Origin: Lachnospiraceae bacterium
GTDB lineage: Bacteria; Bacillota; Clostridia; Lachnospirales; Lachnospiraceae
Length of the DNA stretch: 62,630 bases
Direction: 5' to 3'
Assembly (NCBI GenBank): GCA_017437785.1
Contig: JAFRXH010000021.1
Location: 1-62,630, forward strand
This document shows, piece after piece, positions 1-62,630 of the stretch. The translations under genes and the position numbers were made by a program. The first letter of the stretch is position 1. Every line of letters begins with the position of its first letter. Below the pieces are notes generated by a model that was not told the origin of the DNA, did no database searches, and saw only the letters and a list, made by a program, of their open reading frames with translations.

Positions 1-350
1 ATCGCTTCGCGATTTCCGCACGCACTTCGCGCGGATTATCTGCGAATGCAAGAGATGAGCCCCCGAAATCGCTTCGCGATTTCCGCACGCACTTCGCGCG
101 GATTATCTGCGAATGCAAGAGATGAGCCCCCGAAATCGCTTCGCGATTTCTGCACGCACTTCGCGCGGATTATCTGCGAATGCAAGAGATGAGCCCCCGA
201 AATCGCTTCGCGATTCCGCACGCACTTCGCGCGGATTATCTGCGAATGTAAGAGATGTGCCCCCGAAATCGCTATCGCGATTTCCGCACGCACTTCGCAC
301 GGATTATCTGCGAATGTAAGAGATAAGCCCCCGAAATCGCTTCGCGATTT
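1..350. repeat. Tandem array of ~67-bp palindromic repeats (six copies, last partial)
   Basis: Copies start at about 1, 68, 135, 202, 268 and 336, so the period is 67 bp (66-68 with single-base indels). Each copy holds the palindrome AAATCGC-TTC-GCGATTT, a second GC-rich block (CGCACTTCGCGCGGATTATC) and a purine stretch ending in GAGCCCCCG. The last copy breaks off into an inverted copy of the purine segment near 355-372. Open frames through the array are periodic translations of the repeat and are not genes. The array runs off the left edge. The AATCGC-TTC-GCGATT core is also the core of the array at the right end of the window. Confidence 0.9.
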
Positions 351-376
351 CCGTGGCCCATCTCTTACATTCCAAT

Positions 377-445
377 GAATTCAAGAACAAAAAAACAGCG
401 CCTGGCAAGCAAGCTTGCCGACGCTGTATATTTGTTCTTGAATTC
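377..445 (-). terminator. Intrinsic terminator of rplM-rpsI inside a longer inverted repeat
   Basis: Read on the minus strand just after rpsI, CAGCG...CGCTG encloses a GGCAAGC-TT-GCTTGCC stem and is followed by a run of seven T (plus-strand A run 387-395). An outer GAATTCAAGAAC inverted repeat (377-388 and 434-445) embraces the whole structure. Confidence 0.85.
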
Positions 446-456
446 GCAGATAATCC

Positions 457-858
457 TTATCTCTTGCTGAACTGCGGTGCACGACGTGCGGCTTTGAGAC
501 CGTACTTCTTACGCTCTTTCATACGAGGATCGCGGGTTAAGTAACCTGCTGCCTTGAGTGTAGGACGGTTCTCTGCGTCTGCCTGGATCAGAGCTCTTGC
601 GATGCCGTGACGAATAGCACCTGCCTGTCCGGTAAATCCGCCGCCCTTTACGGTGATGTAAGCATCATACTTAGCTTCTGCATCAAGTGCTACAAGGGGC
701 TGCTTTACGATAACCTTAAGGGTCTCCAGTCCGAAGTACTCATCAAGCTCACGCTTGTTGATGGTGATCTTACCCTTTCCGGGAGTTAAGAACACTCTGG
801 CGATGGATTTCTTCCTTCTGCCTGTTCCGTAGTATTTTACACTATCTTTCTTAGCCAT
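457..858 (-). CDS. rpsI: 30S ribosomal protein S9
   Basis: S9 (uS9) is a small-subunit protein whose C-terminal tail reaches the P-site tRNA. The 133-residue product has the standard bacterial length. It starts [20 protein letters not shown], carries the conserved [19 protein letters not shown] block in its centre, and ends in the basic [17 protein letters not shown] tail with the terminal SKR. It lies 17 bp downstream of rplM in the usual rplM-rpsI pair, and a strong terminator follows the stop codon. Identification is by direct recognition of the conserved sequence. Confidence 0.98.
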
Positions 859-875
859 TTTTTATTTCCTCCCGA

Positions 876-1304
876 TCAAAAAGTCAATGCTTCAGGCTTC
901 TGTGCTGCATGATTATGCTCAGGTCCTGCATACACAAAAAGCTTCTTGAACATTTCCCTGCCTAAAGGCCCCTTAGGGAGCATGCCCTTAACAGCCAGCT
1001 CGATAACTTCTTCGGGCTTGCCGGCAAGCTTCTCACGAAGGGTTGCTTCCTTCATACCACCAACATAATCGGAATGCTTGTAGTAGATCTTCTGATCCAG
1101 CTTCTTGCCGGTAACCTTGATCTTCTCTGCATTCACTACGATCACATAATCCCCGGTATCAACATTGGGTGTGAACTGGGGCTTATTCTTGCCCCTGAGC
1201 ACCTTGGCGATCTCGCTTGCCAGACGCCCTAAAGTATATCCGCTCGCATCAACTACGTACCACTTACGATCGATCGTTGAAGGAGTAGCCATATAAGTTT
1301 TCAT
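876..1304 (-). CDS. rplM: 50S ribosomal protein L13
   Basis: L13 (uL13) is an early-assembling large-subunit protein. The chosen ATG at 1304 gives [20 protein letters not shown] and 142 residues, the usual family length. An AGGAGGT-type site (plus-strand ACCTCCT at 1312-1318) sits at proper spacing. The frame is open 21 codons further upstream, but that extension lacks a ribosome binding site and resembles no L13. Hallmarks are the [15 protein letters not shown] segment, [18 protein letters not shown] and the [16 protein letters not shown] motif. It is the first gene of the rplM-rpsI operon, behind a leader of about 170 nt. Confidence 0.98.
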
Positions 1305-1478
1305 CCTGCTTACCTCCTGACAATAATACCTGTAAAATCTTTTCCGGCTTAAGAATGTTATGCACATACGTGATGTCCGGGCACATATGGCCTTCTTAAT
1401 GCCACAGGCCTTAACAGCCTGTCTGATATAACTTATCCAGCGGCACGGTTGCTGATCCTAAAGCCGCCACGGAAAGTT
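1305..1478 (-). promoter_or_regulatory. 5' leader of rplM-rpsI (possible L13-type autoregulatory leader)
   Basis: About 170 nt separate the promoter from the rplM start and contain no gene. At least one clear hairpin is visible (ACAGGC at 1404-1409 with GCCTGT at 1417-1422), and GC-rich segments flank it. Firmicute rplM operons are known to have an L13-responsive leader; whether this one belongs to that RNA family is inferred from position and length only. Confidence 0.45.
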
Positions 1479-1507
1479 ATTATATTACACCCTTCCGTGT
1501 GTGTCAA
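1479..1507 (-). promoter_or_regulatory. Consensus housekeeping promoter of rplM-rpsI
   Basis: The minus strand reads TTGACA (1502-1507), a 17-bp spacer, then TATAAT (1479-1484). Both hexamers are perfect consensus, as expected for a ribosomal protein operon. Confidence 0.9.
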
Positions 1508-1562
1508 ATACTTTTTTCTACTATACAGGCAAAGCTTCTTCTCCGTCCGGGAAAACCCGTCT

Positions 1563-4500
1563 TCACCTTTCCACATACAGCTTCACTTCTATTTTCCTGG
1601 TCTCATCCGCTGTCATAGCGGTGATCAGGCAGCAGTCATACTCCGGCTCCTTACAGACACTGATCTTTCCGTTCTTTACTTTCGCCACGGAAGGCGTATC
1701 GCTGCTCCAGATCAGCTTTGTCTCCGCACCGTACTCCGCATCCATCAGCACCTCGAGCTTAAGGGTTTCCGAAGGCTTAAGCCTTACGGTATAGTGGCCG
1801 TTCTCTCCCACCACCTTATCGCTTGTCTTGAGCTCAAGTTTGGAGACCCTTCCCTTTATATTAAGGGTGCAGGATACTTTTTTCTTCGTACCGTCATCCG
1901 TCATTCCTGTGATAACACATTTTTTTGAAGCATTCACACACAGATATGCAAGACTTTCACCTTTTGAGAGATCGGTGCGTACAAAACCATCGGTAAAATC
2001 CGATTCTGAGAGCTCGCTCACCTTAACCCCTGCAGGAAGCAATGCAAGCTTCACATCATCAGAGGATGCCTCCCAGGTCACGCAGGGATTGCTGGGATTC
2101 TCCGGCTTGAACTGTGAAATACTGAGCACTCCGCGCTCTCCCTTCCTTACCGTTGCCTTGGAAGCATTTATCTTTATGCTGTTAAAACGCTGATAGGTAC
2201 CGATAAAAGCCCGTGCCTGCAGTTTGGGATCACTTAATGAACGCACAGCCAGTATCACCTCACCGCGACAGAACTTATCGGCTGCTACTGCCTTTACCTT
2301 GCCGTTACTGCTTATCTTCACATACTCACCACCGCTCTGGGCATAAAATACCACATCCGAAGACTTAAGCTTTGTAAGCTTCCCGTTTATCGTTCCGTAG
2401 GCCTCAAAGCTGTGGGTATCTCCCACAAACATAGCTATCTCGGCACGGGTATAGTCTTCTTCATTAAAAGGCGCATCGCTCCCCATAAAATACAGATGTA
2501 TATCCGAGATCTCCCTGGCCTTCCCAGCCCCCGTCACTTTTACGCTGATACTGCCGGCAATGCCTCCGGATAAACCGGACGGCGCAGCGGTGATAAGCAC
2601 TTCTCCTTCGCTTACACCTGTGACCACGCCTTTTTCATTTACGGTAGCAATGCCGGTATCCTCCGAAGTCCATACCAGACTCTTATCCGCAGGCTTTTTG
2701 CTCTCAAATGCCGCTTTTAATGCAAGAGTCTTCCCGGCCTCTACTGTGGCTTCACCCTTTTTGGCGCTTACAGTGATCTTACCTGCCGGTGCACTTACCT
2801 TTACGCTGCATTTTGCGGTCTTTCCGCCATAACGGGCCTTTGCGGTTATCTTAGCACTGCCTGCCGCAATGGCGCTTACAAGCCCGCTTTCGGGATCAAC
2901 CTTTGCCACAGCCTCATTGCTGCTCTCAAATACCACCTCGGGAGACAGGGATTCTGCGCCGTCCTGTCCCATACCGTATGCACTAAGCTTATACTCTGTT
3001 CCCACTGCCATGGAAAGCTTGCTCTTATTAAGGCTTAGTTTTGTAAGCGGTAAATATACCTTAACATTACATTTTGCTTCATGACCGCCGGATACGGATC
3101 TGACTTTGATGACAGCCTCTCCGACACCCCTGGCTGTTACTTTTCCTCTTGCGTCGACTGTTGCGACCGACGCATCGGAGCTGCTCCATTCTACATCTTT
3201 ATTCTTAGCATCGGAAGGTTTTACCGTAACTTTTAAGCTTTTGACAGCCCCGGGCGTGAGCTCTATATCCGTATCCGATAGCTCTATCCCCGTGACAGCG
3301 CCCTTTTGAGGTATCACATTCAGCGCTATCCGCTGGCGGCCGGTGACCGACTGCTCCTGATACACGATGGTCGCATCAAGATATATCGCCGCGCTGTACC
3401 AGTTATCATCCGGCAGCTCCTTAGGCGGATATATAGTGATATGATCCGCGCTCAGATCCTGATCTTTGCCCATAATGGAATAGGGATCCTCATGTACCTC
3501 GGCGTCCTCATCCTCTCCGCCGTTAACAAAGAACCATCTGTAGCTTATCTTTACATCTTTATCTTCCGGATCGATGAATTCCCCGTTTAAGAGAGGCTTA
3601 GCCGTATAAGTAATGGGCGCGGCTCCCGTATATATCTGATTAAGATAATAATAATATCCGTGCAGACCTTCCTCATGCTTCCCCCATAATTCCTGCTCGG
3701 GGCTTGCATCAAAATCCATATAGCAGCCGTGTCCGCCTTTTCCGGGTCCCCATCCCAGCTTATATCCCTTTACATATATTTTCTTTGAATCACATACCGC
3801 TTTACCCAGTACCTTGCCTTCGGCATCCTTGACCACAGCAGTTACCGTAAGCGTGGTACCGGTACTCATGTCATAGCGCCATGCCCTTACATTGGCTACG
3901 CTCACCAGTTTATCTTTCATTTCGGTACCTACTACCGATACATATTCCGGCCTGTCGGATTTCCATGTAAACTCTATAGTCGAATCATCCGGCAGCATAA
4001 AGTCCTTTGACATGTCGGCACGCAGCTGTATATTATATCCGTTTTCATTGTTGGAAACTCCCTCAAATTCTTCCAGCTGAAGCTGCGTATAATCCTCATC
4101 GGTCCAGCCCCAACGGAAATAAGTATTGATCGAAACGGAATACTCCGGTTCCTTTACGCTCACACTGCAGCTTGCGCTCAGGTCTCCGGATCCGGCCGTG
4201 AGCACTGCATTTCCGGAAGCGACCGCTTTGATCACACCGTTTTCCGCCTTAAGTATGTTCTCATTACTGCTGCCAAGCTCAACCCTGGCATCAGACGGTG
4301 TAAGCTTAAATCCTTCTATATCATTAAGCTTTATCTCATCCCCCACCCTCATCTCAAGACTTTCGGGCAGTACCAGCTCAGTCGCCTCAGCAGTTTTGGC
4401 CTTCACCGTGATCTTAAAGCTTTTTACGCATTCATCATCGATGTTGACAGTCTTATCTTCACCGCTGGTGATATCCATATTATAGTAATGGCAATATGCC

Positions 4501-5441
4501 TTTACCTCAACGCTCAGATCCTCCGTGACAGCCCCGTTTGTGACCAGGCTTATATTACGGTTAAGCTCCGAATACTCACTTACTGCCTCGGCCGGGTCAT
4601 TAACAAAGGCATCTTTTGCCCCGTCACTTTCCACGATCTCCCAGCGGTATTCCATGGTGTAATTATGCATTTCAAGATATTCGTTGGTCAGATCCCAGCT
4701 CTGATACTGGTTCGTCCACTTAGCGCCCTTTGGATTTAACTGCGTGCTTAAGTTGAGCTCTTCGCCTGCATCCAGCACTATCTCCTGATCCTGTTCGACG
4801 CAGTCCGCCTTAAAACTTACGGAATGGTCCTCATTCACAGTATACCCCAGGTGCTTGCGGCCGTTTTCACTCTCTTCCATCACCGCAGTATCCGTGTCAT
4901 ATACCAGCAAGAGCAGATCATCCGCGCCCGGTTCCTCAATATTTACCTTTATCTTTCCGCTTTCTTCCCGGTTGGGCGCCTTTCCCATACCGTCACCGGT
5001 ATAAAGCGTTGCTTCTGCCTCATACTCACCCGGCGTATATGCCGCCAGCACCGCCTGATATGTATTCTTATAATACATGCCGCTGCGCGAAGAGGGATCG
5101 CCGCCGTACACTTTCAGCCCGCCGTATATGGCTCCGGGGTATAAAGTATAGCCGTCCTTTATCTTCTGTGATGTCTTCTCCCATTCATAACGTGCTCCGG
5201 TCCATTCATCATCCGGCACCTCCAATACGGGTTCAGCCACAGCTTCCACCATCCACTCTCCGCCGGGCAGCGTGGTAAGCTCAGCCGGATCGATGCTCAC
5301 ACTGTGCATTTCCATATCATCGGAAGCTTCCCCGATAACTTCATCAGAAACATCATCCGCTCCCGCATATACAGGCATTATCTCGGAAGAAATCATAATG
5401 AGAGCGCACATAAACGACAGAAAACGTTTTCTTTTTATCAT
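1563..5441 (-). CDS. Large secreted Big_2 (Ig-like) repeat surface protein
   Basis: A secreted protein of 1292 residues. The ATG at 5441 has GGAGGG seven bases upstream; an in-frame ATG five codons earlier lacks one. Residues 1 to about 26 form a signal peptide (basic MIKRKR, hydrophobic core, PVYA end). Beyond a divergent N-terminal half there are several bacterial Ig-like (Big_2) domains, recognised by the alternation of VTVKPSDAKNKDVEWSSSD, VATVD..GKVTARGVG and ITAK-type strands from about residue 360 onward. There is no LPXTG motif, C-terminal membrane helix or SLH domain, so the anchoring mode is not visible. It lies 23 bp after the BspA-like gene with a similar signal peptide, so the two are probably co-transcribed. 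Big_2 domains are common in adhesins; the ligand cannot be read from the sequence. Confidence 0.8.
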   Translation of the reverse strand: MIKRKRFLSFMCALIMISSEIMPVYAGADDVSDEVIGEASDDMEMHSVSIDPAELTTLPGGEWMVEAVAEPVLEVPDDEWTGARYEWEKTSQKIKDGYTLYPGAIYGGLKVYGGDPSSRSGMYYKNTYQAVLAAYTPGEYEAEATLYTGDGMGKAPNREESGKIKVNIEEPGADDLLLLVYDTDTAVMEESENGRKHLGYTVNEDHSVSFKADCVEQDQEIVLDAGEELNLSTQLNPKGAKWTNQYQSWDLTNEYLEMHNYTMEYRWEIVESDGAKDAFVNDPAEAVSEYSELNRNISLVTNGAVTEDLSVEVKAYCHYYNMDITSGEDKTVNIDDECVKSFKITVKAKTAEATELVLPESLEMRVGDEIKLNDIEGFKLTPSDARVELGSSNENILKAENGVIKAVASGNAVLTAGSGDLSASCSVSVKEPEYSVSINTYFRWGWTDEDYTQLQLEEFEGVSNNENGYNIQLRADMSKDFMLPDDSTIEFTWKSDRPEYVSVVGTEMKDKLVSVANVRAWRYDMSTGTTLTVTAVVKDAEGKVLGKAVCDSKKIYVKGYKLGWGPGKGGHGCYMDFDASPEQELWGKHEEGLHGYYYYLNQIYTGAAPITYTAKPLLNGEFIDPEDKDVKISYRWFFVNGGEDEDAEVHEDPYSIMGKDQDLSADHITIYPPKELPDDNWYSAAIYLDATIVYQEQSVTGRQRIALNVIPQKGAVTGIELSDTDIELTPGAVKSLKVTVKPSDAKNKDVEWSSSDASVATVDARGKVTARGVGEAVIKVRSVSGGHEAKCNVKVYLPLTKLSLNKSKLSMAVGTEYKLSAYGMGQDGAESLSPEVVFESSNEAVAKVDPESGLVSAIAAGSAKITAKARYGGKTAKCSVKVSAPAGKITVSAKKGEATVEAGKTLALKAAFESKKPADKSLVWTSEDTGIATVNEKGVVTGVSEGEVLITAAPSGLSGGIAGSISVKVTGAGKAREISDIHLYFMGSDAPFNEEDYTRAEIAMFVGDTHSFEAYGTINGKLTKLKSSDVVFYAQSGGEYVKISSNGKVKAVAADKFCRGEVILAVRSLSDPKLQARAFIGTYQRFNSIKINASKATVRKGERGVLSISQFKPENPSNPCVTWEASSDDVKLALLPAGVKVSELSESDFTDGFVRTDLSKGESLAYLCVNASKKCVITGMTDDGTKKKVSCTLNIKGRVSKLELKTSDKVVGENGHYTVRLKPSETLKLEVLMDAEYGAETKLIWSSDTPSVAKVKNGKISVCKEPEYDCCLITAMTADETRKIEVKLYVER

Positions 5442-5464
5442 AAACAAACCCTCCATAAAATGCT

Positions 5465-8400
5465 TTATTTAACAGTTACGTTTATCTGCACGCTGTGCAG
5501 ACCATCCGCGGTTACTGCGGTTATCACAGCCTCCGATCCCGGCTCCGCCTGCTTTGAAACCTTTATCTTTCCTTTTTTGCTTACGCTGACTATTTCCTCA
5601 TTGTTACTGCTCCAGCTCAGAGTCTTGTCCGCACCGTATTCAGCCGTAATTACAGCCTTGGGTGTCAGACTCTTTCCGCGTGCGAGCGTCACTTCATAAT
5701 ATCCTTCTGCGCCGGTCAGCGCCTTGGTAGTCTTAAGTTCCAGGGAAGTCACCTTCCCGCAGACCTTCATCGCACATTTTGCTTTCTTTCCGCCGTCTGC
5801 GCTTGTGGCTGTGATGGTTATCTTTTTAGCCGGCTTCTCTGCAAGGTAAACCAGCTTCTCACCGGCTGCCGGATCCGTAACTATGCCGCCGCTTACCGCA
5901 CTTGCAAATCTGTCTTCACCCAGTTCATCTATGCTCTCGCCCTCATGCAAAACCGCCAGCCTGACTCCGTCGCCTGCACTCCAGCTGATCTTCCGGTCGG
6001 TAGGCGTTTCGGGATTAAATATGATCTCTGCGATACCCCTGCTGCCCTTATTGACATTTATTTTTTTAGCCGCAAACCTGATGCTCTTTACAGGCACTCT
6101 TACAGCTATGGTGAAAAATGCTTTCACTTCGGGGTTTTTAAGCGATGTCGCGGTAATGGTCACGGGACTTCCGTTCGTATCTGCCAGAAGCTTCATTTTT
6201 CCCTTTGCATTTACCGACACCTTCTCTTCATCGCTGCTGGAAAATACCACGTCATCGGCGCTAAGCTTCTTTCCGTCACCGTATGCCACCAGCTTGAACG
6301 TCTTTCCGGCCTCACAGCCTGCACCTTCCAAGTCTGCATGGCCCTCCTCAAGCTCTTCGCTGTGCTTTAACACCTGCTTGCCCTTGCGTATCTCTATGAC
6401 CGATACCTGCTTTGCTTTGGCTGCGGCCGTAACGCTAAGCTCTATCTCCGCGCTTACGCCGCCGCTCATCTCATCTATAGCTGCCGTGATTACAACACTG
6501 CCTTCACTTATTCCTGTGACAAGCCCTTTGGTGCTTACGGTCGCTACTGAAGGATCGGATGATGTAAAGCTTATGCTTTCATATACCGCACCGGCAGGGT
6601 CTGCGTTCACGCTGAGCTGTAGAGTCTTTCCTGCCTGCAGCGATGTTGCTCCCTTATCGCTCTTTATGATCACGGATCCAACCTTATCCCCTACGGTCAC
6701 AGTGCATTTTGCTTCTGCCTTTTCAGAGAGCGAACGAACGCTTATCAGAGCTTTACCTTTGCCTACCGCGTGCACATAACCGTCAAAGACCTCCGCAACC
6801 GTCAGATCCGAGCTGGTCCATATAAGCTCCTCTTCACTCATGATACTTCCGTCTGCCGCATATGCCGTGGCCGTCAGTTCAACACCCCCGTCTACAGGCA
6901 GCTTAACACTGCTCTTATCAAGCTTGATCTTAGCCACATCCGCCTGCACATGCACATTGATACTGTCGGTGTATCCGCCGTCAAGGGTAACGACTGTTAT
7001 CTTTGAACTGCCGACAGCCAGCGCCTTTATATTTCCCTGATCGTCAATGCTTACTATAGAAGGTTCCGAACTAACCCAGTTCACATTCTTATTCTTTGCG
7101 GTATCCGGCCTGATCTGGGCATTAAGCTTACGTGTTTCTCCCTTGTAAAGATACAGATCCTCTGACGCCTCGATGGACACTCCTCTTACGAACTCACCGT
7201 TATCATCATAAGGCGCAGGCTGGGGGCCTTCACCTTCATAGCCGTATACGATCTCCACTCCTTCGGGCATCTTATTGTTAAGGGCAGTCCACTGCTCCTG
7301 TGTACCGGCATAATATACCTTCTCCAGAACATTCGTCGCCTTATCTTCAGGATAGTAATAGAAAGGATCCGAGCCGGAGAATGCCTTTACGGGAAGATAG
7401 ATCTCCTTTACCGCACTGTTAGCTATAAAACCGTCGGCCTCAGCACCGCTCATATCCCACTTTAACAGGTTAAGATATTTAAGGCTTACGCAGTTTTCGA
7501 ACAGATTGTTCATCATCTTAACGCCCGTAACATCCAGTCCGCTTAAGTCTATCTCCTCAAGAGCCGCGCAGTCCGCAAACATGCAGCTGATACCGTCGTT
7601 ACCTGACGCAGCTTTCATATCGAGCTTTCCAAGATTTACATACTTAAGTGACCAGCAGGAATAGAACATGAAACTGAAATTCTCTACTTTCGAAGTATCA
7701 AAATGTGATATGTCTATACGTTCCAGGTTCTTGTTCTCATAGAACATTCCCGAAAGATTTTTTGCCGAAGAAGTATCCATAAAACTTAAGTCGATGTTCT
7801 TAACAGAAGTCTCCCTGAACATTGCTTCCATGTTTTCAACCTTGGAAGTATTAAAATTCTTAAGGTCGAAATTCAGATCTGTATACTCACCGCAGCTGTA
7901 AAACATGCTGCTCATATCGGTTACATTGGAGGTATCGAAGCTGTTAAGATCCAGTTCCGTAAGATCACCGCAGCCAAAGAACATACCGCTCATATTTTCT
8001 ACGGATGATGTGTCAAAAGATGAAAGGTTCACTTCTTCCAGTTCCCTGCACATCTCAAACATCCTCTCCATATTCTTTACAGAAGAGGTGTTGAAATTCT
8101 TAAGATCCAGCTTCACAAGTGCACGCGCTTCATTGAACATGTTGCTCATATCGGTAACTTTGGATGTATCGAACATGCTCACATCAAGACTCTTAAGAGC
8201 TGTCATAAAGAACATTCCGCTCATGTCGGTAACCGCGGAAGTGTTGAATTTGCCGAATTTGATGTTCTGCAGATCCTCCATTTCCCCGAACATAAAGGAC
8301 ATGTTTTCAACGCTTGAAGTATCCCAGGCCGAAAGATCCAGGCTTTTTATACCCGAGCACATGTAAAACATCCCCGACATATCCTTAACCTTTGAAGTAT

Positions 8401-9280
8401 CAAGAGCTGATACATCCAGGGACGTAAGCCCCCTGCAGGTGCTGAACATGTAACTCATGTCGGTGACTTTTGATGTATCCAGTGCGGAAAGATCCAGTGA
8501 TGTAAGTGAAGAACAGCCATCAAACATATGCCCCATATCGGTAACATTTGAAGTCTCCAGCACAGAGATATCAAAAGACTCGACCATTGACATTCCGAAT
8601 GCCGAGTTCATATTGGTAACCTTTGACGTATCGGGATCACCAAACTTAAAATCCGAGAGCACATACATGCGGCTGAACATGCCTTCCATGGAAGTCACAT
8701 TTGAAAGATCCAGCATACTCACATCCAGCTTTTCCAGATTCTGGAGATTCTCAAACATATAGTCCGTCTTTGTTGCGGCCGATGTATCCAGTCCGCTCAC
8801 ATCCAGCGTGGTCAGGGTATAGCACTGCGAAAAGAGATAAGACGCATCTTCGGTGGTCTTAACCCCGTCCCAGATCTTAAGATAGGTCAGATTGGTGTAA
8901 AAATTCCCGCCTTCATTATACCACATTGACTGCTCTTTCTTTTCGGGATCGAGGACGGTCTTGTAGGTAACACCGTCAATGACTGCTGTTCCCAGCACAT
9001 CTTCAACGGTAGACGTACCTTTGTATTTATGAAGACGTATCTCACCCCCGTCAAGGGTATATTCGTAATCCAGATACCAGTCGGGCTCATCGGGAGGAAC
9101 ATCCTCTCCTTCCTGCGTATCTGTCTCCGCAGTATTATCAGTGATCACGGCTTCGTCACCGGCAACTATAACGCTGTCCGGATCTTCCGGTATGGTATCC
9201 GCCGCATAAGCGGGAATGATCTCCGATGTGATAAAAACAAGTGATGTTAAAAGGGACAATACTCGATTTCTTTTGACCAT
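5465..9280 (-). CDS. Secreted BspA-like (DUF285) leucine-rich repeat protein with C-terminal Big_2 domains
   Basis: A 1271-residue exported protein. The signal peptide covers residues 1 to about 26 and ends AYA. From about residue 115 to 620 there are some twenty repeats of roughly 24 residues of the form LDVSALDTSKVTDMSYMF, the DUF285 surface-protein variety of BspA-like leucine-rich repeats. From about residue 690 to the end, Big_2 Ig-like domains follow (for example WVSSEPSIVSIDDQGNIKAL). Start chosen at the ATG behind CGGAGG. It is the first gene of a pair with the Ig-like protein downstream. DUF285 proteins are typically surface adhesins; attachment here is inferred, since no sortase motif or terminal membrane helix is visible. 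Confidence 0.85.
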   Translation of the reverse strand: MVKRNRVLSLLTSLVFITSEIIPAYAADTIPEDPDSVIVAGDEAVITDNTAETDTQEGEDVPPDEPDWYLDYEYTLDGGEIRLHKYKGTSTVEDVLGTAVIDGVTYKTVLDPEKKEQSMWYNEGGNFYTNLTYLKIWDGVKTTEDASYLFSQCYTLTTLDVSGLDTSAATKTDYMFENLQNLEKLDVSMLDLSNVTSMEGMFSRMYVLSDFKFGDPDTSKVTNMNSAFGMSMVESFDISVLETSNVTDMGHMFDGCSSLTSLDLSALDTSKVTDMSYMFSTCRGLTSLDVSALDTSKVKDMSGMFYMCSGIKSLDLSAWDTSSVENMSFMFGEMEDLQNIKFGKFNTSAVTDMSGMFFMTALKSLDVSMFDTSKVTDMSNMFNEARALVKLDLKNFNTSSVKNMERMFEMCRELEEVNLSSFDTSSVENMSGMFFGCGDLTELDLNSFDTSNVTDMSSMFYSCGEYTDLNFDLKNFNTSKVENMEAMFRETSVKNIDLSFMDTSSAKNLSGMFYENKNLERIDISHFDTSKVENFSFMFYSCWSLKYVNLGKLDMKAASGNDGISCMFADCAALEEIDLSGLDVTGVKMMNNLFENCVSLKYLNLLKWDMSGAEADGFIANSAVKEIYLPVKAFSGSDPFYYYPEDKATNVLEKVYYAGTQEQWTALNNKMPEGVEIVYGYEGEGPQPAPYDDNGEFVRGVSIEASEDLYLYKGETRKLNAQIRPDTAKNKNVNWVSSEPSIVSIDDQGNIKALAVGSSKITVVTLDGGYTDSINVHVQADVAKIKLDKSSVKLPVDGGVELTATAYAADGSIMSEEELIWTSSDLTVAEVFDGYVHAVGKGKALISVRSLSEKAEAKCTVTVGDKVGSVIIKSDKGATSLQAGKTLQLSVNADPAGAVYESISFTSSDPSVATVSTKGLVTGISEGSVVITAAIDEMSGGVSAEIELSVTAAAKAKQVSVIEIRKGKQVLKHSEELEEGHADLEGAGCEAGKTFKLVAYGDGKKLSADDVVFSSSDEEKVSVNAKGKMKLLADTNGSPVTITATSLKNPEVKAFFTIAVRVPVKSIRFAAKKINVNKGSRGIAEIIFNPETPTDRKISWSAGDGVRLAVLHEGESIDELGEDRFASAVSGGIVTDPAAGEKLVYLAEKPAKKITITATSADGGKKAKCAMKVCGKVTSLELKTTKALTGAEGYYEVTLARGKSLTPKAVITAEYGADKTLSWSSNNEEIVSVSKKGKIKVSKQAEPGSEAVITAVTADGLHSVQINVTVK

Positions 9281-9300
9281 AGATATAAACCTCCGTTTTT

Positions 9301-9588
9301 TTGAAAGATCCCCGGGCAGGAAAGTTCAGCTACGGAAATCACGGATTTCCTGCTTCACTTTTTCGCTCCCTGAGGTCGCTAAGCTCAAGCTGCGGCTCCG
9401 CCTTGCTTTCGCTAAGCTCCGCAGGTAGGTGCGTACTAAATTCGTGCTGCGCTACGCTTGCACTCATTAAGTACTTCACCCACGCTCAGGATGACACAGG
9501 CTGCTTACTTACAAAAACCCAATATATATTATACCAAAAACGCCCTCTCCCCTCTATCCGCGTTATAGCAAAAAAAGCCCCCTGCTTT
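9301..9588. other. Gene-free leader region with palindromic and low-complexity repeats
   Basis: About 300 bp without a credible gene. It holds the palindrome GGAAATC-ACG-GATTTCC near 9335-9351 and repeated GCTAAGCTC/GCTTCGCT-like words. A candidate minus-strand extended -10 (TGGTATAAT, plus-strand 9528-9536) could drive the BspA-like gene through a leader of about 240 nt. No recognised RNA family is seen. Confidence 0.5.
9528..9536 (-). promoter_or_regulatory. Candidate extended -10 promoter for the BspA-like/Big_2 operon
   Basis: The minus strand reads TGG-TATAAT, a full -10 with the extended TGn element. No good -35 is seen 17 bp upstream. It is the best promoter candidate before the gene starting at 9280. 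Confidence 0.5.
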
Positions 9589-9617
9589 TTGACAAAAGGG
9601 CGGTTTTTAGGTACAAT
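9589..9617 (+). promoter_or_regulatory. Promoter of the ABC exporter operon
   Basis: TTGACA (9589-9594), 17-bp spacer, TACAAT (9612-9617). Transcription would start about 18 bp before the first ATG. A GGGAGG ribosome binding site follows. Confidence 0.8.
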
Positions 9618-9641
9618 CTCCTGCGGGAGGATCGTGTTATT

Positions 9642-10355
9642 ATGGAAGGACAGATCTTAAACAGTATAGAAGTTTCTAATGTAGATTATTCATATCGTAA
9701 AAACCACGTGCTTAAAAATCTGAATTTTACTCTTCCTCTGGGTGAGAGTATCGCGATACTGGGAGCCAACGGCTGCGGGAAGTCAACGCTTTTATCAATC
9801 CTGGCCGGGGTACGCCGCTGTCCGGGAGCTGCCATGATGTACGGAAACAGCGATCTTACTAAGGATAAGAAGCTGCGCTCAAAGCTTATCGGCTATGTCC
9901 CGCAGACCGATCCACTGCTGCCGGAATTATCGGTGCGCGATAATCTGCTGTTATGGTTAAAGGGTCCCGCAAAAGAACTGGATGCGGCACTTGAGCTGCC
10001 CTCAGTCAAGATGCTTAATATAGAAAGCTTTATCAAAAAGCCCGTAAAGGCCCTCTCCGGCGGTATGAGAAAGCGCGTCAGCCTGGCCACCGCCCTTATC
10101 AACGATCCGCAGATACTGATAATGGACGAGCCCGCCGCCGCTCTGGATCTGTGTTACAAGGCAGAGATACGTGATTATCTTGCGGCTTTCCACGAAAGCG
10201 GCCGCACGCTCCTCCTTACAACGCATGATGAAGAGGATCTCTCCATCATCACACTTTTATGCCTGATACGCGACGGACAGCTCCATAAGAGCAGCCGTGT
10301 TGTACGCGGAGACGAACTCATCTCAGTTATAAAAGGAGAGCGGGATGTTCCTTAA
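9642..10355 (+). CDS. ABC transporter ATP-binding protein
   Basis: A 237-residue nucleotide-binding subunit that would power the two permeases encoded directly downstream. Visible motifs are Walker A GANGCGKST (about residue 46), Q-loop region YVPQTDP, signature LSGGMRKRVSLA (about residue 140), Walker B ILIMDEP and the H-loop TTHDEED. The length fits a single ABC domain. GGGAGG precedes the ATG, and the 3' end overlaps the next start by 11 bp, indicating translational coupling. No substrate-binding protein is present, and both permeases are of the ABC-2 kind, so export is more likely than import. The substrate is unknown. Confidence 0.93.
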   Translation: MEGQILNSIEVSNVDYSYRKNHVLKNLNFTLPLGESIAILGANGCGKSTLLSILAGVRRCPGAAMMYGNSDLTKDKKLRSKLIGYVPQTDPLLPELSVRDNLLLWLKGPAKELDAALELPSVKMLNIESFIKKPVKALSGGMRKRVSLATALINDPQILIMDEPAAALDLCYKAEIRDYLAAFHESGRTLLLTTHDEEDLSIITLLCLIRDGQLHKSSRVVRGDELISVIKGERDVP

Positions 10356-11532
10356 ACTCTTAAAACTCGAGATAAAAAAGGCACTGCACTGCCTGCCGGT
10401 ATTCTTTGCCGCCCTCATCATCTTCGGCACGCTGATAGGGATGATCTACTCCTCCTTATCACGCAGTCTCTACGAAGGTGAGGCCGTAGCCCGTGCCACT
10501 GTAGGCGTGGTGACGGATGAATCCGACAGCCGTTATATCGATATGCTCATCGACTATCTCTCCGGTATGGAATCGGCTGCTTTCGCACTGGACTTCGAAG
10601 TAATGGACGAGGAAGAAGCCATGAACGGCTTAAACCGCGGCCGTCTCGTGGCCGTACTGCTGCTGCCGGAGGATACCATAAACGGCATACTCTACGGCGA
10701 TAACTTCCCCGTACAGGTAGTCTTTTCTAAAGAGCAGAGCTTATCAAATGTCTTCCTCTACGAGCTGACCCATGCGGGCATGAAGCTCTTGTCATCCGCC
10801 CAGGCTTCCACCTACGCGGCTTCCACGCTCTACGAAAAAGCCGGGAAACCGGAGGATCTGTGGGAGGCCTACAACGATATTGATATGCTCAACTTCTCTT
10901 ACGTGCTCTCACGCGAGAGGCTCTTCTTTACGGAAGATACCCTGCCGGCCATATTCACTTATGCCGCAACGGCGCTTATCCTTCTGATATCCTTTTCACA
11001 TATCTGCTTTGCCCCTGCGCTAAGGCGCGAAGACAGCGGCTTTTACCAGCTGCTCTTTTCCGACAGAACAAACCCCATGCTCTATCTTTTCGTGAAGTAT
11101 CTGGTCAACAGCCTGCTCTATTTTGTCCTGCTTTTTACCGGACTTTTTTTCTTTTCCAAAGCAGCCGGCGATTTTGATATTTATTTTGACGCAAAAAACA
11201 TACTGATGATACTGCTCTGCTCCTGCCTCATCACTTCGATGGGCCTGTTTTTGGAGCAGCTCTTTTCCGAGGCGGGCGCCATAATGGCGCAGATAATCCT
11301 CTGCATAGCGATGCTTTTCTTATGCGGCGCCATACTTCCGGCAGCTTTCCTGCCTGCTGTGGTGCTTAATATCGGAAACGCGCTCCCCTTTGCCCCGCTT
11401 CACCGCAGTCTTTCTTATTTCCTTAACGGAAACAGCGCCGACCCGGAACTGCTGCCCTTACTCTTATGGAGTGCCGGACTGTTCTTTGCGGCCTGGCTGA
11501 TCTTCAAGCTCAGAAAGGAGGCGCGCTCATGA
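10345..11532 (+). CDS. ABC-2 type permease subunit
   Basis: A 395-residue membrane protein. One membrane segment lies near residues 15-40. A large, mostly hydrophilic outside loop follows (about 45-205), and then five or so membrane segments fill the C-terminal half. This one-plus-loop-plus-five layout is that of ABC-2 type exporters of the YhgE/CcmB/DrrB kind. GGAG lies just before the ATG, inside the end of the ATPase gene. Its stop codon overlaps the ATG of the next permease (ATGA). It probably pairs with that second permease as a heterodimer. Substrate unknown. Confidence 0.82.
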   Translation: MFLKLLKLEIKKALHCLPVFFAALIIFGTLIGMIYSSLSRSLYEGEAVARATVGVVTDESDSRYIDMLIDYLSGMESAAFALDFEVMDEEEAMNGLNRGRLVAVLLLPEDTINGILYGDNFPVQVVFSKEQSLSNVFLYELTHAGMKLLSSAQASTYAASTLYEKAGKPEDLWEAYNDIDMLNFSYVLSRERLFFTEDTLPAIFTYAATALILLISFSHICFAPALRREDSGFYQLLFSDRTNPMLYLFVKYLVNSLLYFVLLFTGLFFFSKAAGDFDIYFDAKNILMILLCSCLITSMGLFLEQLFSEAGAIMAQIILCIAMLFLCGAILPAAFLPAVVLNIGNALPFAPLHRSLSYFLNGNSADPELLPLLLWSAGLFFAAWLIFKLRKEARS

Positions 11533-12608
11533 ATCCTTTCCGCCTGCTCTTATTCAGATTAAGGAGCCTGATACTGACGCCGGCCTTTTTGGTGCTGTTG
11601 CTGGCTCTGCCTGTTGCCGCGCTGCTCATACCCGCCGTGGTCAGCTACGATACCGGCGTGGACGATACCGTGGCAGCCGGCTACATAGTCATCGACGAAG
11701 ACGAAGAAGTCGTTGCTTTTGATGATTACGCAGATGATATAGAAGCTTTTACTGCGATACTTGACCACGGCGATCCGGATTCTCTCTTTTCTTTCAAAGG
11801 TTTTGAAGATATGAACGAATTGCGCGCAGGCGTTGTATCCGGGGATCTGGAATGCGCCTATGTGATACCTGAGGATCTGTTTGAACGCATGTGTAAGGGC
11901 GATAAGAAGAATCTTATCCCCGTACTCACCTCGCCCAAAAGCAGCCTTACGGCACTGGTGAGCGAGACCGTATACGCAGCGGTATTTGAATGTGTATCGG
12001 GCCCCATATTCCTTGAATACCTTAAAGATGACAGCACCATAGCCGATGCTATCGGCGATGTGATCAGTGAAGAGGAAGTATTGAGTGAGCAGGCCGCGCA
12101 CCAGCAGGACGGCTCCACCTTCTCCTTCCTGTACGAAAATACCCCCAAAGCACATGCGGTATCACGTAATGCGGTACTGCTCTCCCCTCTTAAAGGCTTA
12201 CTGGCAGTGATAATACTGCTCGCAGGCTTTACTGGTGCGCTGACCTATTACAATGCTGCGGAAAATCCGCTGTATGCGCGTTTCTCCGTACGTGTGGTAA
12301 TGATACTCTCACCCATGCTGCTAAGCTCCCTGCTGGCGTTTTTATGTATCATCTTCATCCCCGGACTGATGGAGGGAAATATCTTTGCGGAGCTTATCCG
12401 GCTGATCTTTTACCAGCTCATATGCCTGGTATTCCTGTTGCTTATCACTACGTTAATAAAAGGCCGGTCAGTGATATACGCTTTCATGCCGGTATATCTC
12501 CTGTCCTGCCTTATCTTCTCTCCCGTGTTCATCGACCTTGGCCAGTTCATCCCGATGATGCGGGGCTTAAAGTGGGTATTCATGAGCAGCTTTTACCTGT
12601 TGAAATAA
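11529..12608 (+). CDS. Second ABC-2 type permease subunit
   Basis: Start set at the ATG at 11529 (MNPFRLLLFRLRSL), which has AAAGGAGG upstream and overlaps the previous stop as ATGA; the open frame extends 21 codons further but that part is inside the previous gene. The product has 359 residues. It has the same layout as its neighbour: an N-terminal membrane helix (about 15-40), an acidic extracytoplasmic loop to about residue 210, then several membrane helices. It completes the three-gene exporter and is followed by a strong terminator. Confidence 0.8.
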   Translation: MNPFRLLLFRLRSLILTPAFLVLLLALPVAALLIPAVVSYDTGVDDTVAAGYIVIDEDEEVVAFDDYADDIEAFTAILDHGDPDSLFSFKGFEDMNELRAGVVSGDLECAYVIPEDLFERMCKGDKKNLIPVLTSPKSSLTALVSETVYAAVFECVSGPIFLEYLKDDSTIADAIGDVISEEEVLSEQAAHQQDGSTFSFLYENTPKAHAVSRNAVLLSPLKGLLAVIILLAGFTGALTYYNAAENPLYARFSVRVVMILSPMLLSSLLAFLCIIFIPGLMEGNIFAELIRLIFYQLICLVFLLLITTLIKGRSVIYAFMPVYLLSCLIFSPVFIDLGQFIPMMRGLKWVFMSSFYLLK

Positions 12609-12701
12609 AGAATCGAGTAGGGAAGACGAAGTCGCACCCTGCTCGCGCGCGGGTCGCCGGTTACCGTCAGGCAACGTTATCCTTTCGTCGACCCTGTGCA
12701 T

Positions 12702-12735
12702 AAAAAACCACCGGCCTGATGACCGGTGGTTTTCA
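12702..12735. terminator. Bidirectional intrinsic terminator
   Basis: Stem ACCACCGG (12707-12714) with CCGGTGGT (12723-12730), flanked by an A run on the left and a T run on the right. It can end the ABC operon from the left and the FliD-like gene from the right. Confidence 0.88.
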
Positions 12736-12738
12736 TTT

Positions 12739-13587
12739 TCAGTTCAATCCGTTTAGTAAGGTGGTCGCCTGCTGCAGCGCTTCTTCGTTTATCGTGATCT
12801 TCTTTGAAGGATCCGCCGCTTCCTCTTCCTTTTCCTCAGTGGCTCCCGTAAGCTTTCCTATGCTCTCCTTCGCCATGGTGTCTGCCTGGGTGGACCAGTT
12901 GCCACGGGCGTTGTAGGTAGCTGCCGATGCATTCTGTGTAGAGCGGCTTATCGACGTTGCCTTAGCCCCCACCTGCGATGCATAGGAGTTCACGCCTGTG
13001 AACAGTTCCTTAACAGTGGTGGTATCCGCCTTTTTAAAAGCCGATTCGTCAAAGCTTAACTTATCATCGGATCCGACCTTTATGCCCACCTCAGCCAGGA
13101 GTTTTGAATTCTTCCTGCTCATGTTTGCCATCCAGCCGCCGGTACGCAGCACGCTCTTCGTCTCCGAATCAGCCGCACTGTCTATGGCCGAATTATAGGC
13201 TTTGACAAAATCCTTTACCGCCCCGGCTATCTTATCCGGATCGGCAAACTCTTCCTTAGTATGTCCCTTGTCATCGGTAACACTCTTAGTCTTATAAAGA
13301 CTCTCATTACCCAGCTCGGATGCTTTCTTTACCAGCTTATCCGCATCTGCCTTGATGCCGGTCAGCTTTGCATCCGTATCGCCGACAGCCGCTTTCTTAT
13401 CCGCCTTTTCCCGGGCATAATAATTCTTCAGCAGCTTTCCGTAACTGCCGTTACGTACCGACGCCATATCTCCCAGATCCAGATTAAAGATACTGCTGTA
13501 ATCAACCGACGATGACTGCTTATCGGACGATGTCCCGAAAAGCACGGAATAATTGATACCTGAACTTAAACCGCTTATACCTGCCAT
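12739..13587 (-). CDS. FliD C-terminal-domain-like protein of unknown role
   Basis: A 282-residue protein without signal peptide or membrane segment. Residues about 120-230 resemble the C-terminal part of the flagellar cap protein FliD: a VKDFVKAYNSAIDSA stretch, then GIKVGSDDKLSFDESAFKKA, then VKELFTGVNSYASQV. In FliD these form the helical region that begins with an asparagine-containing FVxAYN segment. The protein is much shorter than FliD (usually above 450), and no flagellar gene is nearby. GGAGGAAAGG precedes the ATG, and the gene has its own promoter. It may be a derived filament-cap-like or coiled-coil protein; function unknown. Confidence 0.55.
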   Translation of the reverse strand: MAGISGLSSGINYSVLFGTSSDKQSSSVDYSSIFNLDLGDMASVRNGSYGKLLKNYYAREKADKKAAVGDTDAKLTGIKADADKLVKKASELGNESLYKTKSVTDDKGHTKEEFADPDKIAGAVKDFVKAYNSAIDSAADSETKSVLRTGGWMANMSRKNSKLLAEVGIKVGSDDKLSFDESAFKKADTTTVKELFTGVNSYASQVGAKATSISRSTQNASAATYNARGNWSTQADTMAKESIGKLTGATEEKEEEAADPSKKITINEEALQQATTLLNGLN

Positions 13588-13634
13588 AACCTTTCCTCCT
13601 TGAACACGTATGACATGCCTATAGTTCTGATTAC

Positions 13635-13663
13635 ATTATACTATATCCGCGCTTTTTTTACAA
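13635..13663 (-). promoter_or_regulatory. Promoter of the FliD-like gene
   Basis: The minus strand reads TTGTAA (13658-13663), 17 bp, TATAAT (13635-13640). The -10 is perfect and the -35 matches four of six. It overlaps the end of the upstream gene. Confidence 0.65.
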
Positions 13664-13882
13664 GTCCACACTGCCGCTTATCTTCCCGCCGTTTGCGGTA
13701 TAATAAGCCTTTCCGTCCTCGGGCTTTACGTAGAGTTTGATGTCGCTTATCTTCTTTCCCTTGTTGTTCGCCTTAAGGTCGGCCTTGGCTTTTGCCATTA
13801 CGGCGTCCAGCTCATACTGTGCATTGTCCACCTCAAGAAAGATCTGTGTGGTCCCCGTGTATTCAGGTGTTGACTTTTCCAT
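13658..13882 (-). CDS. Small DUF6465-like protein
   Basis: A 74-residue soluble protein with a GGAGGT site before the ATG. The sequence follows the pattern of the DUF6465 family common in Lachnospiraceae: a short variable head, a QIFLEVDNAQYELDAVMAKA segment, a lysine-rich link, then the block ISDIKLYVKPEDGKAYYTAN and a final G.VDL. In other members this domain is often the C-terminal part of a longer lysine/alanine-rich protein; here it stands alone. It lies 19 bp after queH. Function unknown; the family assignment is from memory of the pattern. Confidence 0.6.
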   Translation of the reverse strand: MEKSTPEYTGTTQIFLEVDNAQYELDAVMAKAKADLKANNKGKKISDIKLYVKPEDGKAYYTANGGKISGSVDL

Positions 13883-13901
13883 TTTAGTATACCTCCAATT
13901 C

Positions 13902-14567
13902 TTATATAATATCCTCTGCTACCGCTTTGGATGACATACCTGCTTTCTGCCGCTCACGCTCCGCCCTGCTGAAGGCACACCCGCAGTAATCCTGCCGGTA
14001 GAGTCCGTATTTTGCGGACAGCTCTATCGAGCGCTTGTATCCGTTCTTTTTCTTAAAGTCCGAAGTAAGATATCCAACTCCGCATTCTTTGGCAGTCTTA
14101 AGCCCCAGCTCATTTAACAGCTGCGCGTTTTTTAACGGGGATATGGTGAGCGTTGTGGTAAAGAGATCAAATTCCATCTCCGCGGCATATCTTCCCGCCT
14201 CTTTAAGCCGCAGTTCAAAGCATACGCGGCAGCGCTCTCCGCCTTCGGGGCAGTGTTCAAGCCCCTTAACAGCCTCAAGGAAACGCGCCGGCTCATACGT
14301 CCCCTCTGCAAACTTTATCTGCGCAGCCACATCTGCCGACAATTCCTTTATAAGGCGCTGCTGTTCCGCCACCCTGTGTTCGTATTCCTCTTTGGCCGTG
14401 ATATTGGGATTATAATAAAACACGGTGATGTCAAAATACTTAAACAGGTATTCCAGACAGGCGCTGCTGCAGGGTGCACAGCAGCTGTGCAGCAAAAGCT
14501 TCTTCTTTTCCCCGTTAAGCGCCGCTATATACTCATCAAGCTGTTTTTGGTAGTTTACATTATTCAT
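13902..14567 (-). CDS. queH: Epoxyqueuosine reductase QueH
   Basis: QueH (formerly DUF208) reduces epoxyqueuosine to queuosine in tRNA, the last step of Q modification, in bacteria without QueG. The 221 residues carry the family's cysteine pattern: HSCCAPCSS near residue 28-36, RCRVCFELRL near 107 and DYCGCAFS near 200, which supply iron-sulfur and metal ligands. TTTLTISPLKN and YLTSDFKKKNGYKRS are further family blocks. The ATG overlaps the last 8 bp of the upstream EAL gene, and no strong ribosome binding site is visible, so translation is probably coupled. No other queuosine gene is near. Confidence 0.93.
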   Translation of the reverse strand: MNNVNYQKQLDEYIAALNGEKKKLLLHSCCAPCSSACLEYLFKYFDITVFYYNPNITAKEEYEHRVAEQQRLIKELSADVAAQIKFAEGTYEPARFLEAVKGLEHCPEGGERCRVCFELRLKEAGRYAAEMEFDLFTTTLTISPLKNAQLLNELGLKTAKECGVGYLTSDFKKKNGYKRSIELSAKYGLYRQDYCGCAFSRAERERQKAGMSSKAVAEDII

Positions 14568-16833
14568 TCTTCTTAAGATAGCGTGTTATGAACTCCGGCT
14601 CCGGCACGGGTATCGAGAAGTAATAACCCTGTACCGTGCGGCAGCCTGTTGTCTTTAAGTACTCCACCTGCGCCTCGCTCTCAACGCCTTCGCACACCAC
14701 TTCCATGCCCAGGTCTTTGATGATCTCGACGATCTTTCCCAGCACCATGCGTTCCTGTTCGCTCTCCGCGCTCCTTGCGAAATACTCTCCGTCGATCTTT
14801 ATCACGTCAAAGGGCACTTCGGTCAGCATATTGAGTGACGAATAACCCGTGCCGAAATCATCCATGGAAAGACGCACGCCCAGCATCTTAAGCCTGCGGA
14901 TTATGGCTATCACATCTTCCTTTTCGTTGTCAAATACGCTTTCGGTGATCTCCAGCTCTATCGCCCCGGGAGGGATATTGTACTGCTTTAATACCTTCTC
15001 CACATTCTCAACGTAATCGGGGCTGTGCAGCAAAAGCCGCGACTGGTTCACGGAAACCGGCACCACATCTATGCCGTCGTCCATCATCTCACGCATGCGC
15101 ATGCATACCGATTCCAGCGTATAGAAATCAAGCTGCTCGATAAAGCCGTTGTTTTCAAATATGGGAACGAACTGCTCCGGGCCCAGCACGCTTCCGTTGG
15201 GGCGCACCCAGCGTACCAGCGCCTCCGCTCCGGTCACCTTGTTTTCTATTATATCCCACTTGGTCTGCAGATAAACCTTAAACTCGTTCTCTGCCAGCGC
15301 CTTCTGCATGGAGCTCTCGATATGGTCCACCTTGCGCATGTCATCCACAAAGCGCTCCGTATATAAGGCCTTGGTCTCCTTGGAATCGCTTTTGATCGTT
15401 TTCTTTGCCACATTGGCGTGGTCGATCATCACATCGATATCATGATCATGCTTCTTGACCGGATAGATGCCGTACTTAAAACGTATGGGGTATTTTATCT
15501 GGTTACCCCTGGCGTCCGCGTTCACCGCATTGGTGAATTCATCCATCTTCTTATCCAGCAGCGAATCGTTTATAAGTACCGCCAGGAACTGGTCAGCATC
15601 CATACGCACGCACAGCTCCCTCTCCGAGAAAAGGCGTTCAAAATTCTTTATGCAGCTCACCAGCACCATATCCGCCCTGTGGTGGCCGTAAGATTCGTTG
15701 ATATAACGGAAATTGGCTATATCAAAACGGTAGATGATAAAGGGCGTCTCCCTGTTGCTTATCATGGTATTAAGGGCAAACTCCCTGAAATAGTTCAGGT
15801 TCTTTCCCTTAGTAACGGGATCCTCGTATGCCAGGCGTTCTACCGTCAGATTAGTGCTCTTTGCGCTGATCCATACAAGGGTAAGGGCGCCTATCATCAC
15901 AACTATTATTATCGAACAGGTCAGCACGCTTGTAAAAATGAGCGGCTTGATACTCTGATCGATCAGATTATCCTGAAAACAGCTGACGAAATGCAAACCG
16001 TCGCAGCCGTTAAGCGGTGAATAGCTTACCTGCATGCGGTAACCGTCCGCTGTGGTAATGGTGACGAATCCGTTGGTCTTCTTTGCTATACCGTAATTGA
16101 AGTCCTGCACGGCGCGCTTGCTTAAGCCTTCTTTGTCAGAATGCTCCAACAGTCCCAGCTGGAAGCTCTCATCCGTCATATCCACTATCCTGTATCCGCC
16201 GGCCCCGGCTATGATCTCGCCGGCATCGCTTACCAGCAGGCACTGTCCCTTCTGTGTCTGATATGCAAAAGCATCGGACTCAAATATCCCCTCTATGTCA
16301 ATGGTCGAAAAGACTACACTGCTTATACCGTAATCAGGCGTCCTTACCGGTGCGGCTATCACCATGCTGCTGCCGGTAAAAAGCCTTACCGCAGACGGAG
16401 CCAGACCTATATAAGCCGCTGCCTTGGGGTAACTTAACTCCTGCAGCTGTTCAAACATCTGCTCACTGCCGCCTTCTATGTCTTCCCCGTCTTCATGAAG
16501 TTCCCCCATGGCATTGATATAATAGATATGCCCCAGCGCCGTAAGCTCGCTCGTCGTAGCTATTCTTGCCTGTATCGAATCCTCATCATGCCCCCCGATC
16601 GTCCAGGCCACGTTCATAAGGCCCTGCCCGTATCCCATCAGAAGACTGTTTAAATACTCGCCCATGCTGACATGCTGCTGGTGGAATTCCTTAGATACCT
16701 GCGAGCGGTAAGTATCCTGCTGCACCACGACCATGATTATGCTGAGCGCTATGCAAAGCAGCAGTACAAACAGACCGGCTTTTATGATACCGGTCGATGA
16801 CTTTTCGGTTTTACCCCTTTCCCTGGCTGCCAT
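14560..16833 (-). CDS. Membrane c-di-GMP phosphodiesterase with degenerate GGDEF and intact EAL domain
   Basis: The ATG at 16833 (MAARERGKTEKSS) is preferred because GGGAG lies just upstream; an ATG nine codons earlier has none. Of about 757 residues, a membrane helix lies near 18-37, an extracytoplasmic Cache-like sensor region spans about 40-290, and a second helix lies near 295-320. The GGDEF-type domain that follows is degenerate: the active-site loop reads DADQF in place of GGDEF. The C-terminal EAL domain keeps AEALVRW, ELEITES, MDDFGTGYSS, KIDGEYF and CEGVES, which provide the metal ligands and catalytic base. It is thus expected to hydrolyse c-di-GMP in response to an external signal. 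The start overlaps no other gene, and queH follows with an 8-bp overlap. Confidence 0.9.
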   Translation of the reverse strand: MAARERGKTEKSSTGIIKAGLFVLLLCIALSIIMVVVQQDTYRSQVSKEFHQQHVSMGEYLNSLLMGYGQGLMNVAWTIGGHDEDSIQARIATTSELTALGHIYYINAMGELHEDGEDIEGGSEQMFEQLQELSYPKAAAYIGLAPSAVRLFTGSSMVIAAPVRTPDYGISSVVFSTIDIEGIFESDAFAYQTQKGQCLLVSDAGEIIAGAGGYRIVDMTDESFQLGLLEHSDKEGLSKRAVQDFNYGIAKKTNGFVTITTADGYRMQVSYSPLNGCDGLHFVSCFQDNLIDQSIKPLIFTSVLTCSIIIVVMIGALTLVWISAKSTNLTVERLAYEDPVTKGKNLNYFREFALNTMISNRETPFIIYRFDIANFRYINESYGHHRADMVLVSCIKNFERLFSERELCVRMDADQFLAVLINDSLLDKKMDEFTNAVNADARGNQIKYPIRFKYGIYPVKKHDHDIDVMIDHANVAKKTIKSDSKETKALYTERFVDDMRKVDHIESSMQKALAENEFKVYLQTKWDIIENKVTGAEALVRWVRPNGSVLGPEQFVPIFENNGFIEQLDFYTLESVCMRMREMMDDGIDVVPVSVNQSRLLLHSPDYVENVEKVLKQYNIPPGAIELEITESVFDNEKEDVIAIIRRLKMLGVRLSMDDFGTGYSSLNMLTEVPFDVIKIDGEYFARSAESEQERMVLGKIVEIIKDLGMEVVCEGVESEAQVEYLKTTGCRTVQGYYFSIPVPEPEFITRYLKKNE

Positions 16834-16872
16834 ATCTCTCCCTGCCTGATCATAGTGCAAAAATACTAAATG

Positions 16873-16881
16873 ATTATATCA
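16873..16881 (-). promoter_or_regulatory. Extended -10 promoter of the EAL-domain gene
   Basis: The minus strand reads TGA-TATAAT, a perfect -10 with extended TGn. No clear -35. It is about 40 bp upstream of the chosen start. Confidence 0.6.
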
Positions 16882-16937
16882 CAAAATATCCCATATATCC
16901 ACAACCGGCATCTCATTTTTACCCTATATTAAAAAAC

Positions 16938-16966
16938 TTGCATACCCTGCGCCGTTATTATAAAAT
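16938..16966 (+). promoter_or_regulatory. Promoter of the moxR operon
   Basis: TTGCAT (16938-16943), 17-bp spacer, TAAAAT (16961-16966). It faces away from the EAL-gene promoter. Confidence 0.6.
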
Positions 16967-16999
16967 ATATTGAGATTTTTTATGATTATGGAGGATCCC

Positions 17000-17932
17000 A
17001 TGAACGAAATTCCCGCAAAGATCACAGCCGAGATCAAGAAGGTGATCCACGGCAAGGACAATGTTATAAATCTGACTCTCTGTGCGATACTGGCCGGCGG
17101 TCATGTACTGCTCGAGGATATCCCCGGCGTGGGCAAGACCACTCTGGCAGTCGCCATATCAAAGGCACTGTCCCTTAAATACCAGCGCGTACAGTTCACC
17201 CCCGACGTACTGCCCTCCGATCTTCTGGGCTTTCAGCTTTACGATAAGAACAGCGGCGAATTCCGCTTTCAGGAAGGTTCCATATATACCAACCTGTTTC
17301 TTGCCGACGAGATAAACCGTACTTCACCCAAGACGCAGTCGGCCCTTTTGGAGGTTATGGAGGAGCGCCACGCCACGGTCGAAGGCGTCACCAGGGAACT
17401 CCCCTCTCCTTTCTTCGTACTGGCAACACAGAACCCCTTCGGTTCTTCCGGTACCCAGCGTCTTCCCGAATCACAGCTCGACCGCTTCATGATATGCCTT
17501 ACCATGGGCTATCCCGAATTTAACGATGCCGTCGCCGTATTAAAGGGCGATTCTTCCATAGATCTTAAGACTGTCAACGCGGTTACAGGTGCAGATGAGC
17601 TTATCGCCATGCAGAAGACCGTACACGATCTGTACGCCGCCGAAGAGATCTTTGAGTACGTGGTAGCTCTTACCGAACAGACACGTAATCCCGAATACTT
17701 CGCCTTAGGCTTAAGCCCCCGCGGCTCCATAGCCCTGATGCGCATGGCACGCGCCCACGCTTTCGTAAGCGGCAGGGATTATGTAACACCCGAAGATATC
17801 CATGACATCTTCTACGCCGTTGCCGCCCACCGTGTACGCATGAACGCCCGCGCCAAGGCAGAAGGCTCCACCCTGCCCGACCTGCTCTCCATGGTACTGC
17901 GCCAGGTTCCCGTACCAAGGGTGAATCCATGA
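17000..17932 (+). CDS. MoxR-family AAA+ ATPase
   Basis: A 310-residue ATPase starting at the ATG behind GGAGG (16990-16994); an upstream in-frame ATG has no site. Motifs are Walker A EDIPGVGKTT (near residue 45), Walker B LFLADEINR, the MoxR-typical SALLEVMEER and sensor 1 VLATQNPF. MoxR proteins act as chaperone-like ATPases, usually paired with DUF58/VWA proteins. The stop overlaps the DUF58 start as ATGA. The partner genes suggest assembly or activation of a membrane or cell-envelope complex; its target is not known. Confidence 0.95.
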   Translation: MNEIPAKITAEIKKVIHGKDNVINLTLCAILAGGHVLLEDIPGVGKTTLAVAISKALSLKYQRVQFTPDVLPSDLLGFQLYDKNSGEFRFQEGSIYTNLFLADEINRTSPKTQSALLEVMEERHATVEGVTRELPSPFFVLATQNPFGSSGTQRLPESQLDRFMICLTMGYPEFNDAVAVLKGDSSIDLKTVNAVTGADELIAMQKTVHDLYAAEEIFEYVVALTEQTRNPEYFALGLSPRGSIALMRMARAHAFVSGRDYVTPEDIHDIFYAVAAHRVRMNARAKAEGSTLPDLLSMVLRQVPVPRVNP

Positions 17933-18951
17933 AACTCCGCAACATCTTATACATATGCGGATATTTTACCGGGATCTTCTTTATGATCCTGGGTGCCGTT
18001 TTTTACCGGCAGCCGCTCATCACGGTACTGATACTGCTGATGCTGCTGTTGCCCGTTATTTCTATCGCTCTCACACGCGCAGCCATGAAAAAGCTGTCGA
18101 TCGGTGTCAAAATGCCCGAAGGCGAGATAGCCATGCCCTCCGACCTTAATATAACCATCAGCATGGATAACCGCTCGCCTTTCCCGCTCTTAAACTGTGA
18201 GCTGGTATTTGAATTCCGCAATCTCTTTTTTACCGCTCCTCCGAGACAGGAGATAATGCTCCCGGCAGAGGGTCTGACATGTCACGACTTTAAGCTTCCC
18301 TTCACCTTAGGCGGCGCGGGGATGTTCGACTTTTCCATAAGCGAAGTACGTATTACCGATTATCTGCATTTTTACAGTTTTAAATTTCCCTATACCTTCC
18401 ACCGTGAAGTGCCGGTGCTGCCGGAAAAGATCGAGATGCCCGCAGTCACTCTCACAAAGGCTCTTATAGAAAGCGACGAGAGCGAGACCTCTACCGAAGG
18501 CGAGCTCACACGTGATCTGCTGCAGCTGCGCGAATACCGCCCCGGCGACCGTATAAAGGATATCCACTGGAAGATGACGGCAAAGACCGGCGACATCTCC
18601 GTTAAGGAATACGAGCGTTCAAAAGACCTGTATTATCTGGTACTGCCCGAGCTTGAGACCAATTACCTGCAGCGCTCCTTATCCGTCTTCTACAGTCTGG
18701 GCCTGCAGCTCATCAAACAGAAGGAAAGCTTCCGCGTGGCTATCTACCACACGGGTGATAAAAGCTTTGATATGTACAAGGTAAACGACGACGAAGACCT
18801 TATGCAGGCCTTATACCGCCTGTATCTTGAACCGGTGGAGAAACTGTCCACCGCAATGGAAAGCTTTGACTACCAGTACCCTGACATGCAGGGTGTTATA
18901 CGTATAGCAGCCGGCAAGCTGATAATGCCGGATGAACCCGAGATCTACTGA
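17929..18951 (+). CDS. DUF58 domain protein
   Basis: A 340-residue protein with two N-terminal membrane helices (about 5-25 and 28-48) followed by a soluble region. The DUF58 signature LREYRPGDRIKDIHWKMTAK sits near residue 198-217. DUF58 proteins are nearly always encoded beside MoxR ATPases and transglutaminase-like proteins, as here. It overlaps moxR by 4 bp, and GGAGTAAGC links it to the next gene. Exact role unknown; it is probably a membrane-bound partner of the ATPase. Confidence 0.9.
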   Translation: MKLRNILYICGYFTGIFFMILGAVFYRQPLITVLILLMLLLPVISIALTRAAMKKLSIGVKMPEGEIAMPSDLNITISMDNRSPFPLLNCELVFEFRNLFFTAPPRQEIMLPAEGLTCHDFKLPFTLGGAGMFDFSISEVRITDYLHFYSFKFPYTFHREVPVLPEKIEMPAVTLTKALIESDESETSTEGELTRDLLQLREYRPGDRIKDIHWKMTAKTGDISVKEYERSKDLYYLVLPELETNYLQRSLSVFYSLGLQLIKQKESFRVAIYHTGDKSFDMYKVNDDEDLMQALYRLYLEPVEKLSTAMESFDYQYPDMQGVIRIAAGKLIMPDEPEIY

Positions 18952-18963
18952 AAGGAGTAAGCA

Positions 18964-21654
18964 ATGCCCGCTACGGTCAGATTACAGCAGTCGGCCGGAC
19001 CTGCACGTTTAAGCCGTGCCGAACGCCGCGAAGCAAAGAAACGCGAAGAAGAACTGACGATGTACGGAGCCTCCCTGCAGGATATAAAGAGCCTGCCCGG
19101 CCCCGGACGCTTCTTTCTCTGCTTTATACGCGCCATACTGATCTTCCTGGCATCCTTCGGAATGGTAGGCGGACTGGTACGCGCCTTCGGCCTATCATAC
19201 TCTATCCCCGTGGTAGCGATCGCTTTCTTCATACTGGCCTTCCTTACAGCCTTTCTCTACTATAACAAGCTCACTTTCTATCTGGGCTACTTTGTGATAT
19301 TCGGCGCCTTTATATTCTTCTCTCTTATGTTTTACTGGGAAGTCAATTCAGGTTACATGGCCTTCTTAAGCGAAGTCTTTGAAAAATACTCAGCCTTCTT
19401 CCATGTGGCCACCGCCGATGTTACCGAGATAATCACCGACAGATACTTAACCGTAACCATGGCCATGATATTCATGGGCTGGTTTTTCAGCATACTCTTA
19501 AACATCACGATATCCGGCTACATGGATATCTTCACTACTTTCCTGATCACCTTCCTGCCCCTGCAGATCGCATTCTATGTGAACATCGTTCCGCCCCTGC
19601 CTTACATGATGATGCTTTTTGCATCCTACATAGCCGTAGCGGTGCTGGGACACAGCGGGCGCTTTACCCTGCCCTACAAAGGCGGCATCCACGACGATTT
19701 CTCACGCCAGCGCAGCAGGCGCTCCACCAGGCATACCTACTATTCCACCTCCAAGGGAATGATACAGGTAAGCTTATGGAGCATAGCTCTTTCCGTAGTA
19801 TTTCTGCTGCTCTGCGGCGGGATCTTTGCATCCGACATCTCCACACAGAACAGTTCAAACAAAGTAAAGGATGCAACCGACAATCTGATCAAGAAATACT
19901 TAGACGGCGGCTTCGCCTCTCTCTTTGACCGTTACGACGCCACCGGCGGTCTGGCACGCGGGCGTCTGGGCGGCATCAGCAACGTAAGCCCCGATTTTGA
20001 AGATGACCTGCTGATACGCTTTGTGCCAAAAAATACCGAGAGCCTTTATCTCAAAGCCTACACGGGCGTGACCTACAACAGCAGTAATTTTTATCCTTAC
20101 TATGATATATCCGACACGGAACGCATCGGCGCCGACTACTTAGCCGAGATGGATTCATATTATCCGCAGCTTTCCGCCACGTATCCTACCGACATAACAA
20201 ACATATCCGATGTGGACGATCATGCCGGCAAGATGTGGATCTGCAATCTGGATGCGGATACCGATTACGATTACCGTCCCTACTACACCATCGATACCAC
20301 CACAGGCTTAAGCGGCGAAGCTGCCGGCATCTCACGCAGCGTATATGATCAGACCCCGGAGCGTTTTCCGGAAGAATACGCAATGCTCGACGATGCCGCC
20401 ACCATCGCTTCCTACGCTCCGGAAGATGCGCTCTACAGTTACGAAGCGCTCTATATGCCCTATAGTTCGCTTACGAGCTACAATCCCAATCCCGGCATCA
20501 CCAAAGACTATCAGGACATGGTCTACGATATCTATCTGCAGGTTCCGGACGGGATAAAAGACGAGCTGGATGAATTCTGCAAAGAGGCCCGCCTGTACGA
20601 AGCAGCCGGCTACTATTCATCCCTCTCCGATGCTGAGGACCATCCCTTATATCCCACCACCCAGGCTGAATACGACCGCTACTTGGAGCTTCAGACGCAG
20701 CGCCTGGGCATAGCCGCCAGATTAAAGAGCTATTTTGCCTCCAACTTCCAGTACACTATGGCCCCCGGGGCCACACCCCGCAGTCAGGATGTGGTCACCT
20801 ACTTTTTAGGTACACAAAAGCGCGGCTACTGTGCGCACTTCGCATCGTCTTCAACGATGATACTGCGCTACATGGGCATCCCCACCCGCTATGTAGAAGG
20901 CTACATGATGACCTACACCGATATGTTAGCAGGCCGCGGCGTATCGGAAGATGCCACCGGCTGGATGACTCCCGGGGAGATACAGCCCGGTACCGGCGTG
21001 ATCGAGGTGCCCCTTACCGACGGTGCTGCACACGCCTGGATAGAGATATACTTAGACGGCTACGGCTGGATACCCTACGATACCACGCCGCCCTCCGATG
21101 AGAATGACGTACCGGTGAACCTGGACTTCTTCAGTCTCTTCTCCGGCCTCTTTACCACCACCAACAGGAGCGCCTCCAACGGAAACAACGCTGCAGATCC
21201 GATACAGCTGCCCGATACAAAAGGCTCCTTTGCCTTCTTAAGCAGCTTATCCTTCCTGCTTCGCCCCTTAGGCATACTGCTGGCTGCGCTGGTCATATTC
21301 ATATTAAGCTTCCCGCTGATACGCTTCATACGCGAAGAATACAGCATACATAGCTTCCAAAGCCGCGGTGAATTCTCACGCGCCCTGCTGATATACTACA
21401 GGCGCTTTATCAAGAAGCTGATATCCTCTCATGTGATGGCGCTCTCCCATCCCACCGTACGCGACAGCTACAATATGCTGCGTGATACCGGCGTGGACGG
21501 CACTCCGCTTGACGAAGCCGATGCCGCAGCGCTGCGCGACAGTATATCGCAGGCGGCCTTCAGCAACACGGAGCTGAGCCGCGATGAATACGAGCATGTA
21601 CGGGCGCTGATAAAGAAGCTTACTGCTAAGATCCGCCGTAAAAAGAACCGGTAG
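18964..21654 (+). CDS. Membrane protein with extracytoplasmic transglutaminase-like domain
   Basis: An 896-residue protein. A basic cytoplasmic head is followed by a bundle of about six membrane helices (roughly residues 50-235), then another near 265-285. A large outside domain ends in a transglutaminase/papain-like core with the triad Cys 623 (RGYCAHFASS), His 690 (AHAWIEIY) and Asp 706 (WIPYDTTP). A last helix lies near 760-785, followed by a cytoplasmic tail. This is the TgpA-like layout found beside MoxR and DUF58. AAGGAG precedes the ATG. It probably modifies or cleaves an envelope protein or peptide; the substrate is unknown. Confidence 0.92.
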   Translation: MPATVRLQQSAGPARLSRAERREAKKREEELTMYGASLQDIKSLPGPGRFFLCFIRAILIFLASFGMVGGLVRAFGLSYSIPVVAIAFFILAFLTAFLYYNKLTFYLGYFVIFGAFIFFSLMFYWEVNSGYMAFLSEVFEKYSAFFHVATADVTEIITDRYLTVTMAMIFMGWFFSILLNITISGYMDIFTTFLITFLPLQIAFYVNIVPPLPYMMMLFASYIAVAVLGHSGRFTLPYKGGIHDDFSRQRSRRSTRHTYYSTSKGMIQVSLWSIALSVVFLLLCGGIFASDISTQNSSNKVKDATDNLIKKYLDGGFASLFDRYDATGGLARGRLGGISNVSPDFEDDLLIRFVPKNTESLYLKAYTGVTYNSSNFYPYYDISDTERIGADYLAEMDSYYPQLSATYPTDITNISDVDDHAGKMWICNLDADTDYDYRPYYTIDTTTGLSGEAAGISRSVYDQTPERFPEEYAMLDDAATIASYAPEDALYSYEALYMPYSSLTSYNPNPGITKDYQDMVYDIYLQVPDGIKDELDEFCKEARLYEAAGYYSSLSDAEDHPLYPTTQAEYDRYLELQTQRLGIAARLKSYFASNFQYTMAPGATPRSQDVVTYFLGTQKRGYCAHFASSSTMILRYMGIPTRYVEGYMMTYTDMLAGRGVSEDATGWMTPGEIQPGTGVIEVPLTDGAAHAWIEIYLDGYGWIPYDTTPPSDENDVPVNLDFFSLFSGLFTTTNRSASNGNNAADPIQLPDTKGSFAFLSSLSFLLRPLGILLAALVIFILSFPLIRFIREEYSIHSFQSRGEFSRALLIYYRRFIKKLISSHVMALSHPTVRDSYNMLRDTGVDGTPLDEADAAALRDSISQAAFSNTELSRDEYEHVRALIKKLTAKIRRKKNR

Positions 21655-21667
21655 GGCCTTGCGCATA

Positions 21668-21703
21668 AAAAGAAGCGGGAAACTCTCATCCCCCGCTTCT
21701 TTA
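21668..21703. terminator. Bidirectional intrinsic terminator
   Basis: AAAGAAGCGGG (21669-21679) pairs with CCCGCTTCTTT (21692-21702) around a 12-base loop. It serves the moxR operon and the convergent Rpn-like gene. Confidence 0.85.
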
Positions 21704-21728
21704 GTATGACCTTATCAGACCATATCCT

Positions 21729-22745
21729 CTATGCAGTCTTGACCCCTGAATACTTTTTGATATACTCTACAGCCTTTTCAGCTGTCAGACCATAGTTCTT
21801 TTCCAGCTTCTTCAGTATTATATCTTCGGAAACTGCATCTTCAAGTTTATCCTCTATAAATACCCGGATACCTTCTTCTCTGCCTTCTGCTCTGCCTTCT
21901 TCTCTGCCTTCCGCTCTGCCTTCTTCAATCCCTTCGACCATACCTTCACGATGAGCTTTGATCACATCCATTTCTATTATCTCGCCACCCATGATCTCAC
22001 CAACCTTTCTCTGAATGATCTCATTCTTTTTGGTCAAGTTATATGCCACTCTGTGTGCTGCCCTTATTATAATGCTTTTTGAGTAATACGACAAGCGCCC
22101 GGCCCTGACTTCAACTTCCAATCTTTCGAACATTTTGCTGTAGAAATCCCCGAATTGCTCAAGCTTCTTTTCATCATTCTCGATCAGCTTAAAGCTTTTC
22201 TCCATGTTAAAAATATAAAACGGTATCAGGAAGTACAGCTTTTCCGCAAATATCTTATCGATATCTATGTCCGACATATGTATAACCCTGACAGGATAAC
22301 TTACTTCTCCTCCTGAAGTTCTTATTGTAATGTACATTTCATCCGGCGGATCACCTTCATTGCGTAAAAAAAGTATACACGCGATAGGTATCTCTACTAT
22401 AAGTTCATTCTTATTCAATTTATGATTATCCAAAGCTATCTGGGTATCATATTCGAACATCCTTAACATGACAGAACTGTCGTAAGCCCCACTCTCGCAT
22501 TCATGGTGGTACTTACGCATCCTGCCGTCTTTCATGATCCCAAATGCAGCATCACTAACCCTCTTTTTTTGGGTTCGGTCACTGCTCTCAATATAGTGCT
22601 CATTACGCAGCCTTATCACTTTATCGCTTGTTTTATAATCAGTTCCATGGCAAAAATTCACATAGTCGATCAGTATATCATCACATTCGCCTTCCATCGT
22701 ACGGAACGCATCATCATAGGGAAACTGTGAATATAGATCATCCAT
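21729..22745 (-). CDS. Rpn/PD-(D/E)XK nuclease-family transposase-like protein
   Basis: A 338-residue soluble protein of the kind annotated as Rpn family recombination-promoting nuclease/putative transposase. It begins with a YDDAFRTMEGECDDILIDYVN segment and has a PD-(D/E)XK-like core with HHECESG near residue 95. Near residues 265-290 lies the characteristic EG-rich repeat (EGRAEGREEGRAEGREEG), followed by a helical tail. AAAGGAG precedes the ATG. Such genes occur in many copies in gut Firmicutes, often isolated. No inverted repeats typical of an insertion sequence were found around it. Confidence 0.7.
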   Translation of the reverse strand: MDDLYSQFPYDDAFRTMEGECDDILIDYVNFCHGTDYKTSDKVIRLRNEHYIESSDRTQKKRVSDAAFGIMKDGRMRKYHHECESGAYDSSVMLRMFEYDTQIALDNHKLNKNELIVEIPIACILFLRNEGDPPDEMYITIRTSGGEVSYPVRVIHMSDIDIDKIFAEKLYFLIPFYIFNMEKSFKLIENDEKKLEQFGDFYSKMFERLEVEVRAGRLSYYSKSIIIRAAHRVAYNLTKKNEIIQRKVGEIMGGEIIEMDVIKAHREGMVEGIEEGRAEGREEGRAEGREEGIRVFIEDKLEDAVSEDIILKKLEKNYGLTAEKAVEYIKKYSGVKTA

Positions 22746-22785
22746 TTATAATTACTCCTTTCTAAACAATAAAAAATAATAACGA

Positions 22786-23355
22786 TCAATTCAAATAATA
22801 CATACACAAATAAAATCGAGGATTTCTGACGATATGTCTAAGAATCCTTGATAATGCCTTCTCAGATGGATGAAGTATATCACATGGGGATTCCTGTGTA
22901 AATAAAAAAACAGCTCGGGCTACACATAGTTGTAGTCCGGCGCTTTGCAGACCGGCATCGCTCCGGTCCTTGGGGTATGCGCAGGCGGAGGCGACAGCTG
23001 CTTGCGATGATCCCGGCGCTTTATGGACCGGCATCGCTCCGGTCCCTGCTTGTCGCTCCGCTGCTAAGTTCAACGTTCGTGCGATATCGAAAATCGCCGC
23101 TCCCATTCGGGCCCGGATAAAGCGATACTCATACAGGATACTTTGGCGGGCCCTCTGACCCGCGGCGATTTTATCGCACTCCGTCTCACTAAGCGCTGCG
23201 CTTAATCGCATTGACCGGAGCAATGCCCGGATCCTGTAAAGCGCCGTGCCATAGTTTCCTGTCTGCCGCCTCCGCCTGCTTGATAATATATAGGTCGGAG
23301 TGATGAGCGGATGTCTTTGATGGCTATGATCACCGTTAAATAACCGATGCGACGA
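22786..23355. other. Gene-free region with repeated palindromes
   Basis: Nearly 600 bp with no convincing gene. Two copies of a 32-bp element (22938-22969 and 23014-23045), each holding the hairpin GGACCGG-CATCGCT-CCGGTCC or a one-base variant, lie 76 bp apart. Open frames run on both strands over the same stretch but have no ribosome binding site and no recognisable domain. It looks like a dispersed repeat or a decayed sequence. Confidence 0.5.
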
Positions 23356-23360
23356 ACGCC

Positions 23361-23392
23361 AAAAAAAGAGGCAGCCGGTTGGCTACCTCTTT
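23361..23392 (-). terminator. Intrinsic terminator of the lone pilin gene
   Basis: The minus strand reads AAAGAGGTAGCC-AACC-GGCTGCCTCTTT followed by further T residues. Stem of about 12 bp with one mismatch. Confidence 0.85.
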
Positions 23393-23427
23393 GGGATTAT
23401 CTCAGTTAGCTTTAAGATTTTTAAGTA

Positions 23428-23940
23428 TTAGAACTTTCCTGATCCATATACAACATAGTATGTCTTTGCACAAGCAGGTTTAGCATCAAGTGTATCTAAC
23501 CACTCACCATCAACATAATATGCTTCTCCAGTAGCATCTGTATACTCAACATAACTAACTGTAAATGCGTCGTGTTGTTCTTTTTTGGGCGGATTTGTGG
23601 ATACTGAAGGATCCTTATATTCAGCCTTGCAACCTATAACAAGAGAATTACAACTAAGTGACGGCTGATCCATTGTAGCTAACAAATTCGTGTTATGTAC
23701 TCCACTCTCTATATCACCAGGAGCACCTGATTTGGAGCCATGGATTGCTGACAGTTCAGCCTGTGCAGCGGTCATTGCGCTACGTGCATTCAGCAGAGTC
23801 TGCTTATTTCTTGCGCTGTCAATATAACCCAGCAGTGCGGGTACCAGGATAGCTGCCAGGATTGCCAGGATAACCAGCACAACGATCAGCTCTACCAGTG
23901 TAAAACCTTTGTTATTGCCCTTTAAATTCCTTTTCTTCAT
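23428..23940 (-). CDS. Type IV prepilin (lone gene)
   Basis: A 170-residue prepilin. The 12-residue leader ends KG, and cleavage before Phe13 would leave FTLVELIVVLVILAILAAIL with Glu5 of the mature pilin in place. The helix continues to about residue 55, followed by a small globular domain ending in YYVVYGSGKF. AAGGAGG precedes the ATG. It is separated from the main pilus operon by an ATPase gene and has its own promoter and terminator, so it can be expressed independently. It could be an alternative major pilin or a competence-like pseudopilin. Confidence 0.93.
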   Translation of the reverse strand: MKKRNLKGNNKGFTLVELIVVLVILAILAAILVPALLGYIDSARNKQTLLNARSAMTAAQAELSAIHGSKSGAPGDIESGVHNTNLLATMDQPSLSCNSLVIGCKAEYKDPSVSTNPPKKEQHDAFTVSYVEYTDATGEAYYVDGEWLDTLDAKPACAKTYYVVYGSGKF

Positions 23941-24020
23941 AAGTTCGACCTCCTTATCGCCTTGTCTTGTTTTTTTTAGCGTTCGTATGTCTCACTCCCG
24001 CATCTGTTTTATATATCGTC

Positions 24021-24049
24021 ATTATACGACTTTACTTTAGTCTTTTCCA
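24021..24049 (-). promoter_or_regulatory. Promoter of the lone pilin gene
   Basis: The minus strand has a perfect TATAAT (24021-24026); the -35 at 17-bp spacing is weak (TGGAAA). The leader is about 75 nt. Confidence 0.5.
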
Positions 24050-24121
24050 TCACTTTTTTGCATTTTTTTGAACTGTTTTTTGATTTAAAATTATGTAAAC
24101 CAGCTACATTTTTCAGCTTCT

Positions 24122-25186
24122 CTACGGATATCCCACATCTCCGTCATAAAGCAGCTGTCTGTCAACAAATTCCCTGAATCTTGGCAACCTTACGGATACC
24201 TCTCCTCTCTTCGATGCATCGATAACACCCTTTTTTATGAGCATCTGCCGCGGGCCGGAAAACTCGTTTTTCTTCTTTCCGGTCATCTCCAGCAATTCAC
24301 TCACCGGCATAGTATCCTTCTTTACTATAAAGCCCAGGTACCATTTTTCCCGCGGTGCCAGTTCTCTCCATATCTTTTCATAAACCTTCTCAGTAAGCGC
24401 CTCATCAAATCTGTCTACTACCTCAGCAGTGATCTCTTTACTGCCCGACTCCCACATATACTTTCCCAGCGCCTGATATGCAAATGCATATCCTCCTGTC
24501 ATGGCCGCCATATTTTCAGCTACTTCACGGCTTACTCCCAACGTCTTTTCATAATCGCTCCTGATAATAGTATAATTGAGCGGCTTCATCTCATATTTTT
24601 CAGCCCTTAACAGAAATGTAAGATGGTCGGCATTTTCCAGGTTTTCTATATCATTGTAGAGGCCTGCGATTATAAGATATATGGGCAGATCCTGCCGTAT
24701 AAGCAATTGGAATTCCTGAACAAAATCCCTCATATCGGCCGAATTTTTCACCTCATCTATTGTGACAAGCAGTCTCAAGCCTCTTTTTTTCAACTCTTCC
24801 ATTATCTTTTCAAGTGCGGCGTCTATATTACTTACCGGATTTACCCTGGAAATATTCAGGCCTATGCCGAACTTACTCAGATTGAGACTGGTACTGAAAA
24901 AAGACGAAAGAAGAGGAACCCGGTTATATATTCCTCCAACCAGTTCCTCTGTTATTTTTGATTCGGGCATTACCGGTATAACTATCCACCGTTCATCCTC
25001 TTTAAGCCTTTTCTCTATAGCTGTAAGCGTAACGGTTTTACCACTCCCGCGTATGCCGGTAAGCTTATATGCCTGCCCCTGAACCTCATCACTGTTTATA
25101 TTTTCTATTATCTCATCAATAAGGATATCGCGGCTTATGAAACGCGTAGGTATCCTTCCGAATCCGATAGAATATGGATTGCCCAT
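24122..25186 (-). CDS. AAA ATPase with C-terminal winged helix, unknown role
   Basis: A 354-residue ATP-binding protein of a family frequent in Clostridia whose members start NPF/YxxxFGxxPxxFISR. Walker A is GIRGSGKTVTL (near residue 45), Walker B is LRLLVTIDEV (near residue 145), and the C-terminal 90 residues look like a winged helix (VSELLEMTGKKKNEFSGPR then RLPRF). The layout resembles Orc/Cdc6 or STAND-type ATPases and suggests DNA binding. Only a weak GGGGAA-type site precedes the ATG. The gene follows pilB by about 150 bp and has its own promoter, with an array of GTATAC palindromes in the leader that could be its own binding sites. No function is assigned. Confidence 0.75.
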   Translation of the reverse strand: MGNPYSIGFGRIPTRFISRDILIDEIIENINSDEVQGQAYKLTGIRGSGKTVTLTAIEKRLKEDERWIVIPVMPESKITEELVGGIYNRVPLLSSFFSTSLNLSKFGIGLNISRVNPVSNIDAALEKIMEELKKRGLRLLVTIDEVKNSADMRDFVQEFQLLIRQDLPIYLIIAGLYNDIENLENADHLTFLLRAEKYEMKPLNYTIIRSDYEKTLGVSREVAENMAAMTGGYAFAYQALGKYMWESGSKEITAEVVDRFDEALTEKVYEKIWRELAPREKWYLGFIVKKDTMPVSELLEMTGKKKNEFSGPRQMLIKKGVIDASKRGEVSVRLPRFREFVDRQLLYDGDVGYP

Positions 25187-25204
25187 CTTCCGATTCCCCT
25201 TGCT

Positions 25205-25288
25205 GTATACTGTACCATTCAGCGTATACTTTCGTATACTTTTAAATTGCCTGTATACTTCTGTATACTTCCGTATACTTCTGTATAC
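25205..25288. promoter_or_regulatory. Array of seven phased GTATAC palindromes in the 5' leader of the ATPase gene
   Basis: GTATAC occurs at 25205, 25224, 25234, 25253, 25263, 25273 and 25283. Start-to-start distances are 19, 10, 19, 10, 10 and 10 bp, close to one or two helical turns. On the minus strand most copies read AGTATAC(A/G). The copy nearest the promoter overlaps the expected transcription start and the rest lie in the transcribed leader. This is the pattern of a cooperative operator or nucleation array; no CRISPR-like spacers are present. Confidence 0.8.
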
Positions 25289-25291
25289 TTT

Positions 25292-25320
25292 ATTGTATGA
25301 TCGGGACCGGCTTTTGTCAA
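25292..25320 (-). promoter_or_regulatory. Consensus promoter of the AAA ATPase gene
   Basis: The minus strand reads TTGACA (25315-25320), 17-bp spacer, TACAAT (25292-25297). It starts 20 bp after the pilB stop codon, and the GTATAC array begins immediately downstream. Confidence 0.85.
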
Positions 25321-25339
25321 TAAGGGCTATCGGGCTCTA

Positions 25340-27025
25340 TCAATCGTAATAAGCCACTTTCACCAGCTCATCCACTGTGGTAAGGCCTTCCTGTACCAGC
25401 TCAAGGGCGCTCTCCTTAAGGGTGAGCATACCCAGAGTGTTACGGGCGTAATCCTTTATCTCTTCGGCCTGAGCCTCTGCAGATATCATCGCGCGCACTC
25501 TCTTATCCACAGGCAGTATCTCATGAATAGAGATTCGGCCCTTATAGCCTGTATTATTACACTGTGCGCAGCCCACTGCATGCTTTACCTGCGGCAGGCG
25601 CCTGCCGGCTATATCCGCCTCTTTATCGGTCATCTCGCCCCATGTTGAGCAGAACGGGCATACCTTACGCACGAGTCGCTGTGCTATTACGCCCACCAGT
25701 GAGTTCGCCAGCATGAAAGGCTCGATACCCATATCGACCAGACGGACAACGGTTGAGGCAGCATCATTGGTATGCAGTGTGGAAAGCACCAGATGGCCCG
25801 TGATAGCCGCACGCACCGATATAGCCGCTGTCTCACTGTCACGTGTCTCACCAACCATTATGATATCGGGGTCCTGTCTGAGAAGCGCCCTGAGTCCTAC
25901 TTCAAATGTAAGGCCCGCCACGTTGTTAACCTGCATCTGGTTAAGCTTGGGCACATTCTTCTCCACGGGATCCTCGATAGTGGATATGTTCACCGATCTC
26001 TTTGAAAGAGCCTCCAGGATCATATAAAGTGTGGTAGATTTACCCGAACCGGTAGGTCCCGTTACGTAGATGATACCGTTTGGTGAATCCAGCATCCTTG
26101 ATACCAGCTCAAAGTATTTCTGCTTCATACCGAAAGTTCCGGAATTATCTATGGTAGCAGCGGAAGCCAGAAGTCGCAGCACTGCTTTCTCACCGAACAC
26201 TGTAGGGATAACGGAAACACGGACATTCAGGTTGGTACCTTCGATATTGGTACGGAAGTGGCCGTCCTGAGGCACACGGCGCTCCGCTATATCCAGATCA
26301 CCCAGTATCTTGATACGCGCTATCAGTGAGTTATGTATGCTCTTCTGAAGCTGCATTATATCCGTGATGACACCGTCCAGACGCATACGCACAGATGTAT
26401 GTGTCTCAAAAGGCTCTATATGAATGTCGGAAACGTTTGAGTTATACGCCCTTATGATAAGGCTGTTTAACAGGTTGATGATAGGCGTATCATCATCGCC
26501 GTCATCCACATTCACTTCCACTATCTGCTCGACGAAGTTGGAATTCTTTGCTGCCTTATCAGCTGCCTTTCTTGCACTTACCTCCGAATAATAATACTGT
26601 ATCGCATTTTCCAGCTGGGCTTTTTCACAAAGCTTTATCACCAGCTGCGCACCGGTTATCTGTCGTATATCCTCGATACCATAGAAGTTAAGGGGATCGT
26701 TAACGATCAGGTAAAGCGCCTGCTCATCCTCCGCATAGGGCAGCATGCAGTATTTTTCCGCCAATGCCTTGGGGATACGCTCCACCGCCTTTATATCCAC
26801 GCTGAGGTCACCCACATTTACCACTTCATGATCCAGCTTACGTCCCAGAGCATCGAGCATCTGGCGCTCATTTATGAATCCCAGCGCTATCAGGGCACCG
26901 CCCATCAGCACGCCCTTATGCTCCTTCTGATAGGATATAGCCTGGCCTATCTGATCCTCCGTAACATAACCGAATTCCTTCAGCACGTCACCTATTCGTA
27001 TGGCATTGTTTCTTTTGACTTCCAT
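25340..27025 (-). CDS. pilB: Type IV pilus extension ATPase (PilB/GspE family)
   Basis: A 561-residue hexameric motor ATPase that drives pilin polymerisation at the membrane. Residues 10-33 match the MshEN pattern for c-di-GMP binding (R-I-G...L...G......I...I..Q), and residues 40-63 are a weaker second half. The motor domain has Walker A GPTGSGKSTT (near 325), the Asp box region and Walker B DPDIIMVGE, HLVLSTLHTNDA, and a four-cysteine zinc site (VCPFCS and CAQCNNTGYKGR). AGGAGG precedes the ATG. It is the last machinery gene of the pilus operon. No retraction ATPase PilT is seen in the window. Confidence 0.95.
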   Translation of the reverse strand: MEVKRNNAIRIGDVLKEFGYVTEDQIGQAISYQKEHKGVLMGGALIALGFINERQMLDALGRKLDHEVVNVGDLSVDIKAVERIPKALAEKYCMLPYAEDEQALYLIVNDPLNFYGIEDIRQITGAQLVIKLCEKAQLENAIQYYYSEVSARKAADKAAKNSNFVEQIVEVNVDDGDDDTPIINLLNSLIIRAYNSNVSDIHIEPFETHTSVRMRLDGVITDIMQLQKSIHNSLIARIKILGDLDIAERRVPQDGHFRTNIEGTNLNVRVSVIPTVFGEKAVLRLLASAATIDNSGTFGMKQKYFELVSRMLDSPNGIIYVTGPTGSGKSTTLYMILEALSKRSVNISTIEDPVEKNVPKLNQMQVNNVAGLTFEVGLRALLRQDPDIIMVGETRDSETAAISVRAAITGHLVLSTLHTNDAASTVVRLVDMGIEPFMLANSLVGVIAQRLVRKVCPFCSTWGEMTDKEADIAGRRLPQVKHAVGCAQCNNTGYKGRISIHEILPVDKRVRAMISAEAQAEEIKDYARNTLGMLTLKESALELVQEGLTTVDELVKVAYYD

Positions 27026-27058
27026 CTATTGCCTCCTGGTTGTAAGATTCTTCGCTTC

Positions 27059-27120
27059 GCTCAGAATGACGCGTATTCCCGCTCAGAATGACGCGTATTC
27101 CCATTCGGAATGACACGTAT
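27059..27120. repeat. Short 22-bp tandem repeat between pilB and pilO
   Basis: GCTCAGAATGACGCGTATTCCC occurs twice head to tail (27059-27080 and 27081-27102) and a third, diverged copy follows to about 27122. Similar CTCAGGATGACAC wording is present near 9483, so this is probably a dispersed intergenic element. Confidence 0.75.
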
Positions 27121-27879
27121 TTATTCTTCTTCCTCAGCCGGCTCGCTCTGGTCGCACATGTAAAGTGTAAGGTTTACGTTGAGCACGGTGGTCGTTTTCA
27201 TGGTAGGAACATATTCGCCTTCTTCACCGTCTTCTCCGGCTACGAATTCGTTGACCCTCGATACCTGCTCCGACCATACGCAGTTACGTACCAAAAGCAG
27301 CTTCTCCGATTTAGAGATATCTTCGATCAGACCTTTCAGATCGTCCATCTCACCCGCCAGTCGCAGTGTTACATCCACTCCGTAGATTTCCGAATTATAT
27401 GCGGGAGAACTGGAGTATTCAAAGGGATCCACACCGTCGATACTGCTATCACTCTCATTCTTTATGCGCTCGTTTTCTTCTGCCACTATCCCTGCCAGTA
27501 CGGAATACTGATAAGGCTCCACAGGTACGGGAGTGTTGCTGCTCCTGATGCTCAGATCATAAGCCGATAAGCCTCTGTCCAGTATCATATTGGTGAATAA
27601 GCGGTCTATCTCGCTGGAGGACATCATCGGGAAATAGTTGACCTTCTCAAGCACTATCTGCTCGTTATAGCTTTCAGCCTCGGACTCATACATGAAAAGC
27701 TTTGCCAACTTGGTCTCATTGACCTGTCTCAGCTCTTCCTGCTCTTCCAGCTCCTTGCTCATCGCAGTATTGCTCTTTATCGCGGGACGTATGCCCCACC
27801 AGCCAAAGCCCACCACTATCACTATGATGGAGAGCATGACTACCAGTCTTTTATCTCTTTCTGTCATCTGAACCTGCAT
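27121..27879 (-). CDS. pilO: Pilus assembly protein PilO/GspM-like
   Basis: A 252-residue bitopic membrane protein. A short cytoplasmic head leads into one membrane helix (about residues 12-30), then a coiled-coil-like region (KELEEQEELRQVNETKLAKL) and a ferredoxin-like C-terminal domain. This is the layout of PilO and GspM, which tie the motor ATPase and PilM/PilN together. The position directly after the PilM-PilN fusion and before PilB supports the call; sequence identity to PilO is low, as is usual for this family. The gene is 8 bp from its upstream neighbour. Confidence 0.75.
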   Translation of the reverse strand: MQVQMTERDKRLVVMLSIIVIVVGFGWWGIRPAIKSNTAMSKELEEQEELRQVNETKLAKLFMYESEAESYNEQIVLEKVNYFPMMSSSEIDRLFTNMILDRGLSAYDLSIRSSNTPVPVEPYQYSVLAGIVAEENERIKNESDSSIDGVDPFEYSSSPAYNSEIYGVDVTLRLAGEMDDLKGLIEDISKSEKLLLVRNCVWSEQVSRVNEFVAGEDGEEGEYVPTMKTTTVLNVNLTLYMCDQSEPAEEEE

Positions 27880-27887
27880 ATTATCAC

Positions 27888-29351
27888 CTACCTTCCTGCG
27901 CTCTCTGCAAGTATGCAGGTCACGTGTATATTCCAGGTATTATCGCTTCCGTTTAAGCTGTAACCCGAATAGGATACCGAGCTGAATATATCCTCTTCCT
28001 GGATCCTGGCAATGAATTTGTTTATGTCCTGAACCCGCTCCGAATTGGCGGTAAAGCTCAGTGATCCTGCCACGGCATCAAAGCTTGTTATCTCTATCTC
28101 CGCATAGCCCGTAGCGCATCTCTCCAGCGGCTCCCTTATCTTCTCGTTAAAGATGGGATAGGTCTCTACCGCATTCTTTATATTTACATAGCTGTTATAA
28201 CGGTCGCTGCCTTCCTGTATATCACTCACAGCCTGATCATACACACCCAGCTGCATCAGTGTGGCCGGATTCTCGTTATAGGTCTTAACTGCATCCAGCT
28301 CTTCCTCAGTCTTCTTTTTCTGCAGATTTACGAATATCGTGATACCCAGCATTACCACAAATATAGCTGCTATCAGTAAAAAGCTCTTGCGCCAGAAGTC
28401 GTCGACCTTCTTCTCTTTCTTCTTTGCATTGAAATTCGTAAGGATGTTATTTGTCTTGTCCTGTCCGAAGAGACCTGCCAGTGCCGGCAGCACGGCAGTC
28501 AGATCAAAGCGGCGCCCCACCTTCTGTGAGATACCGCAGTCATACCATTCAACCGTCGCATCGATACGTGAGGCGCTTACCATCTGGCGGTACACATCGA
28601 TATCCAGGCCTTTGATGCCGGCCACGAAGATATTCTGTATAGGCGTCTCCATCTGATTTGCCTTCATGAACTGGGTCAGCTGTGAAAGTGCACGTACGCA
28701 CTCTTCCATGTATTCCTCCGTGCCCGGTTCGTTAAAGCAGCGCTGCCCGGAATAGTAAACGAAGTTACCCTCTGCCCACAGTACATTAGTGAGCATGTTA
28801 TCGTCAGCTACCTGTACCACGAAGTTTTTGCATCTCTTGCCGGCGCTCTGCTCGATGGTCCTGATCATAACGCCTTCGCTTGAATATATGCCCTTTAAGC
28901 TGACGCCCGCCTCATTGAACAGCGCGATATAGTCTTTTATGAATTCGGCATCCACGCTCTCTGCGTATGCCTTCTTTATCTTACTGCCTTTTTCTACAGC
29001 TAGGTTGGTATAGAAAAATACAGGCACCGAATCATCCCTGGTCACATCGTTAAACTCGCGTGCCACGAATTCCAGCGTCTTAGCAGGGCTCATAGCCGGG
29101 AGCTCTATCCTCTTTCCGGCTATCTTAGAGCTGTTTACTACCAGGCTCACATCCTTTGTGGAAAGCTTGTTATGCGCGAAAAAGCCCTTGATAAAGGGTG
29201 CCAGCGCATCCGGATCCATTATCATTCCGTTGATGACGCTGCCTTCCGGAGATGCCATTGTATAGGCTGCCCTGGGCTTAGCACCCGGGCCGCTGCCGCT
29301 TGCGGTCACCACCTGTATCTGTTTGTTGGAAATGTATATTACAGTGCTCAT
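27888..29351 (-). CDS. Fused PilM-PilN type IV pilus assembly protein
   Basis: A 487-residue protein combining two normally separate proteins. Residues 1 to about 320 form an actin-like PilM-type domain (it begins VIYISNKQIQVVTASG and ends RFDLTAVLPALAGLFGQDKT). Residues about 335-355 are a membrane helix preceded by KKKEKKVDDFWRKS. The rest is a PilN-like outside domain with a coiled region and a ferredoxin-like fold (YAEIEITSFDAVAGSLSFTA). In classical systems, PilM binds the cytoplasmic tail of PilN; the fusion makes this contact covalent. It sits between PilC and PilO as expected. Confidence 0.82.
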   Translation of the reverse strand: MSTVIYISNKQIQVVTASGSGPGAKPRAAYTMASPEGSVINGMIMDPDALAPFIKGFFAHNKLSTKDVSLVVNSSKIAGKRIELPAMSPAKTLEFVAREFNDVTRDDSVPVFFYTNLAVEKGSKIKKAYAESVDAEFIKDYIALFNEAGVSLKGIYSSEGVMIRTIEQSAGKRCKNFVVQVADDNMLTNVLWAEGNFVYYSGQRCFNEPGTEEYMEECVRALSQLTQFMKANQMETPIQNIFVAGIKGLDIDVYRQMVSASRIDATVEWYDCGISQKVGRRFDLTAVLPALAGLFGQDKTNNILTNFNAKKKEKKVDDFWRKSFLLIAAIFVVMLGITIFVNLQKKKTEEELDAVKTYNENPATLMQLGVYDQAVSDIQEGSDRYNSYVNIKNAVETYPIFNEKIREPLERCATGYAEIEITSFDAVAGSLSFTANSERVQDINKFIARIQEEDIFSSVSYSGYSLNGSDNTWNIHVTCILAESAGR

Positions 29352-29421
29352 GTAATATGTTCCTCCGTGTTAGTTTTCGTAGTAAAGCTCCCCTGATGTG
29401 CCGGGGATGACACTTCCCTTT

Positions 29422-30624
29422 TTAATGCGACTGGTTTGCGATCGTCTGGTAAGAGCCGTATATGGGCTGTATCACGGCTATCATGATGAAGCCTACGATC
29501 ACCGCCATCACCACTATCATTGTAGGCTCGAGCATGGCCACCATCTTGCTCACTGCCATCTCGGATTCAAATTCCATCTGATCCGCTATCGATATCAGCA
29601 TGGAATCCAGTGAACCTGTCTCCTCACCGACATTTACTGTAGAAGACAGCTTCTTGGTAAAACCATCTACCCGGTCGATCGCAGTCGAAAGGTTCTCACC
29701 GGAGCGGATAGCCGCTATCAGATCGTCAAACTGCGATTCTATATAGGTATTTCCGATGGTACTCTTTGCTATGGTCAGGCAGTTAAGTATGGATATACCT
29801 GCCGAATAAAGGCTGGAAAGCGTTCTTGCGAAACGTGCCGTATAGACTATCTTACGGAGCTTGCCTATGACCGGCATATGCACTTCAAATTTATCGCGGA
29901 GATATTTTACCTTTGGTATCGAAAAGACCAGCTTGATGATCATGTAGCCGACCACTCCGAAGAATATCAGCATATACCAGCGGTTTTTGACAAAATCGCT
30001 CATCGCCATCAGCAGCCTGGTCGCAGGCGGAAGGCTTTCCATCTGCGCGAACAGTTCTTCAAACTGCGGCAGCACGAAGCCCATGATGACTATGACCACT
30101 GCCACTATCATCACGCCCAGTATCTTGGGATAGGTCATCGAACTCTTTATCTTCTGGTTAAGGCGGTGTTCCTTGCTGTAATACTCAGCCATCTGATCCG
30201 CCACTTTATCCATGTTACCGGCGTTTTCGGAGCTTCGTATCATGTTGATGAAAAGACTGGGGAAAGTATCGCCCTGATCCATCAGCGCATCGGAAAGCGG
30301 CATACCCTGTCGCACGCTCTTTAACACATCTGCGTATATCTCACGCTCCTGAGGCTTTATGGATTCATCTTCCGATATTATCTTAAGCGCACGCACCAGT
30401 GTGATACCTGCGTTTATCAGCTTGCCCAGGTTACGTGAAAAGTCTGCCAGGCGGTCGGGTTTAAGTCTCTTAGTCCTTACCTTACCTGTCTGTTCCTTCG
30501 CCTCTATTAAAAATCTGCCTTCGGCTTTAAGCTTCTCATGAAGATCCTGCTCGCTGGTAGCGTTCATGATCCCCGATATTACTTTGCCCTGATCGTCTTT
30601 TGCTTTGTACCTGTAGGCTGCCAT
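29422..30624 (-). CDS. pilC: Type IV pilus platform protein PilC/GspF
   Basis: A 400-residue integral membrane platform protein that couples PilB motion to pilin insertion. It has the two T2SSF cytoplasmic domains, each followed by membrane helices near residues 170-195, 218-240 and 372-395. Family blocks are FSRNLGKLINAGITLVRAL (near 65), ENAGNMDKVADQMAEYY (near 135), FARTLSSLYSAGISIL (near 270) and GEETGSLDSMLISIADQ (near 330). The N terminus has the usual MAAYRYKAKDDQGKVISG. The length is typical. Confidence 0.96.
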   Translation of the reverse strand: MAAYRYKAKDDQGKVISGIMNATSEQDLHEKLKAEGRFLIEAKEQTGKVRTKRLKPDRLADFSRNLGKLINAGITLVRALKIISEDESIKPQEREIYADVLKSVRQGMPLSDALMDQGDTFPSLFINMIRSSENAGNMDKVADQMAEYYSKEHRLNQKIKSSMTYPKILGVMIVAVVIVIMGFVLPQFEELFAQMESLPPATRLLMAMSDFVKNRWYMLIFFGVVGYMIIKLVFSIPKVKYLRDKFEVHMPVIGKLRKIVYTARFARTLSSLYSAGISILNCLTIAKSTIGNTYIESQFDDLIAAIRSGENLSTAIDRVDGFTKKLSSTVNVGEETGSLDSMLISIADQMEFESEMAVSKMVAMLEPTMIVVMAVIVGFIMIAVIQPIYGSYQTIANQSH

Positions 30625-30662
30625 TGCCCTGCGTGTCCTCCTGAAGAGTTTTCGGATCTATC

Positions 30663-31094
30663 TTAATAAACAAATATTCTCCACATATAATCTACGGTCC
30701 AGTTTTCCTGCACGCCGTCATATTCATATCTTACCAGATAATGCGGCGTAGTGTAAGTAAACATCGCCACTTCTCTTGTGGTACGGTTATAGGAAAGCAG
30801 CGTGATGCCCTCACTGGTACCGGCATATCTTTGCAGCTTTTCTTCCACTCCGTCTGCCAGTCCGTTATGATGTTCCGGCGCATATATGGTCTTGCCCACG
30901 CCATACATCTCTATGTCTGCTGTGATGAGCGCCAGCTTGATATTCTTTGCCTCACGCAGTGCCATACGGCCTTCCGAATGTACCTTAAACACAAAGAAAG
31001 CTGCCAGCAGTATAAACAACACTGCTGTCACTATCAGAATTACGCGTATTACATTTACTACCTGCCGTTTGTTGTGTTCCTGTGGAGTTTCCAT
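30663..31094 (-). CDS. Small pilin-shaped membrane protein without prepilin leader
   Basis: A 143-residue protein with one membrane helix (about 15-38) that continues as an amphipathic helix (RMALREAKNIKLALITADIE), followed by a small beta-rich domain ending YDGVQENWTVDYMWRIFVY. The shape is that of a minor pilin, but there is no G before the helix and no TLVE motif, so it should not be cut by prepilin peptidase. It lies between the J-like prepilin and pilC in the operon. It may be a membrane-retained assembly factor or a degenerate pseudopilin. Confidence 0.6.
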   Translation of the reverse strand: METPQEHNKRQVVNVIRVILIVTAVLFILLAAFFVFKVHSEGRMALREAKNIKLALITADIEMYGVGKTIYAPEHHNGLADGVEEKLQRYAGTSEGITLLSYNRTTREVAMFTYTTPHYLVRYEYDGVQENWTVDYMWRIFVY

Positions 31095-31097
31095 TGT

Positions 31098-31829
31098 TTA
31101 CCTGTCCGTCGCCGTACGCAGTTCAATATTTACCGAATCGGCATCTTTATCATTTATATTATACATTTTAACATATTTATAAAAATAAAACTCGCCATAT
31201 TGAGGACTTTCCAAAGTAAGATATACCCCCACCACATTTCCGGGGTATTCGTTACTTCCGGCAGCCTTATCTTTATACGCCGTATCTTCTATGGTAGTGT
31301 CCGTCCCGGTATCTGCTTTTCCTTTATTTGCGGGTACGAAGCGCAGTGACTTTATGGAATATCCCATGTATACCGCCTCATCAAAGGTCCATATAACCTC
31401 GTCTTTGTGCCCCGCATCATATTCCGGATCTGGCTTTGCCTTGGGCGGGTTTATCTCAAAATATCTTATCTTTAATTCACCGTCTTCCGCATAGATCTGA
31501 ATATGCGTATCCGTCCTGTCATACAGGTCGATCTTTGTACCGGAGAGGTTATTGACTGCCTCATCTTCAAAAGATCTGAAGATAACGGGTCTGGTAAACT
31601 CATCTTCTTTTGATATCTTGGCGCCTTCTATCTCCCCGCTTATCTTGCTCATTACGATATCGGCGACCTGCCTGCCGTAAGTCTGCCCCTTCACATCAAA
31701 ATACACGTTGGTAACGTTCGATATGATCACCGCTGCAGCACTCATAAATATCCCCAGCAGCGCGAAGCACACCAGCATCTCGATAAGCGTGGAACCCTTA
31801 TTCAGTTTTCTTCCCGCTTTCTTAAACAT
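31098..31829 (-). CDS. Minor prepilin, GspJ/PilW-like
   Basis: A 243-residue prepilin. Cleavage is expected after Gly12 (KLNKG before STLIEMLVCFALLGIFM), leaving Glu5 in the mature protein. The globular part is larger than that of a major pilin and beta-rich (PVIFRSFEDEAV, IDLYDRTDTHIQIYAEDGEL), as in GspJ/PilW minor pilins, which form part of a tip complex. It lies after the I-like and K-like prepilin genes, in the order K-I-J. Confidence 0.8.
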   Translation of the reverse strand: MFKKAGRKLNKGSTLIEMLVCFALLGIFMSAAAVIISNVTNVYFDVKGQTYGRQVADIVMSKISGEIEGAKISKEDEFTRPVIFRSFEDEAVNNLSGTKIDLYDRTDTHIQIYAEDGELKIRYFEINPPKAKPDPEYDAGHKDEVIWTFDEAVYMGYSIKSLRFVPANKGKADTGTDTTIEDTAYKDKAAGSNEYPGNVVGVYLTLESPQYGEFYFYKYVKMYNINDKDADSVNIELRTATDR

Positions 31830-31839
31830 CAGGCTCTCC

Positions 31840-32346
31840 TTACGGTTTGGTCACTGCCGATGACGGATGCATCATGTACCGGAACCTCATAGCGCCGGGA
31901 CGTACAAGCTGCTCTTCATCGATCAGCGGATCTGTACATGTATACGATACCGCCTCAAGATTATCCAGACGGAAACGCGGCGGATTATCTTTATAATCAT
32001 CGATGTTATAGTTTACGCCCTGATAGTTTTTTTCCATATCGGTACGTTCCGTATCAAGTACCAGCCAGAAACGGCTTACGGTGGCGCCGCCGGTTCCGTC
32101 TTCATTAAACAGCTCGGTTGTAACAAAAGAATCGTCTATCGCATCCGGATTCTTATATATCTCCTTAAAAAACATCTGGTTCAGGCGTGAACTGTCAACC
32201 GCCTGCGTACGCAGCCTGCTCGAAAAATCGACGATATGAAAGAATAACGCCATAAGAGCTGCCAGTACGGTAAATGCTGCCAGCGTCTCTACAAGAGTCG
32301 TTCCCCTGTTATCCGTTTTTTTAACTGAGCCGTTCCTTCTCATCAT
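31840..32346 (-). CDS. Minor prepilin, GspI/PilV-like
   Basis: A 168-residue prepilin with a 15-residue leader (MMRRNGSVKKTDNRG) cut before TTLVETLAAFTVLAALMALF; Glu5 is present. The TTLVETLAAFTVL wording is typical of GspI/PilV-type minor pilins. The second Met is an equally possible start. Its leader is nearly the same as that of the preceding K-like gene although the bodies differ. The gene follows that one after only 2 bp. Confidence 0.82.
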   Translation of the reverse strand: MMRRNGSVKKTDNRGTTLVETLAAFTVLAALMALFFHIVDFSSRLRTQAVDSSRLNQMFFKEIYKNPDAIDDSFVTTELFNEDGTGGATVSRFWLVLDTERTDMEKNYQGVNYNIDDYKDNPPRFRLDNLEAVSYTCTDPLIDEEQLVRPGAMRFRYMMHPSSAVTKP

Positions 32347-32348
32347 CC

Positions 32349-33017
32349 TTACTCACTCCCGAGATACTTCCATATCCAGACACATCTCCTGTCTATCAGA
32401 TTACCCGCAGGATTGACATCTGTCTGTCCGGTAACTTCGGCATAATCGCTTATAGTCCCGGTCTTTTCGCGCAGCTCATACTCGCTCCTTATCACATAGC
32501 TCTGGCTTCCGGAGCGGCATTCCACTTCCACAAACAGATGCGTATAGTCGCTCTTGTTGACTGATGTCCCCGGACAGGTCCACCACATACATACGCTTGT
32601 ACTGCTCGGAAAGCCGTTTATACTGGCCGAATCCGATTTTTCGAGTCTGAAATATCTTTTCGCATACTCCCAGGTATTACTGTCCTTATCGGGATCGTAA
32701 TGCGGCCAGGTCTCACCGCCCGGATTCTTAAGCGCATCATTTCCCGACACTATATTATACCTTAGATACTTGGCTAAAAAACTGTCTTCAGATCCCGATG
32801 TCAGATCTTCCCTTATGGACATATCGAGACTCTTTGCCGCTTCGGCATTCTTATCCTCCTGCATGCTGTTGTTCTGGGAACTGTAGAGGCTGTAGCATAC
32901 CGAAAGGAGTGAAAAACAGAATATCATAAGGATAGCGATAATGGTGATACACACCATCATTGCCACACCGCGGTTATCTGTTTTTGATCCCTGTCTTCTC
33001 ATCATCCTTTTGATCAT
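32349..33017 (-). CDS. Minor pilin of PilX/GspK type lacking Glu5
   Basis: A 222-residue protein. A 17-residue leader ends TDNRG and is followed by VAMMVCITIIAILMIFCFSL. Position 5 of the mature chain is Val, not Glu. In type II secretion, GspK, the pseudopilin at the very tip, also lacks Glu5, and PilX-type proteins begin in a like manner. The rest is a soluble domain with a possible disulfide (VCMWWTCPG). The ATG overlaps the stop of the giant GLUG prepilin (ATGA), so translation is coupled. It probably caps the fibre with the I- and J-like proteins. Confidence 0.72.
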   Translation of the reverse strand: MIKRMMRRQGSKTDNRGVAMMVCITIIAILMIFCFSLLSVCYSLYSSQNNSMQEDKNAEAAKSLDMSIREDLTSGSEDSFLAKYLRYNIVSGNDALKNPGGETWPHYDPDKDSNTWEYAKRYFRLEKSDSASINGFPSSTSVCMWWTCPGTSVNKSDYTHLFVEVECRSGSQSYVIRSEYELREKTGTISDYAEVTGQTDVNPAGNLIDRRCVWIWKYLGSE

Positions 33018-36000
33018 CTGTTTATCAGCTTATTGTATACCGTTACAAGCGTATCATACCTTTGAGAGAGCGGCTTGCTGAAATCCGAAACATCTGTTGC
33101 TCCGCAGTTGATGCCCGTCTTATAAGCGCGGTCATCAACTATTGCATAAAGTATATGATCGTTATCCTTCTTATATACCGACACAAGGGTCTTGGGCCTG
33201 TTAAAGCTGTAATCGGTGGCCTCTTCTCCGTCATGCGTGGTATCGGTGATAGTTCCGTAGAGCAGATAGTTCTTCTCCTCTCCGGCTGCTTCGGCATATA
33301 TACTGTTTGCTCCACCGGCTTCGAAGCAGCGGTAAATACCTGCTGCGCCTCCGCGCGTGATACCGTAAGCCTGCCCCGAACCGGAAGTAACACTGCCGTA
33401 ATCCCTGCAGTCTTCGATCCGCGCATTTGTGTTTCCGTCAACTTCCCTTATATGCGCCACGATCCCGGCAGCTATACCGTCAGCTGTGATATTTCCTTTA
33501 TTTTCAAGATTACTGAATACGGTTTGGGATCCGTCCCTTATCTCTCCAAGCCCCGCAAACGCGCCCGCCATTCCTTTATTTGCCGCAAGATCCATTTCGT
33601 TTACGCAATTTGCTATCGTTCCGGAATTGACACCCGCAAATACTCCTGCGGCACCGCTGTCATCTTTGACCTCTATCCCCACCGATACCGTACTGTCTAT
33701 CGTTATACCTGATATGTTTCCGCGGTTTTCTCCGGCTACCAGGCCCACGTATAAGCCCCTGAGTGCCACGCCCCTGTCTGAATATCCGGTACGTGCCTGT
33801 TCTGAAGCATCAGTATGCTGTATAGATCCAAGATTTATTCCGCATATTCCGCCGGCATACGCTTCGCTCTCCACGCTTATCACATAGTAGAACTCATTTG
33901 CCAGCTCTATTACAGCGGCATTTTCTCCGCATAAGCCTCCGACATATACGGCCCCGGTCACATCAAAACCGTCATATTCTCCGTTACCCTTACGGCTTGA
34001 GAATGATCCGATAAGACGGCCTGCGTTTCTGCCGCATAATCCGCCGACATATGCAGCCGATCCGTTGTGTCCGCTGCCGTACTGCGCATAACCCACCGCA
34101 CAGTCCTGTATAGTTCCGTAATTGACCTCACACAGAGGCCCGTAATAATCCGAATTTGAAGATATCAATCCGGTATTGCTGCAGTCGTTTAATACCATGC
34201 GGCCGCCCACACGTCCGATGATACCGCCTGCATACGTATATCCTTCATCTATCAGTTCCGCGCCCGATGTGCTTACTGCCGCCTTTGAATCTGCATCTAT
34301 GTATATGCTCTGTGCATCTGGTACGAATCCGAAGATACCGCCTGCCCAATACTGTGCAGCCACTTCACCGGCCTTTATGATATCATCAAGCTCCAGCTTA
34401 AGATTATTGACGATCCCCGAATTAGCACTGTCCTTGATATTGTTCGTATATTCAATACCCGATACACCCATCTGCGCCGAAATACCGTCAAGCGATCGTG
34501 CTTTATCTGCTGTAGAATTATTGTTATCCATAGCAGAATAAAGAACATCCAGAGCATGGTTACGGTCTGATGCGCTTACCTGATAATATCCGTAATATCC
34601 GCCCGCAACCACTTCATTAGCCACAACTTTCATATTACCGTTTGCCGTGATGAATTTATCGTTTGGTACCAGCCAGTGTGTATCATATGCGCTGACTTCA
34701 GGCAGCACTGCCGCCCCTGCAAATCCGCCTGCAAAGCTCTTTGCATAGACTTCCGATACTCCGCTTACAGCTCCGGAGAATCCATCGCTTCCATCATATA
34801 AAGCCTGATCTGCCACAGCTCCCGCAAACCCGCCCGCAAACAGGCCGTCTGCCACTACCCTCTGCAGGCCGCCGTTTTGCGTGATCACACGTCCCGCATA
34901 CTGGTTAGGCTGCGTGCTTCCCGCTTTCACACATCCGGCAAACCCGCCCGCATAGCTATATGCATGAACTATAAAGTCTCCGGTGATATCAGCATTAGTC
35001 AAAACAGAGCCACTCTTCAGCAGGCCGCATATTCCGCCGGCAAAATCCTCTTCGGCCAGGATATAGCTGCCCGCAAACGACGCCTGATCTTCTATACCGG
35101 CTGCAGCCGCACCATTAATGAGCAGACAGTTATAGACTGTCTTTAACTTTGTGTTATTATCGGCGGCGGCTGCGTCCACACATCCAGCCGCACCACCGAC
35201 CATCGTCCTGCCGTATACTATGGCATTTATCTCACTGCTTCCGTTTTTGTAATTGATCTTTCCGCAATTAAAGCCGGCGAGACCGCCCGCACATGCAGCC
35301 GAATAAGCAGTATTTCCCTTGGCCATCGTTATCAGAGCCATCATCTGCTTTTGGGAATCTGCGCTCATTATACAGCTGCAATCGTCTATCTCTTCTGCAT
35401 TCCACCCGCAGATACCGCCGGATAAGCCGTAGTACTCAGGCTTACTGCTGTCGCTTTCATCATTACCCATGGCATAGGTAAGTCCGGTATTGAGCAGTCT
35501 GTTGTTTCTGTTGTCCGGTTTCGCTGCAAGCTCCGGCAGCTTAAGGCCGATAGACTGGGGATCGCACTGATAAACGCGCATGTCAGCCACATGATCGTCA
35601 CCGGTCTTAAAAGCCCTTCCTATCACAGCCGCCACACCGCCTACGCCAGTCTTTCCTATCACGTTGATGTTATTGGTTGTTTTACTTGTGTTATCGCTCT
35701 TAAATGCACAGAGCTCGGCTATTCCGCAGTAGCCTCCCACGTAATAACGTCCTATCAGATATGCTCCGCTATCCGCAGGTGCATTGGAACAGTTATCAAA
35801 TGCAGCACGCCTTGCATATCCGACCAGACCGCCGTAATACCAGCCGCGCATCTGTTCGCTCAGCGCGCCCATATCTCCGCTCTTTCCGCTGATAAAGGTT
35901 TTTATCTCTTCATCCGTATACAGCCAGTAGCTTGAGCAGTCATTGAAATTCAGATCCGCATCATCTGCGCTGAAAGCTTCGCCGTCTACATTATCGCTTG

Positions 36001-38578
36001 CCATGCCGCATATGCCGCCCAGATAATATGCTCCACGCACATCAGAGAGTGTTGCATCGCTGCTGTCAGCTTCACCGGCATTGTATATGGGCAGGGCCAG
36101 AATACGGCCGCGGTTTACGGCAGTATCAAATGTCACGCCTTTCAGGTTCATTTTGTTTGTGATGGTGTTGACTGTATAACGGTCCGTTTTCGCCCCGTCG
36201 TATTTTGCGATCACACGGCCGCTTATCCCGCCTATATACATCTGACCGCATACATAAGCTTCGTTCGTAAGGTTCGAATATAAAGGTATCGCAGAATCTC
36301 CGTAAGCATATTTCTGATAGCCGTATATACCACCCACATCATGGATACCCACCACAAAGCTGGTATTCTTTTTATACAGCTCATCTGTAATGAATGCTTT
36401 AAGTACAGTACCGTCGCTTAAGGTATCATAAGCTGTCTTATGGTATGTTTCTGTTCCATCCGAATTGCTGCCATAAAAGAACGGTACTACCTGCCTTAAA
36501 GCTATCAGTCTGCTTATCGTGGATTCTTCTGCCTTGTCGATGCTTCCTGCAGTATTTGCGTCGTTCTGTAATTTAAGCGCCGAAAGCATACCTAGGTTCT
36601 CTCCTACGAAGCCGCCTGTTTTATATGTACCGAACACTTTATGCTTCTTTAAGGTCAGCCCCTTGATCTCTCCGTAATTATATGCGAAAAGCCCTGTGGG
36701 GTGCTGTCCCTTTGCCCTCTCAAACTCCTGAAGATCAAAGGACGCAGTATCACCTTTTGCCGCCTTAAGATACAGCTCTTTTGCATCATAACCGTACACT
36801 CCGTAACGCTCGTTAGCATCTGTCGTTATGGTCAGATCCGATATATATGTACCGTTTTCGGCGCTAAAGCTGCTGCCTGCACTTAACTGTTTAAATGACG
36901 GGAAATCCTCTATCTCGGTCTCTATGTCAGCATATCCCATTCCGGGCTTTTCTCCGTCGCAAAGATAATAAGAATCAAACAGGAAGTTTTCTCCGGCCGT
37001 GCCGCCCCTGAACTGATATGCACAGAAGTTGCGCCAGTTGATATTCTCTGTCAGCTTATACTCGCGATCATACGCTTTTCCCCAGTCAATATTATTCTTC
37101 AGATCACCCGGAGCCGGCGTTTCACTGACATCAGTGATCTTATCCGCATAGTCCTCTGTAAATCTGATATTATAGAGGTGTCTGCCGTTAGCTATCTCAT
37201 ATGTTGCCTTCGATCCGTTTCTTTCGACACTGCCAAATGCCACGAAAGCTGCCTCATCTCCTCTGCTCGTCTTTCCATGGCTGCTGCTGAATACTTCTTC
37301 ACTCACTTCCGTAGGATCCAGTGCGTTCTGTATCACCAGTCCCAGTTCTATCTCATCGGTATTAAGCCCGAAGCGGTAGAAACTGTAGGTTTTTGAAAAT
37401 GCCTCTTTGGCCTTGGCTGCTTCTTCATCGCTGAGTCCGGTATCAGAAAGCTTCATCGCTCTGTCATATAATACGGATTGTGCCTGTATATCTGCGGCAT
37501 CAAGCGCTATACGTATAGCACGGTCTCCGGTCGCCGTTACTTCCATCCATACCGGTACCATGAATACAGGTGCTTCTTCTCCTGCCGCCAACTGCACATC
37601 TAACCCGCCTTTATAATAAGTCGCTTTCATCTGTGTGGCATTCTTGCCCTGTGCGAGCTTCATGGAAGTGGGAAGCGGTTTATTCCCGGAAACAGTAAAC
37701 TCAAGCGTCATAAGGCGCTCCTTTGAACCATGATCGTCTATGCTTAGCTTGAATGTATACGCCTTATCAACAGCAAAGATATCATGCTCGCTCAGATCCG
37801 GCACATAAAGTGCATCAAGCAGTTCCTCGTTTCTGAGCACGAAATCCTTCACGCGGATCTTAAGCGTATTATCGGTCTTGCCCTTTATAGGCATGGACAA
37901 TGTAGCGACACCATAGTATCCCAGTGCCAGCTCATTCCTTATATCTTCCCTTCTGCGCTTTATGCAGATCCCGTCATCCTCGCTGTAGCTTAAGGGCGAA
38001 TTGCTGCTGTAACATACAGCAAGTACCTGCGCTGCGTCAGGCGAGAACTCCATTACGATCGATCCGTTATTTAAGACTGCTTTATCGTAAATATATGCAG
38101 TGATAAGCTTGAACAATAAAGCCGTTCCCTTGTCAAGACTCTCATCCTGATCAAGGAATGCCTGATAATCGCCGGGATTGCTGCTTACCGATACTATGGT
38201 TCCCTGACTGTATCCCGTCTTCCACACATTTTTCCACACATAGTTATTACCGTCAGGGTCCTCCAGTTCGGATATGGCTATGGATCCTTCCCCGCCGTTT
38301 TCGGTGATCCAGATGGCGTTACTGCTTTTATCCAGAGCTTCTTTCACTTCACGTTCAAGCGAACCACTGGCCGAATAATCCGAAAGCTGTGTCTGCGCAG
38401 CCACAAAGATACTTTCGGCGTTGGCATTAAGCTGCTTCATCTTTGACCAGTCCTGCCATGCCATTATCCCGCCCACGCTCAAAGACAATAAAATAACCAT
38501 GATGACCAGCACCACGATCATCTCGACTAAGGTAAAGCCGGCATTATTCAATTGTCTTCTCAGTCTTTTGTTTTCCAT
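33014..38578 (-). CDS. Giant modular prepilin with GLUG-like repeats (1854 residues)
   Basis: The 14-residue leader ends NAG, and cleavage gives FTLVEMIVVLVIMVILLSLS with Glu5, so this is a true prepilin although it is about ten times the usual length. After the pilin helix (to about residue 55) comes a region of some 400 residues with no recognised domain, then from about 460 to 1780 many repeats centred on GGICG, GGFAG and GGLCG, such as AGGIIGRVGGRMVLNDCSNTG. These match the GLUG-type beta-helical repeats of clostridial surface adhesins. There is no C-terminal anchor. The pilin part would be built into the fibre, leaving a long beta-helix as a probable adhesive domain, most easily placed at the tip. 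It overlaps the K-like pilin gene by 4 bp. Confidence 0.88.
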   Translation of the reverse strand: MENKRLRRQLNNAGFTLVEMIVVLVIMVILLSLSVGGIMAWQDWSKMKQLNANAESIFVAAQTQLSDYSASGSLEREVKEALDKSSNAIWITENGGEGSIAISELEDPDGNNYVWKNVWKTGYSQGTIVSVSSNPGDYQAFLDQDESLDKGTALLFKLITAYIYDKAVLNNGSIVMEFSPDAAQVLAVCYSSNSPLSYSEDDGICIKRRREDIRNELALGYYGVATLSMPIKGKTDNTLKIRVKDFVLRNEELLDALYVPDLSEHDIFAVDKAYTFKLSIDDHGSKERLMTLEFTVSGNKPLPTSMKLAQGKNATQMKATYYKGGLDVQLAAGEEAPVFMVPVWMEVTATGDRAIRIALDAADIQAQSVLYDRAMKLSDTGLSDEEAAKAKEAFSKTYSFYRFGLNTDEIELGLVIQNALDPTEVSEEVFSSSHGKTSRGDEAAFVAFGSVERNGSKATYEIANGRHLYNIRFTEDYADKITDVSETPAPGDLKNNIDWGKAYDREYKLTENINWRNFCAYQFRGGTAGENFLFDSYYLCDGEKPGMGYADIETEIEDFPSFKQLSAGSSFSAENGTYISDLTITTDANERYGVYGYDAKELYLKAAKGDTASFDLQEFERAKGQHPTGLFAYNYGEIKGLTLKKHKVFGTYKTGGFVGENLGMLSALKLQNDANTAGSIDKAEESTISRLIALRQVVPFFYGSNSDGTETYHKTAYDTLSDGTVLKAFITDELYKKNTSFVVGIHDVGGIYGYQKYAYGDSAIPLYSNLTNEAYVCGQMYIGGISGRVIAKYDGAKTDRYTVNTITNKMNLKGVTFDTAVNRGRILALPIYNAGEADSSDATLSDVRGAYYLGGICGMASDNVDGEAFSADDADLNFNDCSSYWLYTDEEIKTFISGKSGDMGALSEQMRGWYYGGLVGYARRAAFDNCSNAPADSGAYLIGRYYVGGYCGIAELCAFKSDNTSKTTNNINVIGKTGVGGVAAVIGRAFKTGDDHVADMRVYQCDPQSIGLKLPELAAKPDNRNNRLLNTGLTYAMGNDESDSSKPEYYGLSGGICGWNAEEIDDCSCIMSADSQKQMMALITMAKGNTAYSAACAGGLAGFNCGKINYKNGSSEINAIVYGRTMVGGAAGCVDAAAADNNTKLKTVYNCLLINGAAAAGIEDQASFAGSYILAEEDFAGGICGLLKSGSVLTNADITGDFIVHAYSYAGGFAGCVKAGSTQPNQYAGRVITQNGGLQRVVADGLFAGGFAGAVADQALYDGSDGFSGAVSGVSEVYAKSFAGGFAGAAVLPEVSAYDTHWLVPNDKFITANGNMKVVANEVVAGGYYGYYQVSASDRNHALDVLYSAMDNNNSTADKARSLDGISAQMGVSGIEYTNNIKDSANSGIVNNLKLELDDIIKAGEVAAQYWAGGIFGFVPDAQSIYIDADSKAAVSTSGAELIDEGYTYAGGIIGRVGGRMVLNDCSNTGLISSNSDYYGPLCEVNYGTIQDCAVGYAQYGSGHNGSAAYVGGLCGRNAGRLIGSFSSRKGNGEYDGFDVTGAVYVGGLCGENAAVIELANEFYYVISVESEAYAGGICGINLGSIQHTDASEQARTGYSDRGVALRGLYVGLVAGENRGNISGITIDSTVSVGIEVKDDSGAAGVFAGVNSGTIANCVNEMDLAANKGMAGAFAGLGEIRDGSQTVFSNLENKGNITADGIAAGIVAHIREVDGNTNARIEDCRDYGSVTSGSGQAYGITRGGAAGIYRCFEAGGANSIYAEAAGEEKNYLLYGTITDTTHDGEEATDYSFNRPKTLVSVYKKDNDHILYAIVDDRAYKTGINCGATDVSDFSKPLSQRYDTLVTVYNKLINR

Positions 38579-38606
38579 ACTGTTTCTCTGTAAATGTACG
38601 TATTAC

Positions 38607-39272
38607 TTACGGAACCACGTTGTAAACGTCATGTAATTCCTGATATGCCGCGTGATTATCGCCTTTATGTGCTTCATCTCCCGTGCAGTCACGCAGGGTA
38701 TACATATCCGATATATAAACAGGACCGGTCGCTACGTTGTCGGGAAGGCTTATCGCGCCATTTTGTATTACATCACTGAGCGTAGTCTTATCCCAGTCTC
38801 CGGCATAAAAGATGACCGGATCACTGCCCTTAGTCTCAACATAGACCATAGCGTATACTATATATCCTTTTTTCAAGCCGGAGAGACCGGCATCCGCATA
38901 GTTCCCGGTGCCATAGCTATCCGAGATATTCCCGGTAAAGAATCCGCAGATATACGGTCTGACGTCAACGCCCGCATTATAGAACACATCGGCGCTCCAG
39001 TCGTCTCTCCAGTTATAACCTCTGCTTAACTCCGTAGTCTGATCCGGCATCATTCCCTGATCATAAAGAGCCGTAAGCTTATTCTGCACCGCGTTGAGTA
39101 TCGCCTTAGCATTATTGCGTTCCCTTTCCCTGTTACCGTTATCGATATAGCCTAACAGCGCGGGAGCAAGTATACCGGCAAGAAGGGCAAGGATAACGAG
39201 CACCACGATCAGCTCCACCAGGGTGAAGCCTTTGTTGCTGCTAATAACCTTACTCTTATTACATCTCACCAT
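38607..39272 (-). CDS. Type IV prepilin
   Basis: About 221 residues from the ATG at 39272, which has GGAG ten bases upstream; an ATG three codons earlier is also possible but sits too close to the same site. The leader ends SSNKG and is followed by FTLVELIVVLVILALLAGIL with Glu5. The helix runs through NGNRERERNNAKAILNAVQNKL. The C-terminal domain contains a Y..DWDKTTLSDVI block. It lies between the two giant prepilins, and could be a mid-fibre or adaptor pilin. Confidence 0.85.
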   Translation of the reverse strand: MVRCNKSKVISSNKGFTLVELIVVLVILALLAGILAPALLGYIDNGNRERERNNAKAILNAVQNKLTALYDQGMMPDQTTELSRGYNWRDDWSADVFYNAGVDVRPYICGFFTGNISDSYGTGNYADAGLSGLKKGYIVYAMVYVETKGSDPVIFYAGDWDKTTLSDVIQNGAISLPDNVATGPVYISDMYTLRDCTGDEAHKGDNHAAYQELHDVYNVVP

Positions 39273-39298
39273 TATACTCATTCTCCAACTATCTGCTG

Positions 39299-42200
39299 TC
39301 AGCGATCCGTTATATTAGTAAAGTATCCAGGACTGGTTTTTGTACCTATCTTGGCATATAACTGTGATCTGTTATTATTGTCATATACTGTTTCGCCTCC
39401 ACCTATAAGCTTTACATCTCCTTCAAAGCATGTATTCTTAATTTTATTTGTAAGGTCGGCATATGTCGTTCCTTCCCAAACATAAATCCTTTCAAGGGCG
39501 ATGCACATTTTAAACATACTTCCGACGTTGTCAGCATTTTTCATATTAGGATGGCCAACACATTTTTCTCCGAATACTATGGTCTTAAGCTGACTGTCCG
39601 CTTTGAAATCATTAGCAGTAACCGATATAGTTTCTCCGTTTTCAATATTTACAGTCTTTCCATTAACCCATTCTTCCATACTGAACATGCCCTCCATCGT
39701 TTCGATGCTTTGAAGATCAAAGCCCTCAATGGATATTTCCGGCATCCTAAAACAGCCTTTAAACATAAACTTCGTATTTTTCAGCTTATTGCCTGTATGT
39801 ATAAGACTTGTATCCGTGGAGCTACTAAGTTTTATACATCCGAAAAACATCTCCTGCATAGACTCAACTGCAGCAAAATCACTGCCTCCGGCTTTAAATG
39901 ATACCGTGGTAAGTTTATAACAGTTTTTAAACATATACGCTGTTGTGGTAACCTGACTCACATTAAATGCAGATATGTCAAAACTTGTTATATTATAACA
40001 TTCGTCAAACATATAGCTCATATCAGTAACTCCATCAGTATTAAAATCAGTAAGCACCAGGTTTTCAAGCTTTCCGTATCCTTGGAACAGTTTGCTCATA
40101 TTACTCCTGTTAGCAAAAGCGCATTTGCTCAGATCCAGAGTCTTTACATATGCTTTACCTGCTGCGATTATTGATTTACTGATAGCCATATCATTGGTCC
40201 ACTCCTGCATCTTGAGCGTTTCAAACTTGGTACAGGTCTTAAACATATCTGTCGTAGTAATTGTACCTGAAGCGGGCAGCTTCCATTTAGATATATCAAG
40301 CTCTTCAAGATTGCTGCAGCCTTCGAACATACCCTTCATAGTATTAGCTGAAGACAGATTCCAGCCAGAAAGATCCTGCTTTATAAACCCGGTGCAGTTC
40401 TTAAACATATAGTTCATATTCTCCACAGAAGACAGGTCTATATCGGAAAGATCAACGGTAGTTAACGCACTGCAGTTCTCAAACATATAGCTCACATCCT
40501 GTACCGCTCCCATCTGAAGACCTGTTCCCGAAAAGCTCTTTAATGCCGTACAGCCTTTAAACATCTGCGACGCATTGGTTACACTGTTCAACTCTACACT
40601 GCTCATATCTATGACTGCCAGCTTCACACAGCCATTAAACATCTGCGATGCATTGGTCACATTATTTAATTCCATCCCCTTCATTTCGATAGTCTCCAGA
40701 CTGGTACAGCCACTAAATAAAGCGTTCGCGGTAGTAGCATCATTAGCCTTAAAGCCATTAAGTATGATCTTTTCAAGCTTTGTAGCTCCGCTGAACATAG
40801 TACTCAGATCCGAACCGCCTGTGAAATCACAGTCTGTCATATCCAGAAGCTTTAAATTGCCCTTTATTCTTGAAAGTATCCACTTGCTGAGGGGCAGATT
40901 AGTAGTCCACTTCTGCATCTTAAGTGTCTCAAGTTTAACACAGTCCTTAAACATATCTGATGTATCAGCTGTGCCCGAAGCACTCAGCTTCCATTCAGAT
41001 ATATCAAGCGACTCGAGATTGCTGCATCCCCAAAACATACCCTTCATATTATTAACTGAAGACAGATCCCAGCCCGACAGATCCGTATGTACCAGACCTG
41101 TGCAATATTTAAACATATTGCTTATTACCTGCACTGTAGACAGCGGGAAGGATGAAAGGTCTACCGTTTTGAGTGCAGTACAGCTCTCAAACAGACTGTT
41201 CAAATTCTGTATCGACTTCATTTCAAATCCCGTCACCTTGAAATCCACAATTGATGAGCAGTTCATAAACATCTTGGATGCATCGGTCACATTATTCATT
41301 TTCATGCCATCAAGTTCTATGTCCGTAAGCATGGTACAACCATTAAACATACCGATTGCAGATGTTGCATTAGCAGCCCTGAAGTCGTTTAGCTGCGCCT
41401 CTACAAGATTCGTACATCCACTGAACATAGATGCCACTGAGCTTACATTATCAAGATGAGCACCGTTATAGCTTACGCTCTTTAACTTTGCTTTATTAGG
41501 AACACAGAAACTTAATATGCCATTACCTACGCCTTGCGAATTCGGATCCGCCTTCAATCCTGACATATCTACATATTCAATATTAGTACAATCCTTAAAA
41601 AAATCTGCCAGACTCTCGACGTTTGTCAGATCCCAGTTCTTAAGGACCACTGCATTGATCCCCGTACATCCCTGGAACATGGCTTTCGCTGCCTCAGTTT
41701 TACCCCAGTCATGCCCTTCTTCAACAATAGACTCATCTTCAACCACCCCCACCAGGCCTGATGTATCCCAGTAGGACAGATCAACAGTGCCCTCAAGCGA
41801 CTTGCAGTTTAAGAATGCCGATCCTATAGTGATCAGTTTCCCGCCTTTAGGCGCCAGTTCCTTTGTGTTCCACCCTGTAAGATTGAATGTTGCAACCCCG
41901 CAATAACTGAATGCCGAATACATATTCACAAGATTGCTCAGATCCCAGTTGGATAGATCGATTTCCTGTAACAGCGAATCCTGCGTGAACATCTGCCTCA
42001 TATTCTTGACCTTTTTAGGTTTTCCGTTCCATGCAGAAAGGTCAAGCGTCGTAAGCGCATAATTTCTCTTAAAGCAGGATCTGAAGTTCTCAACATTTGT
42101 AGGATCTATGCCTGAAACATCCAGGGAAACCAGTGCCATATTCTCATCAAAAGTCTCACGCATGTTTGTAAGTGCGCCGGTAGTTGTGATCTTTCCCTTT

Positions 42201-43954
42201 ATCTCAGTCAGTTTACGACAATACTTAAAGGTTTTGTTAAGTGTTGTACATGAGCTCAGATTCCAGCCTTCCTGGCCGAGATCGACAGTACTCAGATTGC
42301 CGCATGAATTAAAAGTAGCATAACAGTCCTTAACACCGCTTACATTCCATCCCGGCAGTGAAAGGCTCTTCACACCACTACTCTCAAATGTCTGCCTTAA
42401 ACAGCCTACGGAATTATTCCTAAATACGTCTCCAAAAACAAATGTCGTATTTCCGGATGTCTCCCTGAAGGTACCTGTAAGGTCTACCAGCTCTCCCAGT
42501 TCTATGATGCCGCTCATATCAAGAGTTGAAAAGCCGGTGGCCTTTTTGAAACATTCCGTCATATCAGTCAGCTCCGGTGCGATAAATTCATCACCCCAGT
42601 CAATGGTATTCAGTCTGGTACTCTCTGCAAAAAGCTGGGTACAATCTTCGATCCTGGATACATCAAATCCCCTGAAACTAAACTTTTTCAGGTTTTCCCT
42701 CTTACTTAACATACTGCTGCAATCGGCAGGCATAAAAGCCACCTTTGCATTTGTCCACCATTTTAATGTAGTTCCTTCATACCATGCATAAATATAATAA
42801 TCCGGATGCGACCTGTCATCTATTATGGTCTTCCCGTTTGTATCGAAAGTATCGGATACAACCATAACAACATCGGTAGTATTCCTGCCTCCTATAAAAT
42901 CATGCAGCTTAGAATTGCTGACAATAGCCTGCTCTTTGGTATTGGGATCCCTGATAACATTAGCCACAAAGGTAAATTCGAGAGTATCTTCGTTTGCATC
43001 ATCAAAGATATATGCCCCGATCTCATTCTTATCCTTGCAGATCTTTCCCGTCCCAGGTTCCTTCCAGTAACGGAACATATATGTATCCGCAATCTTAAGG
43101 ATAAGATTACGCATAAGCTTGGAAAAGGCATTTTTATTGCCCGTGGATGTCCATGCCCAGTCGGTCGTTATCATGCCGTTATCATCCTGATAGAATGTGA
43201 CCGGCAATCCTTCTTCCTGTGTTTCTGCACTGTTTTCGTCAGCGGCAAAGAATGCCCTGCCTTTATCCGCCCTTTTAAGGATCACGAGCTTTGACTTCTT
43301 AGCCACATAAGGATCGGGGTCGGGATCGTCAGGATCGGGCTTGGGTGCAACCGGATCCATCAGCGCATAATCATCTCCCTTTTCAAACGGCCATACATGG
43401 ATAACTTCTGCATTATCACTTTTTGATATACTGACATTTTTAGCTGCAGCAGCGCTAAGGTAAGCCAGCGCATCAGCCTCGTTATCATACAGAGTCCACT
43501 CAACTCCGTCATAAGCGGCATAATCGGATTCATAATCCTTATACAGTGCCATAGCCACGGTATAAGAACCTATCTCATCGACTATCGCGTTAGTCGCCTC
43601 TCTGTCACCCTCGGGTTCATCATACAGGCTTACAACACTCCATACGGTAAACTCCGTATTATCTCCGTCAGTGGAGCCGGCATTAACACGTGTCTGAATT
43701 CTCTTTTCGGTAGTATACTTATTATCATTGGATGTATAGATATCGGAAAGCGCCGCCTGTGTGGAAGTGAGCGCTGTCTGTGCCCTGGCGATAACCTGCT
43801 TTTTATGGGCATTATCGATGAATCCTAACACCGCAGGTATTGCCAGTGCCGCCAGAATGGCGATTATGACGAGTACGACAATAAGCTCCACCAGGGTGAA
43901 GCCTTTCGATCTCTTGCATATATTCTTATATCCGTTCCGTCTTTTATCTTTCAT
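39299..43954 (-). CDS. Giant modular prepilin with DUF285/BspA-like repeats (1551 residues)
   Basis: Starts at the ATG at 43954 with AAGGAG upstream; the frame is open six codons further to a GTG. An 18-residue leader ends RSKG and precedes FTLVELIVVLVIIAILAALA with Glu5. The pilin-like head ends near residue 190, and a Pro/Asp-rich hinge follows (KPDPDDPDPDPY). From about residue 340 to 1500 come about 40 DUF285 repeats of some 24 residues (for example LDMSGIIELGELVDLTGTF and NVTNASQMFNGCVKL), the same fold as in the secreted BspA-like protein at 5465-9280. No other anchor is visible. It fits a modular pilin carrying a leucine-rich adhesin. Confidence 0.9.
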   Translation of the reverse strand: MKDKRRNGYKNICKRSKGFTLVELIVVLVIIAILAALAIPAVLGFIDNAHKKQVIARAQTALTSTQAALSDIYTSNDNKYTTEKRIQTRVNAGSTDGDNTEFTVWSVVSLYDEPEGDREATNAIVDEIGSYTVAMALYKDYESDYAAYDGVEWTLYDNEADALAYLSAAAAKNVSISKSDNAEVIHVWPFEKGDDYALMDPVAPKPDPDDPDPDPYVAKKSKLVILKRADKGRAFFAADENSAETQEEGLPVTFYQDDNGMITTDWAWTSTGNKNAFSKLMRNLILKIADTYMFRYWKEPGTGKICKDKNEIGAYIFDDANEDTLEFTFVANVIRDPNTKEQAIVSNSKLHDFIGGRNTTDVVMVVSDTFDTNGKTIIDDRSHPDYYIYAWYEGTTLKWWTNAKVAFMPADCSSMLSKRENLKKFSFRGFDVSRIEDCTQLFAESTRLNTIDWGDEFIAPELTDMTECFKKATGFSTLDMSGIIELGELVDLTGTFRETSGNTTFVFGDVFRNNSVGCLRQTFESSGVKSLSLPGWNVSGVKDCYATFNSCGNLSTVDLGQEGWNLSSCTTLNKTFKYCRKLTEIKGKITTTGALTNMRETFDENMALVSLDVSGIDPTNVENFRSCFKRNYALTTLDLSAWNGKPKKVKNMRQMFTQDSLLQEIDLSNWDLSNLVNMYSAFSYCGVATFNLTGWNTKELAPKGGKLITIGSAFLNCKSLEGTVDLSYWDTSGLVGVVEDESIVEEGHDWGKTEAAKAMFQGCTGINAVVLKNWDLTNVESLADFFKDCTNIEYVDMSGLKADPNSQGVGNGILSFCVPNKAKLKSVSYNGAHLDNVSSVASMFSGCTNLVEAQLNDFRAANATSAIGMFNGCTMLTDIELDGMKMNNVTDASKMFMNCSSIVDFKVTGFEMKSIQNLNSLFESCTALKTVDLSSFPLSTVQVISNMFKYCTGLVHTDLSGWDLSSVNNMKGMFWGCSNLESLDISEWKLSASGTADTSDMFKDCVKLETLKMQKWTTNLPLSKWILSRIKGNLKLLDMTDCDFTGGSDLSTMFSGATKLEKIILNGFKANDATTANALFSGCTSLETIEMKGMELNNVTNASQMFNGCVKLAVIDMSSVELNSVTNASQMFKGCTALKSFSGTGLQMGAVQDVSYMFENCSALTTVDLSDIDLSSVENMNYMFKNCTGFIKQDLSGWNLSSANTMKGMFEGCSNLEELDISKWKLPASGTITTTDMFKTCTKFETLKMQEWTNDMAISKSIIAAGKAYVKTLDLSKCAFANRSNMSKLFQGYGKLENLVLTDFNTDGVTDMSYMFDECYNITSFDISAFNVSQVTTTAYMFKNCYKLTTVSFKAGGSDFAAVESMQEMFFGCIKLSSSTDTSLIHTGNKLKNTKFMFKGCFRMPEISIEGFDLQSIETMEGMFSMEEWVNGKTVNIENGETISVTANDFKADSQLKTIVFGEKCVGHPNMKNADNVGSMFKMCIALERIYVWEGTTYADLTNKIKNTCFEGDVKLIGGGETVYDNNNRSQLYAKIGTKTSPGYFTNITDR

Positions 43955-43981
43955 AAGCGCACTCCTTTGCACTTGCAGGCC

Positions 43982-44668
43982 TTATTTTTCCTTCCAATCC
44001 GAATTATCCTTCAGATGCTTCCATATATCACTGCCGACCCCTTTTTTGTCCTTATTTGCTATCACATAATACTGAAGATCTATATCGTATGATGTCAAAC
44101 GGTTAGGGTTTTTCTGGCCACCGGTAACAGCTTTTAAACGTACATCCGTAGGATACAATAATCCCCATTCATCTCCGTAAAAATATATAGGCTTGGAATC
44201 TTTCTTCTTCTGATACATAACCAGATAAACCGTATACTGCTTACGGCGATCCTTCTCGGCAGCATATGTTTTGGTGCTTCCCAATCCTACTACAAGAATA
44301 TACGGACTATCATCCGCTGTTTTGAGTACAGCTTTTCCAAAATCCGTTTTAGTAGCATCAACATCTCTGTTGGTGCCTTCATTCTTGATCTCAAGGCCTT
44401 TCTGACCATCTATCACGCTTTTTACTTCGCCGCCGTCTTTACGGGAAGCGTACAGCTTCGTCAATTCTGCCTGCGTAGCCGTAAGGCAGTTCTTTGCATC
44501 GATCATGTCCTGCTTAACCCTGGCGCTGTCGATCCACCCCAACAGCTGAGGTACAAGTAATGCCGCCAGTATAGCAAGGATCACAAGTACCACAATAAGC
44601 TCCACAAGGGTGAAGCCTTTCGTGTTTTTGAATATTGCTTTGTTTATGCCTCGAGTTTTAGTCTTCAT
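43982..44668 (-). CDS. Type IV prepilin, paralogue of the first pilin gene
   Basis: 228 residues from the ATG at 44668, behind AAGGCAGGTG; a GTG two codons earlier is the alternative. The leader ends NTKG, followed by FTLVELIVVLVILAILAALL with Glu5. The mature part shares PQLLGWIDSARVKQD, ATQAELTKLYA, PYILVVGLG, KDSKPIYFYG and YYVIAN with the product of 44757-45452, so the two arose by duplication. It is probably a major or co-major pilin given its place near the promoter. Confidence 0.93.
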   Translation of the reverse strand: MKTKTRGINKAIFKNTKGFTLVELIVVLVILAILAALLVPQLLGWIDSARVKQDMIDAKNCLTATQAELTKLYASRKDGGEVKSVIDGQKGLEIKNEGTNRDVDATKTDFGKAVLKTADDSPYILVVGLGSTKTYAAEKDRRKQYTVYLVMYQKKKDSKPIYFYGDEWGLLYPTDVRLKAVTGGQKNPNRLTSYDIDLQYYVIANKDKKGVGSDIWKHLKDNSDWKEK

Positions 44669-44756
44669 AAGCACCTGCCTTGCACTTGTTCATATCATCC
44701 GTGCATATACCTTCCTGTCATCTCCGATCAGCCCTTATCAGTGCTCATTCATATGA

Positions 44757-45452
44757 TCATTTGTTACATTGGTCACGAAGGAACTTCCAAATCTGGTTAT
44801 TTGTAACTGTCTTTTTGCTTCCGTTAGCTATAACATAATACTGTATAAATATTCCATTGCTTATTAATTCGTTTCCAGCCTTAAATACACATCCCGGCTT
44901 GCTGGCATCTTTCTCAAGATAAAGCGTAGTCCACTGCTCCCCGTCAAAAAAAAGCGGTTTTGAGTCCTTCGTCCTCATATACATTGCGACATATATAGTA
45001 AATGCCTTTTTCAGATCCGTATCCTCATATTTTTCTCGTCTTCCAAGCCCAACTATTAGGATATAGGGTTTTTCATCGGCCATTGCGAGCAGATCCTCTG
45101 CAAACTGAGTACCGACCACATCAACATCGCCATTATCATTCACACCGTATTTGCCTTCCACAATTGTTGAACGCTTCTGATCCTGCTTATCCGTGCCATT
45201 AACACCAGCCTTTTGTCCTTCTCTTGCAAAAGCGTACTGTTTGGTAAGCTGTGCCTGTGTTGCCGTCACACAATTCCTGGCATTAAAGATATCCTGATTG
45301 ATCTTTGCCCTGTCTATCCAGCCCAACAGCTGGGGAATTAAGATCGCAGCCAGGATGGCAAGGATCACGAGCACTACAATAAGCTCCACAAGGGTAAAGC
45401 CCTTGCGGTTCTTAAGTATCTTTTCTGATCTTCCCATACTGTTATCTTTCAT
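44757..45452 (-). CDS. Type IV prepilin, first gene of the pilus operon
   Basis: A 231-residue prepilin. The leader of 18 residues ends NRKG, before FTLVELIVVLVILAILAAIL with Glu5. The globular part is closely related to that of the next gene (PYILIVGLGRREKYED, KDSKPLFFDGEQWTTLY, YYVIANGSKK). AGGAGCAGG precedes the ATG, and the operon promoter lies 39 bp upstream, so this is likely the most strongly expressed gene and the best candidate for the major pilin. Confidence 0.94.
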   Translation of the reverse strand: MKDNSMGRSEKILKNRKGFTLVELIVVLVILAILAAILIPQLLGWIDRAKINQDIFNARNCVTATQAQLTKQYAFAREGQKAGVNGTDKQDQKRSTIVEGKYGVNDNGDVDVVGTQFAEDLLAMADEKPYILIVGLGRREKYEDTDLKKAFTIYVAMYMRTKDSKPLFFDGEQWTTLYLEKDASKPGCVFKAGNELISNGIFIQYYVIANGSKKTVTNNQIWKFLRDQCNK

Positions 45453-45490
45453 AATCCTGCTCCTGTTTATAGCGAGCCTTTAACTTATAA

Positions 45491-45519
45491 ATTATACCAC
45501 CCGTACCTGCTGTGGTCAA
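45491..45519 (-). promoter_or_regulatory. Promoter of the type IV pilus operon
   Basis: The minus strand reads TTGACC (45514-45519), 17-bp spacer, TATAAT (45491-45496). No strong terminator is seen from here to the end of pilB, so a transcript of about 20 kb is possible, probably with internal starts. Confidence 0.8.
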
Positions 45520-45818
45520 ACGCGGAAGGGGTTTTACAGAGGTATTAACACACCTCATTAACTATATCGGTCAATTGTGGAGAATTATTAAGATATGATG
45601 ATGAAATTAAGGGGGATTTGGAAGGATTGGGGGGATGGAGGGCTTGGGGACACCTCATCCGGAAGACTTAAGGGGATGGCAGGCTTTAGGACACCTCATC
45701 CGTCAGCCTTCGGCTGACACCTTCACCTAACGGACGCAGCCCCGCTAAATTCGCGATGCTCATTAAGCGGGCGCTTGTGCCCTCAAGGGGAAGGCAGGTG
45801 CGGGCCTCAAGGGGAAGG
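45520..45818. repeat. Gene-free region of short dispersed repeats
   Basis: About 300 bp without a gene between the pilus promoter and the MATE gene. It includes GGACACCTCATCCG twice (near 45648 and 45689), the hairpin TCAGCC-TTC-GGCTGA (near 45703), a CCGCT...AGCGG stem (near 45743-45770) and CCTCAAGGGGAAGGC twice (45781-45795 and 45805-45819). This is the wording of dispersed intergenic repeats seen in many clostridial genomes. Confidence 0.65.
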
Positions 45819-47186
45819 CTATTGGGGGGATGACGCTGTGTGAGCGTGTTTGGCGGCAGGGCGCAGGATCAGGGCTGCGATGACCATGGCTACAGCAGTT
45901 GCTGCCAGACTTATAGGATAGACCAGCATGATACGGTTGAATGTAGGATCTGCCGGGAATACCAGATATATCCAGCTGATACGTACTCCGCACACACATA
46001 CCATAGTTATGATAGCCGGGATCACTGAAATCCCGAAGCCCCTCAGGTATCCGGACACTATCTCGTAGGTCATGCTGAAGAAATATGCGGAAAAAATGAT
46101 TATCAGCCTCTGATATCCCACTTCGATGACCTCAGGGCTGTCATTAAAGAGCGAAAGTATACCGCGGCCGAAGGCCAGTATCAGCGCGATAGCCGCCCCC
46201 AGCGCTATACAGCCCTCCAGCATTGAGATAAGCAGGCTCTGCTTGCAGCGCTTTATGTTTCCGGCGCCGAAATTCTGCCCCACAAATGTAGTCGCAGCCT
46301 GGGCAAAGCTGTTAAGTACCTGATAGGCAAATACCTCAAGATTGAACGCGGCGCTGGATGCCGCCATTATCAGGGTCCCCAGACTGTTGATCGCCGACTG
46401 TATTATAATGTTGGCAGCTGAAAAAACGGTTGACTGAAGCCCTGCAGGTATCCCAACCGCCAATATCTTCTTAAGCATCGTCTTATCGATCTTAAGCTGC
46501 TTTATATCAAGTTTGATATGGGCGCTGCCCTTTAAGAGCAGACATCCAAGTATCACGCAGCTTACGGCATTCGATATCACCGTGGCCACAGCCACGCCGT
46601 CCACGGTACGCTTAAGCCCCACCACCAGTAATATGTTCAGCACTACATTTATGCTCCCGGATGCAATAAGGGCTATAAGCGGTGTTCTGGTATCTCCGGT
46701 CGCCCTGAATATGGCCGCCTCGAAATTATATAAAAGTATCACAGGCAGTCCCGAAACATAAATCCTGAAATAAAGCAGCGCCATGGGATAAACTTCATCG
46801 TTTAAGTTCTGAGCCCTGAAAACCGGTTCGGCAAGCAGCTGAGCCAGGACAAGCAGCGCAAAGCCCGCTATCAGAGCAAAGGCTATGGATGTATGCGCAG
46901 CCCTGTTGGCATCCTTTTCGGACTTTCTTCCCACAGCATTGGCTATCACTACATTGCTGCCCATGGATATAGCCACAAAACTGTTCACGATAAGGCCTAT
47001 TATCGGGGTATTGGCGCCCACGGCAGCCATACACTCCTTTCCGGCATCTCCCGTAAACCGTCCCACTACAGCCACATCCGCTGCATTAAACAATTGCTGT
47101 AATATCCCTGTGGCCGCAAGAGGCAGTGCAAATGCCACTATCGCCTTCGGCAGACTGCCACGGATAACGCTGTTACTTTCTTTCAC
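45819..47186 (-). CDS. MATE-family multidrug/metabolite efflux transporter
   Basis: A membrane protein of about 455 residues with twelve predicted helices in two homologous halves. MATE hallmarks are ALPLAATGILQQLFNAADVA in helix 1, VGRFTGDAGKECMAAVGANT and the second-half counterpart AGLQSTVFSAANIIIQSAIN. It works as a sodium- or proton-driven exporter. I favour the GTG at 47186, which overlaps the upstream stop as GTGA and has AGGTGG five bases upstream; a GTG three codons earlier is the alternative. It is translationally coupled to a glycosidase-like gene, which suggests a link with sugar or glycoside metabolism rather than drug export. Confidence 0.9.
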   Translation of the reverse strand: MKESNSVIRGSLPKAIVAFALPLAATGILQQLFNAADVAVVGRFTGDAGKECMAAVGANTPIIGLIVNSFVAISMGSNVVIANAVGRKSEKDANRAAHTSIAFALIAGFALLVLAQLLAEPVFRAQNLNDEVYPMALLYFRIYVSGLPVILLYNFEAAIFRATGDTRTPLIALIASGSINVVLNILLVVGLKRTVDGVAVATVISNAVSCVILGCLLLKGSAHIKLDIKQLKIDKTMLKKILAVGIPAGLQSTVFSAANIIIQSAINSLGTLIMAASSAAFNLEVFAYQVLNSFAQAATTFVGQNFGAGNIKRCKQSLLISMLEGCIALGAAIALILAFGRGILSLFNDSPEVIEVGYQRLIIIFSAYFFSMTYEIVSGYLRGFGISVIPAIITMVCVCGVRISWIYLVFPADPTFNRIMLVYPISLAATAVAMVIAALILRPAAKHAHTASSPQ

Positions 47187-48928
47187 TCTTCCCACCTGTA
47201 CATATTAAATTCTCCCGGCCGGGTGATCACATCAGCCACATATTCGACACGGCGCTCAAAGTCCTCAAAAACCATCACCTCATGCACGGGTATCTCCCTG
47301 CCGCTGCCCGCGTCCTTAAGTGCCTTCACCTTCTTTGAGGTGTGCATTCTCACACTCATGGGGCATGCGTCATTCTTCACATATCTGTACAGGATAATAC
47401 TTCCGTCGTCATATGTAAACATCGAAATACCTTTTCCGCTGATATAAGTATCATTAACGCCGCTCAGAAGCGCACGTTTCAACACATCTACAGCCGCTTC
47501 CGGCATCTTACAGATATCACTTCCATGCTCAGGCACTGCCATGATGTATAGCCTGCCCTTTCCATAGGCGCTTCTTAAAAATATCGATGAATGCTCATCC
47601 CCATCACCTGCATTCAAAAGCGACCAGGACGCATTATTTCCATGTACCAGCTCGGGAAATACCACAGCCGCACACTCATTGATATTTCCTGCCTGATCTC
47701 CCGTCACCTGATATCTGCTTGCATTTACGAAGCCGCCACTTAGGCTTGCCTCCGTAATACCATTGCGGCGCAGTTCTTCCCCTGCGCCTTTAAAGAATCC
47801 TGTGGTGATAACCGCATCCCCGCCCCTTTCCACATAGGCAGCCAGACTATCGACTATGCTCTTATCTGCCAGCGCCGACTCCGTGAGTAGTAGCTTTTCC
47901 GCCGTTGCCGGGAAATACGGTACCGGCTCTACAGGCAGTCCCAGCATGCCCAGCCTCATCTCCAGATGATTCTCCCCGCTTGATGCATGCGGGATGTATA
48001 CGGGTATGCCGCAGGGCTTTCCGGTCTTGTCCATCATTTTGTCGATCTTTCCTATCTGCAGCCCCATCGCGCATACATAAGGATTATCGATCAGGTCGCC
48101 CCACTGGAAGAACATCAGCTCCTTAGCCTTTGCAAATGCCGTAAGGTACATCTGTTCCTGATAGCGGTCGGTGGAATAGCACTGGTATGTATCAAACCAG
48201 CCGCCACCGCATCTTCCCGGCCAGGCGTTTTCCATAAATCTCACCAGGCTGTAGCTTAAGTATTCCGGCAGATGCTGGTCGGTATACATGGGGCTTCTGG
48301 TCTCTGTCCCTATATATGTCGCATTGAATATATCCCCCTGCGACTCCGGCACATAGCCCGTGAAATGGAAGGACTCCCGCCAGTTGGGGTACTTTATCAC
48401 CATCTTTACATTGGGGTTGGCAGCCTTTGCCGGCCCCACCACCAGATTCTTCGACACGTCCATCATCAACCCGTGTCTGAACTGCTCCCAGCTTCTGCTG
48501 CCTTTTTCCTTTATGCAGCGCTCGCAGGTACAGTTTGTGAAGTAAAAATCATCCAGTATCACCTCATCAAAAATACGCGCTGTATACTCCGATATCTGTC
48601 TGAGCTTTTCGCGCATCGCCGGATCGGTATAGCAGAAGGTATTGAACAGGCGCCTCTTGCCGTTTTCGGCACCTTCAAAATCATCTATCGTGGTGGTTAT
48701 GCCGCCGGATACGGTCACGCCCCTGCTCTGAAGGAAATCCTTTATCATCAGGAGCTTTTCTTCTTCGATATCGATGCCGCCGCGGTGTGTCTCAAGATAC
48801 ACTTTATCAAGACCTATGTATTTCTCGATAAAGTCATAATCCTTTTCAAGCTTTTCCCTTGTCAGATCCCTCTGTATCCAGGCAGGGATATACACGACTG
48901 TGGTGAAGTTCTTAAAATGCGCGCTCAT
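47183..48928 (-). CDS. Putative glycoside hydrolase-like TIM-barrel protein
   Basis: A 581-residue cytoplasmic protein (no signal peptide). The first 330 residues have the look of a (beta/alpha)8 barrel: strands VVYIPAWIQ, KVYLETHRGG, TVSGGITTTI, EVILDDFYFTNCTCERC, VKMVIKYPNW and ELMFFQWGD. The acidic residues in LETHRGG and ILDDFYF are candidate catalytic groups. A Rossmann-like section follows (AAYVERGGDAVITTGFF), then a beta-rich tail, as in GH42-like enzymes with a glutamine-amidotransferase-like domain. I cannot assign a CAZy family. It overlaps the GH74 gene by 4 bp and the MATE gene by 4 bp. Confidence 0.6.
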   Translation of the reverse strand: MSAHFKNFTTVVYIPAWIQRDLTREKLEKDYDFIEKYIGLDKVYLETHRGGIDIEEEKLLMIKDFLQSRGVTVSGGITTTIDDFEGAENGKRRLFNTFCYTDPAMREKLRQISEYTARIFDEVILDDFYFTNCTCERCIKEKGSRSWEQFRHGLMMDVSKNLVVGPAKAANPNVKMVIKYPNWRESFHFTGYVPESQGDIFNATYIGTETRSPMYTDQHLPEYLSYSLVRFMENAWPGRCGGGWFDTYQCYSTDRYQEQMYLTAFAKAKELMFFQWGDLIDNPYVCAMGLQIGKIDKMMDKTGKPCGIPVYIPHASSGENHLEMRLGMLGLPVEPVPYFPATAEKLLLTESALADKSIVDSLAAYVERGGDAVITTGFFKGAGEELRRNGITEASLSGGFVNASRYQVTGDQAGNINECAAVVFPELVHGNNASWSLLNAGDGDEHSSIFLRSAYGKGRLYIMAVPEHGSDICKMPEAAVDVLKRALLSGVNDTYISGKGISMFTYDDGSIILYRYVKNDACPMSVRMHTSKKVKALKDAGSGREIPVHEVMVFEDFERRVEYVADVITRPGEFNMYRWEE

Positions 48929-51174
48929 AGGCTAACCTCCTCTCCCACTATCACGCCCAGGCTGCCGCTGCCGATAAAGAAGCGCCCGAACGTGCGGCTG
49001 TCGCCCTCTATACAGTTGATATCGCCGAACCGGTGCTTATCATCATTAAGCTTATCCCAGCTCTTACCCTCATCGGCGCTGCGGAAGAATCCGTATTCCC
49101 CGCCTATTATGCCGCAGATATATATCATCTTCTCTCCACCGGTATACACTGCATCCCTGATCCCCAGCCCGCAGCGGAACACGCTGTCACCTTCGGCACT
49201 TAACCTTAGTGCACCGAAGCTGTCACTGTCCTTATCATATGTCAGCTTCCACAGCCCGTGCTTATCAAGGGCCAGGTAAAAACTTCCGGAAAAACCGCTG
49301 TTGCCGCGGATCTGTGTCTTATCCGCACAGTCGATCATGCCAAAATCTATACCTTCAGGCAGCGGCGAGGGCAGCTCCTTAAAACTCCTGCCGCCGTCCT
49401 TACTTACATAGAGTCTGCTGTTTTCACCAAATCCGTAAAAGTATCCGGGATCCACCCTGTCGGACATGATCTTTAATTTAGGCCGTTCGCTGTTTTCGGA
49501 AAGGTATTCCACCTCTATGCTCTTTCCTTCGCATATGGCATTGTCAGCCCACAGGTTGACCCATTCCGCCAGGGTATACACTATCCTGCAGCCGTCGGCG
49601 GACATGGCCACCCAGCCGGGGTTTACATTCGGCTGTTCTATTCCGCGGCAGATGTCGTCTATGCGCTCATTTATCCCGTAGGGAAGAGGCTGCCTCTCCC
49701 AACTCTTTGCATTATCTTTAGATACTATGATCCCGCCTTTGGTGACGCCCGTCCAATTTCCTCTGGCTGCCAACGCTATTATATCGGGGTTTGTGTCCGG
49801 ATAATCGGCATTTATGCAGGTGATATAGCGGTTACCGGCCTCATCCGCAAAAGAATTCTTACACGCCTTATGCAGATCCCTAAAGGCAAAGCCGCCCAGG
49901 TCTCCCAGGATATCCAAAAGCTGCACTTCCCCGGCGGGCGGGCTGTACAGATTAAGATGTACCGTCTCTTCTATGCCGTCGCAGCAGTCGCTGAAGCTGC
50001 GCGCGTCCGATGTAAAATTCCTGCTCACAAACACGCCCGTACCGGTATTAAACCACAGCTCATCCTTATCATAGGGATTTATTGCCAGATCGCTCATCCA
50101 GTGCACGGGCGAATGTCCGCCGTGGCATTCGGGTTTCAGATAATCGGTCCTGCAGCTCAGATTGCCCCTGTCCAGGTCATGCAGCGCCACTTCCCAGCTA
50201 AGGCCCTTATCACGCGACACCCATATACTGTCGCCGCCTCCGGCGCAGAGACTTGCCACTGCCACCATTCCGCTCACTGCCGGGTTCACCGTAATGCCGC
50301 CGTATCCGCAGGGCGTATCCGCCGGGGTTATATCCTCATATGCCGACAGATTGTCAAGGCGGTATCTGGCCACCCTTCCGCTCTTAAGCCAGCCTCCGTC
50401 GCAGCTGTACGCCATCCAGCCCGCATATGCATTCGGCGCAGATGCACTGAAAGTCACATACAGATATTCATCATCTGCTGCCATGCGGTGTGCCACAAAA
50501 CCGCTGTACATGGCATCATCATCATCCGCAGGCTCATCCATCGGCGTAAAGCTTTCACCTGCGTCGCGCGAAACATACAGGCTGTGGCCTCTGCTGCTGC
50601 CACTTTTATTTGTCACACCGGCTGTCCCGGCCACTATCGTCTTTTCATCTTCCGATACATACAGGCTTGTCAGATACATCTCGGAGCACACGTCCTTAAA
50701 GCTCCAGCTGCCGTCTGTCTGCCTGATTCCCAGTCCGTTGCACTGGCTTGCAAGATACAATCTGCCGGAAGATGCTGCCACCAGATGCTTTCCCGTACCG
50801 CGCCCGTTAAGATTACCATGAATAAAGCAGGGGATATCCTCATAGGTAAAGCTATCACCACCGTCTTTTGAGATACACAGCCGGCCGCAATGCTCATCGG
50901 GGTCCGCACTGTAGCGGCTGCTTACGCCGCAGGCCACATACAGCTTTCCGTCCGCAGCCGCTATCCCTATGGGGAAGGTCTCACTCAGATCCTCCATCCC
51001 CACATGCATGGCCAGACTGTACCACTTATCTTCTTCGTAAGAATACCTGTAGCAGCCGCCTATATCCGTGCGGCAGTATAATACCCCTTTATTTTTTTCG
51101 TCAAAGGCAAAGCCCGTCACGTATCCGCCTCCGGGGATGGGGGCGTTATAATATTTATATGGGATCCTCTTCAT
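48925..51174 (-). CDS. GH74-like xyloglucan-active glycoside hydrolase, intracellular
   Basis: 749 residues from the ATG at 51174 (MKRIPYKYYNAPIPGGGYVT), with GGAG eight bases upstream; an ATG nine codons earlier lacks one. The N-terminal block GGGYVTGFAFDEK..GVLYCRTDIGGCYRY, the repeated sialidase-like Asp-box motifs (SKDGGDSF, SRDAGESF, SRDKGLSW, SKDGGRSF, SADEGKSW), MSDLAINPYDKDELWFNTG and GDLGGFAFRDL are those of the two-propeller GH74 enzymes. These cleave xyloglucan or its oligosaccharides. The absence of a signal peptide suggests action on imported oligosaccharides. First gene of an operon with a glycosidase-like protein and a MATE transporter. Confidence 0.85.
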   Translation of the reverse strand: MKRIPYKYYNAPIPGGGYVTGFAFDEKNKGVLYCRTDIGGCYRYSYEEDKWYSLAMHVGMEDLSETFPIGIAAADGKLYVACGVSSRYSADPDEHCGRLCISKDGGDSFTYEDIPCFIHGNLNGRGTGKHLVAASSGRLYLASQCNGLGIRQTDGSWSFKDVCSEMYLTSLYVSEDEKTIVAGTAGVTNKSGSSRGHSLYVSRDAGESFTPMDEPADDDDAMYSGFVAHRMAADDEYLYVTFSASAPNAYAGWMAYSCDGGWLKSGRVARYRLDNLSAYEDITPADTPCGYGGITVNPAVSGMVAVASLCAGGGDSIWVSRDKGLSWEVALHDLDRGNLSCRTDYLKPECHGGHSPVHWMSDLAINPYDKDELWFNTGTGVFVSRNFTSDARSFSDCCDGIEETVHLNLYSPPAGEVQLLDILGDLGGFAFRDLHKACKNSFADEAGNRYITCINADYPDTNPDIIALAARGNWTGVTKGGIIVSKDNAKSWERQPLPYGINERIDDICRGIEQPNVNPGWVAMSADGCRIVYTLAEWVNLWADNAICEGKSIEVEYLSENSERPKLKIMSDRVDPGYFYGFGENSRLYVSKDGGRSFKELPSPLPEGIDFGMIDCADKTQIRGNSGFSGSFYLALDKHGLWKLTYDKDSDSFGALRLSAEGDSVFRCGLGIRDAVYTGGEKMIYICGIIGGEYGFFRSADEGKSWDKLNDDKHRFGDINCIEGDSRTFGRFFIGSGSLGVIVGEEVSL

Positions 51175-51265
51175 CGATATGCTCCGTTCTATCAGTATCA
51201 TTGAAGTACTTTCCGTTTCACTTTACACTATTACAAACATATTTACAATCTGCAAAATTTTTTTC

Positions 51266-51294
51266 TTGACAAGCATCCGCAAAAATAGTAATAT
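51266..51294 (+). promoter_or_regulatory. Promoter of tRNA-Leu
   Basis: TTGACA (51266-51271), 17-bp spacer, TAATAT (51289-51294), 11 bp before the mature tRNA. Confidence 0.85.
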
Positions 51295-51305
51295 ATCCGT
51301 GTTGC

Positions 51306-51389
51306 GCAGGAATGGCGGAATTGGCAGACGCGCACGGTTCAGGTCCGTGTGAAAGCAATTTCATGAGGGTTCAAGTCCCTCTTCCTGCA
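51306..51389 (+). tRNA. tRNA-Leu (anticodon CAG)
   Basis: An 84-nt class II tRNA. The acceptor stem is GCAGGAA with TTCCTGC, the anticodon arm CACGG-TTCAGGT-CCGTG shows the CAG anticodon, a variable arm follows, and the T arm reads GAGGG-TTCAAGT-CCCTC. Discriminator is A at 51389. The CCA end is not encoded. A promoter and a terminator frame it, so it is transcribed alone. Confidence 0.95.
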
Positions 51390-51392
51390 CGA

Positions 51393-51419
51393 AAGCCCTT
51401 GAGACCAAGGGCTTTTTTG
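51393..51419 (+). terminator. Intrinsic terminator of tRNA-Leu
   Basis: AAGCCCTT-GAGACC-AAGGGCTT followed by TTTT. Confidence 0.92.
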
Positions 51420-51513
51420 TTTACCACCCTCTCACAGCATCCTTTCATAGCATCCCGGGTAGCATCCCTTTTCCCCGTTGTTCAGGAGAGTTCAGCGACA
51501 AAGAATCTTTATG

Positions 51514-51542
51514 TAGACTTACTCCCCCAAAAATGGTATACT
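51514..51542 (+). promoter_or_regulatory. Probable promoter of the PBP gene
   Basis: TAGACT (51514-51519), 17-bp spacer, TATACT (51537-51542). Good -10, moderate -35. Confidence 0.5.
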
Positions 51543-51583
51543 ACTGTTTTAAATATAAGAAGAAACTCATGGAGGAAACGACC

Positions 51584-54202
51584 ATGGACTACTCCCGCGA
51601 GGGCATAAAACGAAAACAGCGCGCGCTGGCATCGCGCGGCACTAAGATAAAGAAGATGCTGGGCATAAACGTTATAAAGGCTTTCCTTATCTGTGCTTTT
51701 TCCGGTGCCATCATCGGTACCTGTCTGGGCATAGGAATGTTTAAGGGTATACTGGCCACCACGCCGGATATATCCACTATTGACGTTACCCCCACCGGTT
51801 ATGCCACCAACCTCTACGACAGCGAAGGACATCTGCTTACCAAGCTGGTCGCAGAGAATTCCAACCGTACCTATGTCAGCATGGACAAGATCCCCTCCGA
51901 TCTGGCCAATGCGTTCGTCGCCATAGAGGATGAACGTTTTTACCAGCATAACGGTATCGATATACAGGGTATCATCCGTGCCGCTTCCATCGGTATAAAG
52001 CAAAAATTTCATTTCTCACAGGGCGGCAGTACCATCACCCAGCAGCTGATCAAGAACAATGTCTTCACCAATTTCTCCAAAGAAGAAGGATTCGAAAAAT
52101 TCAAACGCAAAGTACAAGAGCAGGCCCTCGCTATCGAGCTCGAGAAGCGTCTCAGCAAGGAAGAGATCTTAGAGCTTTACATGAATACCGTAAACCTGGG
52201 TCACAACACCCTGGGTGTAATGGCTGCTTCGATGCGTTATTTCGGTAAGCCCGTATATGAACTGAACCTCTCCGAATGCGCCACCATAGCCGGCATCACC
52301 CAGAACCCTTCAGCAAACGATCCCATCACCCACCCTTCGACTAACGCCGACAAGCGTAAGCGTGTACTCAAAAAGATGTTGGAGAACGGCTATATCGACA
52401 AAGCCGCTTTTGACGCTGCCCTAGCCGATGATGTATACTCCCGCATTACCGAGATCAATGTGCAGAACGTCGAGCAGGATGTATACTCCTACTTTGAGGA
52501 TGCCGTTATCGAAGAAGTCGCAAGGGATCTGACCGAAAAGTATGTGGCTGAAGGATACACCGAGAGCCAGGCTTCATCAAAAGCCTACAACCTGCTCTAC
52601 AGCGGCGGTCTCTCGATCTATACCACCCAGGACTCACAGATACAGTCGATAGTCGACGGTATCTATATGGACGAAGCCAATTATCCGGATAATACCCACT
52701 GGTATCTGACCTACCGTCTGTCCATACAGCATCCCAACGGTGAGACCCAGAATTTCTCATCCGAGATGTTTAAATCCTATTACAAACAACAGGACTCGAA
52801 CTTCAACATGATCTATGCTTCGCAGGACGACGCATATGCTGCTATAAAGACATATCAGGAAGAAGTAATGGAAGAAGGCGACGAGATCATCGCCGAAAAG
52901 ATAAACTTAACACCCCAGCCCCAGGTTTCCCTGACCATAGAGGATCAGTCGACCGGACATATACTGGCAATGGTCGGCGGCCGTGGTATCAAGGAGACCA
53001 GCCGTTCACTTAACCGCGCTTACTCCACAACACGCCAGCCCGGATCCTGCTTTAAGGTCGTATCTACCTATGCTCCTGCTCTGGATTCAGCAGGTATCAC
53101 ACTGGCAGACGTATTTGATGATGCTCCCTTTAATTACGACAGCGGCAAGCCTGTCAAAAACTGGTACGGTGCCAACAACTACAAGGGTCCCTGTACGGTA
53201 CGCTATGGTATAGAGCAGTCGCTCAACATCATCGCCGTTAAGACCCTTACCGTTATCACCCCCCAGCTGGGCTTTGATTATCTTAAGAAATTCGGCTTTA
53301 CCACACTGGTAGAGAGAAGAGTCACTGAAGATGGAAGAGTATTAAACGATATCCATCAGGCACTGGCACTGGGCGGTATCACCGACGGTGTCACCAATAT
53401 GGAGCTGAACGCCGCATACGCTACCATAGCTAACGGCGGTATGTACATGCAGCCCATCCTTTATACAAAGATAGTCGATCACGACGGAAACGTACTTATC
53501 GATAATAACCAGAAACAGGAACAGCACCGCGTTATCAAGGAGACCACCGCATTCCTGCTTACCGATGCCATGGTAGATGTTGTTACCAAGGGTACCGGCG
53601 GCGGTGTAAACTTCGGAAACATGGCTATAGCCGGAAAGACCGGTACCACCTCCAGCTACAAGGATGTATGGTTTGCAGGTTACACTCCTTACTATACTGC
53701 GACCACCTGGACCGGATACGATAATAACCAGGACCTGCCTTCCAGCGACCGTAACCTTTCAAAGACCATGTGGAAGACCGTAATGAAGACGCTGCACGAA
53801 AATCTGGAATATAAATCATTTGAGATGCCCAACGGTATCGTATCGGCCACTATCTGCTCTGCTTCGGGTAAGCTTCCGAATCCCGAGCTCTGCGGAGACT
53901 GTTTACGCAATGAGCTGTTTGCCGAAGGCACTGTGCCTCACGAAACCTGCCCCGTTCATTATTCGGGTATGGTCTGTGCTGCAACAGGTCTTCCCGCAGA
54001 CGGTCTGTGTCCCTTCAAACTACCCGGCATCCTTACACTGCCGCCTCCGGAGCCCGCTATACTGCATACCGGCGCGAATGCAGGCACCGGCACACCGGCA
54101 TCCTGTCCTCACAACGCAGAGTTCTTCGGGGATCCCAATTATCCCCAGATATTAGAGGAACAGAAGCAGATGCTAAGGGAACTCGGGTACGACTTCGAGT
54201 AA
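51584..54202 (+). CDS. Class A penicillin-binding protein (bifunctional transglycosylase/transpeptidase)
   Basis: 872 residues from the ATG at 51584, with GGAGG at 51571-51575. A membrane helix near residues 25-50 anchors it. The GT51 transglycosylase domain follows with VAIEDERFYQHNGID (catalytic Glu) and QGGSTITQQLIKN. The transpeptidase domain has the active serine in PGSCFKVVS (SxxK), the SLN motif in EQSLNII and the KTGT motif in AGKTGTTSSYKD. A cysteine-containing C-terminal tail is rich in proline. It polymerises and cross-links peptidoglycan. It is monocistronic, ending at a strong terminator. Confidence 0.95.
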   Translation: MDYSREGIKRKQRALASRGTKIKKMLGINVIKAFLICAFSGAIIGTCLGIGMFKGILATTPDISTIDVTPTGYATNLYDSEGHLLTKLVAENSNRTYVSMDKIPSDLANAFVAIEDERFYQHNGIDIQGIIRAASIGIKQKFHFSQGGSTITQQLIKNNVFTNFSKEEGFEKFKRKVQEQALAIELEKRLSKEEILELYMNTVNLGHNTLGVMAASMRYFGKPVYELNLSECATIAGITQNPSANDPITHPSTNADKRKRVLKKMLENGYIDKAAFDAALADDVYSRITEINVQNVEQDVYSYFEDAVIEEVARDLTEKYVAEGYTESQASSKAYNLLYSGGLSIYTTQDSQIQSIVDGIYMDEANYPDNTHWYLTYRLSIQHPNGETQNFSSEMFKSYYKQQDSNFNMIYASQDDAYAAIKTYQEEVMEEGDEIIAEKINLTPQPQVSLTIEDQSTGHILAMVGGRGIKETSRSLNRAYSTTRQPGSCFKVVSTYAPALDSAGITLADVFDDAPFNYDSGKPVKNWYGANNYKGPCTVRYGIEQSLNIIAVKTLTVITPQLGFDYLKKFGFTTLVERRVTEDGRVLNDIHQALALGGITDGVTNMELNAAYATIANGGMYMQPILYTKIVDHDGNVLIDNNQKQEQHRVIKETTAFLLTDAMVDVVTKGTGGGVNFGNMAIAGKTGTTSSYKDVWFAGYTPYYTATTWTGYDNNQDLPSSDRNLSKTMWKTVMKTLHENLEYKSFEMPNGIVSATICSASGKLPNPELCGDCLRNELFAEGTVPHETCPVHYSGMVCAATGLPADGLCPFKLPGILTLPPPEPAILHTGANAGTGTPASCPHNAEFFGDPNYPQILEEQKQMLRELGYDFE

Positions 54203-54223
54203 ACAAAGATAGTATAGAAATAG

Positions 54224-54288
54224 AAAACCCACCGCGCTGCGGTGGGTTTTCTATCTGTTTCACTATGTTTCCGCGCTGCGGTGGGTTT
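54224..54288. terminator. Intrinsic terminator with duplicated right arm
   Basis: AAAACCCACCGC (54224-54235) pairs with GCGGTGGGTTTT (54239-54250). The right part with its flank (TATCTGTTTC.CTATGTTTCCGC) is repeated at once, giving a second GCGGTGGGTTTTTT near 54278-54291. It ends the PBP gene and, from the other side, the SH3b gene. Confidence 0.85.
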
Positions 54289-54314
54289 TTTATCTGTTTC
54301 GCTATGTTTCCGCT

Positions 54315-54776
54315 TTAGTCAGCCATCGGGACTTCGCTTCTCTCTACCGGCGTATATTCGCCGCCCGACATATAGTAGAAATCAAGGTATTCTCCGAATA
54401 TGTATCCTATCGATCCTTTATATTCGATCTCTATCCAGCCGTTGGCGTGACTGCTTATCACCTTGTATTCATCGCCCAGCGCAGCCATTCCCAGCACATC
54501 GTAATCGGTTCCTGCGCCGCTGCGGATATTTACTCCGTCAGTATTGGATCTTCCCAGCAGGTCTTTCTGGGGCTCCGGCTCGCTCTCTTCCGGCTCTTCT
54601 TCGGTGTCTGCCACCGTAGGTTCTGTCTGTACTACCGGCGTTTCTTCCACCTGTGTCTCCTGTGCCTGAATGGGCGCCTCACCCCGCTTTACTATCAGTA
54701 CTATCAGAAATACGATGGTTACCAGCAGCAATACTATAAATGCATCCAGTACGATGCTAAGTGTTTTCCTTCTCAT
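54315..54776 (-). CDS. Membrane-anchored SH3b domain protein
   Basis: A 153-residue protein. An N-terminal membrane helix (about 8-30) is followed by an acidic, Glu/Pro-rich linker (about 35-72) and an SH3b domain (about 75-135, TDGVNIRSGAGTDYDVLGMA and HANGWIEIEYKGSIGYI). Bacterial SH3 domains often bind peptidoglycan stems. It is the last gene of the pepD operon, 10 bp after the PAS protein. Role unknown. Confidence 0.85.
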   Translation of the reverse strand: MRRKTLSIVLDAFIVLLLVTIVFLIVLIVKRGEAPIQAQETQVEETPVVQTEPTVADTEEEPEESEPEPQKDLLGRSNTDGVNIRSGAGTDYDVLGMAALGDEYKVISSHANGWIEIEYKGSIGYIFGEYLDFYYMSGGEYTPVERSEVPMAD

Positions 54777-54786
54777 TTTTCCTCCC

Positions 54787-56712
54787 CTACATTACCTCTC
54801 TCTCGGAATCACGGACCATTATCAGCACGCGTCTTTTGCCCATCTCCTCATAATAATGCATGCCATACATGAACAGCCTGTACTCTCCCTTATCGCCTTC
54901 TTTGCGGCGCAGGAACATATGTGATACCGTCTTGCCGTTATCAAAGGCATCATCCAGGTTTTCTTTTGACAGCGCCATCAAAAACAGCGGCAGATCATCC
55001 GGATGGATAGGTACCTGCTTCCTGAAGCGGTCCGAGTGCATTTCGCCATCCCAGCTCTTCTCACGCACCAGCCTCTCTCCGTTGAACTTAAGGCTGTATA
55101 TCAGATCCGTATCGATATCGTATTCATACATATAGTCGTAATCAGCCAGAAGCACTGCATTGTACAAAAGAGACAGCTCCCTCTGGACCATTACATCCGT
55201 AAAGTCCTCAAATATGAGTATGGCTTCCGCATGCCCCTTATCATCCGAAAGCGGATAGATATGCAGGCGTATCCAGGTATCCTCTACGGTGCGGTATACA
55301 TACTCACGGCGGGTATGATCCCCGGGATGCCGCACAAATTCCTCCCGCGATATGCTGTTCTTAAACACATCCCTGTACTGCTCCAGCACATAAGCCTTGG
55401 CATAGTGATCCATGGCCTCATCTATCGATTTGAACTGCTTCTCTATATATCGGTATTCCTGCGGTATCTGTATGGAATGATAGGTTCCCTTTATCAGATC
55501 CACAAAGTACACCGATCTGTACCTTGCCGAAAGCACATCGACTATCATGTTCTTTTCGTTGCGCTCCGCCTCTACACGCTTATTCTCGGTCACATCCATA
55601 AACGTGAGCACGCACTTGTTTTCCATACCCTGCATATACGGAGGCATAAACGCCGTAACGCTCATCCAGCTTTCCGTCTCGTTAAGGGTGGATGTATATT
55701 CGCGCACCACATTATCAACATCACCGGATAATGCCTCTTCCAGGGCCTTTGCGGAAAAAGTCGCCGCAAGATTGCGCTTCTGCGCTTCATCCGGGATAAA
55801 TTCGGAAACTATCTGAAGCAGCGTATCGTAATCGCCTTCTCTGGGCGTACCGAAAAGCAGCGCATCCGCCTTTACGGTGGAATACTCATTGGTCTTCATA
55901 TCCAGAAGGTATATGGATCTGTATGCGTTGCTGAGCGAACTCAGTATGGCCTGATTGACCTTCTCGCTGTCGCTTAGGGTTATCTCCCCCTGCACATCCC
56001 GCTCGGTGCACACGATCTTACCCTTAAGCTCGTCCATCTTCCTGAAGCGCAGCTCCACCCAGCGGTATTCGTCGCCGCGACTCTGCCTGTACTGGAACGC
56101 GTAATCGCCCTTATCCAGTCTTTTTCGCACCTCTGCCGGCTCTATAAATGCCCGCAGCTGGTCCTTATCATCGGGATGTACCAGCGCTTCTATCATATCG
56201 CGCTTCCACTCATCAAAGCCTACCGGATGATAGTATACCGCCCGGTAATGCCCCTCACCGCCGTCTACCGGCTTGATAAGGGTGGTCACATCGCCCTTTA
56301 TCATATCTATCAGATAGATATGCCTGAAATCCTTTCCCAGGAGATTGAATATCTTATCCCTCTCCTCTTCCTCTTTATCATCCACATGGGCCGTGATCAG
56401 GAATGAATAAGCCAGTATGCCGCCGCTCCATACCACCTTGGATACGGTAACATTCCTGCGATTTCCGAAAGCGGACTTTTCCACCACATAACGATACGTC
56501 CCGCCCTCGTTGCAGCGGGTATTCGCCTTGCGGTAGTCCTCCATATCCCACACCTGGGAAACCGGGGAACCTGTATGTGCATTGGTAAGAACCGTCACAA
56601 GATGATTGCAGTACAGAATACTCTGGTCCCTGCCGCTGACCACAAAGACAGCCACATCATCCGCACTGTCCAGGACATTCATCATGCCCCAGAATTCTTT
56701 CAGATCGCCCAT
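54787..56712 (-). CDS. Tandem PAS-domain protein without output domain
   Basis: A 641-residue soluble protein consisting of about five PAS-like units. The repeated signature is YRSIYLLDMKTNEYSTV, seen as RHIYLIDMIKGDVTTL (near residue 130), YRSIYLLDM (near 265), YRSVYFVDLIKGTYHSI (near 400) and YDYMYEYDIDTD (near 540); PHPDD-like blocks (LVHPDDKDQ, IHPDDLPLF) mark ends of PAS folds. In Lachnospiraceae such units usually precede GGDEF or EAL domains, but none follows here. It begins directly after pepD and precedes the SH3b gene. It may be a sensor adaptor acting in trans. Confidence 0.7.
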   Translation of the reverse strand: MGDLKEFWGMMNVLDSADDVAVFVVSGRDQSILYCNHLVTVLTNAHTGSPVSQVWDMEDYRKANTRCNEGGTYRYVVEKSAFGNRRNVTVSKVVWSGGILAYSFLITAHVDDKEEEERDKIFNLLGKDFRHIYLIDMIKGDVTTLIKPVDGGEGHYRAVYYHPVGFDEWKRDMIEALVHPDDKDQLRAFIEPAEVRKRLDKGDYAFQYRQSRGDEYRWVELRFRKMDELKGKIVCTERDVQGEITLSDSEKVNQAILSSLSNAYRSIYLLDMKTNEYSTVKADALLFGTPREGDYDTLLQIVSEFIPDEAQKRNLAATFSAKALEEALSGDVDNVVREYTSTLNETESWMSVTAFMPPYMQGMENKCVLTFMDVTENKRVEAERNEKNMIVDVLSARYRSVYFVDLIKGTYHSIQIPQEYRYIEKQFKSIDEAMDHYAKAYVLEQYRDVFKNSISREEFVRHPGDHTRREYVYRTVEDTWIRLHIYPLSDDKGHAEAILIFEDFTDVMVQRELSLLYNAVLLADYDYMYEYDIDTDLIYSLKFNGERLVREKSWDGEMHSDRFRKQVPIHPDDLPLFLMALSKENLDDAFDNGKTVSHMFLRRKEGDKGEYRLFMYGMHYYEEMGKRRVLIMVRDSEREVM

Positions 56713-56713
56713 T

Positions 56714-58165
56714 TCAGCCCTTTCTCTTTAATACTTCCTTAACGTAATCCCAACAACGCCCCACGCTCTTTATGCTAAGCTTTTCATTAACGGTATGGAT
56801 ATCCTGCATATCGGGTCCTATGGATACCGCATCAAAACCTTCTATCTTCTTTGCCAGCACTCCGCATTCAAGCCCGGCATGTATCACTTCCACCACAGGT
56901 TCGCGGCCGTACATATCATTAAATACAGCCACCATCTTATCACGCAGCGGCGATTCCTCCCTGTACTCCCATTCGGGATACGACGAAGATACGCTGCATT
57001 CCGCGCCGAAGCTCTTTGCGGTCTCTACTACCCTGTCCTTAAGGTGCGCCGCTGCACTGCCTATCATGCTGCGCAGTTCAAATACCGCATCCGCATTGCC
57101 TTCGGTACTCTTTAATATACCCAGGTTTAACGAAGTCTCCACCAGACCGTCTACCACGCCGCTCATGGCCTGTACCCCGTCGGGAGCGGCTATTATAAAT
57201 GCGGCAAACTTCTTAGTCTGCTCCGCTAAAGCTGCGCTTGTTACCTCTTCATCCTTTATCTCAAGCTCAAGCTGCATGGCATCATCCTTACCGTGATACT
57301 CATGAAGTATGTCTTTTTTAAGCTTTTCAAATGCTTCCTTTACATCTGCGGTCCTGTCAGCAGGCACTGCTATCTCAGCCTTTGCTTCGCAGGGTATGGC
57401 ATTTGCTGCCGTACCGCCGTCGATCTGTATCAGCGCCACTCCCATATCCGCTAAGGTATAAAGGATCCTGGAAGCTATCCTGCAGGCGTTTGCTCTTCCC
57501 TTATGTATCATCTGGCCGGAATGCCCGCCGTTTAGTCCCTTTATATAAATATAAGCCCTGCGTGCCTTATACGCAAGCTTTTCATTCGTATTTAAAGGAT
57601 AATGAGCCACTACCCGCACGCCGCCGGCACAGCCCACCGTAAATATCCCCTCATCCTCGGAATCAAGGTTAAGCAGCCTCTTTCCTTTGAGCATGGACGT
57701 ATCCAGCCCCACAGCGCCGTCCATCCCCACTTCCTCATTTGTGGTGATCAGCAGCTCCAGCGCAGGATGCTCAATGCTCTTATCGCGCATTATCGCCATC
57801 ATCATGGCCACCGCTATGCCGTCGTCACCGCCCAGGCTCGAATCCTTTGCATATACCCATTCATCGTCATGCATGATATCAAGTATATGCTTTTTCATGT
57901 CCACGTTTTTATCGCGATGGACAGCCACCATATCCATATGGCCCTGAAGGATCAGTGTCTCCTCATCCTCATAGCCTGCGCTTGCAGGTATGCGGATCAG
58001 TATGTTCTTCTCCTTATCCTGCACGCACTCACAGCCCGCGTTCTGTGCGCAGGTCTTAAGATAGCCGCTTATCTCATCTATGTTATAAGAACCGTGCGGA
58101 ATGCCGCATATCTCCTCAAAGGCCGTAAACACCTCCCGTGGATAAAGGTCCTGTAATTTTCCCAT
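56714..58165 (-). CDS. pepD: Aminoacyl-histidine dipeptidase (M20C, PepD)
   Basis: A 483-residue cytosolic metallopeptidase that splits Xaa-His and other dipeptides. Zinc ligands are visible in LQGHMDMV (His and the catalytic Asp), LGGDDGIAVA (bridging Asp), TTNEEVGMDGA (catalytic Glu and ligand Glu), and the C-terminal region has HAGLECG and SIGPDMQDIHTVNE. The N terminus FTAFEEICGIPHGSYN is characteristic. AGAGGAG precedes the ATG. It is first in a three-gene operon. Confidence 0.95.
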   Translation of the reverse strand: MGKLQDLYPREVFTAFEEICGIPHGSYNIDEISGYLKTCAQNAGCECVQDKEKNILIRIPASAGYEDEETLILQGHMDMVAVHRDKNVDMKKHILDIMHDDEWVYAKDSSLGGDDGIAVAMMMAIMRDKSIEHPALELLITTNEEVGMDGAVGLDTSMLKGKRLLNLDSEDEGIFTVGCAGGVRVVAHYPLNTNEKLAYKARRAYIYIKGLNGGHSGQMIHKGRANACRIASRILYTLADMGVALIQIDGGTAANAIPCEAKAEIAVPADRTADVKEAFEKLKKDILHEYHGKDDAMQLELEIKDEEVTSAALAEQTKKFAAFIIAAPDGVQAMSGVVDGLVETSLNLGILKSTEGNADAVFELRSMIGSAAAHLKDRVVETAKSFGAECSVSSSYPEWEYREESPLRDKMVAVFNDMYGREPVVEVIHAGLECGVLAKKIEGFDAVSIGPDMQDIHTVNEKLSIKSVGRCWDYVKEVLKRKG

Positions 58166-58254
58166 TTCAGTCTCCTCTTAATGATGCGATCAATGATGCA
58201 TCTCCTGTACGAAAGTTTCTCTTGGCGATCCGCTCCCCGATGCATCTCCTATAT

Positions 58255-58311
58255 GAAAAAAAGTTATCGGGAAGCTGCAGACCGAATAACGGCCGCAGTT
58301 CCAAATAACTT
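58255..58311 (-). terminator. Intrinsic terminator of infC-rpmI-rplT
   Basis: The minus strand reads AAGTTAT..GGAACTGC, a loop region, GCAGCTTCC..ATAACTT, followed by a run of T. A long stem with small bulges. Confidence 0.8.
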
Positions 58312-58333
58312 ATGGATCTAATAAATATAAAAC

Positions 58334-58690
58334 TTATGCTATCTTGCTCTTTGCAAGCTCTGCCAAAGCGGTGAAACCTTCTGCATCGTTAACAGCCATC
58401 TCGGAAAGCATCTTGCGGTTGATATCAACCTCTGCGAGCTTAAGTCCGTACATGAACTTGCTGTATGAAAGTCCGTTCATACGTGCTGCTGCATTGATAC
58501 GTGCGATCCACAGCTGACGGAACTGACGCTTTCTCTCCTTGCGGCCTGCGTATGCAGATGCAAGTGCACGCATCACTGACTGCTTAGCCACGCGATACTG
58601 CTTTGAACGTGCGCCCCTGTATCCCTTTGCGAGCTTTAATACTCTGTTATGCTTCTTCTTTGCGTTAACGCCACCTTTAATCCTGGCCAT
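58334..58690 (-). CDS. rplT: 50S ribosomal protein L20
   Basis: A 118-residue protein of standard length. It starts [20 protein letters not shown], and has [20 protein letters not shown] and [21 protein letters not shown]20 is needed for early 50S assembly and in Firmicutes represses its own operon through the leader of infC. Last gene of infC-rpmI-rplT. Confidence 0.98.
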
Positions 58691-58732
58691 TTCTTTTTAC
58701 CTCCGATCTTTTTTTCGTAAATCCGCACAAGA

Positions 58733-58930
58733 TCAAATGTACGGAAGGATCTTCTTCATGTTCTTTGCATTAGTAGGATCAGTTACGATATCCTGGCGAA
58801 GATTTCTCTTAGTCTTAGTGGACTTCTTTGTCAGAATGTGGCGCTTGTACGCCTTGTTGCGGATGAGCTTGCCGGTACCGGATACCTTAAATCTCTTAGC
58901 CGCGCTTCTGCTTGTTTTCATTTTAGGCAT
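58733..58930 (-). CDS. rpmI: 50S ribosomal protein L35
   Basis: A 65-residue protein: [20 protein letters not shown] start, then [20 protein letters not shown], the typical L35 sequence. GGAGG precedes the ATG. It sits between infC and rplT in the universal order. Confidence 0.98.
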
Positions 58931-59008
58931 TTCTTTTTCCCTCCTGTTTACCTTCTATTGCATACGGGTCCGTCTGAATGATCCGTTTTGCATCAGCCTA
59001 ATGTTGCC

Positions 59009-59518
59009 TTACTGTTTTTTAGCCGCCAGGAACATCGTCATGGTCCTGCCTTCTACCTTGGGTGCCTTCTCAACTGCAGCTGCATCCGCCAGCTCCTCGG
59101 CAATATCATCAAGGATATGCTTTGAATTGGCCATGTGCGCCATCTCACGCCCCCTGAAACGAAGGGTCATCTTAACCCTGTCGCCCTTGGCAAGAAACTT
59201 TCTTGCCGCGTTGATCTTTGTATTCAGATCGTTCGTGTCGATATTGGGTGATAAACGGATCTCTTTTATCTCCACAACATGCTGCTTTTTCTTGGCTTCC
59301 TTATCCTTGCGCTTCTGCTCGTAGCAGAACTTGCCGTAATCAACCACCCTGCATACGGGAGGCTTGGCACCCGGTGCGATCAATACCAGATCCACCTCTG
59401 CTTCATCTGCGACGCGCTGTGCATCCTGGATGGACATAACACCCAGCTGGGCACCGTCCGGCCCTATGACACGCACTTCCTTTTCCCTGATCTGTCCGTT
59501 GATCAATAAATCGCTAAT
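59009..59518 (-). CDS. infC: Translation initiation factor IF-3, AUU start
   Basis: IF-3 binds the 30S subunit and checks the start codon. Reading from an ATT at 59516-59518 gives (M)SDLLINGQIREKEVRVIG, 169 residues, which lines up with the usual IF-3 N terminus; AGGGGGT lies eight to nine bases upstream. A later TTG at 59506 is in frame but has no site. A rare AUU start lets IF-3 repress its own translation in well-studied bacteria. Blocks KPPVCRVVDYGKFCYEQ, KEIRLSPNIDTNDL and KMTLRFRGREMAH confirm the family. Confidence 0.95.
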   Translation of the reverse strand: MSDLLINGQIREKEVRVIGPDGAQLGVMSIQDAQRVADEAEVDLVLIAPGAKPPVCRVVDYGKFCYEQKRKDKEAKKKQHVVEIKEIRLSPNIDTNDLNTKINAARKFLAKGDRVKMTLRFRGREMAHMANSKHILDDIAEELADAAAVEKAPKVEGRTMTMFLAAKKQ

Positions 59519-59545
59519 AGTTTTTTACCCCCTTGATCCTGGCTA

Positions 59546-59578
59546 CAAAAACAAAAAAGATACCGCCACGCAGTATCC
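59546..59578 (-). promoter_or_regulatory. Transcription attenuator in the infC leader (L20-type leader)
   Basis: The minus strand reads GATACTGC-GTG-GCGGTATC (plus-strand 59559-59577), an 8-bp stem with a 3-base loop, followed by TTTTTTGTTTTT. It lies about 30 bp before the infC start, so full-length transcription must pass it. Firmicute infC operons are known to be attenuated by L20; the upstream leader (59579-59673) would hold the alternative fold. Confidence 0.8.
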
Positions 59579-59679
59579 CTCACAAGTTCTATATAAAAGA
59601 AATCATCTCTTTCATATTCAAACGCCTGAAACTGACTTCGTCGCAGGGTGAGAGCTTTAGCTCTGCTTGGCACCTAGAT

Positions 59680-59708
59680 AAGATATCATACTTGTTCTTT
59701 ATCGTCAA
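59680..59708 (-). promoter_or_regulatory. Promoter of infC-rpmI-rplT
   Basis: The minus strand reads TTGACG (59703-59708), 17-bp spacer, TATCTT (59680-59685). It overlaps the 3' end of the upstream membrane protein gene. Leader length is about 155 nt. Confidence 0.75.
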
Positions 59709-60756
59709 GCACTTTTTTATAAAAGAATATCAGATAAAACAGCATAAGCGCCGCATTGATCCAGCACTGTCCCTGCACGGAAAACGGCATCCACTCCGTA
59801 CCGTAAAGCTGTGCCGCCACCGGCCATATGCGCAGCGCCTCCATGATGAGCGCCGGTATTATCAGCAGGCTGTCCGTAAACACCAGTCCCCAGGCCAGGA
59901 CAGTCGTAAGGGCGGCAGCCCCCGCTCCCGCTCCGGGGATAAAGTACGCGCTTAATGCGCTGCCAAGAAACGCGATCCAGAGCAGCCCCTTATTGTCGTA
60001 TTTATATCTGCGACGGCAGGTAAGGATCATCAGGGCCGCAACAGCCGCAGCCGTGATCACCAGCGCCAGTGGCATATAGTGCGCAAATTCTGCGGGCGAA
60101 TCACCTTTTATAAAGCCCCAGAATGAAGGATACGCCGCATACAGATTACGATAGCTTATCCCCTCGGGCAGCCACCCGTCCCTGTCGATCCCCGAAAAAT
60201 ACCGCAGTAGCGCAGCCGCAACGGGCACCAGAAAAGATATAAGGCTGAACTTTTCCTTATACAGATATAAAAACAGAAAGAAGGGCATACACAATAACGC
60301 CCACGAACTGATAAGGCAGGCCGCGGAAAGCGAAACAAATGCCCACAGGTATTTTTCTTTGAATACACATATTATGCCCAGCACACAGAGCGCCACCCAC
60401 AGCCCGTCGATCCTCCCCAGGCCGGCCGATGAAAAGATATTTCCAAATGAAAGAAGCATCAACACATAGGCCCATTTTCCTTTTTGCTTCGCATTGCTCC
60501 CTGCACAAAGCGCCACCATAGCCATCACTGCCGCAGCCATAAGCAGGTCAAAGATCATTGTGACATACACAGGCATATCATATGACGGGACACTTGCATG
60601 AACAGATGAACTGAGCCTTGCGCTCATCATGGCATGAAGCGAACCGAGCATAAAACGCATCAGCAGCCCCAACAGGCTCACCGCGATAAGAAGGATGATA
60701 TCAATATGCTTATGCAGCCATGTAAGCAGCTTTTTTTCAAACGCCGGCATGCTCAT
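59686..60756 (-). CDS. Polytopic membrane protein, GT-C-like
   Basis: A 356-residue protein with about nine to ten membrane helices. It overlaps its upstream neighbour by 20 bp and shares its organisation: a basic cytoplasmic N terminus, an FKEKYLWAFVSLSAA segment (compare FKDKYLKAFILLGLA in the neighbour), an FLFLYLYKEKFSLISFL segment and a YPSFWGFIKG loop (compare YPSFWSFFPG). It is therefore a diverged paralogue of the GT-C-like protein. The usual acidic residue in the first outside loop is not clear (SYDMPVY). Function unknown. Confidence 0.65.
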   Translation of the reverse strand: MSMPAFEKKLLTWLHKHIDIILLIAVSLLGLLMRFMLGSLHAMMSARLSSSVHASVPSYDMPVYVTMIFDLLMAAAVMAMVALCAGSNAKQKGKWAYVLMLLSFGNIFSSAGLGRIDGLWVALCVLGIICVFKEKYLWAFVSLSAACLISSWALLCMPFFLFLYLYKEKFSLISFLVPVAAALLRYFSGIDRDGWLPEGISYRNLYAAYPSFWGFIKGDSPAEFAHYMPLALVITAAAVAALMILTCRRRYKYDNKGLLWIAFLGSALSAYFIPGAGAGAAALTTVLAWGLVFTDSLLIIPALIMEALRIWPVAAQLYGTEWMPFSVQGQCWINAALMLFYLIFFYKKVLDDKEQV

Positions 60757-62056
60757 CCTCCTTTCTGCCGCTAAATGTCAGATACAGATACATGCCGTAA
60801 ACTATAAGCATGATAAAGGATAGTTTCTGTATGCTGACGGGAAGGGTCTCCACGCCCACCCGGCCCGCTATCTGGTAATGCATAGGTATAAGCATAAGTG
60901 CCGCCGGGATGATGCTCCGCTTATCGATGAATACGAGCGCGATAGCCAGTATCTCGTATAAATAGCCGTACCTGTCGATCATGCAGGGCAGGAAGAACAC
61001 CGTGGTAAAGCTTAATAAAAGCGCAATGCATAAAAGCTCCCGCTTGCTGTAATGCTCCCTGCGCCGCAGCAGTACCGCCATCAGTATCATAAGCAGCGTA
61101 AAGACAAATACTATCGCTGTATTCCTGAACTTGTAGAAATCGGTAAACACATCCGCATCCACTCCCGGGAAGAACGACCAGAAGCTGGGATACTCCATAT
61201 AAAGCCTGCCGCCGGATGCTATCTGGGCGATGTATACGTCTATGATGCCGTGAAGCCCTGCCTGCGCGGCGGGTGCGGAGGATGCCGCCGCGGCTGTTAC
61301 CTGCGCTGATGCGGCTGCGGCCTGCGCTGTGGCGGGATTTCCTGCGGCCTGTACCGTAACCGGCGATAAAAGCCCCACTATCTGCCTGGGAAGCGCACTT
61401 ACGATGAGCATCCCGGGAAGCAGCATAAAATACAGGCAGGAAAAACTCTTTTTATAAATATAGTAAAATGCGAAAAACGGCAGAATGAAAACCGTCTGCA
61501 GCTTGAACGCAAACGCCAGCCCCAGCAGTATGAACGCTTTAAGATACTTATCCTTAAAAAGCCACACCATTGACCAGACGATAAGCGATACATATACCGC
61601 ATCGCTCTGTCCCCATGCCGCGGAATTAAAGATCACATCCATCGACAGGAAGCATAAACCATATGCCATTGCCGCCTTTTGACGCGCCGGCCTGTCTTTG
61701 GTCCCGGCGATATCGTATACCAGACGTCCCACGCCCCAGGCCAGAAGGATGTCAAATACAGTCCAGATAGCTTTGAATACATATTGCGGATCAGCGGGGA
61801 TATGGGTGATCGCCGCCGTCAGCAGCTGGAAAAGTGCATTATAACCTTTTATCTTCTGTCCAAGTGTATATATTCCGGAGAGTCCGCCGTATTTGGCTGC
61901 TGCGGCATACCATTTTAAATACGCCCCCATATCCCCGGTATAAATATCCCACAAAAAGAAACGGCCAACCACACCGCCCAGCGTGACGAGCAGTATGAAG
62001 ACCGGTTCTGCATTCTTTTTAAGATATTCCCTTAACTTCTTATCAAATGGGAGCAT
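60737..62056 (-). CDS. Putative GT-C family glycosyltransferase (Gpi18-like)
   Basis: A 439-residue polytopic protein. After helix 1 the first outside loop reads YTGDMGAYLKWYAAAA, with the acidic residue typical of GT-C enzymes that use polyprenyl-phosphate sugars. SAAWGQSDAVYVSLIVWSM and FAFKLQTVFILP resemble Gpi18-like/DUF2029 mannosyltransferases. An alanine-rich outside segment (about residues 238-270) is inserted before the IASGGRLYMEYPSFWSFFPG loop. It probably adds a sugar to an envelope glycan or protein; donor and acceptor unknown. Overlaps both neighbours by 14-20 bp. Confidence 0.7.
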   Translation of the reverse strand: MLPFDKKLREYLKKNAEPVFILLVTLGGVVGRFFLWDIYTGDMGAYLKWYAAAAKYGGLSGIYTLGQKIKGYNALFQLLTAAITHIPADPQYVFKAIWTVFDILLAWGVGRLVYDIAGTKDRPARQKAAMAYGLCFLSMDVIFNSAAWGQSDAVYVSLIVWSMVWLFKDKYLKAFILLGLAFAFKLQTVFILPFFAFYYIYKKSFSCLYFMLLPGMLIVSALPRQIVGLLSPVTVQAAGNPATAQAAAASAQVTAAAASSAPAAQAGLHGIIDVYIAQIASGGRLYMEYPSFWSFFPGVDADVFTDFYKFRNTAIVFVFTLLMILMAVLLRRREHYSKRELLCIALLLSFTTVFFLPCMIDRYGYLYEILAIALVFIDKRSIIPAALMLIPMHYQIAGRVGVETLPVSIQKLSFIMLIVYGMYLYLTFSGRKEDEHAGV

Positions 62057-62324
62057 CCGCTGTATTCTCCCTTTTTGCCTTCCTTTGGGCCACGTACTCC
62101 TTCAGTTCCTTCTTGTATACGCCTATCGTGGAGAATTCCCACTCCATGCGCTTCACCACATCTTTATCATTGGCTTCCAGCGCGGCCTCATAAGCCTGGA
62201 TTATCTCCTCTTTAAGGTTCTCCACCATATTGCTGTGGACCGGCTTCAAAGGATTCTCATCCCGCTGCCGCAGTACCTGGCTTTCTTCTTCGAATCCGTC
62301 TTTCTGTAAAATATCTGTTGCCAT
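62043..62324 (-). CDS. Small hypothetical protein
   Basis: 93 residues from the ATG at 62324 (MATDILQKDGFEEESQVLRQ), which has GGAAGGG upstream; the frame runs upstream into the repeat array without a start signal. It is charged and helical, with EEIIQAYEAALEANDKDVVKR in the middle and EYVAQRKAKRE near the end. It overlaps the GT-C gene by 14 bp. No family recognised. Confidence 0.6.
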   Translation of the reverse strand: MATDILQKDGFEEESQVLRQRDENPLKPVHSNMVENLKEEIIQAYEAALEANDKDVVKRMEWEFSTIGVYKKELKEYVAQRKAKRENTADAPI

Positions 62325-62354
62325 TATCTTAACCCTTCCGGTATATCTCTGCTT

Positions 62355-62630
62355 GATGGGAATCGCTTCGCGATTCCCAGGCAAATACCTGCTTAATAGG
62401 AATCGCTTCGCGATTCCCAGGCAAATACCTGCTTAATAGGAATCGCTTCGCGATTCCACAGGTAAATACCTGCTTAATAGGAATCGCTTCGCGATTCCCA
62501 GGCAAATACCTGCTTAATAGGAATCGCTTCGCGATTCCGCAGGTAAATACCTGCTTAATAGGAATCGCTTCGCGATTCCCAGGCAAATACCTGCTTAATA
62601 GGAATCGCTTCGCGATTCCCAGGCAAATAC
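62355..62630. repeat. Tandem array of ~40-bp palindromic repeats
   Basis: Seven copies with the core GAATCGC-TTC-GCGATTC begin near 62361, 62401, 62441, 62482, 62522, 62563 and 62603, so the period is 40-41 bp. The linker reads CAGGCAAATACCTGCTTAATAG with small variants (CAGGTAAATACCTG is itself palindromic). The array runs off the right edge and lies directly upstream of the small gene at 62324. The core is shared with the array at 1-350. Confidence 0.9.

Follow-up and report, generated by a model that had tools for sequence, protein, structure and literature searches.

The locus analysed here raises the question of what two very large proteins, each starting as a prepilin and continuing as a long repeat solenoid, are doing in one type IV pilus operon. 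The window (the whole stretch of DNA analysed, 62,630 nucleotides) is contig C71 in its entirety, from a Lachnospiraceae genome of 3.2 Mb in 107 contigs. A type IV pilus gene set spans positions 45452 to 23428 on the minus strand, in the following order (the slash marks the predicted cleavage site).

44757..45452, minus strand: prepilin, 231 aa (N_methyl 38.1 bits)
43982..44674, minus strand: prepilin, 230 aa (N_methyl 34.4 bits)
39299..43954, minus strand: modular prepilin P0002, 1551 aa (N_methyl and 10 DUF285 stretches)
38607..39281, minus strand: prepilin between both giants, 224 aa (N_methyl 32.6 bits)
33014..38578, minus strand: giant modular prepilin P0001, 1854 aa (N_methyl, G/FTLVE)
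32349..33017, minus strand: K-like minor pilin, 222 aa, G/VAMMV, without Glu5
31840..32346, minus strand: I-like minor prepilin, 168 aa, G/TTLVE (by position and signal)
31098..31829, minus strand: J-like minor prepilin, 243 aa, G/STLIE (N_methyl 27.9 bits)
30663..31094, minus strand: small membrane protein, 143 aa (in relatives it recurs near minor pilins and PilC or PilD)
29422..30624, minus strand: PilC platform protein (T2SSF, E 2.4e-55)
27888..29351, minus strand: PilM-like protein (PilM_2 18.1 bits, cut-off 27; TIGR01175 26.2 bits, cut-off 133; both below)
27121..27879, minus strand: PilN/O-like (T2SSM-like) protein (T2SSM 17.8 bits, below the cut-off of 27.8; same position in relatives)
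25340..27025, minus strand: PilB assembly ATPase with an MshEN domain (T2SSE, E 1.7e-124; MshEN, E 1.4e-13)
24122..25186, minus strand: AAA ATPase between PilB and the last pilin, 354 aa (Pfam matches all below cut-off)
23428..23940, minus strand: prepilin, 170 aa (position after PilB)

Five clear prepilins precede the K-like gene, two of them (P0001 and P0002) very large; the 231-aa and 230-aa prepilins are paralogous, with 37% identity over 172 aa once the N-terminal helix is set aside. Read from 44674 to 29422, the intergenic gaps are 27, 17, 28, -4, 2, 10, 3 and 38 bases, the negative value being a 4-base overlap of the start of the K-like gene with the P0001 stop, and because these gaps are so short the genes of this stretch likely form one operon. 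The 170-aa prepilin is likely the major pilin, given its place after PilB, as in genomes G120, G004 and G116. No prepilin peptidase (PilD) was seen within the window; the Peptidase_A24 match of this genome that exceeds the cut-off sits on contig C92, as part of another type IV pilus locus that has its own pilins and T2SSE-type ATPases, one of them PilT-like (PilT named by eye). The operon in the window presumably borrows the peptidase of the C92 locus, and perhaps its PilT. A Tad-like locus, likewise named by eye, lies on contig C104. Rfam, searched at the gathering score across the window, gave a tRNA and nothing else.

A preliminary description of this DNA had proposed two genuine class III signal sequences on proteins of 1551 and 1854 residues, and the analysis bears this out. 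Both frames are present and open, both keep G/FTLVE with Glu5, and N_methyl exceeds its curated cut-off of 21.2 bits in P0002 (34.8 bits) as well as in P0001 (24.8 bits). The 1551 residues of P0002 are counted from an ATG that follows AAAGGAG; an in-frame GTG further up would give 1557.

Behind its pilin module P0002 is a leucine-rich repeat (LRR) protein. Its 10 DUF285 stretches score E 4e-97 in Pfam (320.7 bits, cut-off 25), and the PARCEL repeat TIGR02167 of NCBIfam scores E 9.5e-38 (127.4 bits, cut-off 30). The repeat period is 26 residues, with a 236-residue duplication in addition. At 26 residues each the region of about 441-1450 holds some 39 repeats, which makes the earlier figure of about 40 a fair one; a loose repeat pattern gives 25 matches, one of which lies elsewhere in the protein. 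Residues 1-1150 were modelled with AlphaFold from five sequences (mean pLDDT 67.6, pTM 0.51). The predicted layout consists of a pilin module (about 18-190) with a helix at 21-74 whose first part is of low confidence, a PD-rich linker (about 206-216), a beta domain (about 218-400, low confidence), and an LRR solenoid from about residue 424; pLDDT is 70-90 in most of the LRR part and below 50 in the linker and the middle domain. Foldseek found 105 PDB matches to this model at E<=0.001, with low TM-scores. Among the best 50 of the 105, Toll-like receptors head the list and nearly all are LRR proteins by title, internalin A and a Leptospira LRR protein among them; two rows are axoneme assemblies.

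The solenoid of P0001 is of another kind. Its predicted model comprises a helix (17-71), a pilin head up to about 227 that appears intact, a beta-sandwich (about 246-431), a junction RHLYNIR at residue 466, and a GLUG-like parallel beta-helix from about 560; 20 GGxxG-type sites are irregularly spaced over residues 655-1743. Foldseek alone gave nothing for this model at E<=0.001 (best 0.15), and a second look with VIA-align matched it to 3n6z and to the parallel beta-helix fold. The GLUG-like repeats reported earlier for this protein stand by modelled fold and by relatives; as a Pfam assignment they do not, GLUG (PF07581) having no match in P0001 at E<=0.1. When seven other giants were scanned at the cut-off of 20.5 bits, L080 (34.3 bits) and L078 (32.8 bits) passed, L084 (14.9 bits) fell below, and L087, L069, L083 and L079 gave no match. 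The repeats of P0001 are GLUG-like by kinship and predicted fold, then, and the protein is not a scoring member of PF07581. If each coil of the beta-helix takes up 20-25 residues and gives a rise of about 0.5 nm, as assumed here, the P0001 arm would be some 25-30 nm long. Domain search and structure prediction, run on both proteins, give a prepilin and a non-pilus domain in each, and together with the profile search they agree on the central claim of the preliminary description, namely that two prepilins with different solenoids (LRR and parallel beta-helix) share one type IV pilus operon.

An assembly error or frameshift that joined heads to repeats is ruled out, because many other assemblies also encode such a head and its repeats in a single open frame; in the gene tables of the relatives' loci, no head and repeat region were noticed as genes of their own. 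A protein search with the P0001 head found matches in 50 of 150 genomes of the same family, many of them limited to the pilin helix. A profile of the P0001-type head minus the pilin helix (A1, 14 rows) matched 51 of 397 same-family genomes, that of the window included, and 13 of a class-wide sample of 391 genomes, with three of the 13 belonging to the window's family. In the profile surveys, weak matches such as G253 (E 3.5e-4) and G219 (from the LRR-pilin survey described below) are taken as scored. At least one matching frame of at least 1,400 residues is present in 45 of the 51 genomes; six match in frames of fewer than 1,000 residues only (G152, G162, G172 with one stop, G313, G394, and G044, which is the one inspected).

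Named loci were collected by a single pattern, RHL[YN]N[IM]R[YF]x[ETA], and of the 69 stretches that it matched, 50 could be confirmed. These lie in 48 loci, and 33 of the loci name Lachnospiraceae in their titles. The initial comparison covered 20 giants selected for a similar head and for repeats, and every one of them has the RHL-x-N motif where head meets solenoid; since the motif was the search key for the named loci, finding it there proves nothing. Some of these loci are near copies (L102/L104, for example), and the set overlaps with the surveyed genomes (L111/G036, L114/G012, L115/G337, L116/G086, L117/G148, L118/G180, L122/G052, L126/G133, L128/G015, L129/G077, L137/G184, L138/G340). 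Judged by sequence comparison, the beta-helix prepilin is a widespread and conserved family in Lachnospiraceae and in some other families of the class, and no curiosity of one genome.

Fusions of the LRR type are also found beyond the window. LRR prepilins with a P0002-type head occur in seven genomes: that of the window, G120 (1692 aa), G160 (2220 aa), L096 (1162 aa), L097 (1136 aa), L098 (1094 aa) and L143 (Lachnospiraceae bacterium AC2029, 2077 aa). The curated cut-offs for N_methyl and DUF285 are exceeded in each of these proteins, and in every case a giant follows closely downstream of the gene, one small pilin intervening in three of them (the window, L096 and L097). By profile, the LRR pilin was found in five of the 397 same-family genomes, three of the matches, including that of the window's own genome, being strong. 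Since it always accompanies a giant and is confined to these few genomes in the profile survey, the LRR pilin looks, from sequence and gene order, like an add-on to the giant and not the reverse.

The genes that follow the giant bear on its role. The frame end of the giant is contained in 32 of the 48 named loci, and the next gene is readable in 29 of these; in 27 of the 29 its product, of 173-267 aa, begins like a prepilin and has no Glu5 by our pattern rule, the cassette being absent in L127 and L136. Of the 21 sets in which three genes can be read, 20 have Glu5 absent from the first product and present in the third. The middle gene of the 21 full sets has Glu5 in 15 and Ser5 in four, and was not read as a pilin in two (one being L136); among the 20 fitting sets, Ser5 occurs in four, and one middle gene was not read as a pilin. 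Four co-encoded minor pilins (giant, K-like, I-like and J-like) are thus found in the window and in 20 of the 21 full sets, and in G004 and G116 the order is K-I-J-giant, with the giant last instead of first. A PilT-like gene, recognized by eye, lies directly upstream of the giant in ten named loci (L106, L111, L113, L114, L115, L117, L130, L134, L139 and L141), which fits a retractile pilus. All neighbour-gene counts at named loci come from mechanical ORF calling and ad hoc regular expressions.

This arrangement recalls the HIJK minor pilins of type IV pili and type II secretion, which are co-encoded, include one subunit (K) without Glu5, and form a complex that caps and primes pili (PMC9934059, PMC10191384). 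The H, I, J and K identities, with the giant as the H member, would follow from gene order and the missing Glu5, not from demonstrated homology. The K-like protein has no pilin family among its Pfam matches, and its best PDB sequence match (E 0.37) is not a pilin. For the I-like protein a profile search of PDB sequences gave no match; N_methyl scores 14.6 bits, under the cut-off, in the window protein, and matches 12 of 13 alignment members at E<=0.1. The same search with the J-like protein reaches pilin N-termini, and N_methyl matches 16 of 16 alignment members. Pilin likeness of I and J in Pfam, and of J in PDB sequences, is confined to the N-terminus. H-type subunits are small in known systems, whereas the fourth subunit here has about 780 to 7,660 residues.

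We consider it fairly probable that P0001 and P0002 are minor type IV pilins in which a long solenoid is grafted on a pilin module, and that P0001 serves as the H-type tip subunit together with K, I and J. The tip position is better grounded than before because the giant-K-I-J gene order is conserved; the P0001 family probably occupies the tip of the pilus and may be the part that grips. The course from cleavage and incorporation to adhesion and retraction we infer as follows. The prepilin peptidase encoded elsewhere in the genome would cut before FTLVE; the helix of P0001 would then assemble with K, I and J into the initiating complex of the fibre, in which P0001 would be the H-type subunit. 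As PilB and PilC add major pilins beneath this complex, the beta-helix would travel ahead of the growing pilus through the cell wall and stay at its end, held out as a large binding surface that a retraction ATPase could reel in. P0002 would offer a second, LRR binding surface on the same fibre, probably near the tip.

The giants might instead be processed and remain in the membrane, held by the pilin helix as surface adhesins that never enter the fibre, with the pilus genes merely sharing their operon. Their sheer size speaks for this, as does the lack of a sortase LPxTG-type signal in P0001, in P0002 and in the last 80 residues of 32 complete named giants, which led us to reject sortase anchoring and leaves the pilin helix as the only visible anchor. 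We nevertheless hold such membrane adhesins to be unlikely, given the fixed place of the giant beside the K-like gene in the 27 loci, the pilin head that is predicted intact, and the retained Glu5, a residue that serves packing in the fibre (PMC10191384). A bristled fibre, with the LRR and beta-helix pilins set along the shaft at low density, agrees with the observation that minor pilins specific to one system can be placed along the length of a fibre (PMC10191384). In a comparison of 13 sequences, moreover, the N-terminal helix of P0002 is closest to the likely major pilin (57.6% over 66 aa, against 30% over 117 aa with P0001), and P0002 aligns with the pilin that follows PilB in G120 at 40% over 155 aa. 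Beyond the helix, however, its likeness to major pilins is weak in the same comparison (best E 5e-4), and P0001 is co-encoded with a set of the tip type; we regard a bristled shaft as quite improbable.

The weak likeness outside the helix also led us to discard the idea that P0002 is a simple extension of the major pilin. That the operon encodes the pseudopilus of a secretion system, with the giants as piston parts and other proteins as its exports, hardly seems credible: piston subunits are small, the gene set holds several pilins, and PilT-like genes adjoin the giants in relatives, while in its favour there are the core parts common to pilus and secretion machineries and matches to GspG-type models, generic and far below cut-off.

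Several elements of such a system are already known: modular pilins, two modular pilins in one monoderm tip complex, and a beta-solenoid pilin. The PilA/PilB/PilC set of Streptococcus sanguinis likewise belongs to a monoderm type IV pilus and combines two different modular pilins and a small subunit without Glu5 in a modelled tip complex (PMC9934059). Its modules are vWA and lectin domains, much shorter than the solenoids of about 1000 residues or more found here, and PilA, the subunit without Glu5, is I-like, whereas here K-, I- and J-like genes all remain beside the giant. Like P0001, Thermus ComZ has a pilin framework with a beta-solenoid, and it has been argued to fit at the tip only (PMC6561018). 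ComZ is, however, a DNA receptor for competence, and its solenoid is built into the pilin framework, whereas that of P0001 is appended behind an extra beta-sandwich. ComZ is also smaller than P0001. Two domain entries bear on novelty, IPR026906 and IPR011493, which we take to be the BspA-type LRR and GLUG, respectively. In the catalogue of Raynaud et al. (2021), with more than 1,200 modular pilins in 264 architectures, IPR026906 is among the 15 commonest added domains and an IPR012902-IPR011493 architecture is mentioned; the most extreme multi-domain case has 860 residues, and no giant, operon context or DUF285 pilin was met in the accessible parts of that paper (PMC8179133). PilC/PilY1, the tip adhesin of diderms, resembles the giants as a very large modular adhesin presented via a minor-pilin complex; it is not a pilin, in contrast to the giants, and is described as absent in monoderms (PMC9934059). 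In the open PMC literature, judged by title or abstract, we found no paper on giant prepilins, a GLUG or DUF285 pilin, a giant GLUG-like prepilin family, or the place of a giant in an HIJK-like cassette.

The size range within the family is wide. A prepilin frame in G179:C19:308001-336000 (L161, L162) has 7,664 codons, the start GFTITE, the junction RHLSNLRY and, by pattern, 67 GGxxG-type sites (53 + 14). By our estimate this pilin would have a mass of roughly 800 kDa if expressed, and on the same assumed beta-helix rise its arm would exceed 100 nm, enough to clear a thick wall. In G184:C36 (L163) two giant prepilins stand in tandem, with open frames of 3222 and 3167 residues and near-identical starts. 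We know of no precedent for pilins of 200-800 kDa (mass from length). Tentatively, and with more doubt than for the two proteins of the window, giant solenoid prepilins may form a general and, as far as the literature search above goes, undescribed class of tip adhesins in Clostridia: they would unite initiating H-type pilin and tip effector in one polypeptide, filling the role that the H subunit and PilY1 have in diderms; gains and losses of repeats would set the arm length, anywhere from fewer than 800 to about 7,660 residues, and some species would carry an added LRR pilin as a second arm.

Gut and rumen commonly harbour Lachnospiraceae, and little is known of the means by which these bacteria attach to fibre, to mucus or to one another. 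A conserved giant pilin would offer a concrete, testable adhesin in dozens of genera and would suggest what replaces PilY1 in monoderms; it would also raise the question of how so heavy a subunit, of hundreds of kilodaltons, can cross the wall on the tip of a thin fibre. The nearest two of the named loci (51% and 42%) are from sheep-rumen assemblies; the rumen setting that these relatives alone suggest would point to fibre, mucus or other cells as the possible binding partner.

Upstream of the pilus genes, at 47183-51201 on the minus strand, the gene for a 581-aa protein with no Pfam match overlaps that for a 758-aa BNR-repeat protein, and this pair is possibly glycan-related.
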